This document shows, piece by piece, positions 1 to 47,190 of a stretch of DNA of 47,190 nt. The translations under genes were made by a program, and so were the position numbers. The stretch comes from an uncultured Bacilli bacterium (lineage in GTDB: Bacteria; Bacillota_I; Bacilli_A; RF39; UBA660), in NCBI GenBank assembly GCA_944359085.1, contig CALVSQ010000005.1:1-47190 (forward strand). The letters are read 5' to 3'. Every line of letters begins with the position of its first letter. Position 1 is the stretch's first letter. The notes beneath the pieces were generated by a model that was not told where the DNA came from, did not search any database, and saw only the letters and a list, made by a program, of their open reading frames with translations.

Positions 1-39
1 AATAACATTACAATCACAAGAAAATTCATTTCTAGACAT
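1..39 (-). CDS. N-terminus of an ArsR/SmtB-type metalloregulator (runs off the left edge)
   Basis: Only 13 codons are in the window, read from the ATG at 37-39: M-S-R-N-E-F-S-C-D-C-N-V-I. A strong GGAGGG ribosome site lies seven bases upstream. A short N-terminus with C-x-C-N-V-I is typical of ArsR/SmtB repressors that sense soft metals, and the upstream DNA carries two dyads resembling their operators. This family normally represses its own operon, usually a metal or metalloid efflux pump. That pump, if present, lies left of the window. The call is inferred from the N-terminus and operators only. Confidence 0.55.
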   Translation of the reverse strand, partial: MSRNEFSCDCNVI

Positions 40-69
40 AAATTCCCTCCAATAATATTATATGTTTTT

Positions 70-125
70 AGTTGAATATTTGTTCAACTGATTATATTAT
101 ATATGAATGCATATTCAACTGTCAA
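70..125 (-). promoter_or_regulatory. Sigma-A promoter with two ArsR-type operators
   Basis: On the minus strand, TTGACA (120-125) and TATAAT (96-101) are 18 bases apart, a near-consensus promoter for the ArsR-like gene. One imperfect dyad, TGAAT-N4-ATTCA (104-117), lies in the -35/-10 spacer. A second, AGTTGAA-N6-TTCAACT (70-89), lies just downstream of the -10. Placement in the spacer and over the start region is the classic arrangement for steric repression, and the TGAA-Nx-TTCA form matches ArsR/SmtB operators. Binding itself is inferred. Confidence 0.65.
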
Positions 126-170
126 TGATTTTATAAAAATATTTTTATTTTATTACATTTTTTGAATAAT

Positions 171-196
171 AAAAAAAAGAAAGGATTTAGCTTTCT
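171..196 (-). terminator. Terminator of DUF5655 copy 1
   Basis: On the minus strand the six-base stem AGAAAG/CTTTCT (191-196 with 178-183, seven-base loop) is followed by eight T residues. The stem includes the last codons of the upstream gene. Confidence 0.6.
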
Positions 197-1029
197 ATTA
201 AATATAATTTATTTAATTCATTTTTAACATCTATTGCAACGCATCTACTAAGCATATAACTTTTTTTAATATAGGGAATAATAGTTTCTATGTCATTTCC
301 GTTAGATATTTTATATGTCATACATAAAGGTTCTGCTCCTGTTTGATAAGTATAATCTAATATATTTTGATTGTCTTCTACTTTTAACAATCTGACATAT
401 AATCCATATTTTCTTTTAGATATAGAAATAAAATTCCTTTTCGACTTAAATCTATAATCCCTATATAATTTATTACAAACAATATTATCTCCTAATTCCA
501 TAATTCTATTAGAAATATTTTTAAACAATAATTCACAAATAGGTTCTTGGGATTTTTTAAGATAATGGTATAATTCTTTAGCTAGTTCAAATGCATATTC
601 CAAATTATTTATATCTTCTACTAGTAAATAATAACTCAAAGATGTATTTTCATAACCTTTTCTAATTTTTAATTTATTTTGTAAATCAAATTGTTTAACG
701 TCTTTTAAAAAACATATATATAAATCATTTTGATTGATTCGAACTTCTATAAATCTCTTTTTTAATTTATATACAACAGTTTTTAATAAATAATTTCTTA
801 TTATATCTTTTCCTATAGAAATAATATACTCATCAAATTTATCAAATAATTTAATAGTTTCATCTTTCTTATTGTAAGTTATATCTTTATAATTACTAGT
901 ATCATTATTATAAATTACATTGTTAATATTATTCTCTTCACTTTTAAGCTTACAATTTTCCACTTTAACTTTCCTTTCTAATTTTGGATACTCCTCATTT
1001 TTTGAATAAATAACATTGTTATAGATCAA
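187..1029 (-). CDS. Twin DUF5655-like domain protein, copy 1
   Basis: Function is unknown. Residues about 60-155 resemble the DUF5655 domain (L-F-D-K-F-D...I-x-I-R-K-G-Y...L-E-Y-A-F-E-L...Y-H-Y-L), also found at the C-terminus of COG3586-type proteins. Residues about 165-260 look like a second, diverged copy. It is paralogous to the gene at 15860-16786; the stretch S-K-R-K-Y-G-L/I-Y-V-R-L-L is shared. The start is uncertain. The listed TTG has no ribosome site, and the open frame continues upstream to the recombinase stop at 1171. A GTG at 961-963 has a good AAAGGA but would discard conserved residues. The gene lies just past an attachment-like site, so it is probably the first gene of a second element. 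I have no basis for assigning an enzymatic role. Confidence 0.65.
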   Translation of the reverse strand: MIYNNVIYSKNEEYPKLERKVKVENCKLKSEENNINNVIYNNDTSNYKDITYNKKDETIKLFDKFDEYIISIGKDIIRNYLLKTVVYKLKKRFIEVRINQNDLYICFLKDVKQFDLQNKLKIRKGYENTSLSYYLLVEDINNLEYAFELAKELYHYLKKSQEPICELLFKNISNRIMELGDNIVCNKLYRDYRFKSKRNFISISKRKYGLYVRLLKVEDNQNILDYTYQTGAEPLCMTYKISNGNDIETIIPYIKKSYMLSRCVAIDVKNELNKLYLIES

Positions 1030-1101
1030 ATTAAATGTAGAATAGACTTCTATATTGGAATGACTTTTCTTATTTATATAAGCATCTTCGAACTCAAAAA
1101 T

Positions 1102-1150
1102 GTTCCTGTGTAACCACCAAGATTGCTGGGTGTCGATTTTACTTGTAAAA
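1102..1150 (-). other. Attachment-like site at the recombinase end (element junction)
   Basis: On the minus strand, TTTTACAAGT (1141-1150), GCAATCTTGG (1117-1126) and ACAGGAAC (1102-1109) occur with exactly the spacing seen at 16703-16751 inside spoVD. The site starts 21 bases after the stop codon of the serine recombinase, where such enzymes usually keep attP. Because a DUF5655 gene follows here as it does at the other copy, the simplest reading is a junction between two tandem elements. The exact crossover dinucleotide cannot be told. Confidence 0.65.
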
Positions 1151-1170
1151 AAAATTATTTGACATAATAT

Positions 1171-2754
1171 TTAATTTTCAAAATAAATATTTTTTATACT
1201 TCCATCTTTAAAATATATTTCTAAATTCATTTTATATCTAGTTTCTAATTTAGTAATTATAATTTTATCTAATAATAAGTTTATAAATACATTTAAATTA
1301 TATTTAACATTTAAAATGTTTTTTATTTCTTTTTCTACATCATTAATACTTGAAGGTATATCAATATCTTTTTTTATATTCATTAATTGAGCATTTATTT
1401 TATTTATCTCATTTTCATTTTTATCTAGCTTATTTTTTAAATCTTCATCAGAAATAATTTTAGATAAATTTAAATTTATTAATTTATCTTTATGACTTAT
1501 TAATTCTTCAAGTTTGTTTTCTAAAACTATTTTTGTTTTATTATTCGATACAATTAAAACTTCATTATAAAGTTTAATCATTTCATTAATTATATCTTTT
1601 AAATATTCTTTAATATATTTATTTATTATATTCTCCATTAACTCATCTAGTTTTTTTTCCCTAATAATTGGAGATTCACAAGTAAGTACTCCTTCATTCT
1701 TATATCTTTTGCATACCCAAGTAGGATTACTTCTTCTATTTGATCCAGCACACCTCACAAATATTTCATTATGCTCACCACAATATATTTTATATGTATA
1801 TCTAGATTCATCAATCATTGTCTGGCTCACCATAATATGAGTATTTCTTGCTTTGTGTTTTTTTTCATAAATTAAATTTGCTTTATCCCATAATTCTTCA
1901 GATACTATTGGTTCAATCAAATCAGTTTTATATATTATATGTTCTTCTTTAGGTACTTTAATTTTTTTATGTGTCTTATAACTTTCCACTTTTGTTAAAT
2001 TAGCTGTATAATAACCCTTATATCTAGGATTAGTAAGGATTTTTTTTAAAGTAGTACCTGAATAGACTTTTCCATTTTTATTTTTATATCCTTTCTTATA
2101 TAAGATATCCGCTATCTTTTCAAAAGAATATTTTCCAGTTACATATAAATTAAATAATGTCTCAATAATTGGTCTTTCTTCTTCATTAATAATCATTCTT
2201 CCATCTTTTTTATAATAACCAGTTAAATTACTACCAATTACTTTTCCATCTTTAATCATTCTTTTAATTCCAAATTTAACTCTTTCAGAAAGTTTTCTTA
2301 CCTCATCTTGAGCAAGAGATGACATCAAGGTTAATCTGAATTCACTATCTGGATATATAGTATTAATATTATCACTTATAAAAAATACTACTGTTCCATT
2401 ATTTAAAAGTTCTTCAGTATATTTAATACTATCAATTACATTCCTAGAAAATCTAGATATTTCTTTTGTAACTATTAAATCAAGTTTCCCAGTTTTAGAA
2501 TCCTCAATCATTCTTAAAAAATTATCTCTATTTTTTATACTAGTTCCACTTATACCTTCATCAATATATTCTCCGACTAATTTCCAATTCTTATTTTCAT
2601 TTATCATTTCTTTAAAATAATTAGATTGATTTTCCAAACTATTTAATTGATCATCTTTATCAGTAGATACTCTTGCATAATAACCAACATTTAAATTCAT
2701 ATCAAAAATGGTTTTACCTAATAATAATTCGCTTCTAGTTTTTACAATATTCAT
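1171..2754 (-). CDS. Large serine recombinase (site-specific integrase)
   Basis: This enzyme cuts and rejoins DNA through a 5'-phosphoserine link and would integrate and excise the element. The N-terminal resolvase domain (about 22-165) shows Y-A-R-V-S-T with catalytic Ser30, followed by D-E-G-I-S-G-T and E-I-S-R-F-S-R-N. A recombinase domain (about 175-290) contains N-P-R-Y-K-G-Y. A cysteine-bearing zinc-ribbon-like region (about 320-360) and a long coiled coil (about 375-460) follow; in this family the coiled coil controls the direction of recombination. The length of 527 residues is normal. The ATG lies inside the end of a 45-residue ORF and has only a purine-rich upstream stretch, so translation is probably coupled. 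The stop is 21 bases from an att-like site. Confidence 0.93.
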   Translation of the reverse strand: MNIVKTRSELLLGKTIFDMNLNVGYYARVSTDKDDQLNSLENQSNYFKEMINENKNWKLVGEYIDEGISGTSIKNRDNFLRMIEDSKTGKLDLIVTKEISRFSRNVIDSIKYTEELLNNGTVVFFISDNINTIYPDSEFRLTLMSSLAQDEVRKLSERVKFGIKRMIKDGKVIGSNLTGYYKKDGRMIINEEERPIIETLFNLYVTGKYSFEKIADILYKKGYKNKNGKVYSGTTLKKILTNPRYKGYYTANLTKVESYKTHKKIKVPKEEHIIYKTDLIEPIVSEELWDKANLIYEKKHKARNTHIMVSQTMIDESRYTYKIYCGEHNEIFVRCAGSNRRSNPTWVCKRYKNEGVLTCESPIIREKKLDELMENIINKYIKEYLKDIINEMIKLYNEVLIVSNNKTKIVLENKLEELISHKDKLINLNLSKIISDEDLKNKLDKNENEINKINAQLMNIKKDIDIPSSINDVEKEIKNILNVKYNLNVFINLLLDKIIITKLETRYKMNLEIYFKDGSIKNIYFEN

Positions 2755-2872
2755 TTTCTTTTTCTTTCATTATTTTTTCGTTTGCTAATTTAAATTCTTC
2801 AAATGTTATTTTACCTTTTTGATATAACTCTTTATTGATTATTAATTTTAATTCTTTTAATATTTTTTTCAT
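2735..2872 (-). CDS. 45-residue charged protein overlapping the recombinase start
   Basis: The ORF starts M-K-K-I-L-K-E-L-K-L and ends E-N-E-Y-C-K-N. It is rich in Lys and Glu and should be helical. A strong GGGAGG ribosome site lies a few bases upstream. Its last six codons overlap the recombinase start in another frame, implying coupled translation. The segment K-G-K-I-T-F-E-E-F-K-L-A-N-E-K recalls SHOCT-like small helical modules. Small proteins encoded with serine recombinases can be recombination directionality factors, but nothing here proves that role. Confidence 0.7.
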   Translation of the reverse strand: MKKILKELKLIINKELYQKGKITFEEFKLANEKIMKEKENEYCKN

Positions 2873-2912
2873 ATATACCTCCCTTTTAATTTTATTAAAA
2901 TTATTAGTAAAT

Positions 2913-2939
2913 ATGAAAAAAACAAGAACTCTTCTTGTT
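2913..2939 (-). terminator. Terminator closing the biosynthetic operon
   Basis: The eight-base perfect stem AACAAGAA/TTCTTGTT (2921-2939, three-base loop) is followed on the minus strand by seven T residues. It starts right at the stop codon of the HAD gene and separates the operon from the recombinase unit. Confidence 0.85.
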
Positions 2940-3739
2940 CAATAATTATTATTAGTATTATTCAAAAATGAAATTAAATAATCAGCAACACCATCTTCAT
3001 CATTACTTTTAGTAATATAGTCAGCATGCTTTTTTAATTGGTCAGTTGAATTTTCAACAGCTACTCCAATACCAGCAATATCAATCATTGATATATCATT
3101 ATTATCATTGCCAATTGCTATAGTATTCTTTATAGGAATATTTAAGTACTCTGCTAATACTTTTAAAGAATTACCTTTTGATGAATTAGAACTAATCACA
3201 CTAAACCATAATTCTTCTTTATCCTCTCTTGATGAATCAACAACACATAAATTAGATTTTTGTTCAATTGATGATTTATATTTTTTAACTAATTCTTTTT
3301 CTTTGCTAATAATCATAATTTGTTTTATCTCTTTTTTTAATAATATATCGAGATTATTATCATCTAATAAAATCTGTGAATCATTTCTGGTAAACATTGT
3401 TACATATTCAGTATTTTCTGATACGAACATAACTCTAAGCCCAAGCTTCTTTGTTTCTTGATATATTATTTTACATTCCTCTTTTGGTAAATATGTAGAA
3501 TAAATATTTTTTTTATTAATATTATCATAGATTTCTGTACCATTAGATGATATTAAATATTCATTTAAACCTGCTTCATTTGAAACCTTTAATGTATAAT
3601 ATCTTGGTCTTGCAGTGCAAATAACAACAGTATTTCCACATTCTACAACCTTTTTTATAATTTTTTTTGTTTTATCAGAGATATTACCATCAGAATGTCT
3701 TAATGTACCATCACTATCAATTGCAATTAAATATTTCAT
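2939..3739 (-). CDS. Cof-type HAD hydrolase
   Basis: This is a 266-residue haloacid-dehalogenase-fold phosphatase of the Cof/YidA type. Motif I is I-D-S-D-G-T-L with nucleophile Asp8 and acid Asp10. Motif II lies near V-I-C-T-A-R, and motif IV is G-N-D-N-N-D-I-S-M. The middle of the protein has the size of a C2 cap. Family members dephosphorylate sugar phosphates, nucleotides or FMN-like compounds. It is the last gene of the operon, one base after the NUDIX gene, so a dephosphorylation step in the pathway or a detoxifying role is likely. The substrate cannot be predicted. Confidence 0.85.
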   Translation of the reverse strand: MKYLIAIDSDGTLRHSDGNISDKTKKIIKKVVECGNTVVICTARPRYYTLKVSNEAGLNEYLISSNGTEIYDNINKKNIYSTYLPKEECKIIYQETKKLGLRVMFVSENTEYVTMFTRNDSQILLDDNNLDILLKKEIKQIMIISKEKELVKKYKSSIEQKSNLCVVDSSREDKEELWFSVISSNSSKGNSLKVLAEYLNIPIKNTIAIGNDNNDISMIDIAGIGVAVENSTDQLKKHADYITKSNDEDGVADYLISFLNNTNNNY

Positions 3740-3740
3740 A

Positions 3741-4268
3741 TTAATCTTTATCCATATTAATTATTTTGTTATATTCTTTAAAAATGTCTAGCATTTCTTC
3801 AACAATTACCTTGTTTATTGGATTATCAGGTATACTATCAATTAATACTTGTTCAACGTTTTCAATTGGGAAAGTTTTAACAGTAAAATTACCATCTTTT
3901 TCCCAATCATCTAATTTTGAATTGTTCATGTCAAATTTAGCATCAGTATTTATAATATAATAATAAATATCATTTTTTCTATTTTTACCAGAACCATGAT
4001 AATTTTTACTATAATAAGTAATTTTTTCAAATGGTTTTAATTTAGCATCTTTTATTTCTATTCCAGTTTCTTCTGATATTTCTCTTAATAAACATTCTTC
4101 TAAACTTTCGCCATCCTCTAAATGACCACCTGGAAATTGGTAAGTTTTATGAGAATAGCCTAAAGTTATTTCATTATTGCTATTGATAATCAAACCTTTT
4201 GTTCTAGTAACAACCTCATCAATATCTTCTAATTTTAAATTATCATAATTATATAATATTTCTTTCAT
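3741..4268 (-). CDS. NUDIX hydrolase with intact NUDIX box
   Basis: The protein contains a complete NUDIX box, G-G-H-L-E-D-G-E-S-L...R-E-I-S-E-E-T-G-I, so it should hydrolyse a nucleoside diphosphate linked to another group. I place the start at the internal ATG (4266-4268), because GGAGTG lies seven bases before it and the longer reading has no ribosome site. A gap of about 42 bases from the kinase gene is the largest inside the operon. The protein could trim a nucleotide-linked intermediate made by the nucleotidyltransferase at 5221-5787, or clean up by-products. It contrasts with the catalytically degenerate NUDIX protein at 14360. Confidence 0.87.
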   Translation of the reverse strand: MKEILYNYDNLKLEDIDEVVTRTKGLIINSNNEITLGYSHKTYQFPGGHLEDGESLEECLLREISEETGIEIKDAKLKPFEKITYYSKNYHGSGKNRKNDIYYYIINTDAKFDMNNSKLDDWEKDGNFTVKTFPIENVEQVLIDSIPDNPINKVIVEEMLDIFKEYNKIINMDKD

Positions 4269-4310
4269 ACAACTACACTCCATTCTTTAATCAATTTATA
4301 TTATATCACA

Positions 4311-5216
4311 TTATCTCAATAATTTTTTACTTTTGTTAAACAAAATATCATTATATAACTCATATTTAGGATACTTTTCTAGCCACATTAATGAGTTTAA
4401 ACAATCAAAAAGTAATAATCTGTCATCAAATTTATCACCATTTATCACTTCAAAATTATTTTTTATAAAATTCATAATGTTTCGAAAATCATAAGCAGTT
4501 AATATTATTTTTGAATTAGTGTTAAAGGAATTAGGATTTCTTGACATACGGTTTATAGGATCTAATTCCCTCTCAACAAATGAACGTTTTATTTTTTCAA
4601 AATCAATTATTGATATTTTATTATCATCATTAACTAAAATATTATTAAAATGCAAATCCCCATGAATTAATCCAGTTTTTGCGCCTTCTAATAAATTTGG
4701 AATTATATTCTTTAATTCATATAAATAATGTATTTTTTCCTTATTTAAAATATTAGAATCTATAATTTTATTTAAGTAATTATCATATTCTTTTAACAGC
4801 AAATCTAAGCAATTATCATCAAAATGTGAATTATAATCAAGAGAATGTATTTTATCTAACTTTTCCAATAATTGAACTAATATCTGTTGTTTTTCACTTT
4901 CTTTTAATAATGGCCATTTTAATAATAATGATTCTCCATTAATTTTTCTTTCTAAATAATACACATATGGAAAAGACTTTTTCGTAAAATCACTAAATAT
5001 CACCTTTGGAATAAATTCTAAAGTATCATTATTTAATAAAAATTCCACTTCTTTAATTGTACTATTATCTTTAATAGGATTAGTGACAATTTTCAAAATA
5101 TATTTATCATTTATCTGATAAATCATTCTGCTATAACCAGAAGTTATTTGCTTTATACTTGTTATTTTTTCATTTATATTTTTTTCTATTATTTGTATTA
5201 CTATTTCATTAAGCAT
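4311..5216 (-). CDS. APH/choline-kinase-fold phosphotransferase (operon kinase 2)
   Basis: This 301-residue protein has the aminoglycoside phosphotransferase/choline kinase fold. The catalytic loop is L-I-H-G-D-L-H-F-N-N-I-L and the metal-binding motif is I-I-D-F-E. The N-terminal lobe has Y-I-L-K-I-V for the ATP lysine. D-F-E is typical of choline/ethanolamine kinase-like members. It follows the nucleotidyltransferase directly and its AAAGAGG ribosome site lies in that gene's last codons. A kinase plus a nucleotidyltransferase is the layout of LicA/LicC, which make CDP-choline. By analogy the pair may phosphorylate and then activate an alcohol or amino alcohol. An antibiotic-modifying self-resistance enzyme is the alternative. 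Confidence 0.82.
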   Translation of the reverse strand: MLNEIVIQIIEKNINEKITSIKQITSGYSRMIYQINDKYILKIVTNPIKDNSTIKEVEFLLNNDTLEFIPKVIFSDFTKKSFPYVYYLERKINGESLLLKWPLLKESEKQQILVQLLEKLDKIHSLDYNSHFDDNCLDLLLKEYDNYLNKIIDSNILNKEKIHYLYELKNIIPNLLEGAKTGLIHGDLHFNNILVNDDNKISIIDFEKIKRSFVERELDPINRMSRNPNSFNTNSKIILTAYDFRNIMNFIKNNFEVINGDKFDDRLLLFDCLNSLMWLEKYPKYELYNDILFNKSKKLLR

Positions 5217-5220
5217 ATAA

Positions 5221-5787
5221 TTACCTCTTTAATACTAATCTTTTATCATCTTTAATTAAATTAATATAATCATTTGGAGTATTTATATTGACAAATCCAT
5301 CCCCAACATTAACAAAAGTTCTGTACTCTTCAAAATTATCAAATAAATGATAAAGAGAATGAAGACTATTATCTGAATTATCTATTACACTCTTTAACAA
5401 CTTATAATTATTTACTTTCACAGCAACAATAGCACGTTCATTACCATAAAAGCTTATGTTTTCACATATATCCTTTATAATTATATCCATTGTTTTTTCA
5501 TCATAATATGTATCTCCATATAAATAAGTTGTTGGATCATCAAGATAATCGTAAGCATACTTTTTATGAAAATAATCATCATATTTTGAAACTATCCTCT
5601 TTGCATATTTACTTTCATGATTTTGATTACTTGATAATATATATATATCATCAGTTGACCTTTCTAAAATCATTCTAATAGTTCTATCAATTAATCTTTC
5701 ATTGTTAATAATAACTTCTTGTTTCGTAATTCCAAGATAATTATTCCATCTTGTTCCTTTGCCATCTGACATTATTATATATTTCAT
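5221..5787 (-). CDS. MobA/LicC-like nucleotidyltransferase
   Basis: This 188-residue GT-A-fold protein begins M-K-Y-I-I-M-S-D-G-K-G-T-R-W, a variant of the L-x-A-G-x-G-T-R nucleotide-binding loop of sugar-phosphate and phosphocholine nucleotidyltransferases. A conserved Lys follows in G-I-T-K-Q-E, and Asn-Thr-Pro-Asp/Asn-Asp-Tyr lies near the C-terminus (I-N-T-P-N-D-Y), as in MobA and IspD relatives. It would join an NMP from an NTP to a phosphorylated substrate with release of pyrophosphate. The first Ala of the usual A-G pair is replaced by Asp, which may reflect an unusual substrate. It sits between the phosphorylase and kinase genes with short gaps. Confidence 0.78.
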   Translation of the reverse strand: MKYIIMSDGKGTRWNNYLGITKQEVIINNERLIDRTIRMILERSTDDIYILSSNQNHESKYAKRIVSKYDDYFHKKYAYDYLDDPTTYLYGDTYYDEKTMDIIIKDICENISFYGNERAIVAVKVNNYKLLKSVIDNSDNSLHSLYHLFDNFEEYRTFVNVGDGFVNINTPNDYINLIKDDKRLVLKR

Positions 5788-5796
5788 AATTCCACC

Positions 5797-6564
5797 CTAA
5801 AATTTACTAATTATCTTTTGAAGTTTTTTTGTTCTAGTTGAAAGATATTCTTGCTTATTCTCGATTGGCTCATAATAATTTGTACCAGTGATCAATGAAT
5901 CAGATATTACTAAAATTGGAAACCCTTCTTTTCCCATAATTTTCATACATTTACCAAATGAAGCAGTTTCTTGTTCAATGCAAGACGCACCAAGTTTCAT
6001 TATTTCTTGTATATGATAATATTCGCCTATTAATGTATCTGTCGAATAAACTCCACCATTTTTATACGAAAAATTACTATTTTTTAAAACTCTCTCGATA
6101 TGTTGTTTAATTTCAGTGCTAAAAAACATTTTATTAAAAAAATTGGCAATTTCTATTTTCTTTTCAAAATATAATGATGCCCCATCACCTGAAATGGAAT
6201 AACATGGCATAAAAATGTCTCCTTCATGAACATTTTTATCCAAAGAACCAGCAGAACCTAAAAATATATATGGTGCATCAATATTTCGCAATAGTAGTAA
6301 ATTATCAAACATATTTGGTGCTCCTTTGCCAGTCTTAATAAATAATATTTTTTTATTATTATAATACAAAATAAATGTAGAAGTGCTTCCTATTTTCAAA
6401 TTTTCAACACTATATTCTTCATTAAATACAAAATGTGGTTTCCAAGTTGGTGAAACAATCACTAAATCAAAATGTTGCTTATCATCTATATTCAATTTAC
6501 TCATAGCTACATTGCTAAAAGAATAGTACTTTTTTAGTATATTATTTAATTCATTCTTATTCAT
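5797..6564 (-). CDS. Nucleoside phosphorylase/nucleosidase family protein
   Basis: This 255-residue protein belongs to the PNP/UDP phosphorylase superfamily. Seen are F-L-G-S-A-G-S-L...V-H-E-G-D-I in the phosphate and ribose region, G-G-V-Y-S-T-D-T-L, and E-Q-E-T-A-S-F in place of the usual E-M-E-T-A ribose-binding motif, followed by V-I-S-D-S-L. The family cleaves the N-glycosidic bond of purine or uridine nucleosides or of MTA/SAH. In this operon it could release or exchange a nucleobase, or clear 5'-deoxyadenosine made by the neighbouring radical SAM enzyme. It lies two bases after the radical SAM gene, which favours a linked role. Confidence 0.83.
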   Translation of the reverse strand: MNKNELNNILKKYYSFSNVAMSKLNIDDKQHFDLVIVSPTWKPHFVFNEEYSVENLKIGSTSTFILYYNNKKILFIKTGKGAPNMFDNLLLLRNIDAPYIFLGSAGSLDKNVHEGDIFMPCYSISGDGASLYFEKKIEIANFFNKMFFSTEIKQHIERVLKNSNFSYKNGGVYSTDTLIGEYYHIQEIMKLGASCIEQETASFGKCMKIMGKEGFPILVISDSLITGTNYYEPIENKQEYLSTRTKKLQKIISKF

Positions 6565-6565
6565 A

Positions 6566-7492
6566 TTAAATCTTTCTAACTAAACTTTTTATTTTTGGAT
6601 TATTAAGATCCTGAATATTTTCGATGCCTAATTCACCCATTTTACCGCCTAAACACCATGTGCGATCATTTTCAAAATCAGAATATATATATATTTCACC
6701 ATCAATTATTTCTCCAACTTCATAACCAGGTTTACAAATACATGTACATCCATAAACTTTATCATCAGGTGTAATACAAACTTTTTTTACACCAGCACTA
6801 CATCTGAAATTATTTGGTTTATTAACAGTATCACAACCAAAAGTTCCACTTCTTCTTACTTCAAAATCATTTATATCATATTTATCTCTGGCTTGCTTTA
6901 ATTGTGTAAAGAAACTATCATAATCTTCCTTTACTAATCCTATATTAGATAAATTTTTAGCTCTTCCTTGAATAAATATTTTATTAAATTCAATTCCAGA
7001 TGCACCTAGTTGATATGCGTTATCACATATTTGCAAAGTATCTTTTGCATTTTTATTTGTTATTGTTGTCATTAGAACAACTCTAAGTCCTTTTTCTCTT
7101 AGCATTTTAATAACTGTATTTAACATCTCGTTGGTAATACCATTTAAGCTATCTTGTATTTCAAAATGATAAGACATAAATACATTCCTTATTCCATTTT
7201 CTAATAATAAATCTATTATCTCTGGTTCTTGAAATATCCTAAGTCCATTTGTCATAATCCAATCTTGTCCAATTATTTTGTAAGAAGGTAAATATCCCAA
7301 GTCAACAAGTGGTTCGGCACCATCTATTCTTACTAATTTATATCTATTTTTATAATATTCTGCTAATTTTTTTAGTTCTTCTGGAGTTCTATTTCCAGTA
7401 TATCCTATGTAACAATGATTGCAAGCAACATTACATTTTGAACAAGCCATTAATATAACTCTATTTCCTTCATATTTTTTCAATTCTCTCAT
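6566..7492 (-). CDS. Radical SAM enzyme with cysteine-rich C-terminal domain
   Basis: The 308-residue protein has the radical SAM cluster motif C20-x3-C24-x2-C27 (C-N-V-A-C-N-H-C-Y) after K-C. D-G-A-E-P (57-61) stands where the SAM-binding G-G-E-P is normal. The C-terminal third has seven further cysteines (F-G-C, R-C-S, V-C-I, G-C-T-C-I-C, W-C-L-G-G), consistent with a SPASM/Twitch-type auxiliary cluster. Such enzymes often modify peptides or small molecules through a 5'-deoxyadenosyl radical. No precursor peptide gene is visible nearby, so a small-molecule substrate is more likely. Its ribosome site lies in the final codons of kinase 1. Confidence 0.9.
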   Translation of the reverse strand: MRELKKYEGNRVILMACSKCNVACNHCYIGYTGNRTPEELKKLAEYYKNRYKLVRIDGAEPLVDLGYLPSYKIIGQDWIMTNGLRIFQEPEIIDLLLENGIRNVFMSYHFEIQDSLNGITNEMLNTVIKMLREKGLRVVLMTTITNKNAKDTLQICDNAYQLGASGIEFNKIFIQGRAKNLSNIGLVKEDYDSFFTQLKQARDKYDINDFEVRRSGTFGCDTVNKPNNFRCSAGVKKVCITPDDKVYGCTCICKPGYEVGEIIDGEIYIYSDFENDRTWCLGGKMGELGIENIQDLNNPKIKSLVRKI

Positions 7493-7494
7493 AT

Positions 7495-8379
7495 CTATTT
7501 TTCCTTTCTTAAAATCTTACTATTATCAAACCACTTGGGTTTCAACGAACTAAATTCATCTGAATAATCTAAAAATTTATTAACAACTGTAACACCATCT
7601 TCCAATGTTTTATTACCCATTCTATTACAATAAAGTATATAATCCAAGCAATATAATGAACCATATAAATTATATATTATCCAAAAATTATCTGGGATAC
7701 TGTTATTAAAATATTCATTTATTAAAATTGTATAAAATTTAGGATAATCTAAATTACAAGCATTTGTTGATAAATCTATCCAGGCAAAATCGTTCTTACA
7801 TACATCTAAATCTATAAAACAAATTCTATCATCATTAACTATTATATTTCCAGGATGAAAATCGCCATGTATAATGCTTGTATCTAATTCTTTTAAATAC
7901 TTAATATTATCTAAAACAAATAATTCTAAAACAGAAGATGTATAATCTATACCAAGATTTTTTAATTTATTTATTTTTTTATTAAATGACTTTATAAACT
8001 TATCATATATATCTGTTTTTGCATTTGTATCTATATTATGCATTTTTAATAGTTCTTCTGCAACTATTTTTCCATATTTAATAATTAAACTATCATCAAT
8101 TAATAAATTATCTAAAGAAACTCCATCAATCCAATCTACAACAGCATAACCATGTTTATTATCAGAAAATTGACCAAAATCATATATTTCAGGAACTGCT
8201 ATTCCCTTATCATGTAAAATCCTAATATTATTAAAAGCTCTATATCTACTATCCATAAATCTTATATCATATAATCTTAGCATAAATATCTTATTATCTC
8301 TTTCAACAATATATTTTTGAACAGATGAACCACCTAATGGAAATTTTTTTATAATCTTATAACTATTAATACTATCCAT
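7495..8379 (-). CDS. APH-family phosphotransferase (operon kinase 1)
   Basis: This is an aminoglycoside-phosphotransferase-fold kinase. Catalytic loop I-I-H-G-D-F-H-P-G-N-I-I and metal site F-I-D-L-D are intact, and the N-terminal lobe contains M-L-R-L-Y for the ATP lysine/arginine position. I start it at the ATG 8377-8379 (M-D-S-I-N-S-Y-K), which overlaps the last codons of the ABC ATPase gene. Upstream residues of the longer frame are only that gene read out of phase. Two different kinases of this fold in one operon could act on two intermediates, or one could protect the host from the product. The substrate is unknown. Confidence 0.83.
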   Translation of the reverse strand: MDSINSYKIIKKFPLGGSSVQKYIVERDNKIFMLRLYDIRFMDSRYRAFNNIRILHDKGIAVPEIYDFGQFSDNKHGYAVVDWIDGVSLDNLLIDDSLIIKYGKIVAEELLKMHNIDTNAKTDIYDKFIKSFNKKINKLKNLGIDYTSSVLELFVLDNIKYLKELDTSIIHGDFHPGNIIVNDDRICFIDLDVCKNDFAWIDLSTNACNLDYPKFYTILINEYFNNSIPDNFWIIYNLYGSLYCLDYILYCNRMGNKTLEDGVTVVNKFLDYSDEFSSLKPKWFDNSKILRKEK

Positions 8380-9043
8380 GTTTTTTCTCAAATAAAGTAT
8401 GCTTATTAAAACTAAATATTCTATCTGACACTTTATCAATAAACTCATCTTCGTGTGATACTACAATTAAAGTCATATCTTCATCAACAAGTTCATTAAT
8501 TAATTCCAGTACATTATCTTTCATTTCTTTATCTAAAGCACTTGTAGGTTCATCTAATAGGATAATATCTGGTTCCATTAATAAAGTTCTAGCAATAGCA
8601 ACTCTTTGCTTTTGCCCTCCAGATAATTCATCTGGATATTTATCTTTTTTATCATCCAAATCTACTTTTTTTAAAATATTTAAAGCTTTATGAACACTAT
8701 CTTTTTTAGAATAACCCTTTATTTTAATTAAACCTATTATAAGATTATCTAATACAGTTAAGTGTTCAAATAAATTATAATCTTGAAATACTATACCAAT
8801 TTTTTGTCTTAATTCCACAAGAGATATTTCAGATATATCCATTCCTTTAAACTTTATCTTACCATCATTAATATTTTCTAAACGATTTATACACTTTAAT
8901 AAAGTACTCTTTCCACTTCCACTTTTTCCTATTATAGAAATCACTTCTCCAGTTTTTATCTTTAAATTAACATTATTAAATACCAGTTCATCTCCAAAAT
9001 ATTTAGATACATTTTCAAATTTTAATATGAAATCTTTTTTCAC
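8372..9043 (-). CDS. ABC transporter ATPase, polar amino acid (GlnQ/HisP) type
   Basis: At 223 residues it has all ABC motifs: Walker A G-K-S-G-S-G-K-S-T, Q-loop V-F-Q-D-Y-N-L-F, signature L-S-G-G-Q-K-Q-R-V-A-I-A, Walker B I-I-L-L-D-E-P-T-S-A-L-D and switch histidine V-V-S-H-E. V-F-Q-D-Y-N-L-F is typical of polar amino acid importers. The gene starts with GTG, overlapping the permease stop by four bases (GTGA). With the permease and binding protein it makes a complete importer inside the metabolic operon. It probably supplies an amino-acid-like precursor or recovers the product. Confidence 0.92.
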   Translation of the reverse strand: MKKDFILKFENVSKYFGDELVFNNVNLKIKTGEVISIIGKSGSGKSTLLKCINRLENINDGKIKFKGMDISEISLVELRQKIGIVFQDYNLFEHLTVLDNLIIGLIKIKGYSKKDSVHKALNILKKVDLDDKKDKYPDELSGGQKQRVAIARTLLMEPDIILLDEPTSALDKEMKDNVLELINELVDEDMTLIVVSHEDEFIDKVSDRIFSFNKHTLFEKKHG

Positions 9044-9816
9044 GATTTCTTCACCACCCTCGGATTAATTTTCTTATACACTAAATCCAATAGTTTACAA
9101 AATGCATAACAAATTATAAAATATATAAGTGATGTAAAGATTAATGGAAAGAATGCTTCATAAGTCCTATTTCTTATGATATCAGTTGCTTTAGTTAATT
9201 CTATTACGGATATATAGCCAGCTATAGAAGTTGATTTTATTAATGAAACACTTTCATTTTTATAAACTGGTATTACATACGAAAGCACTTGAGGAATAAT
9301 TATATATCTAACTGTTTGAAGTTTAGTAAAACCTAAAGCATAAGCAGAATCAATTTGTGTTCTATTAATTGATAAAAAAGCTCCTTTAACAATCTCAGAA
9401 ACATATGCAGAAAAATATATTGAGAATGCTATTATTGCAACTAAAATAGGTTCTATACTTATATCTCCAAAAATCCCAAAATAGAATGTTAATAATAATA
9501 CTGTTACTGGAACTCCCTGTAAAAATCGTACTATTATATATGACAATATATTTAAAACCTTTATCTTTGATTTCTGTAATAAGAACAAAATAAATCCTAA
9601 TAGTGTACCAAATACAATTGATAAGAATGAAATTAATAGAGTTGATTTTAATCCTTTAAAAAATAAAATATATCTTTTTTCAACAATTACTGTTCGATTA
9701 AAACTATCACTAATATCTTTAAAAAAATCGATAATTACATCTATACTAATAACTGTAACTATTAGTATAAGAAGTAATATAATGAAGTACTTTATAAATT
9801 TAGTTTTGTTTTTCAT
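9040..9816 (-). CDS. ABC transporter permease, HisM/GlnP type
   Basis: This membrane protein carries the HisMQ-type EAA loop, seen as S-A-Y-A-L-G-F-T-K-L-Q-T...I-I-I-P-Q-V. About five to six hydrophobic segments are visible, beginning at F-I-K-Y-F-I-I-L-L-L. The start is taken as the internal ATG (9814-9816), which has AGAGGA just upstream; the longer TTG reading lacks a site. It overlaps the end of the binding-protein gene by 17 bases. In many gut bacteria a similar permease is fused to its binding protein; here the two are separate, overlapping genes. Confidence 0.88.
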   Translation of the reverse strand: MKNKTKFIKYFIILLLILIVTVISIDVIIDFFKDISDSFNRTVIVEKRYILFFKGLKSTLLISFLSIVFGTLLGFILFLLQKSKIKVLNILSYIIVRFLQGVPVTVLLLTFYFGIFGDISIEPILVAIIAFSIYFSAYVSEIVKGAFLSINRTQIDSAYALGFTKLQTVRYIIIPQVLSYVIPVYKNESVSLIKSTSIAGYISVIELTKATDIIRNRTYEAFFPLIFTSLIYFIICYAFCKLLDLVYKKINPRVVKKS

Positions 9817-10597
9817 TTTTTCCTCTAACAACTACTACAATTCCACCAGTATAATCCGGTTCTGAAAATAAAACAGATTTTTTTCTTTCTTCAGTAACTA
9901 TAATCGAACATCCAGCTATATCTACCTTCCCTGATTTTAATGCTGGTATTATTCCATCAAATGACATTTCTATAACTTCCAATTTATAACCTAATTCTTT
10001 ACAAATATAACTAATTACATCAATATCATATCCTACTATTTTATTGTTTTTCATATAAGCAAATGGTGCTGAACCAGATACTGTAGCGAATTTAACCACG
10101 CCTTTTGAATCATCATAATGGTAAACTTCTAATTCTTTCTTGCTTTCATCATTACCCATCCATTTATCCTCAAATATTTTTAATTTACCATTTTTATTCA
10201 TCTTAACTAATTCTTTATTAATCTCATCCTGTAAATTACTTTTCGATGGATTAATAGCAAATGCATAACTATCTTCTGTTAATTTCTCTTTTAATATTCT
10301 TAAATCTTTATTTTCTTTTATTATTTCTTTAGCTAAAGGCTCATCTGTTAAGAAACCATCTATCTTACCAGATTTTAAAGCAGATATTTGATCACTATAA
10401 CTATTATAATATAAGATTTTAGGATTTTCTATATTATCTTGTGCTATAGTGTCATATTCAGAACCTGTATAAACGCCAATATTTTTATTATTTAAATCAT
10501 CTTTAGTTTCGATAATATTTAGTTTTTTTGAACAACCAGTTGTTATTAATATGACAGATATAATTATTAATAAATATTTACTAAATTTTTTTAACAT
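9800..10597 (-). CDS. Amino-acid-type solute-binding lipoprotein with reversed lobe order
   Basis: The N-terminus is a lipoprotein signal (L-L-I-I-I-S-V-I-L-I-T-T-G-C, Cys22). Two family 3 binding-protein lobes follow in reverse of the usual order. Residues about 30-147 resemble the second lobe (D-D-L-N-N-K-N-I-G-V-Y-T-G-S...S-G-K-I-D-G-F-L-T-D-E-P). Residues about 160-258 resemble the first lobe (F-A-Y-M-K-N-N-K-I-V-G-Y-D-I-D-V...F-D-G-I-I-P-A-L-K-S-G-K-V-D-I-A). The order could reflect circular permutation or a trimmed tandem duplication; related permuted lobes occur, as I recall, in fused binding-protein/permeases. A strong AGGAGG ribosome site lies inside the preceding ligase gene. Confidence 0.87.
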   Translation of the reverse strand: MLKKFSKYLLIIISVILITTGCSKKLNIIETKDDLNNKNIGVYTGSEYDTIAQDNIENPKILYYNSYSDQISALKSGKIDGFLTDEPLAKEIIKENKDLRILKEKLTEDSYAFAINPSKSNLQDEINKELVKMNKNGKLKIFEDKWMGNDESKKELEVYHYDDSKGVVKFATVSGSAPFAYMKNNKIVGYDIDVISYICKELGYKLEVIEMSFDGIIPALKSGKVDIAGCSIIVTEERKKSVLFSEPDYTGGIVVVVRGKNEKQN

Positions 10598-11840
10598 ATT
10601 TTCTTCCTCCTATATCATCTGATGATACTATTTCAAAAGCATCATAAACCGCTTGCATCTTTCTTAATGTATCAAATTCATCTACACCAGAAATTTGAAC
10701 CCAACCAGATGCATCATTTCCAACCCGTCTTTTTTCACAATATTCTCCAGGTTTAACAAACATCTCTCCATCAATTACACCATCCATTTTAAGAAGTTCT
10801 TCTAATGATGTAACTTTTTCTATTAAACCTGACTTATTAGGTAAATATAAATCACCTACACTAATAATGTCATCTCTATATTTTAAATTAACCTTTTTAT
10901 GAATTGATATATCTATTAATGCATTAATCATATCAAATCCATATGATAAACTATGATTCTTAGTTGCTTGACAACCAGGTAATCTCCAACCTAATTCACT
11001 TGGCATTACGTTACCATCTCTATCAATAAAGACCTCTATTGTCATTGCTCCATTTTTCAAATTCATACCATCAACTATTTTTTGAATTAATTCTTTAGGA
11101 ACAAATTTGAAATACTCAGGAACTTTTGGAACCGTCATATGACAATTTAATTTATTATCCATAGCCGCCCACAAAGTTCTATTTGGAATATATGTAACAT
11201 ATGAATCTAAAACAACACCATCTTGAACTAGACTTTCTATTGACCATTCTTGATCAGAGCAATATGATTCAACCATATATTTTTCAGTTGTTAAATCAAT
11301 ATTTATCTGTTCTAATTCATCTAATGATTCTATTTTATAAACATTTTTACTATTCATTAAATCTCTTGGCTTAAATATAATTGGCTCACCAACATGTTTT
11401 CTCATAAATTGTAAAATATCCTTTTTAGAAGTAACAACTTGATAATCAACCGTTTTCAAACCAATTTGATTAAATTTATCTTTCATAGCAACTTTATCTC
11501 TTACCCAACTAACTTGTTCTTCACTTAATGCATCAAGTCCAATACTTCTAGCAACCTTATTAGCAAATTCCATATAAAATTCTGAATCATTTAAGAAATA
11601 ATCAATTTTATATCCTTTATGCTGTAACCAATTATCACGGAATATATGAATATCAAAATCGGTATATGGATAAGGAAATTCATAAAAATCTCTATATTTA
11701 TCCATATATTCCTTACTGAAATATCTAAAACTCTTAACATTTCTAAGAAAAAGCGTGTTAATATCATCCCTTTTACGTAATGCATATGAAAGATCAGAAT
11801 CGTACTCTTCAAAACATAACAGCATTTTTTTATCCGCCAT
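10581..11840 (-). CDS. ATP-grasp ligase (carboxylate-amine ligase type)
   Basis: This 419-residue protein has an ATP-grasp fold. Visible are the substrate-binding N-terminus, the lysine-containing strand I-I-F-K-P-R-D-L (about 155-162), the E-x-Y-C-S-D-Q-E-W-S-I-E segment, and the metal-binding strand around T-I-E-V-F-I-D-R-D-G-N...S-E-L-G-W-R-L-P-G. These resemble ligases of the BacD/carnosine-synthase/PurK-like group that form an acyl phosphate and couple a carboxylate to an amine. It lies two bases after another ATP-grasp gene and overlaps the binding-protein gene. With the aminotransferase and amino acid importer it suggests a peptide-like or amide product. The substrates are unknown. Confidence 0.85.
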   Translation of the reverse strand: MADKKMLLCFEEYDSDLSYALRKRDDINTLFLRNVKSFRYFSKEYMDKYRDFYEFPYPYTDFDIHIFRDNWLQHKGYKIDYFLNDSEFYMEFANKVARSIGLDALSEEQVSWVRDKVAMKDKFNQIGLKTVDYQVVTSKKDILQFMRKHVGEPIIFKPRDLMNSKNVYKIESLDELEQINIDLTTEKYMVESYCSDQEWSIESLVQDGVVLDSYVTYIPNRTLWAAMDNKLNCHMTVPKVPEYFKFVPKELIQKIVDGMNLKNGAMTIEVFIDRDGNVMPSELGWRLPGCQATKNHSLSYGFDMINALIDISIHKKVNLKYRDDIISVGDLYLPNKSGLIEKVTSLEELLKMDGVIDGEMFVKPGEYCEKRRVGNDASGWVQISGVDEFDTLRKMQAVYDAFEIVSSDDIGGRKYVKKI

Positions 11841-11842
11841 AT

Positions 11843-12730
11843 TTATCTAATTCTCCTTTCAATTGTTTTGGCAAATGTTCTTATAGCATTAGCCTTAATA
11901 TCTTCATCATCAATATACTTTATTAAAAGATCTGGCTCTGCTAATTCAACTTCCATTATCATAGCTTTATTATCAACTAGCACCATATCTACTCTCATGT
12001 ATAAATAATTATTAAACTCTGGTATTTTCTCTACCTTTTTAGCTAGTTGAATTATACTTTCTGGAACTTCATTAACTAAATAAGTTTTTTTCTTTTCATG
12101 AAATACATTCGGAAATCTAAGCATAGTATGAGTTAATACACCACCTATAAAGATACATGAATATTCACCATCATTTATATTAGATATAAATGGTTGAATC
12201 ATTAACATACAATCTTTATTTTTTTCTAATATAGCTTTATATGTTTTTAAAATATCTGATTTTTTTAACGTATTTGGTGTATTATTATTATTAAATTCAT
12301 CTACAAGATAAGTATTTTCACCACTTCCTGATATTGTTGGCTTTATTACATAAGGTTTATTATCAAATAAGTCTATTTTTTTTAAGTTAGATAGATTTAA
12401 AAACATTGTATTTATAAAGTTTATATTATTCTTTTTCAATATTTCAAACTGAATATTTTTCATAATATTCTTTAAAATCATATCAGGATTATTTAATAAA
12501 AGAATATTGTTATTTTTTATATATAATAACCAATTTTTAAATTTTTCAAAATCGTTTTGATATCCCCATACTGATCTTAATATGAGTGCATCATAATTGA
12601 CATCAACTGGTTGTTGCCAAGAAATAATTTTAGTTTCTATACCCAAATCACTTAATGCATTTTTTAAAAACATATCTTCATCTATTTTATTAATCCATTT
12701 ATCACAAGATACTATTGCTACTTTTTTCAT
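11843..12730 (-). CDS. RimK/glutathione-synthase-like ATP-grasp protein
   Basis: This ATP-grasp protein begins M-K-K-V-A-I-V-S-C-D-K-W and carries L-I-L-R-S-V-W-G-Y-Q-N-D near residue 55. That is the hallmark of a widespread but poorly characterised COG0189-like family (L-R-S-x-W-D-Y). The ATP-binding strand is Y-V-I-K-P-T-I-S-G-S-G, and metal ligands lie in M-R-V-D-M-V...I-M-E-V-E-L-A-E-P-D. I start it at the internal ATG (12728-12730), two bases after the aminotransferase stop, because the earlier ATG has no ribosome site. It is the second of two ligases in a row, so two condensation steps, or a ligase with a tailoring partner, are plausible. Confidence 0.85.
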   Translation of the reverse strand: MKKVAIVSCDKWINKIDEDMFLKNALSDLGIETKIISWQQPVDVNYDALILRSVWGYQNDFEKFKNWLLYIKNNNILLLNNPDMILKNIMKNIQFEILKKNNINFINTMFLNLSNLKKIDLFDNKPYVIKPTISGSGENTYLVDEFNNNNTPNTLKKSDILKTYKAILEKNKDCMLMIQPFISNINDGEYSCIFIGGVLTHTMLRFPNVFHEKKKTYLVNEVPESIIQLAKKVEKIPEFNNYLYMRVDMVLVDNKAMIMEVELAEPDLLIKYIDDEDIKANAIRTFAKTIERRIR

Positions 12731-12732
12731 AC

Positions 12733-14253
12733 TTATCTCAACTTTCTTAAACATTTATTCATCGCACTAAAGTGTTCTACTAAATCTTCCCTTGGTAATG
12801 CTGTAGTAACTCTTCCTATAAGTTGTTCCTCATTTGGCCATGATATTGATTGTCCTAAAATAAGTTTAATTTTTTCTTGTTCATACATATATTTAAGCAA
12901 TTCTTTCTCATCACTAATTATTCTTCCATTTTCTGCAACTTTATTTTTTAATTGAGTAAAATCTAAAATTTCAAAAAAGCCTGAATCTGGTAATGTTCCA
13001 TTTACAAAGTCAACATTTGGTATTCCATCTAAAATTTGACTTATGTTATAACCAAAACCATAATTTCTTATATCACTCTCAATTTGTACTTTTACGTTAC
13101 TATCTTCAATAAAATCTATACCATTAATTAATGCTTTCAATAATTCTAAACGATATTTATATTCAGCAATAATTGGATTAAAATAGTTATCATATTCTTT
13201 TTTTCGTCTTTCAGATACATTAAATGCACCAGCTAATGCTCTACCTTGTAATACTGGTGAAGAATCCATTGTCTGAAAAATCCTATTTCGTATTGCCCTA
13301 ATTATTATTTCGTTTGCAACTATCATACCAGATCTAATTGACGCTAAACCATAAGATTTTGATAAACCAGTTATTGTTATTGTATTATCAAAAAATTTTT
13401 CATAAGATGCCATTGGCTTTGCTAAATTGTCTCTATCATAAGTTAAATCTCTATATATTAAGTCATCTATAACAAATACACCTTTTGATAAACACACATT
13501 TCCAATACCCTCAAGTATTTCTTTATTATTTTCATTCATCACTTTTCCTAAAGGATTATGTGGGTTTTCATTTAAAAATGCAACAACTTTTGGTGTATAC
13601 CCTAAAGATTCACCGTATTTATCTTTTAAATTTAAATTAATTTCATCTATTCTTTTAGATAGTTTTTGTGGATTAACATACCAATTATCTTCTTCAGATA
13701 ACGGTAATATCTCAACAGTTGCTCCAGAAATACGTTCAGGAACAAAAGTAAATAAGCCATAATTAGGGCCAGTCATCAATATTACATCATGAGGCCTAGC
13801 AATAATGCTTGAAATAATATTAAATGCATGTGTAGAGGAAACCGTAAAGATAATATTATCTTTTGATAACTCACTATTACTCTTAAATCCTTCTTGTTTT
13901 AAATACTCTAAAATTGTTATTCTTGATTCTTCGTCACCGGCTGCCATAGGATAATCTGATAGTTCATCGCTATCAATTATCTTAATTAGTGCTTCTTTAC
14001 ATAAAGGAAATGCAGGTGTTCTCATTGGACTACCACCACCAAGTGATCTAGAAGATATGTTTTTTATTCTTTCATTTTCAAGTGCATATAAATCATTTCC
14101 ATATAATCCAAAAGCATCATAAATTTTACTAACTTCTTTAGAAAAGTGACCATCAACTAAGTTTTCTCCTAAATTGGGTAACCCTCTAACAGGATGTTCT
14201 AAAATTGGATTTTTTTCTATAACTCGTTTTAATGAATCAGGTATACTTTGCAT
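12733..14253 (-). CDS. PLP-dependent class I/II aminotransferase, first gene of the operon
   Basis: This 506-residue fold-type I enzyme has the usual landmarks: N-E-N-P-H-N-P-L-G (228-236), V-I-D-D-L-I-Y (261-267), the PLP lysine Lys299 in T-G-L-S-K-S-Y-G, and the carboxylate arginine in S-I-R-S-G-M. It is longer than standard aspartate aminotransferases (about 400), with an N-terminal extension (S-L-G-G-G-S-P-M-R-T-P, about 70-80) and extra C-terminal residues, as in some natural-product aminotransferases. A clear ribosome site (GAGGTGA) and a leader of about 100 bases precede it. It probably makes or consumes an unusual amino acid feeding the ligases. Confidence 0.88.
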   Translation of the reverse strand: MQSIPDSLKRVIEKNPILEHPVRGLPNLGENLVDGHFSKEVSKIYDAFGLYGNDLYALENERIKNISSRSLGGGSPMRTPAFPLCKEALIKIIDSDELSDYPMAAGDEESRITILEYLKQEGFKSNSELSKDNIIFTVSSTHAFNIISSIIARPHDVILMTGPNYGLFTFVPERISGATVEILPLSEEDNWYVNPQKLSKRIDEINLNLKDKYGESLGYTPKVVAFLNENPHNPLGKVMNENNKEILEGIGNVCLSKGVFVIDDLIYRDLTYDRDNLAKPMASYEKFFDNTITITGLSKSYGLASIRSGMIVANEIIIRAIRNRIFQTMDSSPVLQGRALAGAFNVSERRKKEYDNYFNPIIAEYKYRLELLKALINGIDFIEDSNVKVQIESDIRNYGFGYNISQILDGIPNVDFVNGTLPDSGFFEILDFTQLKNKVAENGRIISDEKELLKYMYEQEKIKLILGQSISWPNEEQLIGRVTTALPREDLVEHFSAMNKCLRKLR

Positions 14254-14344
14254 ATAATCACCTCAAACTACAAATATTATATAATAATAAAGTTCATTTT
14301 AATCATTCAAAAATTCGATAAACTATATATAAAAAACTAATAAT
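14254..14344 (-). promoter_or_regulatory. Promoter region of the 13-gene operon
   Basis: A TATAAT -10 lies near 14277-14282 on the minus strand, but no good -35 is found at the correct distance; a TTGAAT sits too far upstream. A weak -35 is what an activator-dependent promoter would show, and a LysR regulator is encoded immediately upstream. I see no convincing LysR T-N11-A box by eye. Confidence 0.4.
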
Positions 14345-14369
14345 AAAAGACTAATTAAATCAATTAGTC
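14345..14369 (-). terminator. Terminator after the LysR-NUDIX pair
   Basis: The eight-base stem GACTAATT/AATTAGTC (14349-14356 with 14362-14369, five-base loop) overlaps the NUDIX stop region. On the minus strand it is followed by TTTTATTATT. It separates the regulatory pair from the biosynthetic operon. Confidence 0.7.
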
Positions 14370-14875
14370 TCTTTCATTAAAGGTATTACATACTCTTCTA
14401 TTCTTGGAATTAAAACCCATGCTATTTCACCATTTTCAATCATATTATACAACTCTTTCAAATCAATCCATTTTGCTTGAACAGCGGTATTGTCTACAAA
14501 ACATATATCATTTAAATCAATATCTTTATTAACGATATAAGTTTCATAAATATAATGATAAGGATCACGTAATTTTGTATCTATTTTTTTAATATCAAAA
14601 TTTGAAATTTTTATTCCAATTTTAGCAGCAATTGCCCTAATACATGTATCAGTTGGACTTTCACCACTTAAAACATTGCCATTAATACTATTCCAAAAAC
14701 CAGGATAATGTATATTATAATTTAAAGTATTTCGTATTAATAGTAATTGTTTTTTTGAATTTAAAATCCATGTATTTATAGAGTAATGATACTTACCATC
14801 TGGTATTTCATCAGTATCATTTATAACGATTCCAGTATTATTAAATTTATCATCATATAAATCCCATCTACTCAT
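14360..14875 (-). CDS. NUDIX-fold protein with degenerate catalytic box
   Basis: The 171-residue protein aligns with IPP-isomerase-like NUDIX proteins (N-T-W-I-L-N-S-K-K-Q-L-L-L-I-R...H-Y-P-G-F-W). Its NUDIX box reads G-N-V-L-S-G-E-S-P...I-R-A-I-A-A-K-I-G-I. The canonical R-E-x-x-E-E has become R-A-I-A-A-K, so the metal-binding glutamates are gone and hydrolysis is unlikely. Its ATG overlaps the stop of the LysR gene by one base (TAATG), so the two are co-translated. A ligand-sensing or regulatory role is an inference; NUDIX-fold repressors such as NrtR show that the fold can be used this way. Confidence 0.8.
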   Translation of the reverse strand: MSRWDLYDDKFNNTGIVINDTDEIPDGKYHYSINTWILNSKKQLLLIRNTLNYNIHYPGFWNSINGNVLSGESPTDTCIRAIAAKIGIKISNFDIKKIDTKLRDPYHYIYETYIVNKDIDLNDICFVDNTAVQAKWIDLKELYNMIENGEIAWVLIPRIEEYVIPLMKETN

Positions 14876-15762
14876 TATAATTCCTCCTTATACTGTTTTT
14901 TTAATATGTTTATAAATCTAGAGATATTTTTAGAATTTTTTGATTTTTTGTGAACAATATATATATTATCATTAAATAATTCTTCTGTTACTTTTATTTC
15001 TTTTATTTCACCACTTGCAATTTCTTCTTTAAAAAACTCTTTATTCCCAAAACATAATCCTAAATTGTTTTTTACTAATTCTTTAGATAATATACTATCA
15101 TTAATTGAAATAACATTTTCAAATAATATTCCATTTTCAAAACACATTTTTTGGAATTTACCATTTTTCTTATTTGGACACATTGATATTAGTTTTGTAT
15201 TTCCAAGTTCTTTAATAGATACAACAAATTCATAATTTTTGGATAACTCTTTACCTGAAACAAAAACATTACTTAATGTACATAATAACTCTTTATTATC
15301 AGCATTTATTAAATTTGTATAATCTTCGTAGTCAATAACAATATCATATTCATCCTCATATTTTTTTACATCTAATTTTGAATAAAGTTTCATATTAATA
15401 TGAATATTTGGATACATATTCATAAATTCAACTATAGCATCTTTAAATATAAAATCAGATAGGTAATGTCTAATTCCAATAGTTATTTCCATAGTATTTG
15501 GATTATCAAATTGTTCTAAATTTTGATTTAAAATACTAAAAGCTGATTTTAGATTTTCATATAAGTTATATCCATCTTCAGTTAATTCAAAATTTTTATT
15601 ATCTCTAATAATTAATACTTTATCTAATTGCAGTTCTAATTGTTTAATATTGTAACTTAAGGATGATTGAGCGATATTCAAATTTTTTGATGCATTTGTA
15701 AAGCCATTATAATAAACTACATAATAAAAATATTTAAACAAATTTAAATTAAAATTATTCAT
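14875..15762 (-). CDS. LysR-family transcriptional regulator
   Basis: The N-terminal winged helix-turn-helix (about 1-65) shows L-F-K-Y-F-Y-Y-V...A-S-K-N-L-N-I-A-Q-S-S-L-S-Y-N-I-K-Q-L-E, classic for LysR proteins. A two-lobed effector-binding domain follows, for a total of about 295 residues, a normal length. The start is the ATG at 15760-15762, with AGGTGA seven bases upstream. A -10 (TATAAT near 15785) is visible. It is the only regulator in the element and lies directly upstream of the operon on the same strand, so it is the likely pathway activator. Many LysR genes are divergent from their targets; this one is not. Confidence 0.92.
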   Translation of the reverse strand: MNNFNLNLFKYFYYVVYYNGFTNASKNLNIAQSSLSYNIKQLELQLDKVLIIRDNKNFELTEDGYNLYENLKSAFSILNQNLEQFDNPNTMEITIGIRHYLSDFIFKDAIVEFMNMYPNIHINMKLYSKLDVKKYEDEYDIVIDYEDYTNLINADNKELLCTLSNVFVSGKELSKNYEFVVSIKELGNTKLISMCPNKKNGKFQKMCFENGILFENVISINDSILSKELVKNNLGLCFGNKEFFKEEIASGEIKEIKVTEELFNDNIYIVHKKSKNSKNISRFINILKKQYKEEL

Positions 15763-15859
15763 AAATATCACCTATTAACATATATTATAACATACATCAT
15801 TCATTTATATAAATACGTTAACTTATTTTTTCTCTAAATAATATAAATATTTTGATATT

Positions 15860-16786
15860 TCATAACTCATTATAATATATGGGCATTATAATATCTATAT
15901 TTTCTTCTTTTAACACTTTAAAATATCTACATAAAGGCTCATAATTAGTTCTACTTACTATATTAAGAATATTATTGTTATCTTCAACATCTAATAATCT
16001 AACATAAATACCATATTTCCTTTTAGATAAAATAGTAAAGTTTCTTTTATTTCTAAATACTAATCCTTTATTTGTAGTATAGGAAGTAACATTAGAATTA
16101 ATAGAATTAATTTTAAATGATAAAGTATTAAATAAGTTATCTATTGAATCAATATTAGATTCTGATATATATGAATAATAATTTCTAATTAACTCAATTA
16201 CATAATTTAAATTTTCTAATTTATCTACTTTAACATAATAACACAAACTAGATTTTTCATAGCCTTTTCTTATTAAGAGTTTATCATCATAATCAAATTG
16301 CTTTATATTCTTATGTAATGAGATTAAAATATCTGATTGTTCTACTTGTATTTCTATTATCTTTTTACCCAATCTATAAACAACATTTTTTATTAAATAG
16401 TTTCTTTTAATATTGTCACTAATACTTAAAATTTGCTTATCAAACTCATCAAACAATTCAATGTCAATATCTTTTTTATTATAAATTATATATTCATAAC
16501 AACTTGTATCTACATTTAGTAATTTAGTTTTTCTTTCTGATGCTTCTTTGTCAACACTAGAAATAACATTAACATCAGACATATCAATCACTTCATTATT
16601 TGAATATTGTACTCTATTGTATATTAAATTATATGTAGAACAAACCTCTAGTTTGGTAGAGTAATTTATATTATTTGTAAGTTTTTCAACAAGCACAAAT
16701 ATGTTCCTGTATTTATTCCAAGATTGCAAGAGTTTTCTACTACTTGTAAAAAAGTTTGCTCTCCATGACCACCATGTTTCCAACAA
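15860..16786 (-). CDS. Twin DUF5655-like domain protein, copy 2
   Basis: This paralogue of the gene at 187-1029 also has two DUF5655-like modules: about 105-205 (E-L-F-D-E-F-D...L-L-I-R-K-G-Y...L-N-Y-V-I-E-L-I-R) and about 215-305 (R-N-K-R-N-F...S-K-R-K-Y-G-I-Y-V-R-L-L-D-V-E-D). It is about 25 residues shorter than copy 1 at the C-terminus. The listed TTG start lies inside spoVD in another frame and has no clear ribosome site. An ATG at 16580-16582 (M-S-D-V-N-V) follows a weak GAAGTGA. However, codons between the att core and that ATG align without gaps with copy 1, with synonymous differences, which suggests they are or were translated. It is the first gene of the element. Function unknown. 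Confidence 0.65.
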   Translation of the reverse strand: MLETWWSWRANFFTSSRKLLQSWNKYRNIFVLVEKLTNNINYSTKLEVCSTYNLIYNRVQYSNNEVIDMSDVNVISSVDKEASERKTKLLNVDTSCYEYIIYNKKDIDIELFDEFDKQILSISDNIKRNYLIKNVVYRLGKKIIEIQVEQSDILISLHKNIKQFDYDDKLLIRKGYEKSSLCYYVKVDKLENLNYVIELIRNYYSYISESNIDSIDNLFNTLSFKINSINSNVTSYTTNKGLVFRNKRNFTILSKRKYGIYVRLLDVEDNNNILNIVSRTNYEPLCRYFKVLKEENIDIIMPIYYNEL

Positions 16787-17769
16787 TGAATAGTAGCACC
16801 ACCTACTTTAACAGAACCACCATCATAAAAATGATCTTCATCTAAATTTACAATATTTTCTTCTAAAGCTGTAGCTAAAGTGATTATTTTAAAGGTAGAT
16901 CCAGGCTCATATGTCATCCAAATAGGTAAATTACGATTAATTATTTCAGTTGAATAATCTTGATAATTGCTTAGTTCAAATGTAGGACGTGAAGACATAG
17001 CAAGTATCTCTCCCGTTTTAGGATCCATAACTATTCCTAATGCTTGATCTGGATTATACTTACTAACAGCATTATCCAATTCTCTTTCTAATGCAGATTG
17101 GATATTATAATCAATTGTTAAATAAATATCTATACCATCTTGTGGTTGTTCATATACTTCTGATAATTGTAGTTTATTACCTTTAGCATCACTAAAAAAC
17201 TTAATAGCTCCATAACTTCCTGTTAAATAATCATCATACATTAATTCTAAACCTGATAACCCTTGATTATCTATTCCTACAAAACCTAAAGTATGCGCTA
17301 ATAAATTACCATAAGGATAATATCTTTTACTCTCTTTAAGTAAATATACACCTGGTAAATCTAAATCGTTTATCTTATCAGCAGTTTCATAATCTAATCT
17401 TCTACCTTCAGGATGAACTCTTTCAATAGAAGATTTAACTGAAACATGTTTGTACATTTCTTCATAAGTTATACCTAAAATAGGTGCAATTAATTCAGCC
17501 GTTTTTTCTTTATCTTCAATTTGATTAGGTATTAAAACTAATGATGTTGTTGTTATATTATCAGCTAATACAACACCATTTCTATCATATATTTTTCCCC
17601 TATTAGCTTCTATTGGTAAATTTCTACTCCATAAACTAGTTGCATAATTATTTAATTTTTCGTACTCAAATACTTGAATATAAAATACTTTACCAATTAT
17701 TAAAACAAAAAATAAAAATATAACTAACATAACTATTTTAATTCTTATATGAATATTTTTAAAAAACAT
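16666..17769 (-). pseudogene. spoVD: spoVD-like class B penicillin-binding protein, 3' part lost at the insertion
   Basis: This is the front of a SpoVD/FtsI-type transpeptidase: membrane anchor, PBP dimerisation domain (E-A-N-R-G-K-I-Y-D-R-N-G), then the transpeptidase with S-T-F-K (catalytic serine) and the SxN motif S-C-N. Right after S-C-N the frame switches to foreign sequence (L-G-I-N-T-G-T) and stops 18 residues later. The K-T-G motif and any PASTA domain are missing, so about 260-280 residues of a roughly 640-residue protein are lost. C-W-K-H-G-G-H-G-E-Q-T-F-L-Q-V-V-E-N is strongly SpoVD-like. I start at the ATG 17767-17769 behind GGTGAG. SpoVD makes spore cortex in Bacillus; in non-sporulating relatives a homologue may serve division. 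Confidence 0.85.
16703..16751 (-). other. Attachment-like site within spoVD
   Basis: On the minus strand this shows TTTTTACAAGT (from 16751), the core GCAATCTTGG (16718-16727) and ACAGGAAC (16703-16710), spaced as in the copy at 1102-1150. The left part is genuine spoVD coding sequence (F-L-Q-V-V-E-N-S-C-N); the right part belongs to the element. The native gene would probably read AATCCNGG (Asn-Pro-Gly) here, so crossover likely fell within or near AATC. This is an inference from the expected SpoVD sequence. Confidence 0.65.
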
Positions 17770-17832
17770 ATACTCACCCATTTAAGTATATGTTTTATTT
17801 ATAATATTTTTACTTTATGAATAACTACTTAA

Positions 17833-18177
17833 TTACTCATATAGTTCATAATTCCAATCTTTTATTCCACCAAAAGTATATATATTATTATAACCTTTTT
17901 CAGCTAATATTTCTAAAGCAATTTGAGCACGATTACCAGATAAACAATAAACAATTATTTTTTTATCTTTATCTATTTCATTTATTTTTTCCTCTAAATC
18001 ATCTAAAGGGATATTAATAGAATTTTCTAGATGTCCACCTTCATATTCAAAATCCTCTCTAACATCTATTATAACAACATCTTCATTTTTCATCATTTTA
18101 TAAGCTTCTTCACTGGATATATTTTGTTTATCACAACCAACTAATAATAAAAGTAAACAAATAATTATATATTTCAT
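17833..18177 (-). CDS. Rhodanese-like lipoprotein
   Basis: The 114-residue protein has a lipoprotein signal (C-L-L-L-L-L-V-G-C) and one rhodanese domain. D-V-R-E-D-F-E-Y-E-G-G-H-L precedes the active-site loop V-Y-C-L-S-G-N-R-A with the persulfide-forming cysteine, and G-G-I-K-D-W follows near the end. Such single-domain proteins (PspE/GlpE-like) carry sulfane sulfur; anchoring outside the membrane is unusual for sulfur transfer to cytosolic partners. The start has GAGGGG upstream. It stands alone, upstream of the truncated spoVD on the same strand. Confidence 0.88.
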   Translation of the reverse strand: MKYIIICLLLLLVGCDKQNISSEEAYKMMKNEDVVIIDVREDFEYEGGHLENSINIPLDDLEEKINEIDKDKKIIVYCLSGNRAQIALEILAEKGYNNIYTFGGIKDWNYELYE

Positions 18178-18472
18178 TATTACCCCTCATTTACTATTTT
18201 AGCATATTGTTTTTGCAATTATCTAATATAATTCAAATCTATTTACACCCCTAAATTCATCTTTTCTTGATATTATATTATATGTAAATATATATATAAT
18301 ATAATTTATATACTATAATTATTAAAAAATTGAAAAAATTTATGTTATACTTATATTTTTCAACATCTAAAATTTTCTTATAAAAAATAGTAGATAAATT
18401 TTCCACTATTTATATTTTAAATAAATTTACAACTTAAAATTTATTATTATAGTTATCTTATAATAACATATA
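18178..18472. other. 295-bp intergenic region with one terminator
   Basis: This is very AT-rich sequence between the prepilin peptidase and rhodanese genes. It holds a hairpin (AAATAGT at 18385-18391 with ACTATTT at 18405-18411) followed by T residues on the minus strand, a likely terminator for the pilin-processing genes. The rhodanese ribosome site lies at the left end. I see no ORF or RNA gene in it. Confidence 0.5.
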
Positions 18473-19237
18473 TTAAGAACCTAATAAAGACAAAATCATG
18501 TCAATATCAATATGACTAAAATAAATAATTAAAGCTGCTATACTTAAAAAAGGTCCATAGGGTATTTCATGATTTTTATTGGTTTTCATTATAAATACTG
18601 ATACTGGTAAAGCTATAAAAGCCGATAAAAATATAGCAATTATTGATAATTTCCAACCGAGTATTAAACCAAATACAGCCATTAATTTTATATCGCCACC
18701 ACCCATGGATTCTCTTTTAAAAATAAAATCACCAAATAATTTAAGCAGTAACATAATTATAAAAGATACTAAAGCACTTAATAATGAATTTAATAGGACA
18801 TTAATACCATTAATAAAATATATTTCAATCATCAATAAAATACTAAAAACAATTAAAACACTATCTTCAATTATCATATAATAATAATCACTTAAAATAA
18901 CAATTATCAATAAAGATGTAAATGTCAAAGCAATTATTAAATCAAATGAAATACCAAATGATAAATAACAAATTACAAATAATAAACCACAAATTATTTC
19001 AGATATTGGATAAAATATAGATATTTTATCTTTGCAATTAATACACTTACCTTTTTGTAATATATAAGATAAAATCGGTATTAATTCTAAAGGTTTTAAT
19101 TTGTGATTACATTTTGGGCAATGACTACCCGGATATAAAATTGATTCTCCTTTTGGTAATCTATAGGCCACAACATTATAGAAGGAACCAAAAACGGTTC
19201 CTAATATGAATAAACAAATTATAATACTTATTTCCAT
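18473..19237 (-). CDS. Prepilin peptidase (type IV leader peptidase, A24)
   Basis: This 254-residue membrane protease cuts the leader of type IV pilin-like proteins and methylates the new N-terminus. The cytoplasmic N-terminal region has the two CxxC pairs, H-C-P-K-C and G-K-C-I-N-C. Catalytic aspartates lie in I-L-S-D-Y-Y-Y and in G-G-G-D-I-K-L-M, the A24 G-x-G-D motif. About seven hydrophobic segments follow. It lies ten bases after the GspF/PilC-type gene and should share its transcript, but no pilin or assembly ATPase gene is in the window. Confidence 0.93.
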   Translation of the reverse strand: MEISIIICLFILGTVFGSFYNVVAYRLPKGESILYPGSHCPKCNHKLKPLELIPILSYILQKGKCINCKDKISIFYPISEIICGLLFVICYLSFGISFDLIIALTFTSLLIIVILSDYYYMIIEDSVLIVFSILLMIEIYFINGINVLLNSLLSALVSFIIMLLLKLFGDFIFKRESMGGGDIKLMAVFGLILGWKLSIIAIFLSAFIALPVSVFIMKTNKNHEIPYGPFLSIAALIIYFSHIDIDMILSLLGS

Positions 19238-19247
19238 AAAATCCCCC

Positions 19248-21200
19248 TTACATTTGAATTGAACTATAGAAACTAAACATTGGAATTACAATTGATAATA
19301 CTATTCCACCAACTGTAAATGTTAAGAATAAAATCAAAGCTGGTTCAACAAATGTTTTAATTCTTGTAACAGCATTTCGATGCAATTCTTGATAATAGGC
19401 AGAAACTTTTTGCATCATTTCAGCTAATTGACCAGTTCTCTCACCTGTTGTAATCATTTCATAAGCTGGTACTGGGAAAGCCCAGTGATCTTTAAATGCT
19501 AATGAAATTCTTTCACCTTTAGCTAAATTAGTAATAGTATCTAGTATTAACATTTTATATATTTCATTATTTGTCATTTTATTTAATATTTCCATACTAT
19601 CTGTTATAAAAACATTATGAGCTAAAAGGGATGCGAATGTTTTTGTAAACATAGTTACTTCATTATAAATAATAACATTACCAAAAATAGGCATGTGCAT
19701 TAAAAACCACTGAACAAACGTTTTAAATGCTTTAATATTTTTATATAAATAAACAAATATTAATATAAATACACATACACCAATAATTAAGAATAAATAA
19801 TTTTTTTGTAAAAATTCACTTGTGTTCATAACAAATATAGTGATTCCTGGTATCTTTGCACCATCAATTCCTTCGTATATCTTAACAAATTGTGGAACTA
19901 CCCATACCATAATAAATATTACAGCTGCAATTGCTAAAACAAATATAATAGCAGGATAAGTCATAGCTGTAATCATTTGTCTTCTTGTTTTATCTGATTC
20001 AGTAAAATAATCAGCCATGTTATCTAAAACTTCTGGTAATTCACCAGTCATTTCAGATGTTTTAATCATATTAATAAGTAATCTTGGAAAAGCATTTCCT
20101 TGTTTATCCATTGCAGTTGAAAAATTATCTCCCATGGTTAAATCATATATCATCGTTCTAAAAATTCTTGAATAACCTTTATTTTTAAATTGATGTGACA
20201 ATATTTTTAAAGATTCAACTAATGTAATACCAGCTTTAATATATGTGGATAATTGAGTACAAAAGAAAATTAAATCCTTAGTTTTTATTCTCTTTCTATT
20301 AGCATGATTACCATTTCCATAAATTCTTTGAATCCATTTATTAGTTTCAATACTATATACTTCATTTCCTTCACTTAACAAAAATGAATGAACTTCAACT
20401 TTAGAATAAGCTGGAAATAATCCTTTAATAATTTTACCTTCTGGACTTTTAGCTACATACTTATACATAATTTTTTCTTCACTTTTTTCAGCATCTGCGC
20501 CTTCAAAATCCAATAATAAAGCTTGTCTATTAATATCTTTTTTATTTTGAGCATTTTTAACAAATCTATTATTAGTAAATAAACCTTTTATCTTTTTAGG
20601 AATATTTCCAATAGATAAGAAGAATGAATTTATATAATCATTAATAGTTTTCTTTTCTAAAGTGACATTTTCATTAATATAAATATCCGCTTTAGTTTTT
20701 TCTTTTTTCTCTTGTTTTTTCTGTTCTAATGCTTCTTTTTCTTTAACTTTTAATTCTTGTAATCTTTTTCTATTTTCTTCTTTTATTTGTCTATTTCTTT
20801 CCTTAGCTGCTATTTTCTTTTCTTGTTCCATTTGTTGCTTAGCACGCATTTTCTCATTCATTTCATTTAGTTTAACAAATGCTCTAACTATTAAAACGAA
20901 TGGGAAAGCAAAACCAAACACAACATATTTTATAAATAAATATACAAATCTTGAACTAACTATAAATCCAATAAATATATATTTTATAAATTTATAAACA
21001 AAATAAGATAAATATAAGAATAAATAACTTATCATTTTTAAAAAATAATATAAAGATGATACTATTACATCAATTAAGATAAATAAAGTAACAAAAAAAC
21101 CTATATTTATATACTTTATAATTTTCACAATAAAAACAAACAAAAAATGTACCATTTTATATACATATATAAATGGTAATAAATAACTTGGTTTATTCAA
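19248..21200 (-). CDS. GspF/PilC/ComGB-type inner-membrane protein with large N-terminal extension
   Basis: The C-terminal 410 residues are a type II secretion/type IV pilus F protein. They begin with a short Y-K-Y-V-A-K-S-P-E-G-K-I-I-K-G domain and then two GspF repeats (about 310-435 and 510-640), with G-N-A-F-P-R-L-L and T-G-E-R-T-G-Q-L signatures. This core normally starts near residue 1; here about 240 extra residues precede it. They comprise four or so hydrophobic segments (1-115), a Lys/Glu/Gln-rich coiled coil (about 115-175) and a linker. The start is a TTG (21198-21200) behind GGTGAT. It precedes the prepilin peptidase, so the pair likely serves a pilus or competence system encoded elsewhere. 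Confidence 0.88.
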   Translation of the reverse strand: MNKPSYLLPFIYVYKMVHFLFVFIVKIIKYINIGFFVTLFILIDVIVSSLYYFLKMISYLFLYLSYFVYKFIKYIFIGFIVSSRFVYLFIKYVVFGFAFPFVLIVRAFVKLNEMNEKMRAKQQMEQEKKIAAKERNRQIKEENRKRLQELKVKEKEALEQKKQEKKEKTKADIYINENVTLEKKTINDYINSFFLSIGNIPKKIKGLFTNNRFVKNAQNKKDINRQALLLDFEGADAEKSEEKIMYKYVAKSPEGKIIKGLFPAYSKVEVHSFLLSEGNEVYSIETNKWIQRIYGNGNHANRKRIKTKDLIFFCTQLSTYIKAGITLVESLKILSHQFKNKGYSRIFRTMIYDLTMGDNFSTAMDKQGNAFPRLLINMIKTSEMTGELPEVLDNMADYFTESDKTRRQMITAMTYPAIIFVLAIAAVIFIMVWVVPQFVKIYEGIDGAKIPGITIFVMNTSEFLQKNYLFLIIGVCVFILIFVYLYKNIKAFKTFVQWFLMHMPIFGNVIIYNEVTMFTKTFASLLAHNVFITDSMEILNKMTNNEIYKMLILDTITNLAKGERISLAFKDHWAFPVPAYEMITTGERTGQLAEMMQKVSAYYQELHRNAVTRIKTFVEPALILFLTFTVGGIVLSIVIPMFSFYSSIQM

Positions 21201-21246
21201 ATGGTATCACCACACATTCCCTTTTGCTATTCTTAATACTAATAAG

Positions 21247-21274
21247 ATTATACCATATTTTTCTAAAAAGTAAA
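21247..21274 (-). promoter_or_regulatory. Promoter of the GspF/PilC-type operon
   Basis: On the minus strand, TTTACT (21269-21274) and TATAAT (21247-21252) are separated by 16 bases. Confidence 0.6.
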
Positions 21275-21319
21275 ACTTTTTTTAAAAAAATCATATAATA
21301 TTTTTGAAAGGAGGAAATT

Positions 21320-21661
21320 ATGAATTTTTATCCTTATTATAATTTTCCTTACACTTCTTTTACACAAGTACCTAAAGTTGGTGGTTTAAAATATTTATTT
21401 GGTAACATTAAATGGGGTTCTATATTAAGTGGAACTCAAAAAACATTAAATGTTATTAATCAAGCAATTCCTATTATTAAACAAGCTGGTCCTGTTATTA
21501 ATAACGCTAAAACAATGTTTAGAGTTATGAATGAATTTAAAAAAGTTGATTTACCACAAGAAAACATTATCCAAAATAATATTTCTAATAATATTGATTC
21601 AAATAATACAAATGTAGAAACTATTAAAAAAATAGATAATGGTCCCGTGTTCTTCCAATAA
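21320..21661 (+). CDS. YqfQ/VrrA-like small protein
   Basis: The 113-residue protein begins with an aromatic, Pro/Tyr/Phe-rich tract (M-N-F-Y-P-Y-Y-N-F-P-Y). The segment G-T-Q-K-T-L-N-V-I-N-Q-A-I-P-I-I-K-Q-A-G-P-V-I-N-N-A follows, then an Asn-rich tail. The middle matches the T-L-x-x-x-x-x-V-x-P-x-I-x-Q-x-G-P-x-x-x-N pattern of the Bacillus YqfQ/VrrA family, whose role is unclear but often listed as spore-associated. It has an AAAGGAGG ribosome site and an upstream TATAAT (21294-21299). It is one of only three plus-strand genes here. Family assignment is by motif memory only. Confidence 0.6.
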   Translation: MNFYPYYNFPYTSFTQVPKVGGLKYLFGNIKWGSILSGTQKTLNVINQAIPIIKQAGPVINNAKTMFRVMNEFKKVDLPQENIIQNNISNNIDSNNTNVETIKKIDNGPVFFQ

Positions 21662-21685
21662 AAAAAGCCATTTTTAGGCTTTTTT
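21661..21685. terminator. Bidirectional terminator between the YqfQ-like gene and typA
   Basis: AAAAAAGCC (21661-21669) pairs perfectly with GGCTTTTTT (21677-21685) across a seven-base loop. It serves both convergent genes and includes the typA stop codon. Confidence 0.9.
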
Positions 21686-23482
21686 ACTATCTTCTTTTTT
21701 TCTTAATTCAGTATTTAATATTTTCTTACGCATTCTATAACTTATAGGTGTAACTTCTACTAATTCATCATTATTTATATAATCCAAACATACTTCTAAA
21801 CTTAATAATCTAGGTCTTTTTAAAACTACTGTATGATCACTTCCACTAGCACGTGTGTTAGTTAATTTTTTACCTTTTACAACATTAACAGCTAGATCGT
21901 TATCATGATTATTTTCTCCTACAATCATACCTTCATATACTTCAGCACCAGGTTCAATAAACATAACTCCTCTATCTTCTAATTGTCCTAAAGCATAAGC
22001 AGTAGCTTTTCCGTTTTCCATAGAAACTAAAACGCCTTGTTTTCTTTGACCAACTTTTGAGCCTGCTAATTTACGATATTCTTTAAAAGTATGATTAATT
22101 ATACCATAACCTTTAGTCATTGTCATAAATTCTGTCATAAACCCAATTAATCCACGAGAAGGAACAATATAACTTAATCTTACTTGATTTTCATGGCTAT
22201 GCATATTAACCATTTCACCATCACGATTTCCTAATGCTTCGATAACTGAACCTACATATTCTTCTGGAACTTCTACTAAAACATCTTCAAATGGTTCACA
22301 TTTAATTCCATCTATTTCTTTTACAATAACTTGAGGTTTAGAAACTTGAAGTTCAAATCCTTCTCTTCGCATATTTTCAATTAAAATAGATAAGTGTAAT
22401 TCTCCTCTACCAGATACAATAAATGATTCACTATCATTTGGTTTAACTTTTAAAGATACATCTCTTTCAGTTTCTTTATATAATCTTTCTTCAATTTTTC
22501 TAGCAGTTAGTATTTTACCTTCTCTACCACAAAATGGACTAGTATTAACTCCAAATGTCATTTGTAAAGTTGGTTCATCTATTCTAAGTAATGGTAAAGC
22601 TTCTTCTTTACCTTGAGTACAAACTGTTTCACCAACTTCAATATCAGGTAACCCAGCTATTGCTACTATTTCACCTGCTTTAGCTTCAGTTATTTCTATT
22701 CTTTTTAACCCTAAATAACCATACATCTTTTGAATTCTAAATTGTTTAATAGAACCATCACGTCTTACACAAGATACCATTTCATTTACTTTAGCTTTAC
22801 CTCTTTTAACTCTACCAATTCCGATTCTTCCTACGAAGTCATTATAATCTAATAAAGCAGGTTGAAATTGAAATCCGCCATCTAAATCTACATTAGGAGC
22901 TGGAATATAATTTATAATTGCTTCTAATATAGGTTGCATTGTATGTTCTTGTGTTTCTAATTCTGGATGAAGACTAGATGTTCCATTAATAGCAGAAGCA
23001 TATATTACTGGGAAATCTAATTGATCAATATCCGCACCTAATTCAATAAATAAATCTAATACTTCATCTACTACTTCTTTAGGACGAGCTGTTGGTTTAT
23101 CTATTTTATTTACAACAACAATTGGTGTTACTCCTGCTTCTAAAGCTTTTTTAAGAACAAATCTAGTTTGTGGCATTGTTCCTTCATATGCGTCGACTAT
23201 TAATAAAACACCGTCAACCATATTCATAATTCTTTCAACTTCGCCACCAAAATCAGCATGGCCTGGAGTATCTAATATATTTATTCTATATCCATCATAA
23301 TTAATAGCAGTTGTTTTAGCTAAAATAGTAATACCTCTTTCTTTTTCAATATCATTTGAATCCATTGAATAAGTATTTTCATTTTCTCTAAAAGTTCCTG
23401 ACATTTCTAACAATTTATCAACTAATGTAGTTTTTCCGTGGTCAACATGCGCAATAATAGCTATATTTCTTATTTTTTCCAT
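21674..23482 (-). CDS. typA: Ribosome-associated GTPase TypA/BipA
   Basis: This translational GTPase of about 600 residues binds the ribosome and aids 50S assembly and stress or low-temperature growth. The G1 motif is A-H-V-D-H-G-K-T-T, switch II is D-T-P-G-H-A-D-F-G-G-E-V, and G4 is V-V-N-K-I-D-K. EF-G-like domains III and V and the TypA-specific C-terminal domain (I-N-N-D-E-L-V-E-V-T-P) are present. I start at the ATG (23480-23482) preceded by GAGGAGTGAG; the five upstream codons of the longer frame are the ribosome site itself. It is transcribed from its own promoter, divergent from the nuclease gene. Confidence 0.97.
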   Translation of the reverse strand: MEKIRNIAIIAHVDHGKTTLVDKLLEMSGTFRENENTYSMDSNDIEKERGITILAKTTAINYDGYRINILDTPGHADFGGEVERIMNMVDGVLLIVDAYEGTMPQTRFVLKKALEAGVTPIVVVNKIDKPTARPKEVVDEVLDLFIELGADIDQLDFPVIYASAINGTSSLHPELETQEHTMQPILEAIINYIPAPNVDLDGGFQFQPALLDYNDFVGRIGIGRVKRGKAKVNEMVSCVRRDGSIKQFRIQKMYGYLGLKRIEITEAKAGEIVAIAGLPDIEVGETVCTQGKEEALPLLRIDEPTLQMTFGVNTSPFCGREGKILTARKIEERLYKETERDVSLKVKPNDSESFIVSGRGELHLSILIENMRREGFELQVSKPQVIVKEIDGIKCEPFEDVLVEVPEEYVGSVIEALGNRDGEMVNMHSHENQVRLSYIVPSRGLIGFMTEFMTMTKGYGIINHTFKEYRKLAGSKVGQRKQGVLVSMENGKATAYALGQLEDRGVMFIEPGAEVYEGMIVGENNHDNDLAVNVVKGKKLTNTRASGSDHTVVLKRPRLLSLEVCLDYINNDELVEVTPISYRMRKKILNTELRKKEDSKKA

Positions 23483-23508
23483 AAACTCACTCCTCAATCA
23501 ACTGTGTA

Positions 23509-23537
23509 ATTATAGCATTTTTATTTTAATTTGTAAA
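23509..23537 (-). promoter_or_regulatory. typA promoter
   Basis: On the minus strand, TTTACA (23532-23537), a 17-base spacer ending in TGC, and TATAAT (23509-23514) form an extended -10 promoter. A divergent extended -10 (TGATATAAT, hexamer at 23547-23552) serves the nuclease gene on the plus strand. Confidence 0.8.
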
Positions 23538-23568
23538 GTTTTTTGATATAATTACAATAGGTGGTAGG

Positions 23569-24150
23569 ATGAAAACTTTATTTAGTATATTTATTAGTTT
23601 TCTATTTATAGTCAATGTAGATGCTCAAAAATTAGAAGTTACCTTAGATAAATGTGTTGATGGTGATACTGCATGGTTTTATTTAAATAATGAAGAAATT
23701 AAAGCAAGATTTTTAGCAATCGATACTCCAGAATCAACAACAAAAAAAGAAGCTTTTGGTAAAGAAGCTAGTGATTTTACTTGTAATTTATTGAAAAATG
23801 CTAATAAAATAGAAATAGAATATGATGATAACAGTGATAAATTAGATAAATATAATAGACATTTGGTTTGGGTATTTGTTGATGACAATTTACTACAAGA
23901 CTTAATAATTAAAAATGGTTTAGGTAAAGTAGAATATTTATATGGTGATTATAAATATACTTCTATATTAGAAGCTAGCGAAATATTAGCTAAAACTAAT
24001 CGAGTTGGAATGTGGAATGATACATATGATTATTTATATATAATCGGAACTATAATTTTAATTGTTATTATAATAATTATTTTTATTTTTAATAAAAAAG
24101 TAAGAAAAAAGGTATTCAATAAAATCAAAAAAAAGGTATTTATTTTATAA
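23569..24150 (+). CDS. Thermonuclease (SNase)-family protein with C-terminal membrane anchor
   Basis: The protein has an N-terminal signal peptide (L-F-S-I-F-I-S-F-L-F-I-V-N-V-D-A) and one staphylococcal-nuclease domain (about 20-150) with V-D-G-D-T-A, A-R-F-L-A-I-D-T-P-E-S, the metal-binding Asp region D-K-Y-N-R-H-L-V-W-V and G-L-G-K-V. A hydrophobic helix (about 155-175) and a very basic tail follow. The nuclease domain would therefore sit outside the cell, tethered to the membrane, as expected for degrading extracellular DNA for nutrition or competence. The ribosome site is AGGTGG. Its last codons form one arm of a terminator shared with the histidine kinase gene. Confidence 0.9.
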   Translation: MKTLFSIFISFLFIVNVDAQKLEVTLDKCVDGDTAWFYLNNEEIKARFLAIDTPESTTKKEAFGKEASDFTCNLLKNANKIEIEYDDNSDKLDKYNRHLVWVFVDDNLLQDLIIKNGLGKVEYLYGDYKYTSILEASEILAKTNRVGMWNDTYDYLYIIGTIILIVIIIIIFIFNKKVRKKVFNKIKKKVFIL

Positions 24151-24172
24151 TAAAACAAATACCTTTTTTTTC
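24128..24172. terminator. Bidirectional terminator inside two convergent gene ends
   Basis: The arms AAAAAAGGTATTT and AAATACCTTTTTT flank a short AT-rich middle. The nuclease gene ends in the left arm and the histidine kinase gene in the right arm, so the two ORFs overlap by 11 bases within the hairpin. Confidence 0.88.
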
Positions 24173-25387
24173 ATTATTAACAGTTATTTCATACCCTAAT
24201 AAATTAAGGGTTTTTTTAACAATTGATAAACCTAATCCAAATTGTCCTTTTATCCCTTTTTTGTAAGGAGTAAATATATTATTTAGGATATTAGGATCAA
24301 TATGTGGTCCATCATTATATAGTGTAATTTTATTATTTTTAATTGTTATTTTTATTTCTTTTAAAGCATATCTCATAAAATTATTTAATAAATTATCAAT
24401 TATTGCTTCCCACATATCTAGTGTACCATTAAATATAGTTTTACCACTAATATTAATAGTAAAATTGACATCTGGTCGTTGTATTTTAAATTTATCAACA
24501 CTACTTTCAATAATTGGTTTTATATCAATTTTTTCATCTTTTTTTTCTATATCTTTGAGATATGCTAATTTATTTAAGTATAAAAGGGAGTGTACTTTTA
24601 TTTCGAGTTTATTTATTTGTTCTTTAATAATACTTCCGCCTATCCCAGGATCCATAATTCCATCCTCAATAGCTTCCATATGTGATTTTATAACAGTAAG
24701 TGGAGTTTTAAAATCATGAGAAATATTTTGATACATTTGATTTTTGTATTCTTCTTGTTTTTTTAAGGTAGCTTTCATGTCGTCAATTGCTTTATTTAAA
24801 GTACTTAACTCATCATCTACCATATATTCGTATTTATCAACATAATCATCATTGTCTAAATTATCGACTTTTTCTTTCAGATGATATATTTTTGTTACTA
24901 TTTGATTCGCCCATAATATAATAATACCAATTGTAATTAACAAAGTTCCGATTATTACGGGTAGTAAAGTTTTCATAATATCGGATCTTATTTCTAATAA
25001 ATAATCGTTATTAGTAATTGCAATCTTATTAATATATTCCGAATCAATATTATAATAATAATATGTTTTACCTAAATAAGTAAATTTGCCATATTCATTA
25101 TTTACTTTATCTAATATCTGTTTAGTATCAATATCAATTATATCTTTTAAATTATCTGATACTATAATTTTTCCATCAACAACATATAAATAAGCAATAT
25201 CTTCAAAATCAGCTTTATCTACATTACTTTCAATTAATTCTAATGGTTGTTTTAGATATTGATATATATTTTTTTCATAGATAGGGAGTAAAAGTTTTGG
25301 GAGGAGTAAGCCCAAACTTATAAATATAATTCCACATATAATAACTGCTAAAGAAATTAATTGTCTATATAAAGTAGTCTTAATCAT
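24140..25387 (-). CDS. Sensor histidine kinase
   Basis: This 415-residue membrane kinase has two transmembrane segments (about 11-33 and 138-160) around an external sensor region of about 100 residues. A HAMP-like linker, the DHp box N-I-S-H-D-F-K-T-P-L-T with phospho-acceptor His, an N-box (L-N-N-F-M-R-Y-A) and G-boxes (G-Q-F-G-L-G-L-S-I-V) follow. It overlaps the response regulator stop by four bases (ATGA), so they are co-translated. The sensor region contains no recognised ligand domain. A cell-envelope signal is common for this class, but nothing here shows it directly. Confidence 0.94.
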   Translation of the reverse strand: MIKTTLYRQLISLAVIICGIIFISLGLLLPKLLLPIYEKNIYQYLKQPLELIESNVDKADFEDIAYLYVVDGKIIVSDNLKDIIDIDTKQILDKVNNEYGKFTYLGKTYYYYNIDSEYINKIAITNNDYLLEIRSDIMKTLLPVIIGTLLITIGIIILWANQIVTKIYHLKEKVDNLDNDDYVDKYEYMVDDELSTLNKAIDDMKATLKKQEEYKNQMYQNISHDFKTPLTVIKSHMEAIEDGIMDPGIGGSIIKEQINKLEIKVHSLLYLNKLAYLKDIEKKDEKIDIKPIIESSVDKFKIQRPDVNFTINISGKTIFNGTLDMWEAIIDNLLNNFMRYALKEIKITIKNNKITLYNDGPHIDPNILNNIFTPYKKGIKGQFGLGLSIVKKTLNLLGYEITVNNEKKGICFIIK

Positions 25388-26040
25388 GTCAAACGATAAC
25401 CAAAGCCATAAATTGTATTAATATTTAATTTAGGCATTTTTCTTCTTAATCTTCTTATTAAATCATCAACTACTCTATCACTACCAAAGTAGTTTTCACC
25501 CCAAATGATATTTAATATATCATCTCGGCTATATGATTTACCTTTATTACTTAAAAACATATATAGTAAATCAAATTCTAAAGTGGTTAAATTAATTTCT
25601 TTGTTATTATGTAAAACTATTCTTTTATCAATATCAATTTCATAATCTTCATATTTTATTTTATTAGAATTAGTGTAGACTCTTTTTAATATATTATTGA
25701 TTCTTAACATCAATTCTTTTGGTGAATATGGTTTAGCGATATAATCATCACTACCTAACTCAAGACCTAAAATTTTATCCAAATCTTGATCACGAGCCGA
25801 AGTGAATATAACAGGAACATTTTTATCTAAACTTCTTATTTTTTTTATTAAATCATATCCACTAATTGAATCACCTAACATAATATCTAAAACCCAAAGA
25901 TCTATTTTTTCTTTGCCTATATATTCTAAAGCATCATTTCCTTTATAAAATTGGATTACATCATATCCCTCTTTTTCCATATAGGACTTTATTAAATTAT
26001 TTAATGATATTTCATCTTCTACTAAACAAATCTTATACAC
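25384..26040 (-). CDS. OmpR/PhoB-family response regulator
   Basis: An N-terminal receiver domain has V-E-D-E, the phospho-acceptor Asp in L-W-V-L-D-I-M, and K in Y-I-A-K-P-Y-S. A C-terminal winged helix (L-T-T-L-E-F-D-L-L...V-V-D-D-L-I-R-R-L-R-R-K...G-F-G-Y-R-L) follows. I favour the GTG at 26038-26040 (M-Y-K-I-C-L-V-E-D-E) as start, because AGGTGA lies five bases before it; the longer reading places its start codon inside that site. It is encoded just before its kinase. Two tiny ORFs with good ribosome sites lie upstream. Confidence 0.94.
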   Translation of the reverse strand: MYKICLVEDEISLNNLIKSYMEKEGYDVIQFYKGNDALEYIGKEKIDLWVLDIMLGDSISGYDLIKKIRSLDKNVPVIFTSARDQDLDKILGLELGSDDYIAKPYSPKELMLRINNILKRVYTNSNKIKYEDYEIDIDKRIVLHNNKEINLTTLEFDLLYMFLSNKGKSYSRDDILNIIWGENYFGSDRVVDDLIRRLRRKMPKLNINTIYGFGYRLT

Positions 26041-26197
26041 ATTCATCACCTATTTTTAGTATAACATAAATTTATTCATATACCACCTTCTTTCTTTAAA
26101 TTTTTTAAAGTTTATATCTTCATCTATCACCTCCAACACATTAAGTATATAATATCATTGTGGTAATATTTTGATAAAAATATGGAAAAATGTGGTA
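26041..26197 (-). promoter_or_regulatory. Leader of the two-component operon with two tiny ORFs
   Basis: Between the helicase gene and the response regulator, the minus strand has GGAGGTGATAG followed by M-K-I-stop (26112-26123). AAGGTGG followed by M-N-K-F-M-L-Y-stop comes next (26056-26079), and then the regulator. Near-consensus ribosome sites serving three- and seven-codon ORFs suggest either decayed starts or leader peptides. No attenuator hairpin is obvious to me. Confidence 0.4.
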
Positions 26198-28645
26198 TTA
26201 AATATTTTCTGTATAATTACATCCTTTATAATAATTAGTACAACCTATAAAATCATAATTCTTTTTATTACTATGTTTAACAATCAATTCTCCATCACAT
26301 TTAGGACACTTCTTTATTTCTTTTTTATATTTTAAATTATTAGTTTTAAAACTACATAATTCTTTATCATTAGAACAAACATATAAATTACTTATTTTAA
26401 AACTATTATATTTTCTAATTAACGGATAACCACACTTTGGACATATATGTGGTTTTTTTGATAATTTAATTCCTGTTTTATTATATAAAGATACATTATC
26501 ATATTTAATTATTTCTAAAATAAAATCAGATGGTTTATTAACTGGTGTTAAAATATAAACTTTATTTTTAGTTCTAGTTAATGCCACATAAAATAATCTT
26601 CTTTCTTCAGCAAATATAAATGATTTATCTTCTACATTAATTATTTTCATAATCGGATCATCTTTAATTTGAGATGGAAAACCATAAGTTCCATCATCAC
26701 CATTTAAAATAATCACTTGATCATATCCTAATCCTTTAGAAGAATGAGCTGATAAAAAGTCAATTTCAAAATTAGGATGTTTTTTAGATTTTATTTTGTC
26801 ACTACTTATTTCATAAAAATCTTCACTGTTTATTAAATAATATTTTTCAAAATTATATCTACCAATTAATAGTATCTTTTGTTTATCACCAAATTTATTT
26901 TGAATATCTTTTAAACAATTATTTAACATACTAATCTTATTTTTTAATTTATTACTTGAATCATCATAAGTTATAACCATAACCGGATTTTTTAATCTTT
27001 TAGGAGAAACTAATTTCTTTTTAATTTGTTTATTATTAGTCATAACAAACTTACCTGCTACATCAATTAATTGTTGACTATTACGATAAGTATGCGTTAT
27101 TTGTAACAATTCTGCATACCCCATTAAATCTTTAAATTCCGTAAATAATGATATATCACTCCCTGCAAAAGCAAATATACTTTGAAAATCATCCCCTACG
27201 GCAATTATTTTAGAATCACTTACTTCCCCTATTTTTTTTGTTAAATTAAATCGTTGCATTGATATATCTTGATACTCATCAATAATCACATATTTATAAT
27301 TTAATTTAGTATTATTCAATTTATAATAAGCTTCATTTATCATATCTTCAAAATCAATATAATTATTTATTTTTAATTGTTCTTGATAATAATCATATAC
27401 ACCTTCAATAAAATTTAAAAATAAATTAGTTCGCTCATCAGTATAAATATGTTTTAATTTAGAAAAATCTTCTTTAGTATAACCTTTTATTTTAAATCCT
27501 TGAATAAAATTTAAACAAAATATTATAAATCTAGTATAATAAACATCTTTAGAAGTATCCACTAATTTAGAATATATTTCAATATCTTTTTTCGGATTTA
27601 ATATAATATTATGTTTTAATAATTGTTCTTTTAAATCTTTTAACAAATCACTACTTGAATAAGTTTCAATTAAAGTCGTATTATTTAATTTATGTATTTT
27701 TCTTTTATTATTTATTTGATATTTATATTTTAAACTATTTATATAGCCATATAATTTATTATATCCATTTTTATTTAAACTGTAATGTTCTAAATAAAAT
27801 ACCCTTTCTCCTTGATAAATAGTAAAATCGGGTAAATAAGTTTTACTTTTATCTAATTTAGGATAAGGCTTTTCATATTCATAATCAATATTATTTAAAT
27901 ATAAAAAGTTAGCAATCATTACTTCTTCATTGGATTTTAAAAACTCACCCAAAATAGTATACCTCTTATTAGTTCGTTCATCAATTACTTGTTTATTATA
28001 ATCATTTAATCTTGATTTTAAAGTAATATAATCATTTCTTTTCTTATAATTAAAATATTCATTTAAACTATTAAATTTTAAAGCAAAATTAGGTATATCA
28101 AAATAAAACACAAAAAATTTTAAAAACTCTTTTAATTTTTTATTATCATTACATAACTCTTTATCAAAATAATCTTTAACTAAATTATAAGAATTAGTTA
28201 AAACTTTTAAATGTTCATCCGTATTACTTTTTAATATTTCAACACCAAATTTGTGAAATGTACAAACTAAAGCTGGTATTTTAAAATCTTTATTAATTCT
28301 TTGTTTTAATTCAGATACTGCTTTATTTGTATATGATATTAATATTATATCATTTGGATCTACTTTTTTTATATCAACTAAAAACTTAACTTTAGCAGCC
28401 ATAGTAGTAGTTTTACCAGCACCAGCACCTGCTATTATTAAATTATAATCTTCATCAGTTAGTATAGCAATTCTCTGTTCTTCATCTAGAATAATGTTAT
28501 CATCTATTCCTTTATACATATTATCAAAATAATCTTTATATTTGATTAATGCTTCTTTAATATATTTTTGATTATGTATTTTTACTTTATCATAATCTAA
28601 ATTATATCTTTTTATATCTTTAACTGAAATATATTCAAAAGGCAT
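26198..28645 (-). CDS. UvrD/Rep-type SF1 helicase with two C-terminal zinc ribbons
   Basis: The 815-residue protein has the SF1A helicase motifs: I (G-A-G-A-G-K-T-T-T), Ia (Y-T-N-K-A-V), II (D-E-Y-Q-D-I-S), III (G-D-D-F-Q-S-I-F-A-F-A-G), IV (T-H-T-Y-R-N-S-Q), V (A-H-S-S-K-G-L-G-Y) and VI (F-Y-V-A-L-T-R-T-K). An insertion of about 250 residues lies between motifs Ia/Ic and II. The C-terminal 80 residues carry two topoisomerase-type Cys4 zinc ribbons (C-P-K-C-G-Y and C-P-K-C-D-G). The layout recalls DNA helicase IV (HelD) with added zinc ribbons. Likely roles are DNA repair or recombination. The start has GGTGAT upstream. Confidence 0.92.
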   Translation of the reverse strand: MPFEYISVKDIKRYNLDYDKVKIHNQKYIKEALIKYKDYFDNMYKGIDDNIILDEEQRIAILTDEDYNLIIAGAGAGKTTTMAAKVKFLVDIKKVDPNDIILISYTNKAVSELKQRINKDFKIPALVCTFHKFGVEILKSNTDEHLKVLTNSYNLVKDYFDKELCNDNKKLKEFLKFFVFYFDIPNFALKFNSLNEYFNYKKRNDYITLKSRLNDYNKQVIDERTNKRYTILGEFLKSNEEVMIANFLYLNNIDYEYEKPYPKLDKSKTYLPDFTIYQGERVFYLEHYSLNKNGYNKLYGYINSLKYKYQINNKRKIHKLNNTTLIETYSSSDLLKDLKEQLLKHNIILNPKKDIEIYSKLVDTSKDVYYTRFIIFCLNFIQGFKIKGYTKEDFSKLKHIYTDERTNLFLNFIEGVYDYYQEQLKINNYIDFEDMINEAYYKLNNTKLNYKYVIIDEYQDISMQRFNLTKKIGEVSDSKIIAVGDDFQSIFAFAGSDISLFTEFKDLMGYAELLQITHTYRNSQQLIDVAGKFVMTNNKQIKKKLVSPKRLKNPVMVITYDDSSNKLKNKISMLNNCLKDIQNKFGDKQKILLIGRYNFEKYYLINSEDFYEISSDKIKSKKHPNFEIDFLSAHSSKGLGYDQVIILNGDDGTYGFPSQIKDDPIMKIINVEDKSFIFAEERRLFYVALTRTKNKVYILTPVNKPSDFILEIIKYDNVSLYNKTGIKLSKKPHICPKCGYPLIRKYNSFKISNLYVCSNDKELCSFKTNNLKYKKEIKKCPKCDGELIVKHSNKKNYDFIGCTNYYKGCNYTENI

Positions 28646-28699
28646 AATATCACCAAAATTATTATATATTAAATATTAGATAAAAGCAAAGAATAAAGT

Positions 28700-28772
28700 A
28701 AAAATGCACAATATTTTCAAAATACTGCACATTTTTATGTCTTTAATACCCTATTTTGCACAATCATTGTGC
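28700..28772. repeat. Two hairpins sharing a TGCACAAT motif
   Basis: A long imperfect dyad (about 28700-28735) pairs AAAAATGCACAATATTTT with AAAATACTGCACATTTTT. A perfect seven-base palindrome, GCACAAT-C-ATTGTGC, lies at 28758-28772 and covers the stop codon of the next gene. Both sit just after the operon end, so a double terminator is likely, but the shared TGCACAAT words may also mark a small repeat family. Confidence 0.55.
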
Positions 28773-29294
28773 ATTTTTAAAATAAATGTTATTTTCTTTT
28801 TCATATCCTAAATTAATTATTTCACCATGACCTGGATATAATATTATATCATTAGGATATTTTTTTATTTTATCTATTGATTCAAACATATCTAATTTAT
28901 TACTATTTTCTAAATCAATTCTGCCTATAGTATCTTTAAATATAAAATCACCAACAAACATTATTTTTTCTTTTTCAAAATATATAGTAATACAAGTATC
29001 ATCGTGTCCCTTAGTATGAATTATTTTAAATTTAAAATTATTTATAGTATATTCTTTTTCTTCTAATTTATAGTCATATACTTTTATATTATATTTATTA
29101 ACTAATTCCTTTAAAGCTCCAATATGATCAAAATGATAATGTGTAATAATAATTCCAACTGGTTTTAAATTACCAATTTCATTTACAATTTTATCTACTT
29201 CATCACCTGGATCAATTATTAAACAATCATTATCAATACTTGCAATATAACAATTTGTTTCTAAATATCCAACTTTAACTGTTTTTATTTTCAT
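28764..29294 (-). CDS. Metallo-beta-lactamase-fold hydrolase, glyoxalase II-like
   Basis: The 176-residue protein carries T-H-Y-H-F-D-H (His52, His54, Asp56, His57), the next metal ligand in H-T-K-G-H, F-V-G-D-F-I-F and a final P-G-H-G. These are the ligands of a two-metal MBL hydrolase. It is shorter than typical glyoxalase II (about 205 or more) and lacks its C-terminal domain, so it belongs to the small MBL group often annotated as hydroxyacylglutathione hydrolase-like. It is the last gene of the operon with RNase HII, DHH phosphoesterase and GNAT, directly abutting the GNAT stop. Substrate unknown. Confidence 0.9.
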   Translation of the reverse strand: MKIKTVKVGYLETNCYIASIDNDCLIIDPGDEVDKIVNEIGNLKPVGIIITHYHFDHIGALKELVNKYNIKVYDYKLEEKEYTINNFKFKIIHTKGHDDTCITIYFEKEKIMFVGDFIFKDTIGRIDLENSNKLDMFESIDKIKKYPNDIILYPGHGEIINLGYEKENNIYFKNAQ

Positions 29295-29747
29295 TTATAA
29301 CTCCTTTTTCATTCCATATATTTCTATTTCATAGCCTAAATTTTTATATAAATTATAAGCATATATATTATCTTTAAACACTGATATTTCAATAATTTTT
29401 ATATTGTTTTCTTTGCACCATTCATAAAATTTATTTATTAAAGATTTAGCAATTCCATTATTTCTATAATTATCTAACACATATAGTGCATCTATTTGCG
29501 CTACTCCTTTATGAGCAAAATTACTTTGTTCAAATTTAATATAACCATAAATAAAGCCAACTGGTATATTATTGCTATAAGCTAAAAATAAAATATCTTT
29601 ATTAAATTTATTAACGTAATTATTACTTACTATAAAATCTTCTTTAATATTTTTATCAAATTTTCTTTCGTGTTGAACTAATTTAGTTAGTAATTCATCA
29701 CATTCTTTAGCCATTTGTTCATTTATAACTTTTTTTATTTCAAACAT
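29295..29747 (-). CDS. GNAT-family N-acetyltransferase
   Basis: This is a single GNAT domain of about 150 residues. The acetyl-CoA site appears as D-A-L-Y-V-L-D-N-Y-R-N-N-G-I-A-K-S-L-I (Q/R-x-x-G-x-A). The C-terminal V-F-K-D-N-I-Y-A-Y-N-L-Y-K-N-L-G-Y-E motif is typical of the family. I start at the ATG 29745-29747 because AAGGAGA sits six bases ahead. It overlaps the DHH gene end by eight bases. The acceptor cannot be predicted. Confidence 0.9.
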   Translation of the reverse strand: MFEIKKVINEQMAKECDELLTKLVQHERKFDKNIKEDFIVSNNYVNKFNKDILFLAYSNNIPVGFIYGYIKFEQSNFAHKGVAQIDALYVLDNYRNNGIAKSLINKFYEWCKENNIKIIEISVFKDNIYAYNLYKNLGYEIEIYGMKKEL

Positions 29748-30636
29748 CTTTATTCTCCTTAATGACTGCACCTTTAAAAATTTCTTTAATTATTTTTTCT
29801 TTTAAATCAATTGGTACAGGACTACCTGAAGCATTGAAATGGCCACCACCATGATATTTTTTAGCTATTACACTTAAATCAACTTTATTGTTACCACGGT
29901 AACTAATGCTTTTATCAACATTAATTAATATAACATAATCTAAATAATCATATTTATTGATTAAATAATTACCTAATTCACTCATATTTCGTTCAGCAAA
30001 TACTACTCCTACTTTTTTATTATCTAAAGATATTTCAATTATTTCTTTTTCTTCTATATATCTTTTTATTCTTAAATTTTCTAGTTCAATTAAATTTAAA
30101 TCTTCCCTACTATATAATTCATTACTATTAATTATTACGTTATAAAATTTGTCTATAAATAATTCTCTACCATATATTTTAAATAATACTACAATATTAT
30201 TAGCTTCCTCTTTGCTTGTAATACTAAAATCATAAGTATCCATTGTTCTTACATGTTCAACTAATTTTTTAGTTACATCTTTATTTAATAAATCATTATT
30301 ATACTTTTCTAATAAAAACTTATAATACAAAGTAGTACCAGATTGTTTAATACCATCAACATCAATCACTTTAATAAATGGATATTTATTCATATGAATA
30401 TTACTTAAATGATGATCAAATACTAAAACTTTTTTATTATTATTTAAAATATAATCAGCAGTCTCTTCTTTAATATTTAAATCAACTACTATAATTTCTT
30501 CATCAATATTATCCATTACATATTTATCTACTTCATCTATATCAGCTAAAATATATTTAAAATCCTTAAATACTAATTTAGATAATATAATTGGTGTGAC
30601 ACCATCTGGATCTGCTTTATGACTAATTATTAGCAT
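29740..30636 (-). CDS. DHH/DHHA1-family phosphoesterase
   Basis: This 298-residue protein starts I-I-S-H-K-A-D-P-D-G-V and includes F-D-H-H-L-S, the DHH motif that gives the family its name. It ends in a DHHA1 domain with G-G-G-H-F-N-A-S-G. Relatives include nano-RNases (NrnA/NrnB) and cyclic-di-nucleotide or pNpN phosphodiesterases. The layout without membrane or PAS domains fits a nano-RNase/oligonucleotide hydrolase, which would agree with its neighbour RNase HII. Its ribosome site (GGAGGTA) is within the last codons of rnhB. Confidence 0.88.
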   Translation of the reverse strand: MLIISHKADPDGVTPIILSKLVFKDFKYILADIDEVDKYVMDNIDEEIIVVDLNIKEETADYILNNNKKVLVFDHHLSNIHMNKYPFIKVIDVDGIKQSGTTLYYKFLLEKYNNDLLNKDVTKKLVEHVRTMDTYDFSITSKEEANNIVVLFKIYGRELFIDKFYNVIINSNELYSREDLNLIELENLRIKRYIEEKEIIEISLDNKKVGVVFAERNMSELGNYLINKYDYLDYVILINVDKSISYRGNNKVDLSVIAKKYHGGGHFNASGSPVPIDLKEKIIKEIFKGAVIKENKDV

Positions 30637-31240
30637 CTAATACCTCCTTTACTGGACCATATGTTTTTCTATATCCTTCAATTAATCCATATTTATGAAT
30701 TGCTTCAATATGTTTTTTAGTAGGATATCCTTTATGAGAAGCAAAACCATACATAGGATATTTTTCATCTAATTCATACATCATACTATCACGAGTTACT
30801 TTAGCAATAACACTAGCTGCTGCAATAGAAATACTTTTAGCGTCCCCTTTAATAATACTAGTTGTTGGAATATCTAAATTAATTGGCATAGCATCAATTA
30901 AAACATGTTCTAAATTAATTTGTTCTCTTACTTTATTTATAGCTATAATCATTGCTTTTCTACTGGCTTCATAAATATTTATTTCATCTATTTCTTCTGG
31001 TGATACAATACCTACTGCATAAGCTACACAATTATTAATTATATAATCATAAAATAAATTTCTTTTTTTCTCGGATAGTTTTTTTGAATCTGTTAAACCT
31101 TCTAATACAAAATCTTTTGGTAATACAACACAACTTGCTACAACAGGTCCTATTAAAGGGCCACGCCCTACTTCATCTACTCCACCTATATACTTAATAC
31201 CTTTATCATATAATTCATTTTCATATTCATATAAATCCAT
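30623..31240 (-). CDS. rnhB: Ribonuclease HII
   Basis: This enzyme removes ribonucleotides from RNA-DNA hybrids. Catalytic residues appear in G-V-D-E-V-G-R-G-P-L (Asp, Glu), T-D-S-K-K-L-S, D-A-M-P and A-S-V-I-A-K-V-T-R-D. The length of about 205 residues is normal. I choose the ATG at 31238-31240, with AAAGGTGA upstream, over the in-frame GTG three codons earlier, which lies in that site. It is the first gene of a four-gene operon; a TATAAT (31257-31262) lies just upstream. Confidence 0.96.
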   Translation of the reverse strand: MDLYEYENELYDKGIKYIGGVDEVGRGPLIGPVVASCVVLPKDFVLEGLTDSKKLSEKKRNLFYDYIINNCVAYAVGIVSPEEIDEINIYEASRKAMIIAINKVREQINLEHVLIDAMPINLDIPTTSIIKGDAKSISIAAASVIAKVTRDSMMYELDEKYPMYGFASHKGYPTKKHIEAIHKYGLIEGYRKTYGPVKEVLDANN

Positions 31241-31353
31241 TTTTATCACCTTTTTTATTATATCATTTTTATATTTAAATTTTTAATTTTTTGTGCTATA
31301 ATCGATAAATTTATTTAATTTATATAACATTATAAATTCCATACCAATAGTGA

Positions 31354-31458
31354 TTGACACATTTAAATTATTATGATATTGCTATTAATGTTGATTCATT
31401 AGGTGTTGAAAAAACAGCTGAATTATTAAAAAATATTATATTAGAAAAAAACTTACAA
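31354..31458 (+). pseudogene. Decayed C-terminal fragment of a nucleotide kinase-like gene
   Basis: One plus-strand frame reads L-T-H-L-N-Y-Y-D-I-A-I-N-V-D-S-L-G-V-E-K-T-A-E-L and then L-L-K-N-I-I-L-E-K, and then runs into the tRNA terminator. It looks like the end of a cytidylate-kinase-like protein (Y-D-I-x-I-N-x-x-S-L-G-I-E-x-x-A). A plus-strand extended -10 (TGTGCTATAAT, hexamer at 31296-31301) survives upstream, but there is no start or N-terminal domain. Probably a remnant of a deleted gene. Confidence 0.4.
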
Positions 31459-31474
31459 ATTAATGTAAGTTTTT
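31446..31474 (-). terminator. Terminator of tRNA-Cys
   Basis: AAAAACTTACA (31447-31457) pairs with TGTAAGTTTTT (31464-31474) across a six-base loop, followed by T residues on the minus strand. It lies about ten bases after the tRNA 3' end. Confidence 0.8.
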
Positions 31475-31484
31475 ATTTATACAT

Positions 31485-31559
31485 TGGAGGGCCTAGCCGG
31501 ACTTGAACCGACGCTCGGGGAGTTGCAGTCCCATGCCTTACCAACTTGGCTATAGACCC
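31485..31559 (-). tRNA. trnC: tRNA-Cys (GCA)
   Basis: The 75-nt gene folds as a cloverleaf: acceptor GGGTCTA/TAGGCCC, D-arm GCC...GGC, anticodon loop CTGCAAC with anticodon GCA, T-arm GTCGG-TTCAAGT-CCGGC, and an encoded 3' CCA. A good promoter and a terminator flank it, so it is a single-gene transcript. Confidence 0.96.
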
Positions 31560-31569
31560 GTACAAACAA

Positions 31570-31598
31570 ATTATAGCAAAAATAATTTGTTTTAGCAA
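31570..31598 (-). promoter_or_regulatory. tRNA-Cys promoter
   Basis: On the minus strand, TTGCTA (31593-31598), a 17-base spacer ending in TGC and TATAAT (31570-31575) lie about ten bases before the tRNA 5' end. Confidence 0.85.
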
Positions 31599-31644
31599 GT
31601 ATTTTTAACTAATTTATTATTTTTTCTATAATTCATTATATTAT

Positions 31645-33393
31645 TTAACTAAATAAATTATACCTAATTATATTATTTGATGTTTCAATTATTTTTCTAG
31701 CATATTCTTCTTTTTCTTTTATATAATTAGAATCTACATCTTCATACATCTTATATTCACTTAATTGATTATTATAATATATTTTATCTGTTAACCAATT
31801 ACCATTTGGAAAAACTACAATATTGTCTTCTACACTAAATATATCATTACCTAAAGCATATTTTGTATCAACACCAAACATGTTACCAATAGTAGGCATA
31901 ACATCAATAGCGCCCATTACTTTATCTATTTCTTGATGTTTAATATCTTTACTCCATATTATTAAAGGAACTTTAGTCAACTGCTCATATTCATAAAAAT
32001 CTATTTTCTTACCTAAATATTCTTCATATTCTTTTTGAGAAAATTTCGCATCGTGATCACCATAAATAACTAATACTGTATTATCAAGATTTACTCTATT
32101 TATAAATTCACCTATTGCTTCATCAGCATAATGAACTAATTTAATATAATCCCCTATTCTAGTACCTTCAGCATCTCCTACATTAAAATCAATACCTTCA
32201 GTATAAAATGGAGTATGATTAGATAACATAATTAAATTTCCATAATATTTATCATATTCTAAATTATTAATTATATCAGCTGATTGAATAAAAAATGATT
32301 TATCAGATAATCCTAAACCTAATTGTTCAGTTAAATCATAAGTATCATAACAATAATAATGATCATATCCTATTTTTTGATACATCTTATCTCTATTCCA
32401 ATAATTACATGTATTACCATGCATACTAAAAGTATAATAACCATTATTTTTAAATGATTTAATTAACGAATTATATTCATTTTTATCATAACTAGTAAAT
32501 ACTGTACCTGTTCCTATTGGAAGTAATGAATTAGTAATAGCTAGTTCGGTATCACTACTTGTTCCAACACTTTCTTCAGAATAATAATTATTAAAATAAA
32601 TTCCTTCATTTTTCAATTTATATAGGTTTGGTGTTATAGTTTCATTTATAAACATACTTTGAATACTTTCAGAATGAATAAACAAAATATTTTTATCTTT
32701 AAATATATTAGTGTATTCATTTGTTTTAGTTTCTTTATTACTATAAAACTCTTCGACTTCTTCTTTAGCTTCAGTATATCCACATTTTGGACACATAAAT
32801 TTAGATGCTACATAAAATATATCATTTAATTGATAATTATAAACACCTAAATTTCTTACAACATAAGCTTTATTCCAATCATGTTTTAACCTGTATATAT
32901 CATTAGAATTAATTGTTAATAAAGATATTACTAAAATAGTAAAATAAAATATAAAACTTTTTTTAAACATATTAATATCTTTAATTTTATTACTTTTCTT
33001 ATATAAAACAATCATTAAAATTATTTGCCAAAGAAAAATAAAATCAATTATTTTAAAGGTTCCAGTTATTGCTTCAGAAGGAAGTCTTAACGCTTGAACG
33101 AAAGCTTCTAATAAATAAATTGAAGCAAAGTCATTAAAATTATTATAGTATAATGAATTAATTGTACAAATAGCAGTTAAAACAATAGAAAATATTAAAA
33201 AATATAAATTTCTTTTTTTAATTAAAAATGAGAAACTATAAATAAAAAGTAATAAAGTTAAATCAAATAATAAATATTTTAAACTTATAAAGCCTGTCGT
33301 TAAATAAATTAATATACTACTATTTATTAAACTAGATATAATAAATATAATGCCATAATCTTTTAATGATGATGAAATATTAAACTTATGCAT
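31645..33393 (-). CDS. LtaS-like sulfatase-fold membrane phosphoglycerol transferase
   Basis: The 582-residue protein has five N-terminal membrane helices (about 1-165) and a large extracellular sulfatase/alkaline-phosphatase domain. I-H-S-E-S gives the metal-binding Glu, S-V-G-T-S-S-D-T-E contains the nucleophilic Thr of LtaS enzymes, and Y-G-D-H-D-A gives the distal Asp/His pair. It would move glycerol-phosphate units from phosphatidylglycerol onto a growing lipoteichoic acid chain or a related glycopolymer. A C-P-K-C-G motif (about 200-204) between the membrane part and the catalytic domain is unusual for LtaS. Its start overlaps the ZIP gene end by 31 bases. Confidence 0.88.
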   Translation of the reverse strand: MHKFNISSSLKDYGIIFIISSLINSSILIYLTTGFISLKYLLFDLTLLLFIYSFSFLIKKRNLYFLIFSIVLTAICTINSLYYNNFNDFASIYLLEAFVQALRLPSEAITGTFKIIDFIFLWQIILMIVLYKKSNKIKDINMFKKSFIFYFTILVISLLTINSNDIYRLKHDWNKAYVVRNLGVYNYQLNDIFYVASKFMCPKCGYTEAKEEVEEFYSNKETKTNEYTNIFKDKNILFIHSESIQSMFINETITPNLYKLKNEGIYFNNYYSEESVGTSSDTELAITNSLLPIGTGTVFTSYDKNEYNSLIKSFKNNGYYTFSMHGNTCNYWNRDKMYQKIGYDHYYCYDTYDLTEQLGLGLSDKSFFIQSADIINNLEYDKYYGNLIMLSNHTPFYTEGIDFNVGDAEGTRIGDYIKLVHYADEAIGEFINRVNLDNTVLVIYGDHDAKFSQKEYEEYLGKKIDFYEYEQLTKVPLIIWSKDIKHQEIDKVMGAIDVMPTIGNMFGVDTKYALGNDIFSVEDNIVVFPNGNWLTDKIYYNNQLSEYKMYEDVDSNYIKEKEEYARKIIETSNNIIRYNLFS

Positions 33394-34070
33394 ATTATCA
33401 AAGCTCCTATTATAAATCCTGTTATATTATTTTTTTTATTTTGATGTTTTAAATGTTCTAGTAATTCAAAAAATACAATATATACTAACATTCCTAATGT
33501 TATAGCAAACATAACTCCAATAAAGAATTCACTTACATTACCTATCAAATATAATATAAATGATCCAATAAAAGTAGATAGTGATATTACGAAACTTATT
33601 AAAATTATTTTTGTTTTACTATATTTCGCATCTTTTAATGTACTACCTATTACCATTCCTAATGGAATATTATGTAAACCAATACCTATTCCTAATAAAA
33701 TACCTAAATTAAAGTTTTTATTTAAAGTAGAATATAAAATCATTCCTTCAATTAAATTATGAATAATTAAAGCAATAGAAGACATTAATCCGATATGAAA
33801 AACATGTTCTTTATGATTAGAGTGTTCATGATCTGGAATAAATATATCTAATAATTTTAATAATACAAATCCTATTAAAGCAAATATTATCATATTAAAA
33901 TAATTAATATGTTCTAAAGTATGAGGTATTACTTCTAAAAAAATTAAGCAAAATAATACACTAAAAGCAATACTAATAGATAATTCTGATATTTTTTTCT
34001 TTCTTTTAAATAATAATATAATAATAGTACCTAATAAAACTGTTAATCCAAATAAAAATGTAATAAACAT
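33363..34070 (-). CDS. ZIP-family metal transporter
   Basis: This 235-residue membrane protein has seven or eight hydrophobic segments, a His-rich loop (D-H-E-H-S-N-H-K-E-H) between helices 3 and 4, and the ZIP metal-site motifs H-N-L-I-E-G-M in helix 4 and G-L-H-N-I-P-L-G in helix 5. It is a ZupT/GufA-like importer of zinc or another divalent metal. It follows the P-type ATPase gene by four bases and overlaps the LtaS-like gene, so all three should be co-transcribed. The metal cannot be told from sequence. Confidence 0.92.
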   Translation of the reverse strand: MFITFLFGLTVLLGTIIILLFKRKKKISELSISIAFSVLFCLIFLEVIPHTLEHINYFNMIIFALIGFVLLKLLDIFIPDHEHSNHKEHVFHIGLMSSIALIIHNLIEGMILYSTLNKNFNLGILLGIGIGLHNIPLGMVIGSTLKDAKYSKTKIILISFVISLSTFIGSFILYLIGNVSEFFIGVMFAITLGMLVYIVFFELLEHLKHQNKKNNITGFIIGALIICISLIFHHH

Positions 34071-34074
34071 ATAA

Positions 34075-36324
34075 TCACTCCTTAAACAACTTAGGATATT
34101 TTTTAATTAATTTATCCACAAAAATACTCATCAAGCTAAATATTATAGTCGATATAAATACTAATATCAAGATAAAAATAAACATTTTTAAATTTAAAAT
34201 AGTTAATGAGAAAAATTCTCTAAACCCAACTATCGTAGTTATAAACCCTATTATCAATGAAATAATTAAAAATAATCTTAATTTATTTAAAGGATAACAT
34301 ATTTTAAATAAAAGTAAAAACCCTGTAAAACCAGTCATTAATACACATAATGTTGATATTTGATTATTGTTTAATTTAAATAAATTACCTAAAATAGCTA
34401 AGATAATAATATTTAATACAATAGTTAATGAAGCAGGTAAAGCTTTACTAAAAACATTAATTAAAAAATTACCTTTAATTCGATTATTATTAGGCTCTAA
34501 AGCTAAAATAAATGAAGGAACACCAATTGTAAAAAAGTTAGTCAAAGTTAATTGAATTGGTTCAAAAGGATAATTAAAACTTACAAACATAAATATTAAA
34601 ACTAATAAAAATGAATAAGTTGTTTTTGCTAAAAACAAAGTAGCACTTCTTTCAATATTATTAATTGTTCTTCTTCCTTCTTTTATAATACTTGGAATTG
34701 CATCAAAATCATCATCTAACAAAACTAATTGACTTACATTTCTAGCTGCATCTGTCCCACTTTTAATAGTAATACTACAGTCTGCTTGTTTTAAAGCTAA
34801 AACATCATTAACTCCATCACCAGTCATTGCTACAAAATGATTGTTACTTTGTAACTGTTCTATTATTTTCTTTTTCTCTATTGGCGCTACTCTTGCAAAC
34901 ACATTATATTTATTTATATCATCAATTTCTTCTTTTGATAAATCAATTCCTTTAACATTTAATCCAACATTATTAGCTATTTTACTAATAGTTTTTAAAT
35001 TATCTCCAGATATAATTTTTATATCAACATTTTGATTTTTTAAATAATTCAACATTTTTTTAGCATTTTTTCTTATTTCATCTTTCAAAACAATAATACC
35101 AATTGGTAAATCATCTTTAGTTATTAATAATGTTCTATTTTCTTGATTATCAATAACTTCTTTTATTTTCTTTTTACATAAAAATTCCGGAGCTCCGATT
35201 AAAAATTTACCTTCTTCAAACTCTACTCCACTATATTTATTAATTGGTGAAAATGGTATTTTTTTAATAACTTTATAATTATCATATTTTTTAAAATAAT
35301 TACCTAAAGCATCACTAGTAGCATTATCAGAATCTAATGTATTTACTATATTACCTATTATTTCATTTAAATCATAATCTTCTAATTTTATAACATCAAT
35401 TACTTCCATTTTACCACTCGTAATAGTACCTGTTTTATCTAAACAAATTGTATCAACTCTAGCTAACATTTCAATACAATATAATTCTTGAACCAAAACA
35501 TTTAATCTAGCTAATCTAATTACGGAAACAGCTAAAACAGTACTAGTTAATAATACTAATCCTTCAGGTATCATACCTAATAAAGCAGCTACAGTGTTAA
35601 TTATTGAAGATTCTAAATTTTTATCTAAATTATATTGATTAAAAAATAATAATAAACCTAATGGAACAATAAATATAGAAACTAATTTAATTATTTTATT
35701 TAAAGAATTCATTAATATAGAATTTAATGGTTTTACATATTTAGCATCTTTACTTATCGTATTAACATAATTATCATTACCAACATGAATTACTTTAGCT
35801 ATTACTTTACCTACTACTACAAAACTACCTGATTTTAATTCATCATCTTTTTTATAACTTACTAAATCAGATTCCCCAGTTATAAAAGCTTCATTTACTT
35901 CAACACTACCTTCTAGTATAATACAATCAGTTACAATTTGATTGCCAGCTTTTAAAATAATTATATCGTCTACTACAATATCTTCATTATCAATATTAAC
36001 TATTTTATTATCTCTTATAACATTAGATTTTAAAGAAGTAATAATTGATAATTTATCAACAATTCTTTTAGATCTTATTTCTTGAACCATACTTATTAAA
36101 GTATTACATACTACAATACCCATAAATAATAAGTTTTTATAAGAACTAACAAAAAATATTAATAGAGCTAAAACAAAATTTAATAAATTAAATAAAGTAA
36201 AAATATTATCAGTTATTATTTTTAAAATACTTTTAGTTGGAACTACTTTATTTTTATTTGTTAAACCTTTTTTTACTCTTTCATTTACTTCTTTACTATT
36301 TAATCCTTTATAATTATATTCCAT
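34075..36324 (-). CDS. P-type cation-transporting ATPase
   Basis: This 749-residue pump has an actuator T-G-E-S, the phosphorylation site D-K-T-G-T-I-T-S-G, a hinge T-G-D-G-V-N-D, and about ten membrane helices. The helix 4 motif is G-M-I-P-E-G-L-V-L-L-T-S. The I-P-E-G form, without a C-P-C motif or His-rich N-terminus, argues against a copper or zinc P1B pump. It resembles the CtpE-like group linked to calcium or other divalent ions. No metal-binding N-terminal domain is present. It heads the operon with ZIP and the LtaS-like gene, with AAAGAGG upstream. Confidence 0.93.
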   Translation of the reverse strand: MEYNYKGLNSKEVNERVKKGLTNKNKVVPTKSILKIITDNIFTLFNLLNFVLALLIFFVSSYKNLLFMGIVVCNTLISMVQEIRSKRIVDKLSIITSLKSNVIRDNKIVNIDNEDIVVDDIIILKAGNQIVTDCIILEGSVEVNEAFITGESDLVSYKKDDELKSGSFVVVGKVIAKVIHVGNDNYVNTISKDAKYVKPLNSILMNSLNKIIKLVSIFIVPLGLLLFFNQYNLDKNLESSIINTVAALLGMIPEGLVLLTSTVLAVSVIRLARLNVLVQELYCIEMLARVDTICLDKTGTITSGKMEVIDVIKLEDYDLNEIIGNIVNTLDSDNATSDALGNYFKKYDNYKVIKKIPFSPINKYSGVEFEEGKFLIGAPEFLCKKKIKEVIDNQENRTLLITKDDLPIGIIVLKDEIRKNAKKMLNYLKNQNVDIKIISGDNLKTISKIANNVGLNVKGIDLSKEEIDDINKYNVFARVAPIEKKKIIEQLQSNNHFVAMTGDGVNDVLALKQADCSITIKSGTDAARNVSQLVLLDDDFDAIPSIIKEGRRTINNIERSATLFLAKTTYSFLLVLIFMFVSFNYPFEPIQLTLTNFFTIGVPSFILALEPNNNRIKGNFLINVFSKALPASLTIVLNIIILAILGNLFKLNNNQISTLCVLMTGFTGFLLLFKICYPLNKLRLFLIISLIIGFITTIVGFREFFSLTILNLKMFIFILILVFISTIIFSLMSIFVDKLIKKYPKLFKE

Positions 36325-36360
36325 AATATTACCTCTTTATTATTTTATCACACCAAATAA

Positions 36361-36413
36361 ATTATATCAAAAAAAACTAATATTTTTAATTACAAATTTG
36401 TAATATTAGTTTT
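36361..36413 (-). terminator. Terminator of the HA-repeat gene overlapping the next promoter
   Basis: The 12-base stem AAAACTAATATT/AATATTAGTTTT (36373-36384 with 36402-36413) is followed by T residues on the minus strand. An extended -10 (TGATATAAT, hexamer at 36361-36366) for the P-type ATPase operon begins in the T-run, so termination and initiation share DNA. Confidence 0.8.
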
Positions 36414-38151
36414 ATCTTTTTTTACTTGGTATTGTTAAATTAGCATCTTTAACTAGTATTGTTGAAACTTCTGGTATTCTATGAACGTTTGGAAAAGTTT
36501 CGCCTAAACTTCTTAATATTAATTCATGTTCTTTACTTAATTTACCATTTTTATAATCTTTTCTTCTATTATTTTTCCACCAACCAATATTTACACCTTT
36601 ATAAACTGTTTTTTGCTGTATTTCTATATATGTAATTCCTGTTAATTTCATATACTCTTTAATTAAATTAACGACATCATTAAATGATATATTATTTCTT
36701 TTACTTTGAAAATTTTCACCTATATTTCTTAACATCATTTCTTCTTCTTTAGCAAGTTTTCCTTGATTATATTTTATGCGTTTATCCTTTATCCAATGTC
36801 CTATATTTATTCCTTTATAGGTATCACGAGATTGAATATCACTATATTTTTTACCAAAAAATAATAAATATTCTTTTATTAATTCTATCATTTTTTCAAA
36901 TGATATGTCATGTCTTTTTTCCTCAAAAGTTTCACCAATACTTCTTAATATCATTTCTTTTTCTTTACTTAATTTTCCTTTTTTATATTCCATTCGTTTA
37001 GTGTTTTTCCACATACCTACATTTATTCCTTTATATACATCTAAATGTTTTATTTGTGAATATGTTTTATTTGATATCATCATATATTCTTTTATTATTT
37101 CAATCATTTGATCAAATGGAATTATCTCATTTATTTCAAAATCTTCTCCTATGTTTCTTAATGCTATTTCTTTTTCTTTATCTAACTTACCTAATTTATA
37201 TTCATTTCTACGACTATATTTCCATTTACCAATATTAATTTTTTTATATACATCATCATATTTTATATCTTTATATTTTTTACCAGTATTAACTAAATAT
37301 TCACTTATTATTGCTAACATTTCTTCAAAAGTTTTTACAATTCTTTTATCTTCAAAAGTTTCACCTAAATTTCTTAATATTATTTCATCTTTTTTTGACA
37401 AAGTACCCAATTTATATTTTCTTTTACGAGAACTAATAATTGTTCCAATATTTACTCCTTTATATTTATCTTTTTGTTTAATTTCATCATAACTTTTACC
37501 TGTTACTTCCATATATTCTTGAATAATTAAAGCTACTTTAGACAAAGGTAAAATTGGTACATATATAAAGTCAATTTTTTCTAATAATCCTATAACATTC
37601 TTAGTATTATCATATATTTCAAATTTTTTTCTTAATTCAGGTGACATTTCATCTAAACTATTAAATCCTAAATAATTTAATACTTCATCTCTTATAGCAA
37701 ATAAACTTTCTTTTATTTCTAAATTATTGGCTAAATCTATTATTAATGGAACACCAATTAATTGATCAATTTTACAATCAATTTTTTTTAATATAATAAT
37801 TCCATCATAATTTTCTTCACGTAATAAATTATCTGAAATATCTGATTTAAAATTTATTTCAGTGAAATCATTAAACAAATTTATAAATTTATTTTCATCA
37901 TCGCATATAATTAAATATTTGCCATTTTTTTTAGTAATATATTTTTCTATTATTGACTTATAATCCAAAGATTGATTAACAATTTGTTTTAACTGTTCTA
38001 ATAATTCTAATAAATATCTTTTTTTCTTTCCATCTTTTAACATATTAATCATTAATTCTCTTTGGTTTACTTCATCAATTAATGAATATGCACAATTTAC
38101 ATAAACAGGGAAAGAAATATAATTACTTGCTATTGCTTCACTTATATTCAT
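36412..38151 (-). CDS. Five-repeat helicase-associated (HA) domain protein on a helicase remnant
   Basis: Residues about 205-565 hold five tandem repeats of about 72 residues, each with the pattern I-I-x-E-Y-M-x-x-T-G-K-x-Y...D-x-Y-K-G-x-N-I-G...W-K-x-x-R-R-x-x-Y-K-x-G-K-L...L-R-N-I-G-E-x-F. This is the helicase-associated (HA) domain, thought to bind nucleic acid. The first 200 residues resemble the middle of SF2 helicases (E-A-I-A-S-N-Y-I-S-F-P-V-Y-V-N-C-A-Y) plus a decayed second RecA fold (G-K-Y-L-I-I-C-D-D). Walker A and DEAD motifs are absent. It cannot be an active helicase. It has GGAG upstream and a clean terminator, so it looks like an intact, repurposed gene. Confidence 0.75.
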   Translation of the reverse strand: MNISEAIASNYISFPVYVNCAYSLIDEVNQRELMINMLKDGKKKRYLLELLEQLKQIVNQSLDYKSIIEKYITKKNGKYLIICDDENKFINLFNDFTEINFKSDISDNLLREENYDGIIILKKIDCKIDQLIGVPLIIDLANNLEIKESLFAIRDEVLNYLGFNSLDEMSPELRKKFEIYDNTKNVIGLLEKIDFIYVPILPLSKVALIIQEYMEVTGKSYDEIKQKDKYKGVNIGTIISSRKRKYKLGTLSKKDEIILRNLGETFEDKRIVKTFEEMLAIISEYLVNTGKKYKDIKYDDVYKKINIGKWKYSRRNEYKLGKLDKEKEIALRNIGEDFEINEIIPFDQMIEIIKEYMMISNKTYSQIKHLDVYKGINVGMWKNTKRMEYKKGKLSKEKEMILRSIGETFEEKRHDISFEKMIELIKEYLLFFGKKYSDIQSRDTYKGINIGHWIKDKRIKYNQGKLAKEEEMMLRNIGENFQSKRNNISFNDVVNLIKEYMKLTGITYIEIQQKTVYKGVNIGWWKNNRRKDYKNGKLSKEHELILRSLGETFPNVHRIPEVSTILVKDANLTIPSKKR

Positions 38152-38222
38152 AATAATTCAACTCCAATAAACTTATAAAAATTATATCATATTTTGAATA
38201 CAAAATATAAATAAAACATAAC

Positions 38223-38252
38223 AAAAAATTAAGCTTCTTCGCTTAATTTTTT
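38223..38252 (-). terminator. PFOR terminator
   Basis: The 12-base stem AAAAAATTAAGC/GCTTAATTTTTT with a six-base loop includes the last two codons and the stop of the PFOR gene. Confidence 0.88.
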
Positions 38253-41200
38253 ATAATATTCATAAGTTTTAATTGCATTTTCTTTATTTGATTTTAATAA
38301 TTCATCTGCTTCTTTATTAAGTTTATCCAACATTGTATATCTTGTTTGTTTTAATAAAAATTCATCATAAAGATTAAAATCAGGATTACAATCTAAACTA
38401 AATTTAGAAAGTGGATTTCTTCTAAATATTGGAAAATAACCACATTTAACGGCTTCTTTTTCCATATCGATACTATTTACCATACCACCTTTAATACCAT
38501 GAGATATACAAGGTGCATAAGCAATTATAATAGCTGGACCATTATAACTATTAGCTTCGTTAAATGCTTTTATTAATTGCATTGGATTTGCGCCCAATGA
38601 TACCTGAGCGACATAAACATTAGGATAGGTCATCATCATTCTAGCTAAATCTTTTTTATTAGTTTGTTTACCCGAACTTGCAAATAATGCAACACTACCT
38701 TTTGGTGTAGCTTTACTAGCTTGACCACCAGTATTAGAATATACTTGTGTGTCAAGTACTAATATTTTAATGTTTTCACCACTCGCTAAAACATGATCGA
38801 TTCCAGAAAAACCTATATCATAAGCCCAACCATCACCACCAATTGCCCAAATACTTCTTTTAACTATATAATCTTTATAAGGTAATAGCTCTTTATATTT
38901 ATTAAAATCAATACTATCATAATATTTTTTAGTTATATTATAATCATTAATATTATTGATATATTCATCAAATTCTTCATATTTACTCATAATATTAACT
39001 ATTTTTTGTTTATTAATTTTATCTGCTTGTAAAAATCCAAATCCATATTCTGCATTATCCTCAAATAATGAACTAGCCCAAGGTATAGTATATGGAGTTG
39101 ATGGAGCACTGGCTCCATATATTGAAGAACATCCTGTAGCATTAGCAATTATCATACTATCACCAAATAATTGCGTTAATAATTTAATATAAGGAGTTTC
39201 ACCACAACCAGCACATGCTCCACTAAATTCAAACTTAGGTTGTTTAAACTGTGTATTTTTAACATTATTCAAATTATTTTCTTTACAAGTTATATTAGTA
39301 GATAAATAATCAAATACTTTTTGTTCTTCTTCTTCATCAATTAACTCTTTAAATTCTAATGATTTTTCTTTAGACATACAAGACTTAATACATAATCCAC
39401 ATCCCGTACAATCTTTAACACTAATACCAATTATATAATTATTAACGCATCTTTCTTTAATATAATCTGGAGCTTTTTCATATTCTTCATCTGATAATTG
39501 ATATGGTCTAATTACTCCATGTGGGCACACAAATGAACACATATTACATTTAATACAATTACTACTTATCCAATAAGGTACGAAATCAGAAATACATCTT
39601 TTTTCATCTTTACTAGTTCCAGCATTAAATGTTCCATCTGGCATATCTTCAAAACTAGATACTTTTAATTCATCTCCTTTACGATGACGCATCGCCAAAT
39701 AAACATCAATATACTTTGGTCTTTCAACAAATTCATAATTGCCATCTAATTTAACTTCTTTTAAATAACTAATTGCATTATCAATAGTAAATATATTAGC
39801 TTTTACTATGTCTTCGCTTTTTAAACCAAATCTATTTTTAATATCTTCTTTTAACTGATTAATTATATCAGCATTAAGTAAATTAGATAAATATAGTATT
39901 ACTACTTCCATAATAGTACTTATCTTATTTTTAATACCAGCTTTTGAAGCTAATTCATAAGCATTAATAATATAAAATTTAATGTTTTTATTTCTAATAA
40001 TATATTTAACATCATCTGGTAAAAAATTTATTACTTCTTTTTCATTTTTTACTGTATTTAATATAAAAATACCATTATCTTTTATTTTATTTAATATTTC
40101 ATAATCATCTAAATAAGTATCTTTAGTAACTACTATTAAACTAGGTTGTTCTACATAATAAGTTGATTTTATTTTATTATCACTAAATCTTAAATGACAA
40201 TTAGTTACTCCGCCTGATTTTTTAGAATCATATTGAAAATAACCTTGAACATATTTATTAGTATTTTTTCCTACTAACTTGATTAATGATTTAGAAGCGC
40301 TTACCATACCATCAGAACCATAACCATAAACTAACATTTCTAAACTATTATTTAATTTATAATCAGATTCTTTTAAACTTAAATTAGTTACATCATCATC
40401 AATTCCAATAGTAAAATTATTTATAGGATTATCTAACATATCATATATAGCTTTTATTTGAGCAGGAGTTGTATTTTTACTTGATAATCCATATCTTCCA
40501 CCTACTACACTAATATTTTTATCTTTTAAAACATTTACAACATCTAAATATAAAGGCTCACTATTAAACTCTTTAGTTCTATCTAATACAGCAATTTTTT
40601 CAACTGTATCAGGTAAAATATTTAAAAAATATTTACTAGAAAATGGACGATATAAATGAACTTCAATCAAACCATATTCTTTTAAATCATCGATTACTTC
40701 TTTTATAGTTTCACAAACAGATCCCATCGCTACAATAACTTTTTTAGCTTTATTACTTCCATAATAATTAAATGGTTTATAATCACTATTAGTTATTTTA
40801 TTAATTTTTTCCATATAATTATTAACTATATCAGGTACTTTATCATAATACTTATTTCTTATTTCTGTTGCTTGAAAATAAACATCATCACTTTCACTAG
40901 TACCATAAGTTTTAGGATTATTTGGATTAATTGCTTTATTTCTAAATTCATTTAATTTGTCATAATTAATTAAATCTTTAACATCATCACTCTCTAAAAT
41001 ATCTATTTTTTGTAATTCATGAGAAGTTCTAAAACCATCAAAAAAATGCATAAATGGTAAACTAGATTCTATAGCTGATAAATGAGCAACTACACCTAAA
41101 TAATTAGCATCACTTACATTACTAGAAGCTAACATATTAAATCCTGTTGCTCTAGTTGCGTAAACGTCTTGATGATCACCTAAAATTGATAAAGCATGAG

Positions 41201-41546
41201 TAGATAAACTACGAGCTGCCACATGCATAACACCTGGTAACATTTCGCCAGCAATTTTATACATATTAGGTATCATCAATAATAATCCTTGACTTGCTGT
41301 AAAAGTAGTAGTTAAAACACCTGCTCTAAGTAAACCATGAACCAATCCACTAGCTCCTGCTTCACTTTGCATTTCAATCACTTTTACTTTATCACCAAAT
41401 ATATTAATAACACCTTTATTTGACCATTCGTCCATATGCTCAGCCATTGGACTAGAAGGTGTAATTGGATAAATACCAGCTGCTTCGGTAAATAAATAAG
41501 CTGCATTACTACATGCTTCATTACCATCAATAATAACTTTTTTCAC
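38229..41546 (-). CDS. nifJ: Pyruvate:ferredoxin (flavodoxin) oxidoreductase
   Basis: This large single-chain PFOR oxidises pyruvate to acetyl-CoA and CO2, reducing ferredoxin or flavodoxin; it is central to anaerobic energy metabolism. Domains in order are the pyrimidine-binding domain (Y-P-I-T-P-S-S-P-M-A), domain II, a gamma-type domain, two 4Fe-4S motifs (C-I-K-C-N-M-C-x3-C-P and C-T-G-C-G-L-C-x3-C-M), and the TPP domain with G-A-C-A-G-C-G-E-T-P and G-G-D-G-W-A-Y-D-I-G. At about 1,105 residues it is slightly shorter than the usual 1,170 or so. I start at the GTG 41544-41546, five bases after AAAGGTGA. Confidence 0.96.
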   Translation of the reverse strand: MKKVIIDGNEACSNAAYLFTEAAGIYPITPSSPMAEHMDEWSNKGVINIFGDKVKVIEMQSEAGASGLVHGLLRAGVLTTTFTASQGLLLMIPNMYKIAGEMLPGVMHVAARSLSTHALSILGDHQDVYATRATGFNMLASSNVSDANYLGVVAHLSAIESSLPFMHFFDGFRTSHELQKIDILESDDVKDLINYDKLNEFRNKAINPNNPKTYGTSESDDVYFQATEIRNKYYDKVPDIVNNYMEKINKITNSDYKPFNYYGSNKAKKVIVAMGSVCETIKEVIDDLKEYGLIEVHLYRPFSSKYFLNILPDTVEKIAVLDRTKEFNSEPLYLDVVNVLKDKNISVVGGRYGLSSKNTTPAQIKAIYDMLDNPINNFTIGIDDDVTNLSLKESDYKLNNSLEMLVYGYGSDGMVSASKSLIKLVGKNTNKYVQGYFQYDSKKSGGVTNCHLRFSDNKIKSTYYVEQPSLIVVTKDTYLDDYEILNKIKDNGIFILNTVKNEKEVINFLPDDVKYIIRNKNIKFYIINAYELASKAGIKNKISTIMEVVILYLSNLLNADIINQLKEDIKNRFGLKSEDIVKANIFTIDNAISYLKEVKLDGNYEFVERPKYIDVYLAMRHRKGDELKVSSFEDMPDGTFNAGTSKDEKRCISDFVPYWISSNCIKCNMCSFVCPHGVIRPYQLSDEEYEKAPDYIKERCVNNYIIGISVKDCTGCGLCIKSCMSKEKSLEFKELIDEEEEQKVFDYLSTNITCKENNLNNVKNTQFKQPKFEFSGACAGCGETPYIKLLTQLFGDSMIIANATGCSSIYGASAPSTPYTIPWASSLFEDNAEYGFGFLQADKINKQKIVNIMSKYEEFDEYINNINDYNITKKYYDSIDFNKYKELLPYKDYIVKRSIWAIGGDGWAYDIGFSGIDHVLASGENIKILVLDTQVYSNTGGQASKATPKGSVALFASSGKQTNKKDLARMMMTYPNVYVAQVSLGANPMQLIKAFNEANSYNGPAIIIAYAPCISHGIKGGMVNSIDMEKEAVKCGYFPIFRRNPLSKFSLDCNPDFNLYDEFLLKQTRYTMLDKLNKEADELLKSNKENAIKTYEYYKKLSEEA

Positions 41547-41563
41547 ATTAATCACCTTTAATA

Positions 41564-41605
41564 ATTATATCATAAATTTGATTTTTTTTACTAAAATGAT
41601 ATAAT
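41564..41605. promoter_or_regulatory. Divergent promoters between PFOR and the lipoprotein gene
   Basis: On the plus strand, TTGATT (41578-41583) and TATAAT (41600-41605) are 16 bases apart, serving the lipoprotein gene. On the minus strand, TATAAT (41564-41569) serves PFOR with no good -35. The two overlap. Confidence 0.65.
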
Positions 41606-41624
41606 ATTTCAAGGGGATGATATT

Positions 41625-42410
41625 ATGAAATTTAAAAATATTAATACAAAAAAATTAATATACATTTTATTATCTAGTTTTATTGTTGTTTCTATTGTAG
41701 GATGTTCAAAAACTGATTCTAGTTTAAATAATTCTTATAATCAAAATAGTGAAAATATACCAGAAAATAAAGAAGAATATTTAGATAATAATCAAAAAAA
41801 TATAACAGAATCTAAAGAAGATAATAAAAGTAATACCTCAAATGAATCAAATGATAAAATACAAGATAATAACACACAAAATAATACAACAACTTATTCA
41901 AATAATGATGAAATAGCAATTCAAACATTTAGTAATATAAACAATGAAATTGATAGTGTTTTAAATAGTGAAGATATAGAAAACGCTAAAGAAAAAGCAA
42001 AAGGAACATTTATTACAATAGTTGATTTTATCTTTTATGATAGTGAAATAAATGGAGTAACATTTGATGAACTAACCGATGAAGGAAAACAAAAAATATT
42101 AGAATTAGCTAATAAAATTGATACAAAAATTGAAAATAAATTTCCTAATTACAAAGAAACTATATCAGATACAACAAAAAAAGCCTTTAACAAAGCTAGT
42201 GAATTAATAAAAAAAGGTGCTTATAATTTAAGTGAATTTTCAAAAGAAAAATTAGGTGAAGAAAATTATAATGCTATTATTGATGCTAAAGATGAATTTA
42301 TAGATTACACAAAACAAGCAATCGATATTATAGGTGATGTTGGAAGTAATATATTTGAAAATGGTAAAGAGTATATTAAAAATTGGTATGAAAACTTAAA
42401 AAGAGATTAG
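41625..42410 (+). CDS. Lipoprotein with Asn/Glu-rich linker and helical C-terminal domain
   Basis: I do not recognise a family. The N-terminus is a lipoprotein signal (S-F-I-V-V-S-I-V-G-C, Cys27). Residues about 28-105 form a low-complexity linker rich in Asn, Ser, Glu and Lys, probably spanning the wall. Residues about 106-261 are helical and charged, with amphipathic repeats (N-K-A-S-E-L-I-K-K-G-A...E-F-S-K-E-K-L-G-E-E). GGGGATGA precedes the ATG and a terminator follows. It stands alone between PFOR and a diguanylate cyclase, with no partner to suggest a role. Confidence 0.85.
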   Translation: MKFKNINTKKLIYILLSSFIVVSIVGCSKTDSSLNNSYNQNSENIPENKEEYLDNNQKNITESKEDNKSNTSNESNDKIQDNNTQNNTTTYSNNDEIAIQTFSNINNEIDSVLNSEDIENAKEKAKGTFITIVDFIFYDSEINGVTFDELTDEGKQKILELANKIDTKIENKFPNYKETISDTTKKAFNKASELIKKGAYNLSEFSKEKLGEENYNAIIDAKDEFIDYTKQAIDIIGDVGSNIFENGKEYIKNWYENLKRD

Positions 42411-42420
42411 TATCTCTTTT
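42399..42420. terminator. Bidirectional terminator, lipoprotein/GGDEF
   Basis: AAAAGAGAT (42399-42407) pairs with ATCTCTTTT (42412-42420) across a four-base loop. It holds the lipoprotein stop and lies against the end of the convergent gene. Confidence 0.85.
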
Positions 42421-43144
42421 ATTTTGTTGTATTTTCTTCTAATTCTTTATTATACACTATACTACCATTTTTACCATTTCTTTTTACATAATATAATGCT
42501 ATATCAATTTCCTTTATTGTTTTAGATGTTGTTTTATTTTTTTCATAAATTGAAATACCTGCCGAAAAAGATAAATTTAAATTTTTACTTTTCAAATTAA
42601 AAATTTTATTTATTTCATCAATACGTTTTTTTACTATTTCAACATTATTAGTGTCAAAAATAATCAAAAATTCTTCGCCTCCATAACGCCCAGCAAAGTC
42701 ATTTTTTCTTATATTTTCTTTGATAATAGTACCTAACATATTCAAAACTTGATCACCTATTTGATGACCGTAATTATCATTTACTTTTTTAAAATCATCT
42801 ATATCACATAAAGCAAAAACACTTGTTCTCTTTAATTTAGAAATAAAATCATCTAAGTCTTCTCTAGTTGCTAATCCAGTTATTTTATCTTTTTTTAATG
42901 TTGAAATATGTTCAAAATAATTTGTTACATCTTCTAAATATTCTATTTTATAATTTATATCATTTAAATTAAAACTTTTGCTTTTATTTTCATAATATTT
43001 ATTTCTATATTTGAAAATATTTTCATCAACTTTATTTCTTGTTAATTCTAAATATCTAGAACTAAAATATTCATTAGCATCAAATATTATATGATATTCC
43101 CAACCAAATTTAGATAATAACTCCTTAATATTTTCCAAAGACAA
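42419..43144 (-). CDS. Diguanylate cyclase (GGDEF domain)
   Basis: The C-terminal domain (about 90-230) makes cyclic di-GMP from GTP. The active site G-G-E-E-F is intact, preceded at the correct distance by R-K-N-D, an RxxD inhibitory I-site, so product feedback is likely. D-I-D-D-F-K-K-V-N-D-N-Y-G-H and the turn L-T-G-L-x-x-R (here I-T-G-L-A-T-R) are present. The N-terminal 80 or so residues are soluble and unassigned, with no membrane segment. I take the TTG at 43142-43144 as start because AGAGGTG precedes it by six bases. No EAL or PilZ protein is visible nearby. Confidence 0.92.
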   Translation of the reverse strand: MSLENIKELLSKFGWEYHIIFDANEYFSSRYLELTRNKVDENIFKYRNKYYENKSKSFNLNDINYKIEYLEDVTNYFEHISTLKKDKITGLATREDLDDFISKLKRTSVFALCDIDDFKKVNDNYGHQIGDQVLNMLGTIIKENIRKNDFAGRYGGEEFLIIFDTNNVEIVKKRIDEINKIFNLKSKNLNLSFSAGISIYEKNKTTSKTIKEIDIALYYVKRNGKNGSIVYNKELEENTTK

Positions 43145-43194
43145 AATAATCACCTCTAAAATAATTATAATTTATAATTATAGAAAAGTCAAAA

Positions 43195-43220
43195 AATACA
43201 TTAGACTGTGCTAATGTATT
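43195..43220 (-). terminator. GH31 gene terminator
   Basis: The ten-base stem AATACATTAG/CTAATGTATT with a six-base loop is followed by T residues on the minus strand and includes the stop codon of the GH31 gene. Confidence 0.85.
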
Positions 43221-45564
43221 CTAATAATCTTAAGAATAATTTGATAAATTTCTTTTCTAATCCTTTTCTACCTAATTTTCTTATTTCAATTCTTTTTTTC
43301 TTTATTGGTAAATCACTAAAAATAATTGCGTCAATTTTTTCTTTCATAAGTGTTTCAATTTGTAAATCATCTAAAATACCAGCAATATCATCATTAATTA
43401 ATCTTGTAGGATCAAATTCAATATCCTTACCTTTACAATTAATAGTTAACTGACCAATTGAATTAACATTATTAATTTCAACCACAAAATCAGGTCCTTG
43501 AACATATGATTTACAATCAATTTGCTCTTTATTTTCGTAAACAATAACATCAGTAGCTTTTTTAGCATTTCTAAATATTAACTTATAATTACGAGTGTCA
43601 GGAACAATGCCACTTTTACCTTCTAAAGCTCTTATTATAACGGTATAGTTACTAGGCATATAATTATATTCAATCTTAGTTAATAAATAAAAGCCTTTTT
43701 CATATAAACTAGATATTCCATCATCTTCATATAAATAATATTCATTACTGATACCGGGGAAAAAATGAATCTCCATATTTTTAGGTGGTGTTGTATCATT
43801 TAAATTATCATTAGATCCTAAAGGAATAATACTCCCTGCTTTCGCAAACACAGGATAGTTTTGATCTTTATAAAAAGTTACATAATTATTATTACCAGGA
43901 TATTTCTGGCCAGTAAAGAAATCATACCAAATACCTTCTGGCATATAAAATCTATGAACAACTCTATTCATAACATAGTCTTTTTTCTTAGTTATAGGAC
44001 AAACAAATAATTGACTTCCAAAATAATATTCATCACTATATAATAAATCATCATACATTTCTTTAGCCACATAATAAATAGGCTTAACAATTGGAACTCC
44101 ATCTTTATAGTATTTATAAGCTTCACTATATAAATAAGGTATTAATTTATGTCTCAATTGTAAATAATCAGTTACAATACCTAAAGTTTTAACACTCCAT
44201 CTCCATGGTTCCCTTTTATAATATTTTCCACAATCAGCTCCAAATTTAAATATAGGAGAAAAAACACCTAATTGAACATAACGAGTATATAATTCATTAT
44301 CCTCAACACCTTTAAAATATCCACCAATATCGTGAGCCCACCAACTAACGCCTATATTAGTAGAAGCACTATTATACTTAGGAATTAATTTTAAAGTATC
44401 CCAACTAACTTCAGTTTTTCCAGGATATAATACAGAATATTTATGTTGAACTAAAGAATTATCATAAGATAATAACATTGGTCTCCTTTTATAATTTCTT
44501 TTCATATCATTATATTGATAATGTTGTAAAAAGTATTCATTAAAACAATCTAACCAATAAAAATCAACACCTAAAGCATCTAAAGGATGAATATATAATT
44601 TTAAATAAACATCAACCCATTTAGGATCTAAAATATTATAAGGTATTACTCCGTTTTCATCTGTATTCAAATATTTATTAGCTTGTTCATAATACTCATC
44701 AATATCATAAAATCCTTCAGTAGGATTAATATTTAAACCTACTCTTATCCCTAGTTTGTGTAAATATGAAATCATTTCATAAGGAGCTTTAAATAAATCT
44801 TTATTAAAAGTAAAACCAGTTTTTAAATGTTCTTTATTTTTATAAGTCCTTACATGCCAATCTTTATCCAATAAAACAACTGAAACAGGAATTTTATATT
44901 TATTAAAATTATCTACCAATTGTTTTAATGTAGTATCATTATATTCATTATTTCTACTCCACCAATTACCTAAAGCAAATCTTGGAATTAAAGATGGATT
45001 ACCTGTTAAATTATAATAATCTTTTAAACATAAATCAAAATCATTTAAATAAACAAATAGATAAACATCAAATTCATTATTATTTTCTCTAAAAGTACCA
45101 TCTTCACATACTATTTTATTTTTAGTATCTTCAATTGAAACGAATCCATCTAAAGAATATAAACTTTTAATATTTTTTAATTTACCTTTTTCAATTAAAA
45201 TAGGAGCATCATATGTTTTTGCTTCTACATGTTTATAAAACCATACCTTATCAGTGTTTAATATTTCAACTTTTAAATTTTTATTATTTGGTTTTCTGTC
45301 TTTAGTATAAAAAACTTTGAAATATGATGTTGCAAGTTCTAAATAATTTTTATCTTCTTTAACTTGAAATTTAACTTTAGGAAAATTTCTATTTTTTACT
45401 AGCAATGTTGGTTCATCTACAAACATTCCATTTTCATTATATTCAAATCTAATCAATCGTTCACTTAAAACAGTAAAACGATATTTTTTACCTTCTAATA
45501 TATTTTCAGGATTTGCTTTAATGCTACTATAATCCACCTTAAAATGCTCACCTAAATCATACAT
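43201..45564 (-). CDS. GH31 alpha-glucosidase
   Basis: This 787-residue glycoside hydrolase has an N-terminal beta-sandwich (about 1-185), a TIM barrel with F-Y-W-L-D-C-F-N-E whose Asp339 is the expected nucleophile, W-W-A-H-D-I-G-G-Y (about 408-416), and C-terminal beta domains with P-V-F-A-K-A-G-S-I-I-P. GH31 enzymes release glucose from the non-reducing ends of alpha-glucans, or xylose from xyloglucan. No signal peptide is present, so it works in the cytoplasm on imported oligosaccharides. A helical C-terminal tail of about 50 residues is extra. AAAGAGGTGA precedes the ATG. It lies between GGDEF and pyruvate kinase genes, each with its own terminator. Confidence 0.93.
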   Translation of the reverse strand: MYDLGEHFKVDYSSIKANPENILEGKKYRFTVLSERLIRFEYNENGMFVDEPTLLVKNRNFPKVKFQVKEDKNYLELATSYFKVFYTKDRKPNNKNLKVEILNTDKVWFYKHVEAKTYDAPILIEKGKLKNIKSLYSLDGFVSIEDTKNKIVCEDGTFRENNNEFDVYLFVYLNDFDLCLKDYYNLTGNPSLIPRFALGNWWSRNNEYNDTTLKQLVDNFNKYKIPVSVVLLDKDWHVRTYKNKEHLKTGFTFNKDLFKAPYEMISYLHKLGIRVGLNINPTEGFYDIDEYYEQANKYLNTDENGVIPYNILDPKWVDVYLKLYIHPLDALGVDFYWLDCFNEYFLQHYQYNDMKRNYKRRPMLLSYDNSLVQHKYSVLYPGKTEVSWDTLKLIPKYNSASTNIGVSWWAHDIGGYFKGVEDNELYTRYVQLGVFSPIFKFGADCGKYYKREPWRWSVKTLGIVTDYLQLRHKLIPYLYSEAYKYYKDGVPIVKPIYYVAKEMYDDLLYSDEYYFGSQLFVCPITKKKDYVMNRVVHRFYMPEGIWYDFFTGQKYPGNNNYVTFYKDQNYPVFAKAGSIIPLGSNDNLNDTTPPKNMEIHFFPGISNEYYLYEDDGISSLYEKGFYLLTKIEYNYMPSNYTVIIRALEGKSGIVPDTRNYKLIFRNAKKATDVIVYENKEQIDCKSYVQGPDFVVEINNVNSIGQLTINCKGKDIEFDPTRLINDDIAGILDDLQIETLMKEKIDAIIFSDLPIKKKRIEIRKLGRKGLEKKFIKLFLRLLEYISTV

Positions 45565-45621
45565 AGAATCACCTCTTTATTCTTTAATATAATTATAAAT
45601 TATATACTAGTTTTAGTCAAG

Positions 45622-45666
45622 AAAAAAAGAAACTAAATTTTATCTATTTTCATAAAATTAGTTTCT
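45622..45666 (-). terminator. Pyruvate kinase terminator
   Basis: AGAAACTAATTTTAT pairs with ATAAAATTTAGTTTCT (one bulged base) and is followed by seven T residues on the minus strand. The hairpin contains the stop codon. Confidence 0.85.
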
Positions 45667-47039
45667 CTTGATTCACCATCTTTATAAAATCCTCCAGTTA
45701 TCAAAATGATATCATTTTGTTGTAATTTTAAGAAATTAATTGCTTTTTCTTTTGCATCATTTACAATTTCATCTGTCGATTTGAATACACTTGTTACAAC
45801 TGGATATACAGCCCAATCAAGCGCTAATGAACGAGCAATTTTTTCATTTGGGCAAGTAGCTAAAACTAAACATTTTGGTCTTAAATTACTAACACTTACA
45901 GCAGTCTTACCACTCATAGTAGTTGCTACTATCAATTTAGCATCTAATAAGCTTGCAGTTTCAACAACATTAGTAGCAATTGCTCCTTTAATAGTTTTAT
46001 CTATATAATTATTGTTTATTGTATAATTTAAATACTTTTCAGTATTTTCACAAATCTTTGCCATGTATTTTACTGTTTCAATAGGATATTTACCCATTGT
46101 AGTTTCTCCTGATAACATAACAGCATCAGTACCATTAATAACAGCGTTAGCAACATCAGATACTTCTGCTCTAGTAGGTCTCATATTCTTTTTCATAGAT
46201 TCTAACATTTCAGTAGCTACAATACAAAATTTACCATGTTTACGACAAGATTCAATAATCTTTCTTTGTAAGATAGGTAAATCTTCCATAGCAGCTTCAA
46301 CACCTAAATCACCACGAGCTACCATAACACCATCAACTACTTCAACAATAGAATCTAAATTCATTATACCTGTTCTACTTTCAATTTTAGCTATTACTTT
46401 CATATCTTCACGATTATGTTTTTTTAATATTTCTTTTGCTTGCAAAACATCTTCTTTTGTTGAAACGAAAGATAAAGCTAAAAAATCTCCTTCATGTTCA
46501 CATGCATATATAATGTCTTCTTCATCTTGTTTACTAATAAATGGCATATCTAACTTAACACCAGGAACACTTAAACTTTTTTTATTTCCTAATACTCCAC
46601 CACTAGTAATTTTACATGTAATACCATCTTCTTCTTTAGAAATTACATCCATACTCATTAAACCATTTTCTAATAAAATAGTATCACCGATATTAATAGA
46701 GTCAATTGCACTAGGATGATTTACAGTAAATCTTTCTTCATTACCTAACACATAATCTTTAACAACTCTTATAGTTTTCCCTTCTACTAAATTAATTTCA
46801 TCATTTTCTAGCATACCATTTCTAAATTCTGGTCCTTTAGTATCATATAATATAGCTACATTTAATCCAGTCATTTCTCTTACTTTTTTTACTGAACTTA
46901 CAACATTTTCTCTTTCTTCTAAAGTTGCATGTGAAAAATTGATACGAGCCACATTCATACCATTTTTAACCATTTCACACATTACATTTGGATCACAACT
47001 AGCTGGTCCAATACTACAAATAATTTTAGTTTTTTTCAA
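45633..47039 (-). CDS. pyk: Pyruvate kinase
   Basis: It catalyses the last step of glycolysis, phosphoenolpyruvate plus ADP to pyruvate plus ATP. The 468-residue protein has the standard layout: K-T-K-I-I-C-S-I-G-P-A-S, the B domain, the catalytic K-I-E-S-R-T-G and V-A-R-G-D-L-G-V-E motifs, A-T-E-M-L-E-S-M and a C-terminal allosteric domain. It lacks the extra PEP-utiliser domain of Bacillus pyruvate kinases. The start is TTG (47037-47039), with AAGGAG nine bases upstream; an earlier ATG is out of frame. It feeds PFOR, encoded about 4 kb away. Confidence 0.97.
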   Translation of the reverse strand: MKKTKIICSIGPASCDPNVMCEMVKNGMNVARINFSHATLEERENVVSSVKKVREMTGLNVAILYDTKGPEFRNGMLENDEINLVEGKTIRVVKDYVLGNEERFTVNHPSAIDSINIGDTILLENGLMSMDVISKEEDGITCKITSGGVLGNKKSLSVPGVKLDMPFISKQDEEDIIYACEHEGDFLALSFVSTKEDVLQAKEILKKHNREDMKVIAKIESRTGIMNLDSIVEVVDGVMVARGDLGVEAAMEDLPILQRKIIESCRKHGKFCIVATEMLESMKKNMRPTRAEVSDVANAVINGTDAVMLSGETTMGKYPIETVKYMAKICENTEKYLNYTINNNYIDKTIKGAIATNVVETASLLDAKLIVATTMSGKTAVSVSNLRPKCLVLATCPNEKIARSLALDWAVYPVVTSVFKSTDEIVNDAKEKAINFLKLQQNDIILITGGFYKDGESRETNFMKIDKI

Positions 47040-47066
47040 AATACATCACTCCTTAAACGCTATACA

Positions 47067-47094
47067 ATTATAACACATTTTAAAAAAATTGCAA
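47067..47094 (-). promoter_or_regulatory. pyk promoter
   Basis: On the minus strand, TTGCAA (47089-47094) and TATAAT (47067-47072) are separated by 16 bases, about 30 bases before the TTG start. Confidence 0.8.
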
Positions 47095-47129
47095 ATAAAA
47101 AAAGAAATATTTTTCTTCAGATTGTAGAC

Positions 47130-47165
47130 AAACCCCACATTTGAAAAAAATGTGGGGTTTTCTTT
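47130..47165. terminator. Strong hairpin upstream of pyk, terminator of a gene beyond the window
   Basis: AAACCCCACATTT (47130-47142) pairs perfectly with AAATGTGGGGTTT (47148-47160). The T-run is longer on the plus strand (TTTTCTTTT) than on the minus (TTTGTCT). It most likely ends the minus-strand gene to the right and insulates pyk. Confidence 0.75.
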
Positions 47166-47190
47166 TACATGGTTTTTTGAAATTTTAATT

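Follow-up and report, generated by a model that had tools for sequence, protein, structure and literature searches.

Serine-recombinase elements interrupt the sporulation gene spoVD at three sites in a family of uncultured RF39 bacteria

Introduction

Sporulation genes interrupted by mobile DNA include sigK (skin), spsM (SPbeta), spoVFB (vfbin), gerE (gin), and yabG (yin), and the genes concerned are almost all mother-cell genes (PMC10747680, PMC6957869, PMC5595907). The locus described here resembles skin in sigK of B. subtilis and C. difficile in that a serine-recombinase element splits a mother-cell sporulation gene whose reading frame would be restored by precise excision. It differs from skin in the gene, in the use of three sites within that gene, in the presence of tandem elements and of several elements per gene, in its nonphage cargo, and in that excision is something we infer. 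The gin element in gerE of B. cereus ATCC10987 is likewise a nonphage gene-intervening element with serine recombinases (PMC5595907), but it has three of them for one site, whereas here each element carries one recombinase, with a separate recombinase clade for every site. SPbeta in spsM, vfbin in spoVFB, and yin in yabG also place mobile DNA in sporulation genes (PMC10747680), but they are prophage-like and occupy a single site in a single gene, unlike the spoVD elements. In another phylum and in other genes, the nifD, fdxN, and hupL elements of heterocyst-forming cyanobacteria are excised during development, from genes of a cell type that differentiates terminally. XisF, of the fdxN element, is a serine recombinase to which the spoVD-element recombinases are weakly similar, well below the XisF cutoff. 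ICEBs1 is a tyrosine-integrase element. Its secondary insertion in B. subtilis spoVD is also a site-specific one inside this gene, but it is a laboratory off-target event with undetectable excision, neither natural nor gene-restoring (PMC3715440).

In the open-licence papers checked we found no mention of spoVD, spoVE, or spoIVA as natural targets of such elements, and prior reports elsewhere are possible. An annotation survey described spoVD as reduced or absent in RF39, where sporulation was nevertheless predicted (PMC10868615), and interruption of the gene may partly explain that observation.

Results

The spoVD gene is split by mobile DNA in the source genome

The window analyzed here is a stretch of 47,190 nucleotides that constitutes the entire contig C5 of a 1.13-Mb assembly, 68% complete. 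The nearest named relatives of the source organism are Candidatus Faecisoma, which GTDB assigns to the order RF39 (PMC8035907). The ORF at 16666-17781 (minus strand) encodes the N-terminal part of a class B penicillin-binding protein (PBP), with a PBP_dimer match, and covers only positions 4 to 107 of the 299 of the transpeptidase domain and positions 4 to 349 of the 636 of the NCBIfam SpoVD family TIGR02214. The homology to spoVD stops at the AAT (Asn) codon of the S-C-N motif, at 16725-16723, and the part carrying KTG is absent. This agrees with the preliminary description of the window, according to which spoVD was cut at its SxN codons and had lost KTG; the end that it gave for the gene, 17769, is the position of the likely ATG start, which has a GGGTGAG ribosome-binding site ahead (Table 1). 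A sigma-E-like box is enriched upstream of spoVD.

Since the contig stops at base 1, the window lacks the 3' half of the gene. Residues 419 to 640 were found on another contig, C18 (5319-5987), where the serine recombinase of a third element (3683-5350), different from that of the element in the window, is followed by the 3' piece of spoVD and then by mraY, with the same spoVD-mraY synteny as in intact relatives (G014, G007 contig C4, and G010). Residues 354 to 418 are not in the assembly (68% complete) because a further element occupies a second site, so the source organism's own spoVD cannot be fully rejoined in silico. In the close relative G013, the stretch from 354 to 418 is a separate piece between two elements. 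The two source pieces scored separately 381 and 237 bits against TIGR02214, matching its two ends, while the intact SpoVD of G014 clears the cutoff (740 versus 688 bits).

The interruption of the spoVD coding sequence in the source genome is confirmed as a sporulation gene split by mobile DNA. Chance is excluded, because 34 of the 80 loci of our named collection of close relatives are interrupted at exactly the same three sites. The element initially proposed at the SxN codons is there, and the insertion is now refined to include a second element in tandem and a further one at a second site. No intact second spoVD, which would have argued against restoration by excision, was found in the source genome, 68% complete as it is.

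The split gene is not the division PBP, a possibility that had also been raised, because a separate vegetative FtsI is encoded in an mraZ-mraW-ftsL-ftsI operon on contig C40. FtsI was split at a junction in none of the 38 genomes checked. The source genome does contain sporulation genes: spoIVA, on contig C33, a sigma-E-like factor that scores 309 bits, under its 349 cutoff, and other sporulation-type sigma factors. Inteins and group II introns were discarded, as there were no such genes among the ORFs read at the breaks.

Table 1. Features of the spoVD locus in the window (contig C5) and of related split loci
Feature	Location	Strand	Remarks
Left end of tandem element B2	1..1124	-	Exits contig; nucleotide identity to G008 and G013 elements
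DUF5655 protein, copy 1, left end of B2	187..1029	-	
Core GCAATC joining B1 right end to B2 left end	1121..1126	-	
Element B1, ~15.6 kb	1125..16722	-	Approximate bounds; one serine recombinase and metabolic cargo
Serine recombinase of B1	1171..2754	-	Resolvase, Recombinase, and zinc ribbon; site-B clade
B1 cargo span	2939..15771	-	Second NUDIX (3741-4283) read from translation
DUF5655-like protein, copy 2, left end of B1	15860..16696	-	Equivalent position in B elements of G162 and G075
Left junction core GCAATC of B1	16722..16727	-	Probable crossover dinucleotide AA of Asn353 codon
spoVD 5' piece, codons 1-353, to Asn of S-C-N	16723..17781	-	ORF continues into element to 16666
CATATAC box upstream of spoVD	17786..17792	-	Conserved in genus; sigma-E/sigma-K -10-like, suggestive only
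spoVE split by an element, locus L062	L062:7922-15290 (contig C18)		Own serine recombinase 13537-15120; radical-SAM/peptidase cargo; core GGGT in SEDS motif
spoIVA split loci, near residue 121 or about 400	L218 (G198:C8), L187-L197		
Genomes with spoIVA split at about residue 400	G014, G212		About residue 400

Tandem elements in the window

Besides its recombinase, element B1 carries genes for a LysR regulator, two NUDIX proteins, an aminotransferase, an ATP-grasp/L-amino acid ligase, an amino-acid ABC transporter, APH-like kinases, a radical SAM protein, a nucleoside phosphorylase, and a HAD hydrolase. The ligase, aminotransferase, radical SAM, ABC transporter, and kinase genes resemble a small-molecule gene set. 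Comparison of ten B1 proteins with PHROGs recognized no phage structural or replication genes, by which a prophage would be known, and gave matches only to integrase, ABC transporter, NUDIX, and uncharacterized families. It does not qualify as an SCC cassette either, since the best scores against CcrA, CcrB, and CcrC were 115 to 125 for a cutoff of 900 bits. A search of viral contigs for relatives of the B1 recombinase found none.

The sequence past the core at 1126-1121 matches the left ends of the G013 and G008 elements, which indicates that B2 is stacked on the site of B1. This left end matches the G008 element at 100% identity across 281 bp and that of G013 at 99.6% across 226 bp, and the DUF5655 copies of B2 and B1 share 44% identity. 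B1 itself is 99.2% identical at the nucleotide level, over 12.8 kb, to an element of another species (G007), which implies that it still moves. The predicted junction of the B1 circle reads ...CGACACCCAGCAA|TCTTGGAATAAATACAGG... Elsewhere in the window, and unrelated to the element, 36412-38151 encodes a protein with several internal repeats of ~216 nt.

Three insertion sites across the family

Among the matches listed, spoVD was interrupted in 54 of the 193 genomes of the family, not interrupted in 107, and missing from 32, some genomes being classed by match strength. The breaks occur only at Lys298 of SxxK (site A), Asn353 of SxN (site B), and Gln419 (site C), and the cores lie inside these codons (AA, AA, and CA, respectively). 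Several of the genes contain multiple elements, as in G089 (sites B and C, together on a single contig), G013 (likewise B and C), and G095, where A, B, and C are all occupied and the gene is in four pieces. Across the family, this sporulation gene, which looks essential, is a hot spot for insertion, with three sites, a dedicated recombinase clade for each, and elements stacked on one another. Two further candidates were rejected, since the two near-identical 3' halves that gave G205 the appearance of two spoVD states are overlapping contigs (99.96% over 7.1 kb), and the seemingly broken gene of G018 is one gene divided by contig ends. In two genomes, leftover spoVD fragments lie upstream of a complete spoVD-mraY locus (L110, 6200-11914, and L145), which suggests an escape from interruption through a second copy of the gene.

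SpoIVA was present in 53 of the 54 interrupted genomes, in 99 of the 107 intact ones, and in 11 of the 32 without spoVD, in classes drawn from the matches listed (interrupted versus spoVD-less, P = 4e-11).

Recombinases and element composition

The shortest of the 16 complete elements measures 3.7 kb and the longest 15.6 kb, and the only gene common to all 16 is the serine recombinase, present once in each. Phylogenetically, the site-A, site-B, and site-C recombinases separate into three clades, supported at 99 to 100% and sister to each other. Many elements have, immediately ahead of the recombinase, a small ORF (52 to 100 aa, without a Pfam match) that is a candidate for the directionality factor.

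The site-C recombinase evolves with a dN/dS of ~0.05 to 0.13. Its dS in the closest pairs (0.16 to 0.26) is similar to that of spoVD (0.25 to 0.31), so that in these pairs the site-C insertion probably dates from around the time when the species diverged; in distant pairs its dS is below that of spoVD, which shows transfer. Such transfer and the near-identity of B1 to the G007 element show that the elements spread horizontally.

spoVE and spoIVA are split as well

The spoVE gene of the source genome is also split, on C18, in its conserved PVTG/VTLPFLSYGG motif, by a 6-kb element whose recombinase falls outside the site A, B, and C clades. Roughly a dozen relatives have their spoIVA broken close to residue 121 or 400, with a serine recombinase directly ahead of the 3' piece wherever the flanking sequence is present (Table 1).

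Selection on the pieces and restoration in silico

Purifying selection on all the spoVD pieces is strong. Their pairwise dN/dS values are mostly 0.02 to 0.14 (up to 0.23 in single short segments), as in intact pairs, and part of this selection may predate the recent insertions. G007 encodes an intact second spoVD together with a broken copy in which codon 334 is a stop and Gly355 is replaced by Trp (G355W). Such decay is what would be expected of a redundant copy, although the bin could be mixed.

Scripted removal of the elements from relatives with complete elements gave a stop-free spoVD of 629 to 640 aa in 14 of 14 joins, a count that leaves out locus L091, which the script could not join. 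The rejoined genes, some of them from three or four pieces, differ from intact relatives by gaps of 0 to 2 residues. In the interrupted form of G095, the codon of the catalytic Lys reads Asn, and the right arm supplies AAG, so that recombination at the AA core would restore the Lys. As in skin-like elements, relatives combine a short direct repeat at both ends with exact in-frame restoration on removal in silico, the source organism's own gene being only partly covered, and B1 has its recombinase at the element end. With purifying selection on the pieces and a reading frame that excision in silico restores in relatives, the skin-like, gene-restoring architecture suggested at the outset gains support.

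A search for attP-type circular junctions of site-C elements, with one pattern, found none in 193 assemblies. Contig ends fall within 150 bp of the junction in 8 of 34 cases, against 0.32 expected. Such a pile-up, with assembly graphs that branch at these points, would be expected if more than one arrangement, excised and integrated, coexisted, and strains with different elements could also produce it.

Discussion

We consider that spoVD is an interrupted sporulation gene that, quite probably, would be restored by excision of its elements during sporulation. Each element lies in the codons of a conserved transpeptidase motif and provides a single large serine recombinase that serves only that site. 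This recombinase, together with a putative directionality factor (perhaps the small upstream ORF), would excise the element as spores are formed, the mother cell being the most likely place, while the forespore would retain it and ensure its inheritance. In B. subtilis, the mother cell uses SpoVD, SpoVE, and SpoIVA under sigma-E. A broader proposal, toward which we lean only slightly, is that RF39 undergoes a programmed multilocus rearrangement of the mother cell, in which up to four or more elements with dedicated recombinases would leave spoVD, spoVE, and spoIVA before the spore is made.

The elements might instead be ordinary mobile islands that use the motif codons as attachment sites and excise rarely and at random in the course of transfer, without developmental control, leaving sporulation to those cells that happen to be excised. 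We regard this as possible but rather doubtful. It would account for the metabolic, not regulatory, cargo of B1, for the recent movement of this element (the 12.8-kb identity with G007 contrasts with a spoVD dS of ~0.45), and for the lack of a sporulation promoter signal at the recombinases, since a sigma-E-type signal was found upstream of 1 of 40 and was not enriched. It fits less well with the concentration of insertions in spoVD, spoVE, and spoIVA while the FtsI paralog remains unsplit in 38 of 38 genomes, or with pieces under the same selection as intact genes, which demands frequent or reliable restoration. The site-C insertion, with a recombinase dS close to that of the gene in the closest pairs, is not fleeting there.

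It is very improbable that the insertions represent neutral decay of a dead gene in lineages that are losing sporulation. Loss of sporulation does occur in this family, and has done so repeatedly among RF39 relatives (32 of 193 genomes among the matches listed lack spoVD, 21 of them also SpoIVA), and the broken copy of G007 is decaying. But in G007 the decaying copy is accompanied by an intact one, the frames are otherwise intact, the dN/dS of the pieces is low, and SpoIVA is kept in nearly all interrupted genomes. Even less credible is a split PBP whose pieces act as separate polypeptides without DNA rejoining: split proteins exist in principle, and we found nothing else in favor of it here, while the breaks cut the catalytic core between its SxxK, SxN, and KTG motifs, the downstream pieces start in frame with element DNA with no obvious start of their own at the junction, and some pieces have only ~55 to 65 residues. 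Least credible of all is an artifact of assembly or binning, with unrelated contigs or chimeric joins, because even though these are metagenome assemblies, with a source genome 68% complete and a G007 bin that might mix two species, the identical three sites come up in dozens of assemblies produced by different projects, several of which have both pieces and the element together on a single contig, and every site is served by a recombinase clade of its own.

For restoration by excision, the preferred reading, the sequences compared here depict a skin-like gene-restoring architecture, with new target genes, multiple sites occupied at the same time, and a distribution across the family. In the papers checked, the known gene-restoring cases involve one gene and one element each, while here there are three sites in spoVD, stacked elements, and partner genes that are also hit. 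The interruption of spoVD in about a quarter of the family suggests that these bacteria would need to edit their chromosome in order to make spores, and programmed DNA elimination as a routine of an uncultured lineage is now testable. If the multilocus reading is true, it would be a bacterial counterpart of the way in which ciliates remove their internal eliminated sequences.

The spoVD elements are also a source of many new site-specific serine recombinases for which the target is defined. Other serine recombinases, with related small ORFs of ~90 aa ahead of them, were observed on source contigs C1 and C9 (L165 and L168), one of them near genes resembling cotJB and cotJC.
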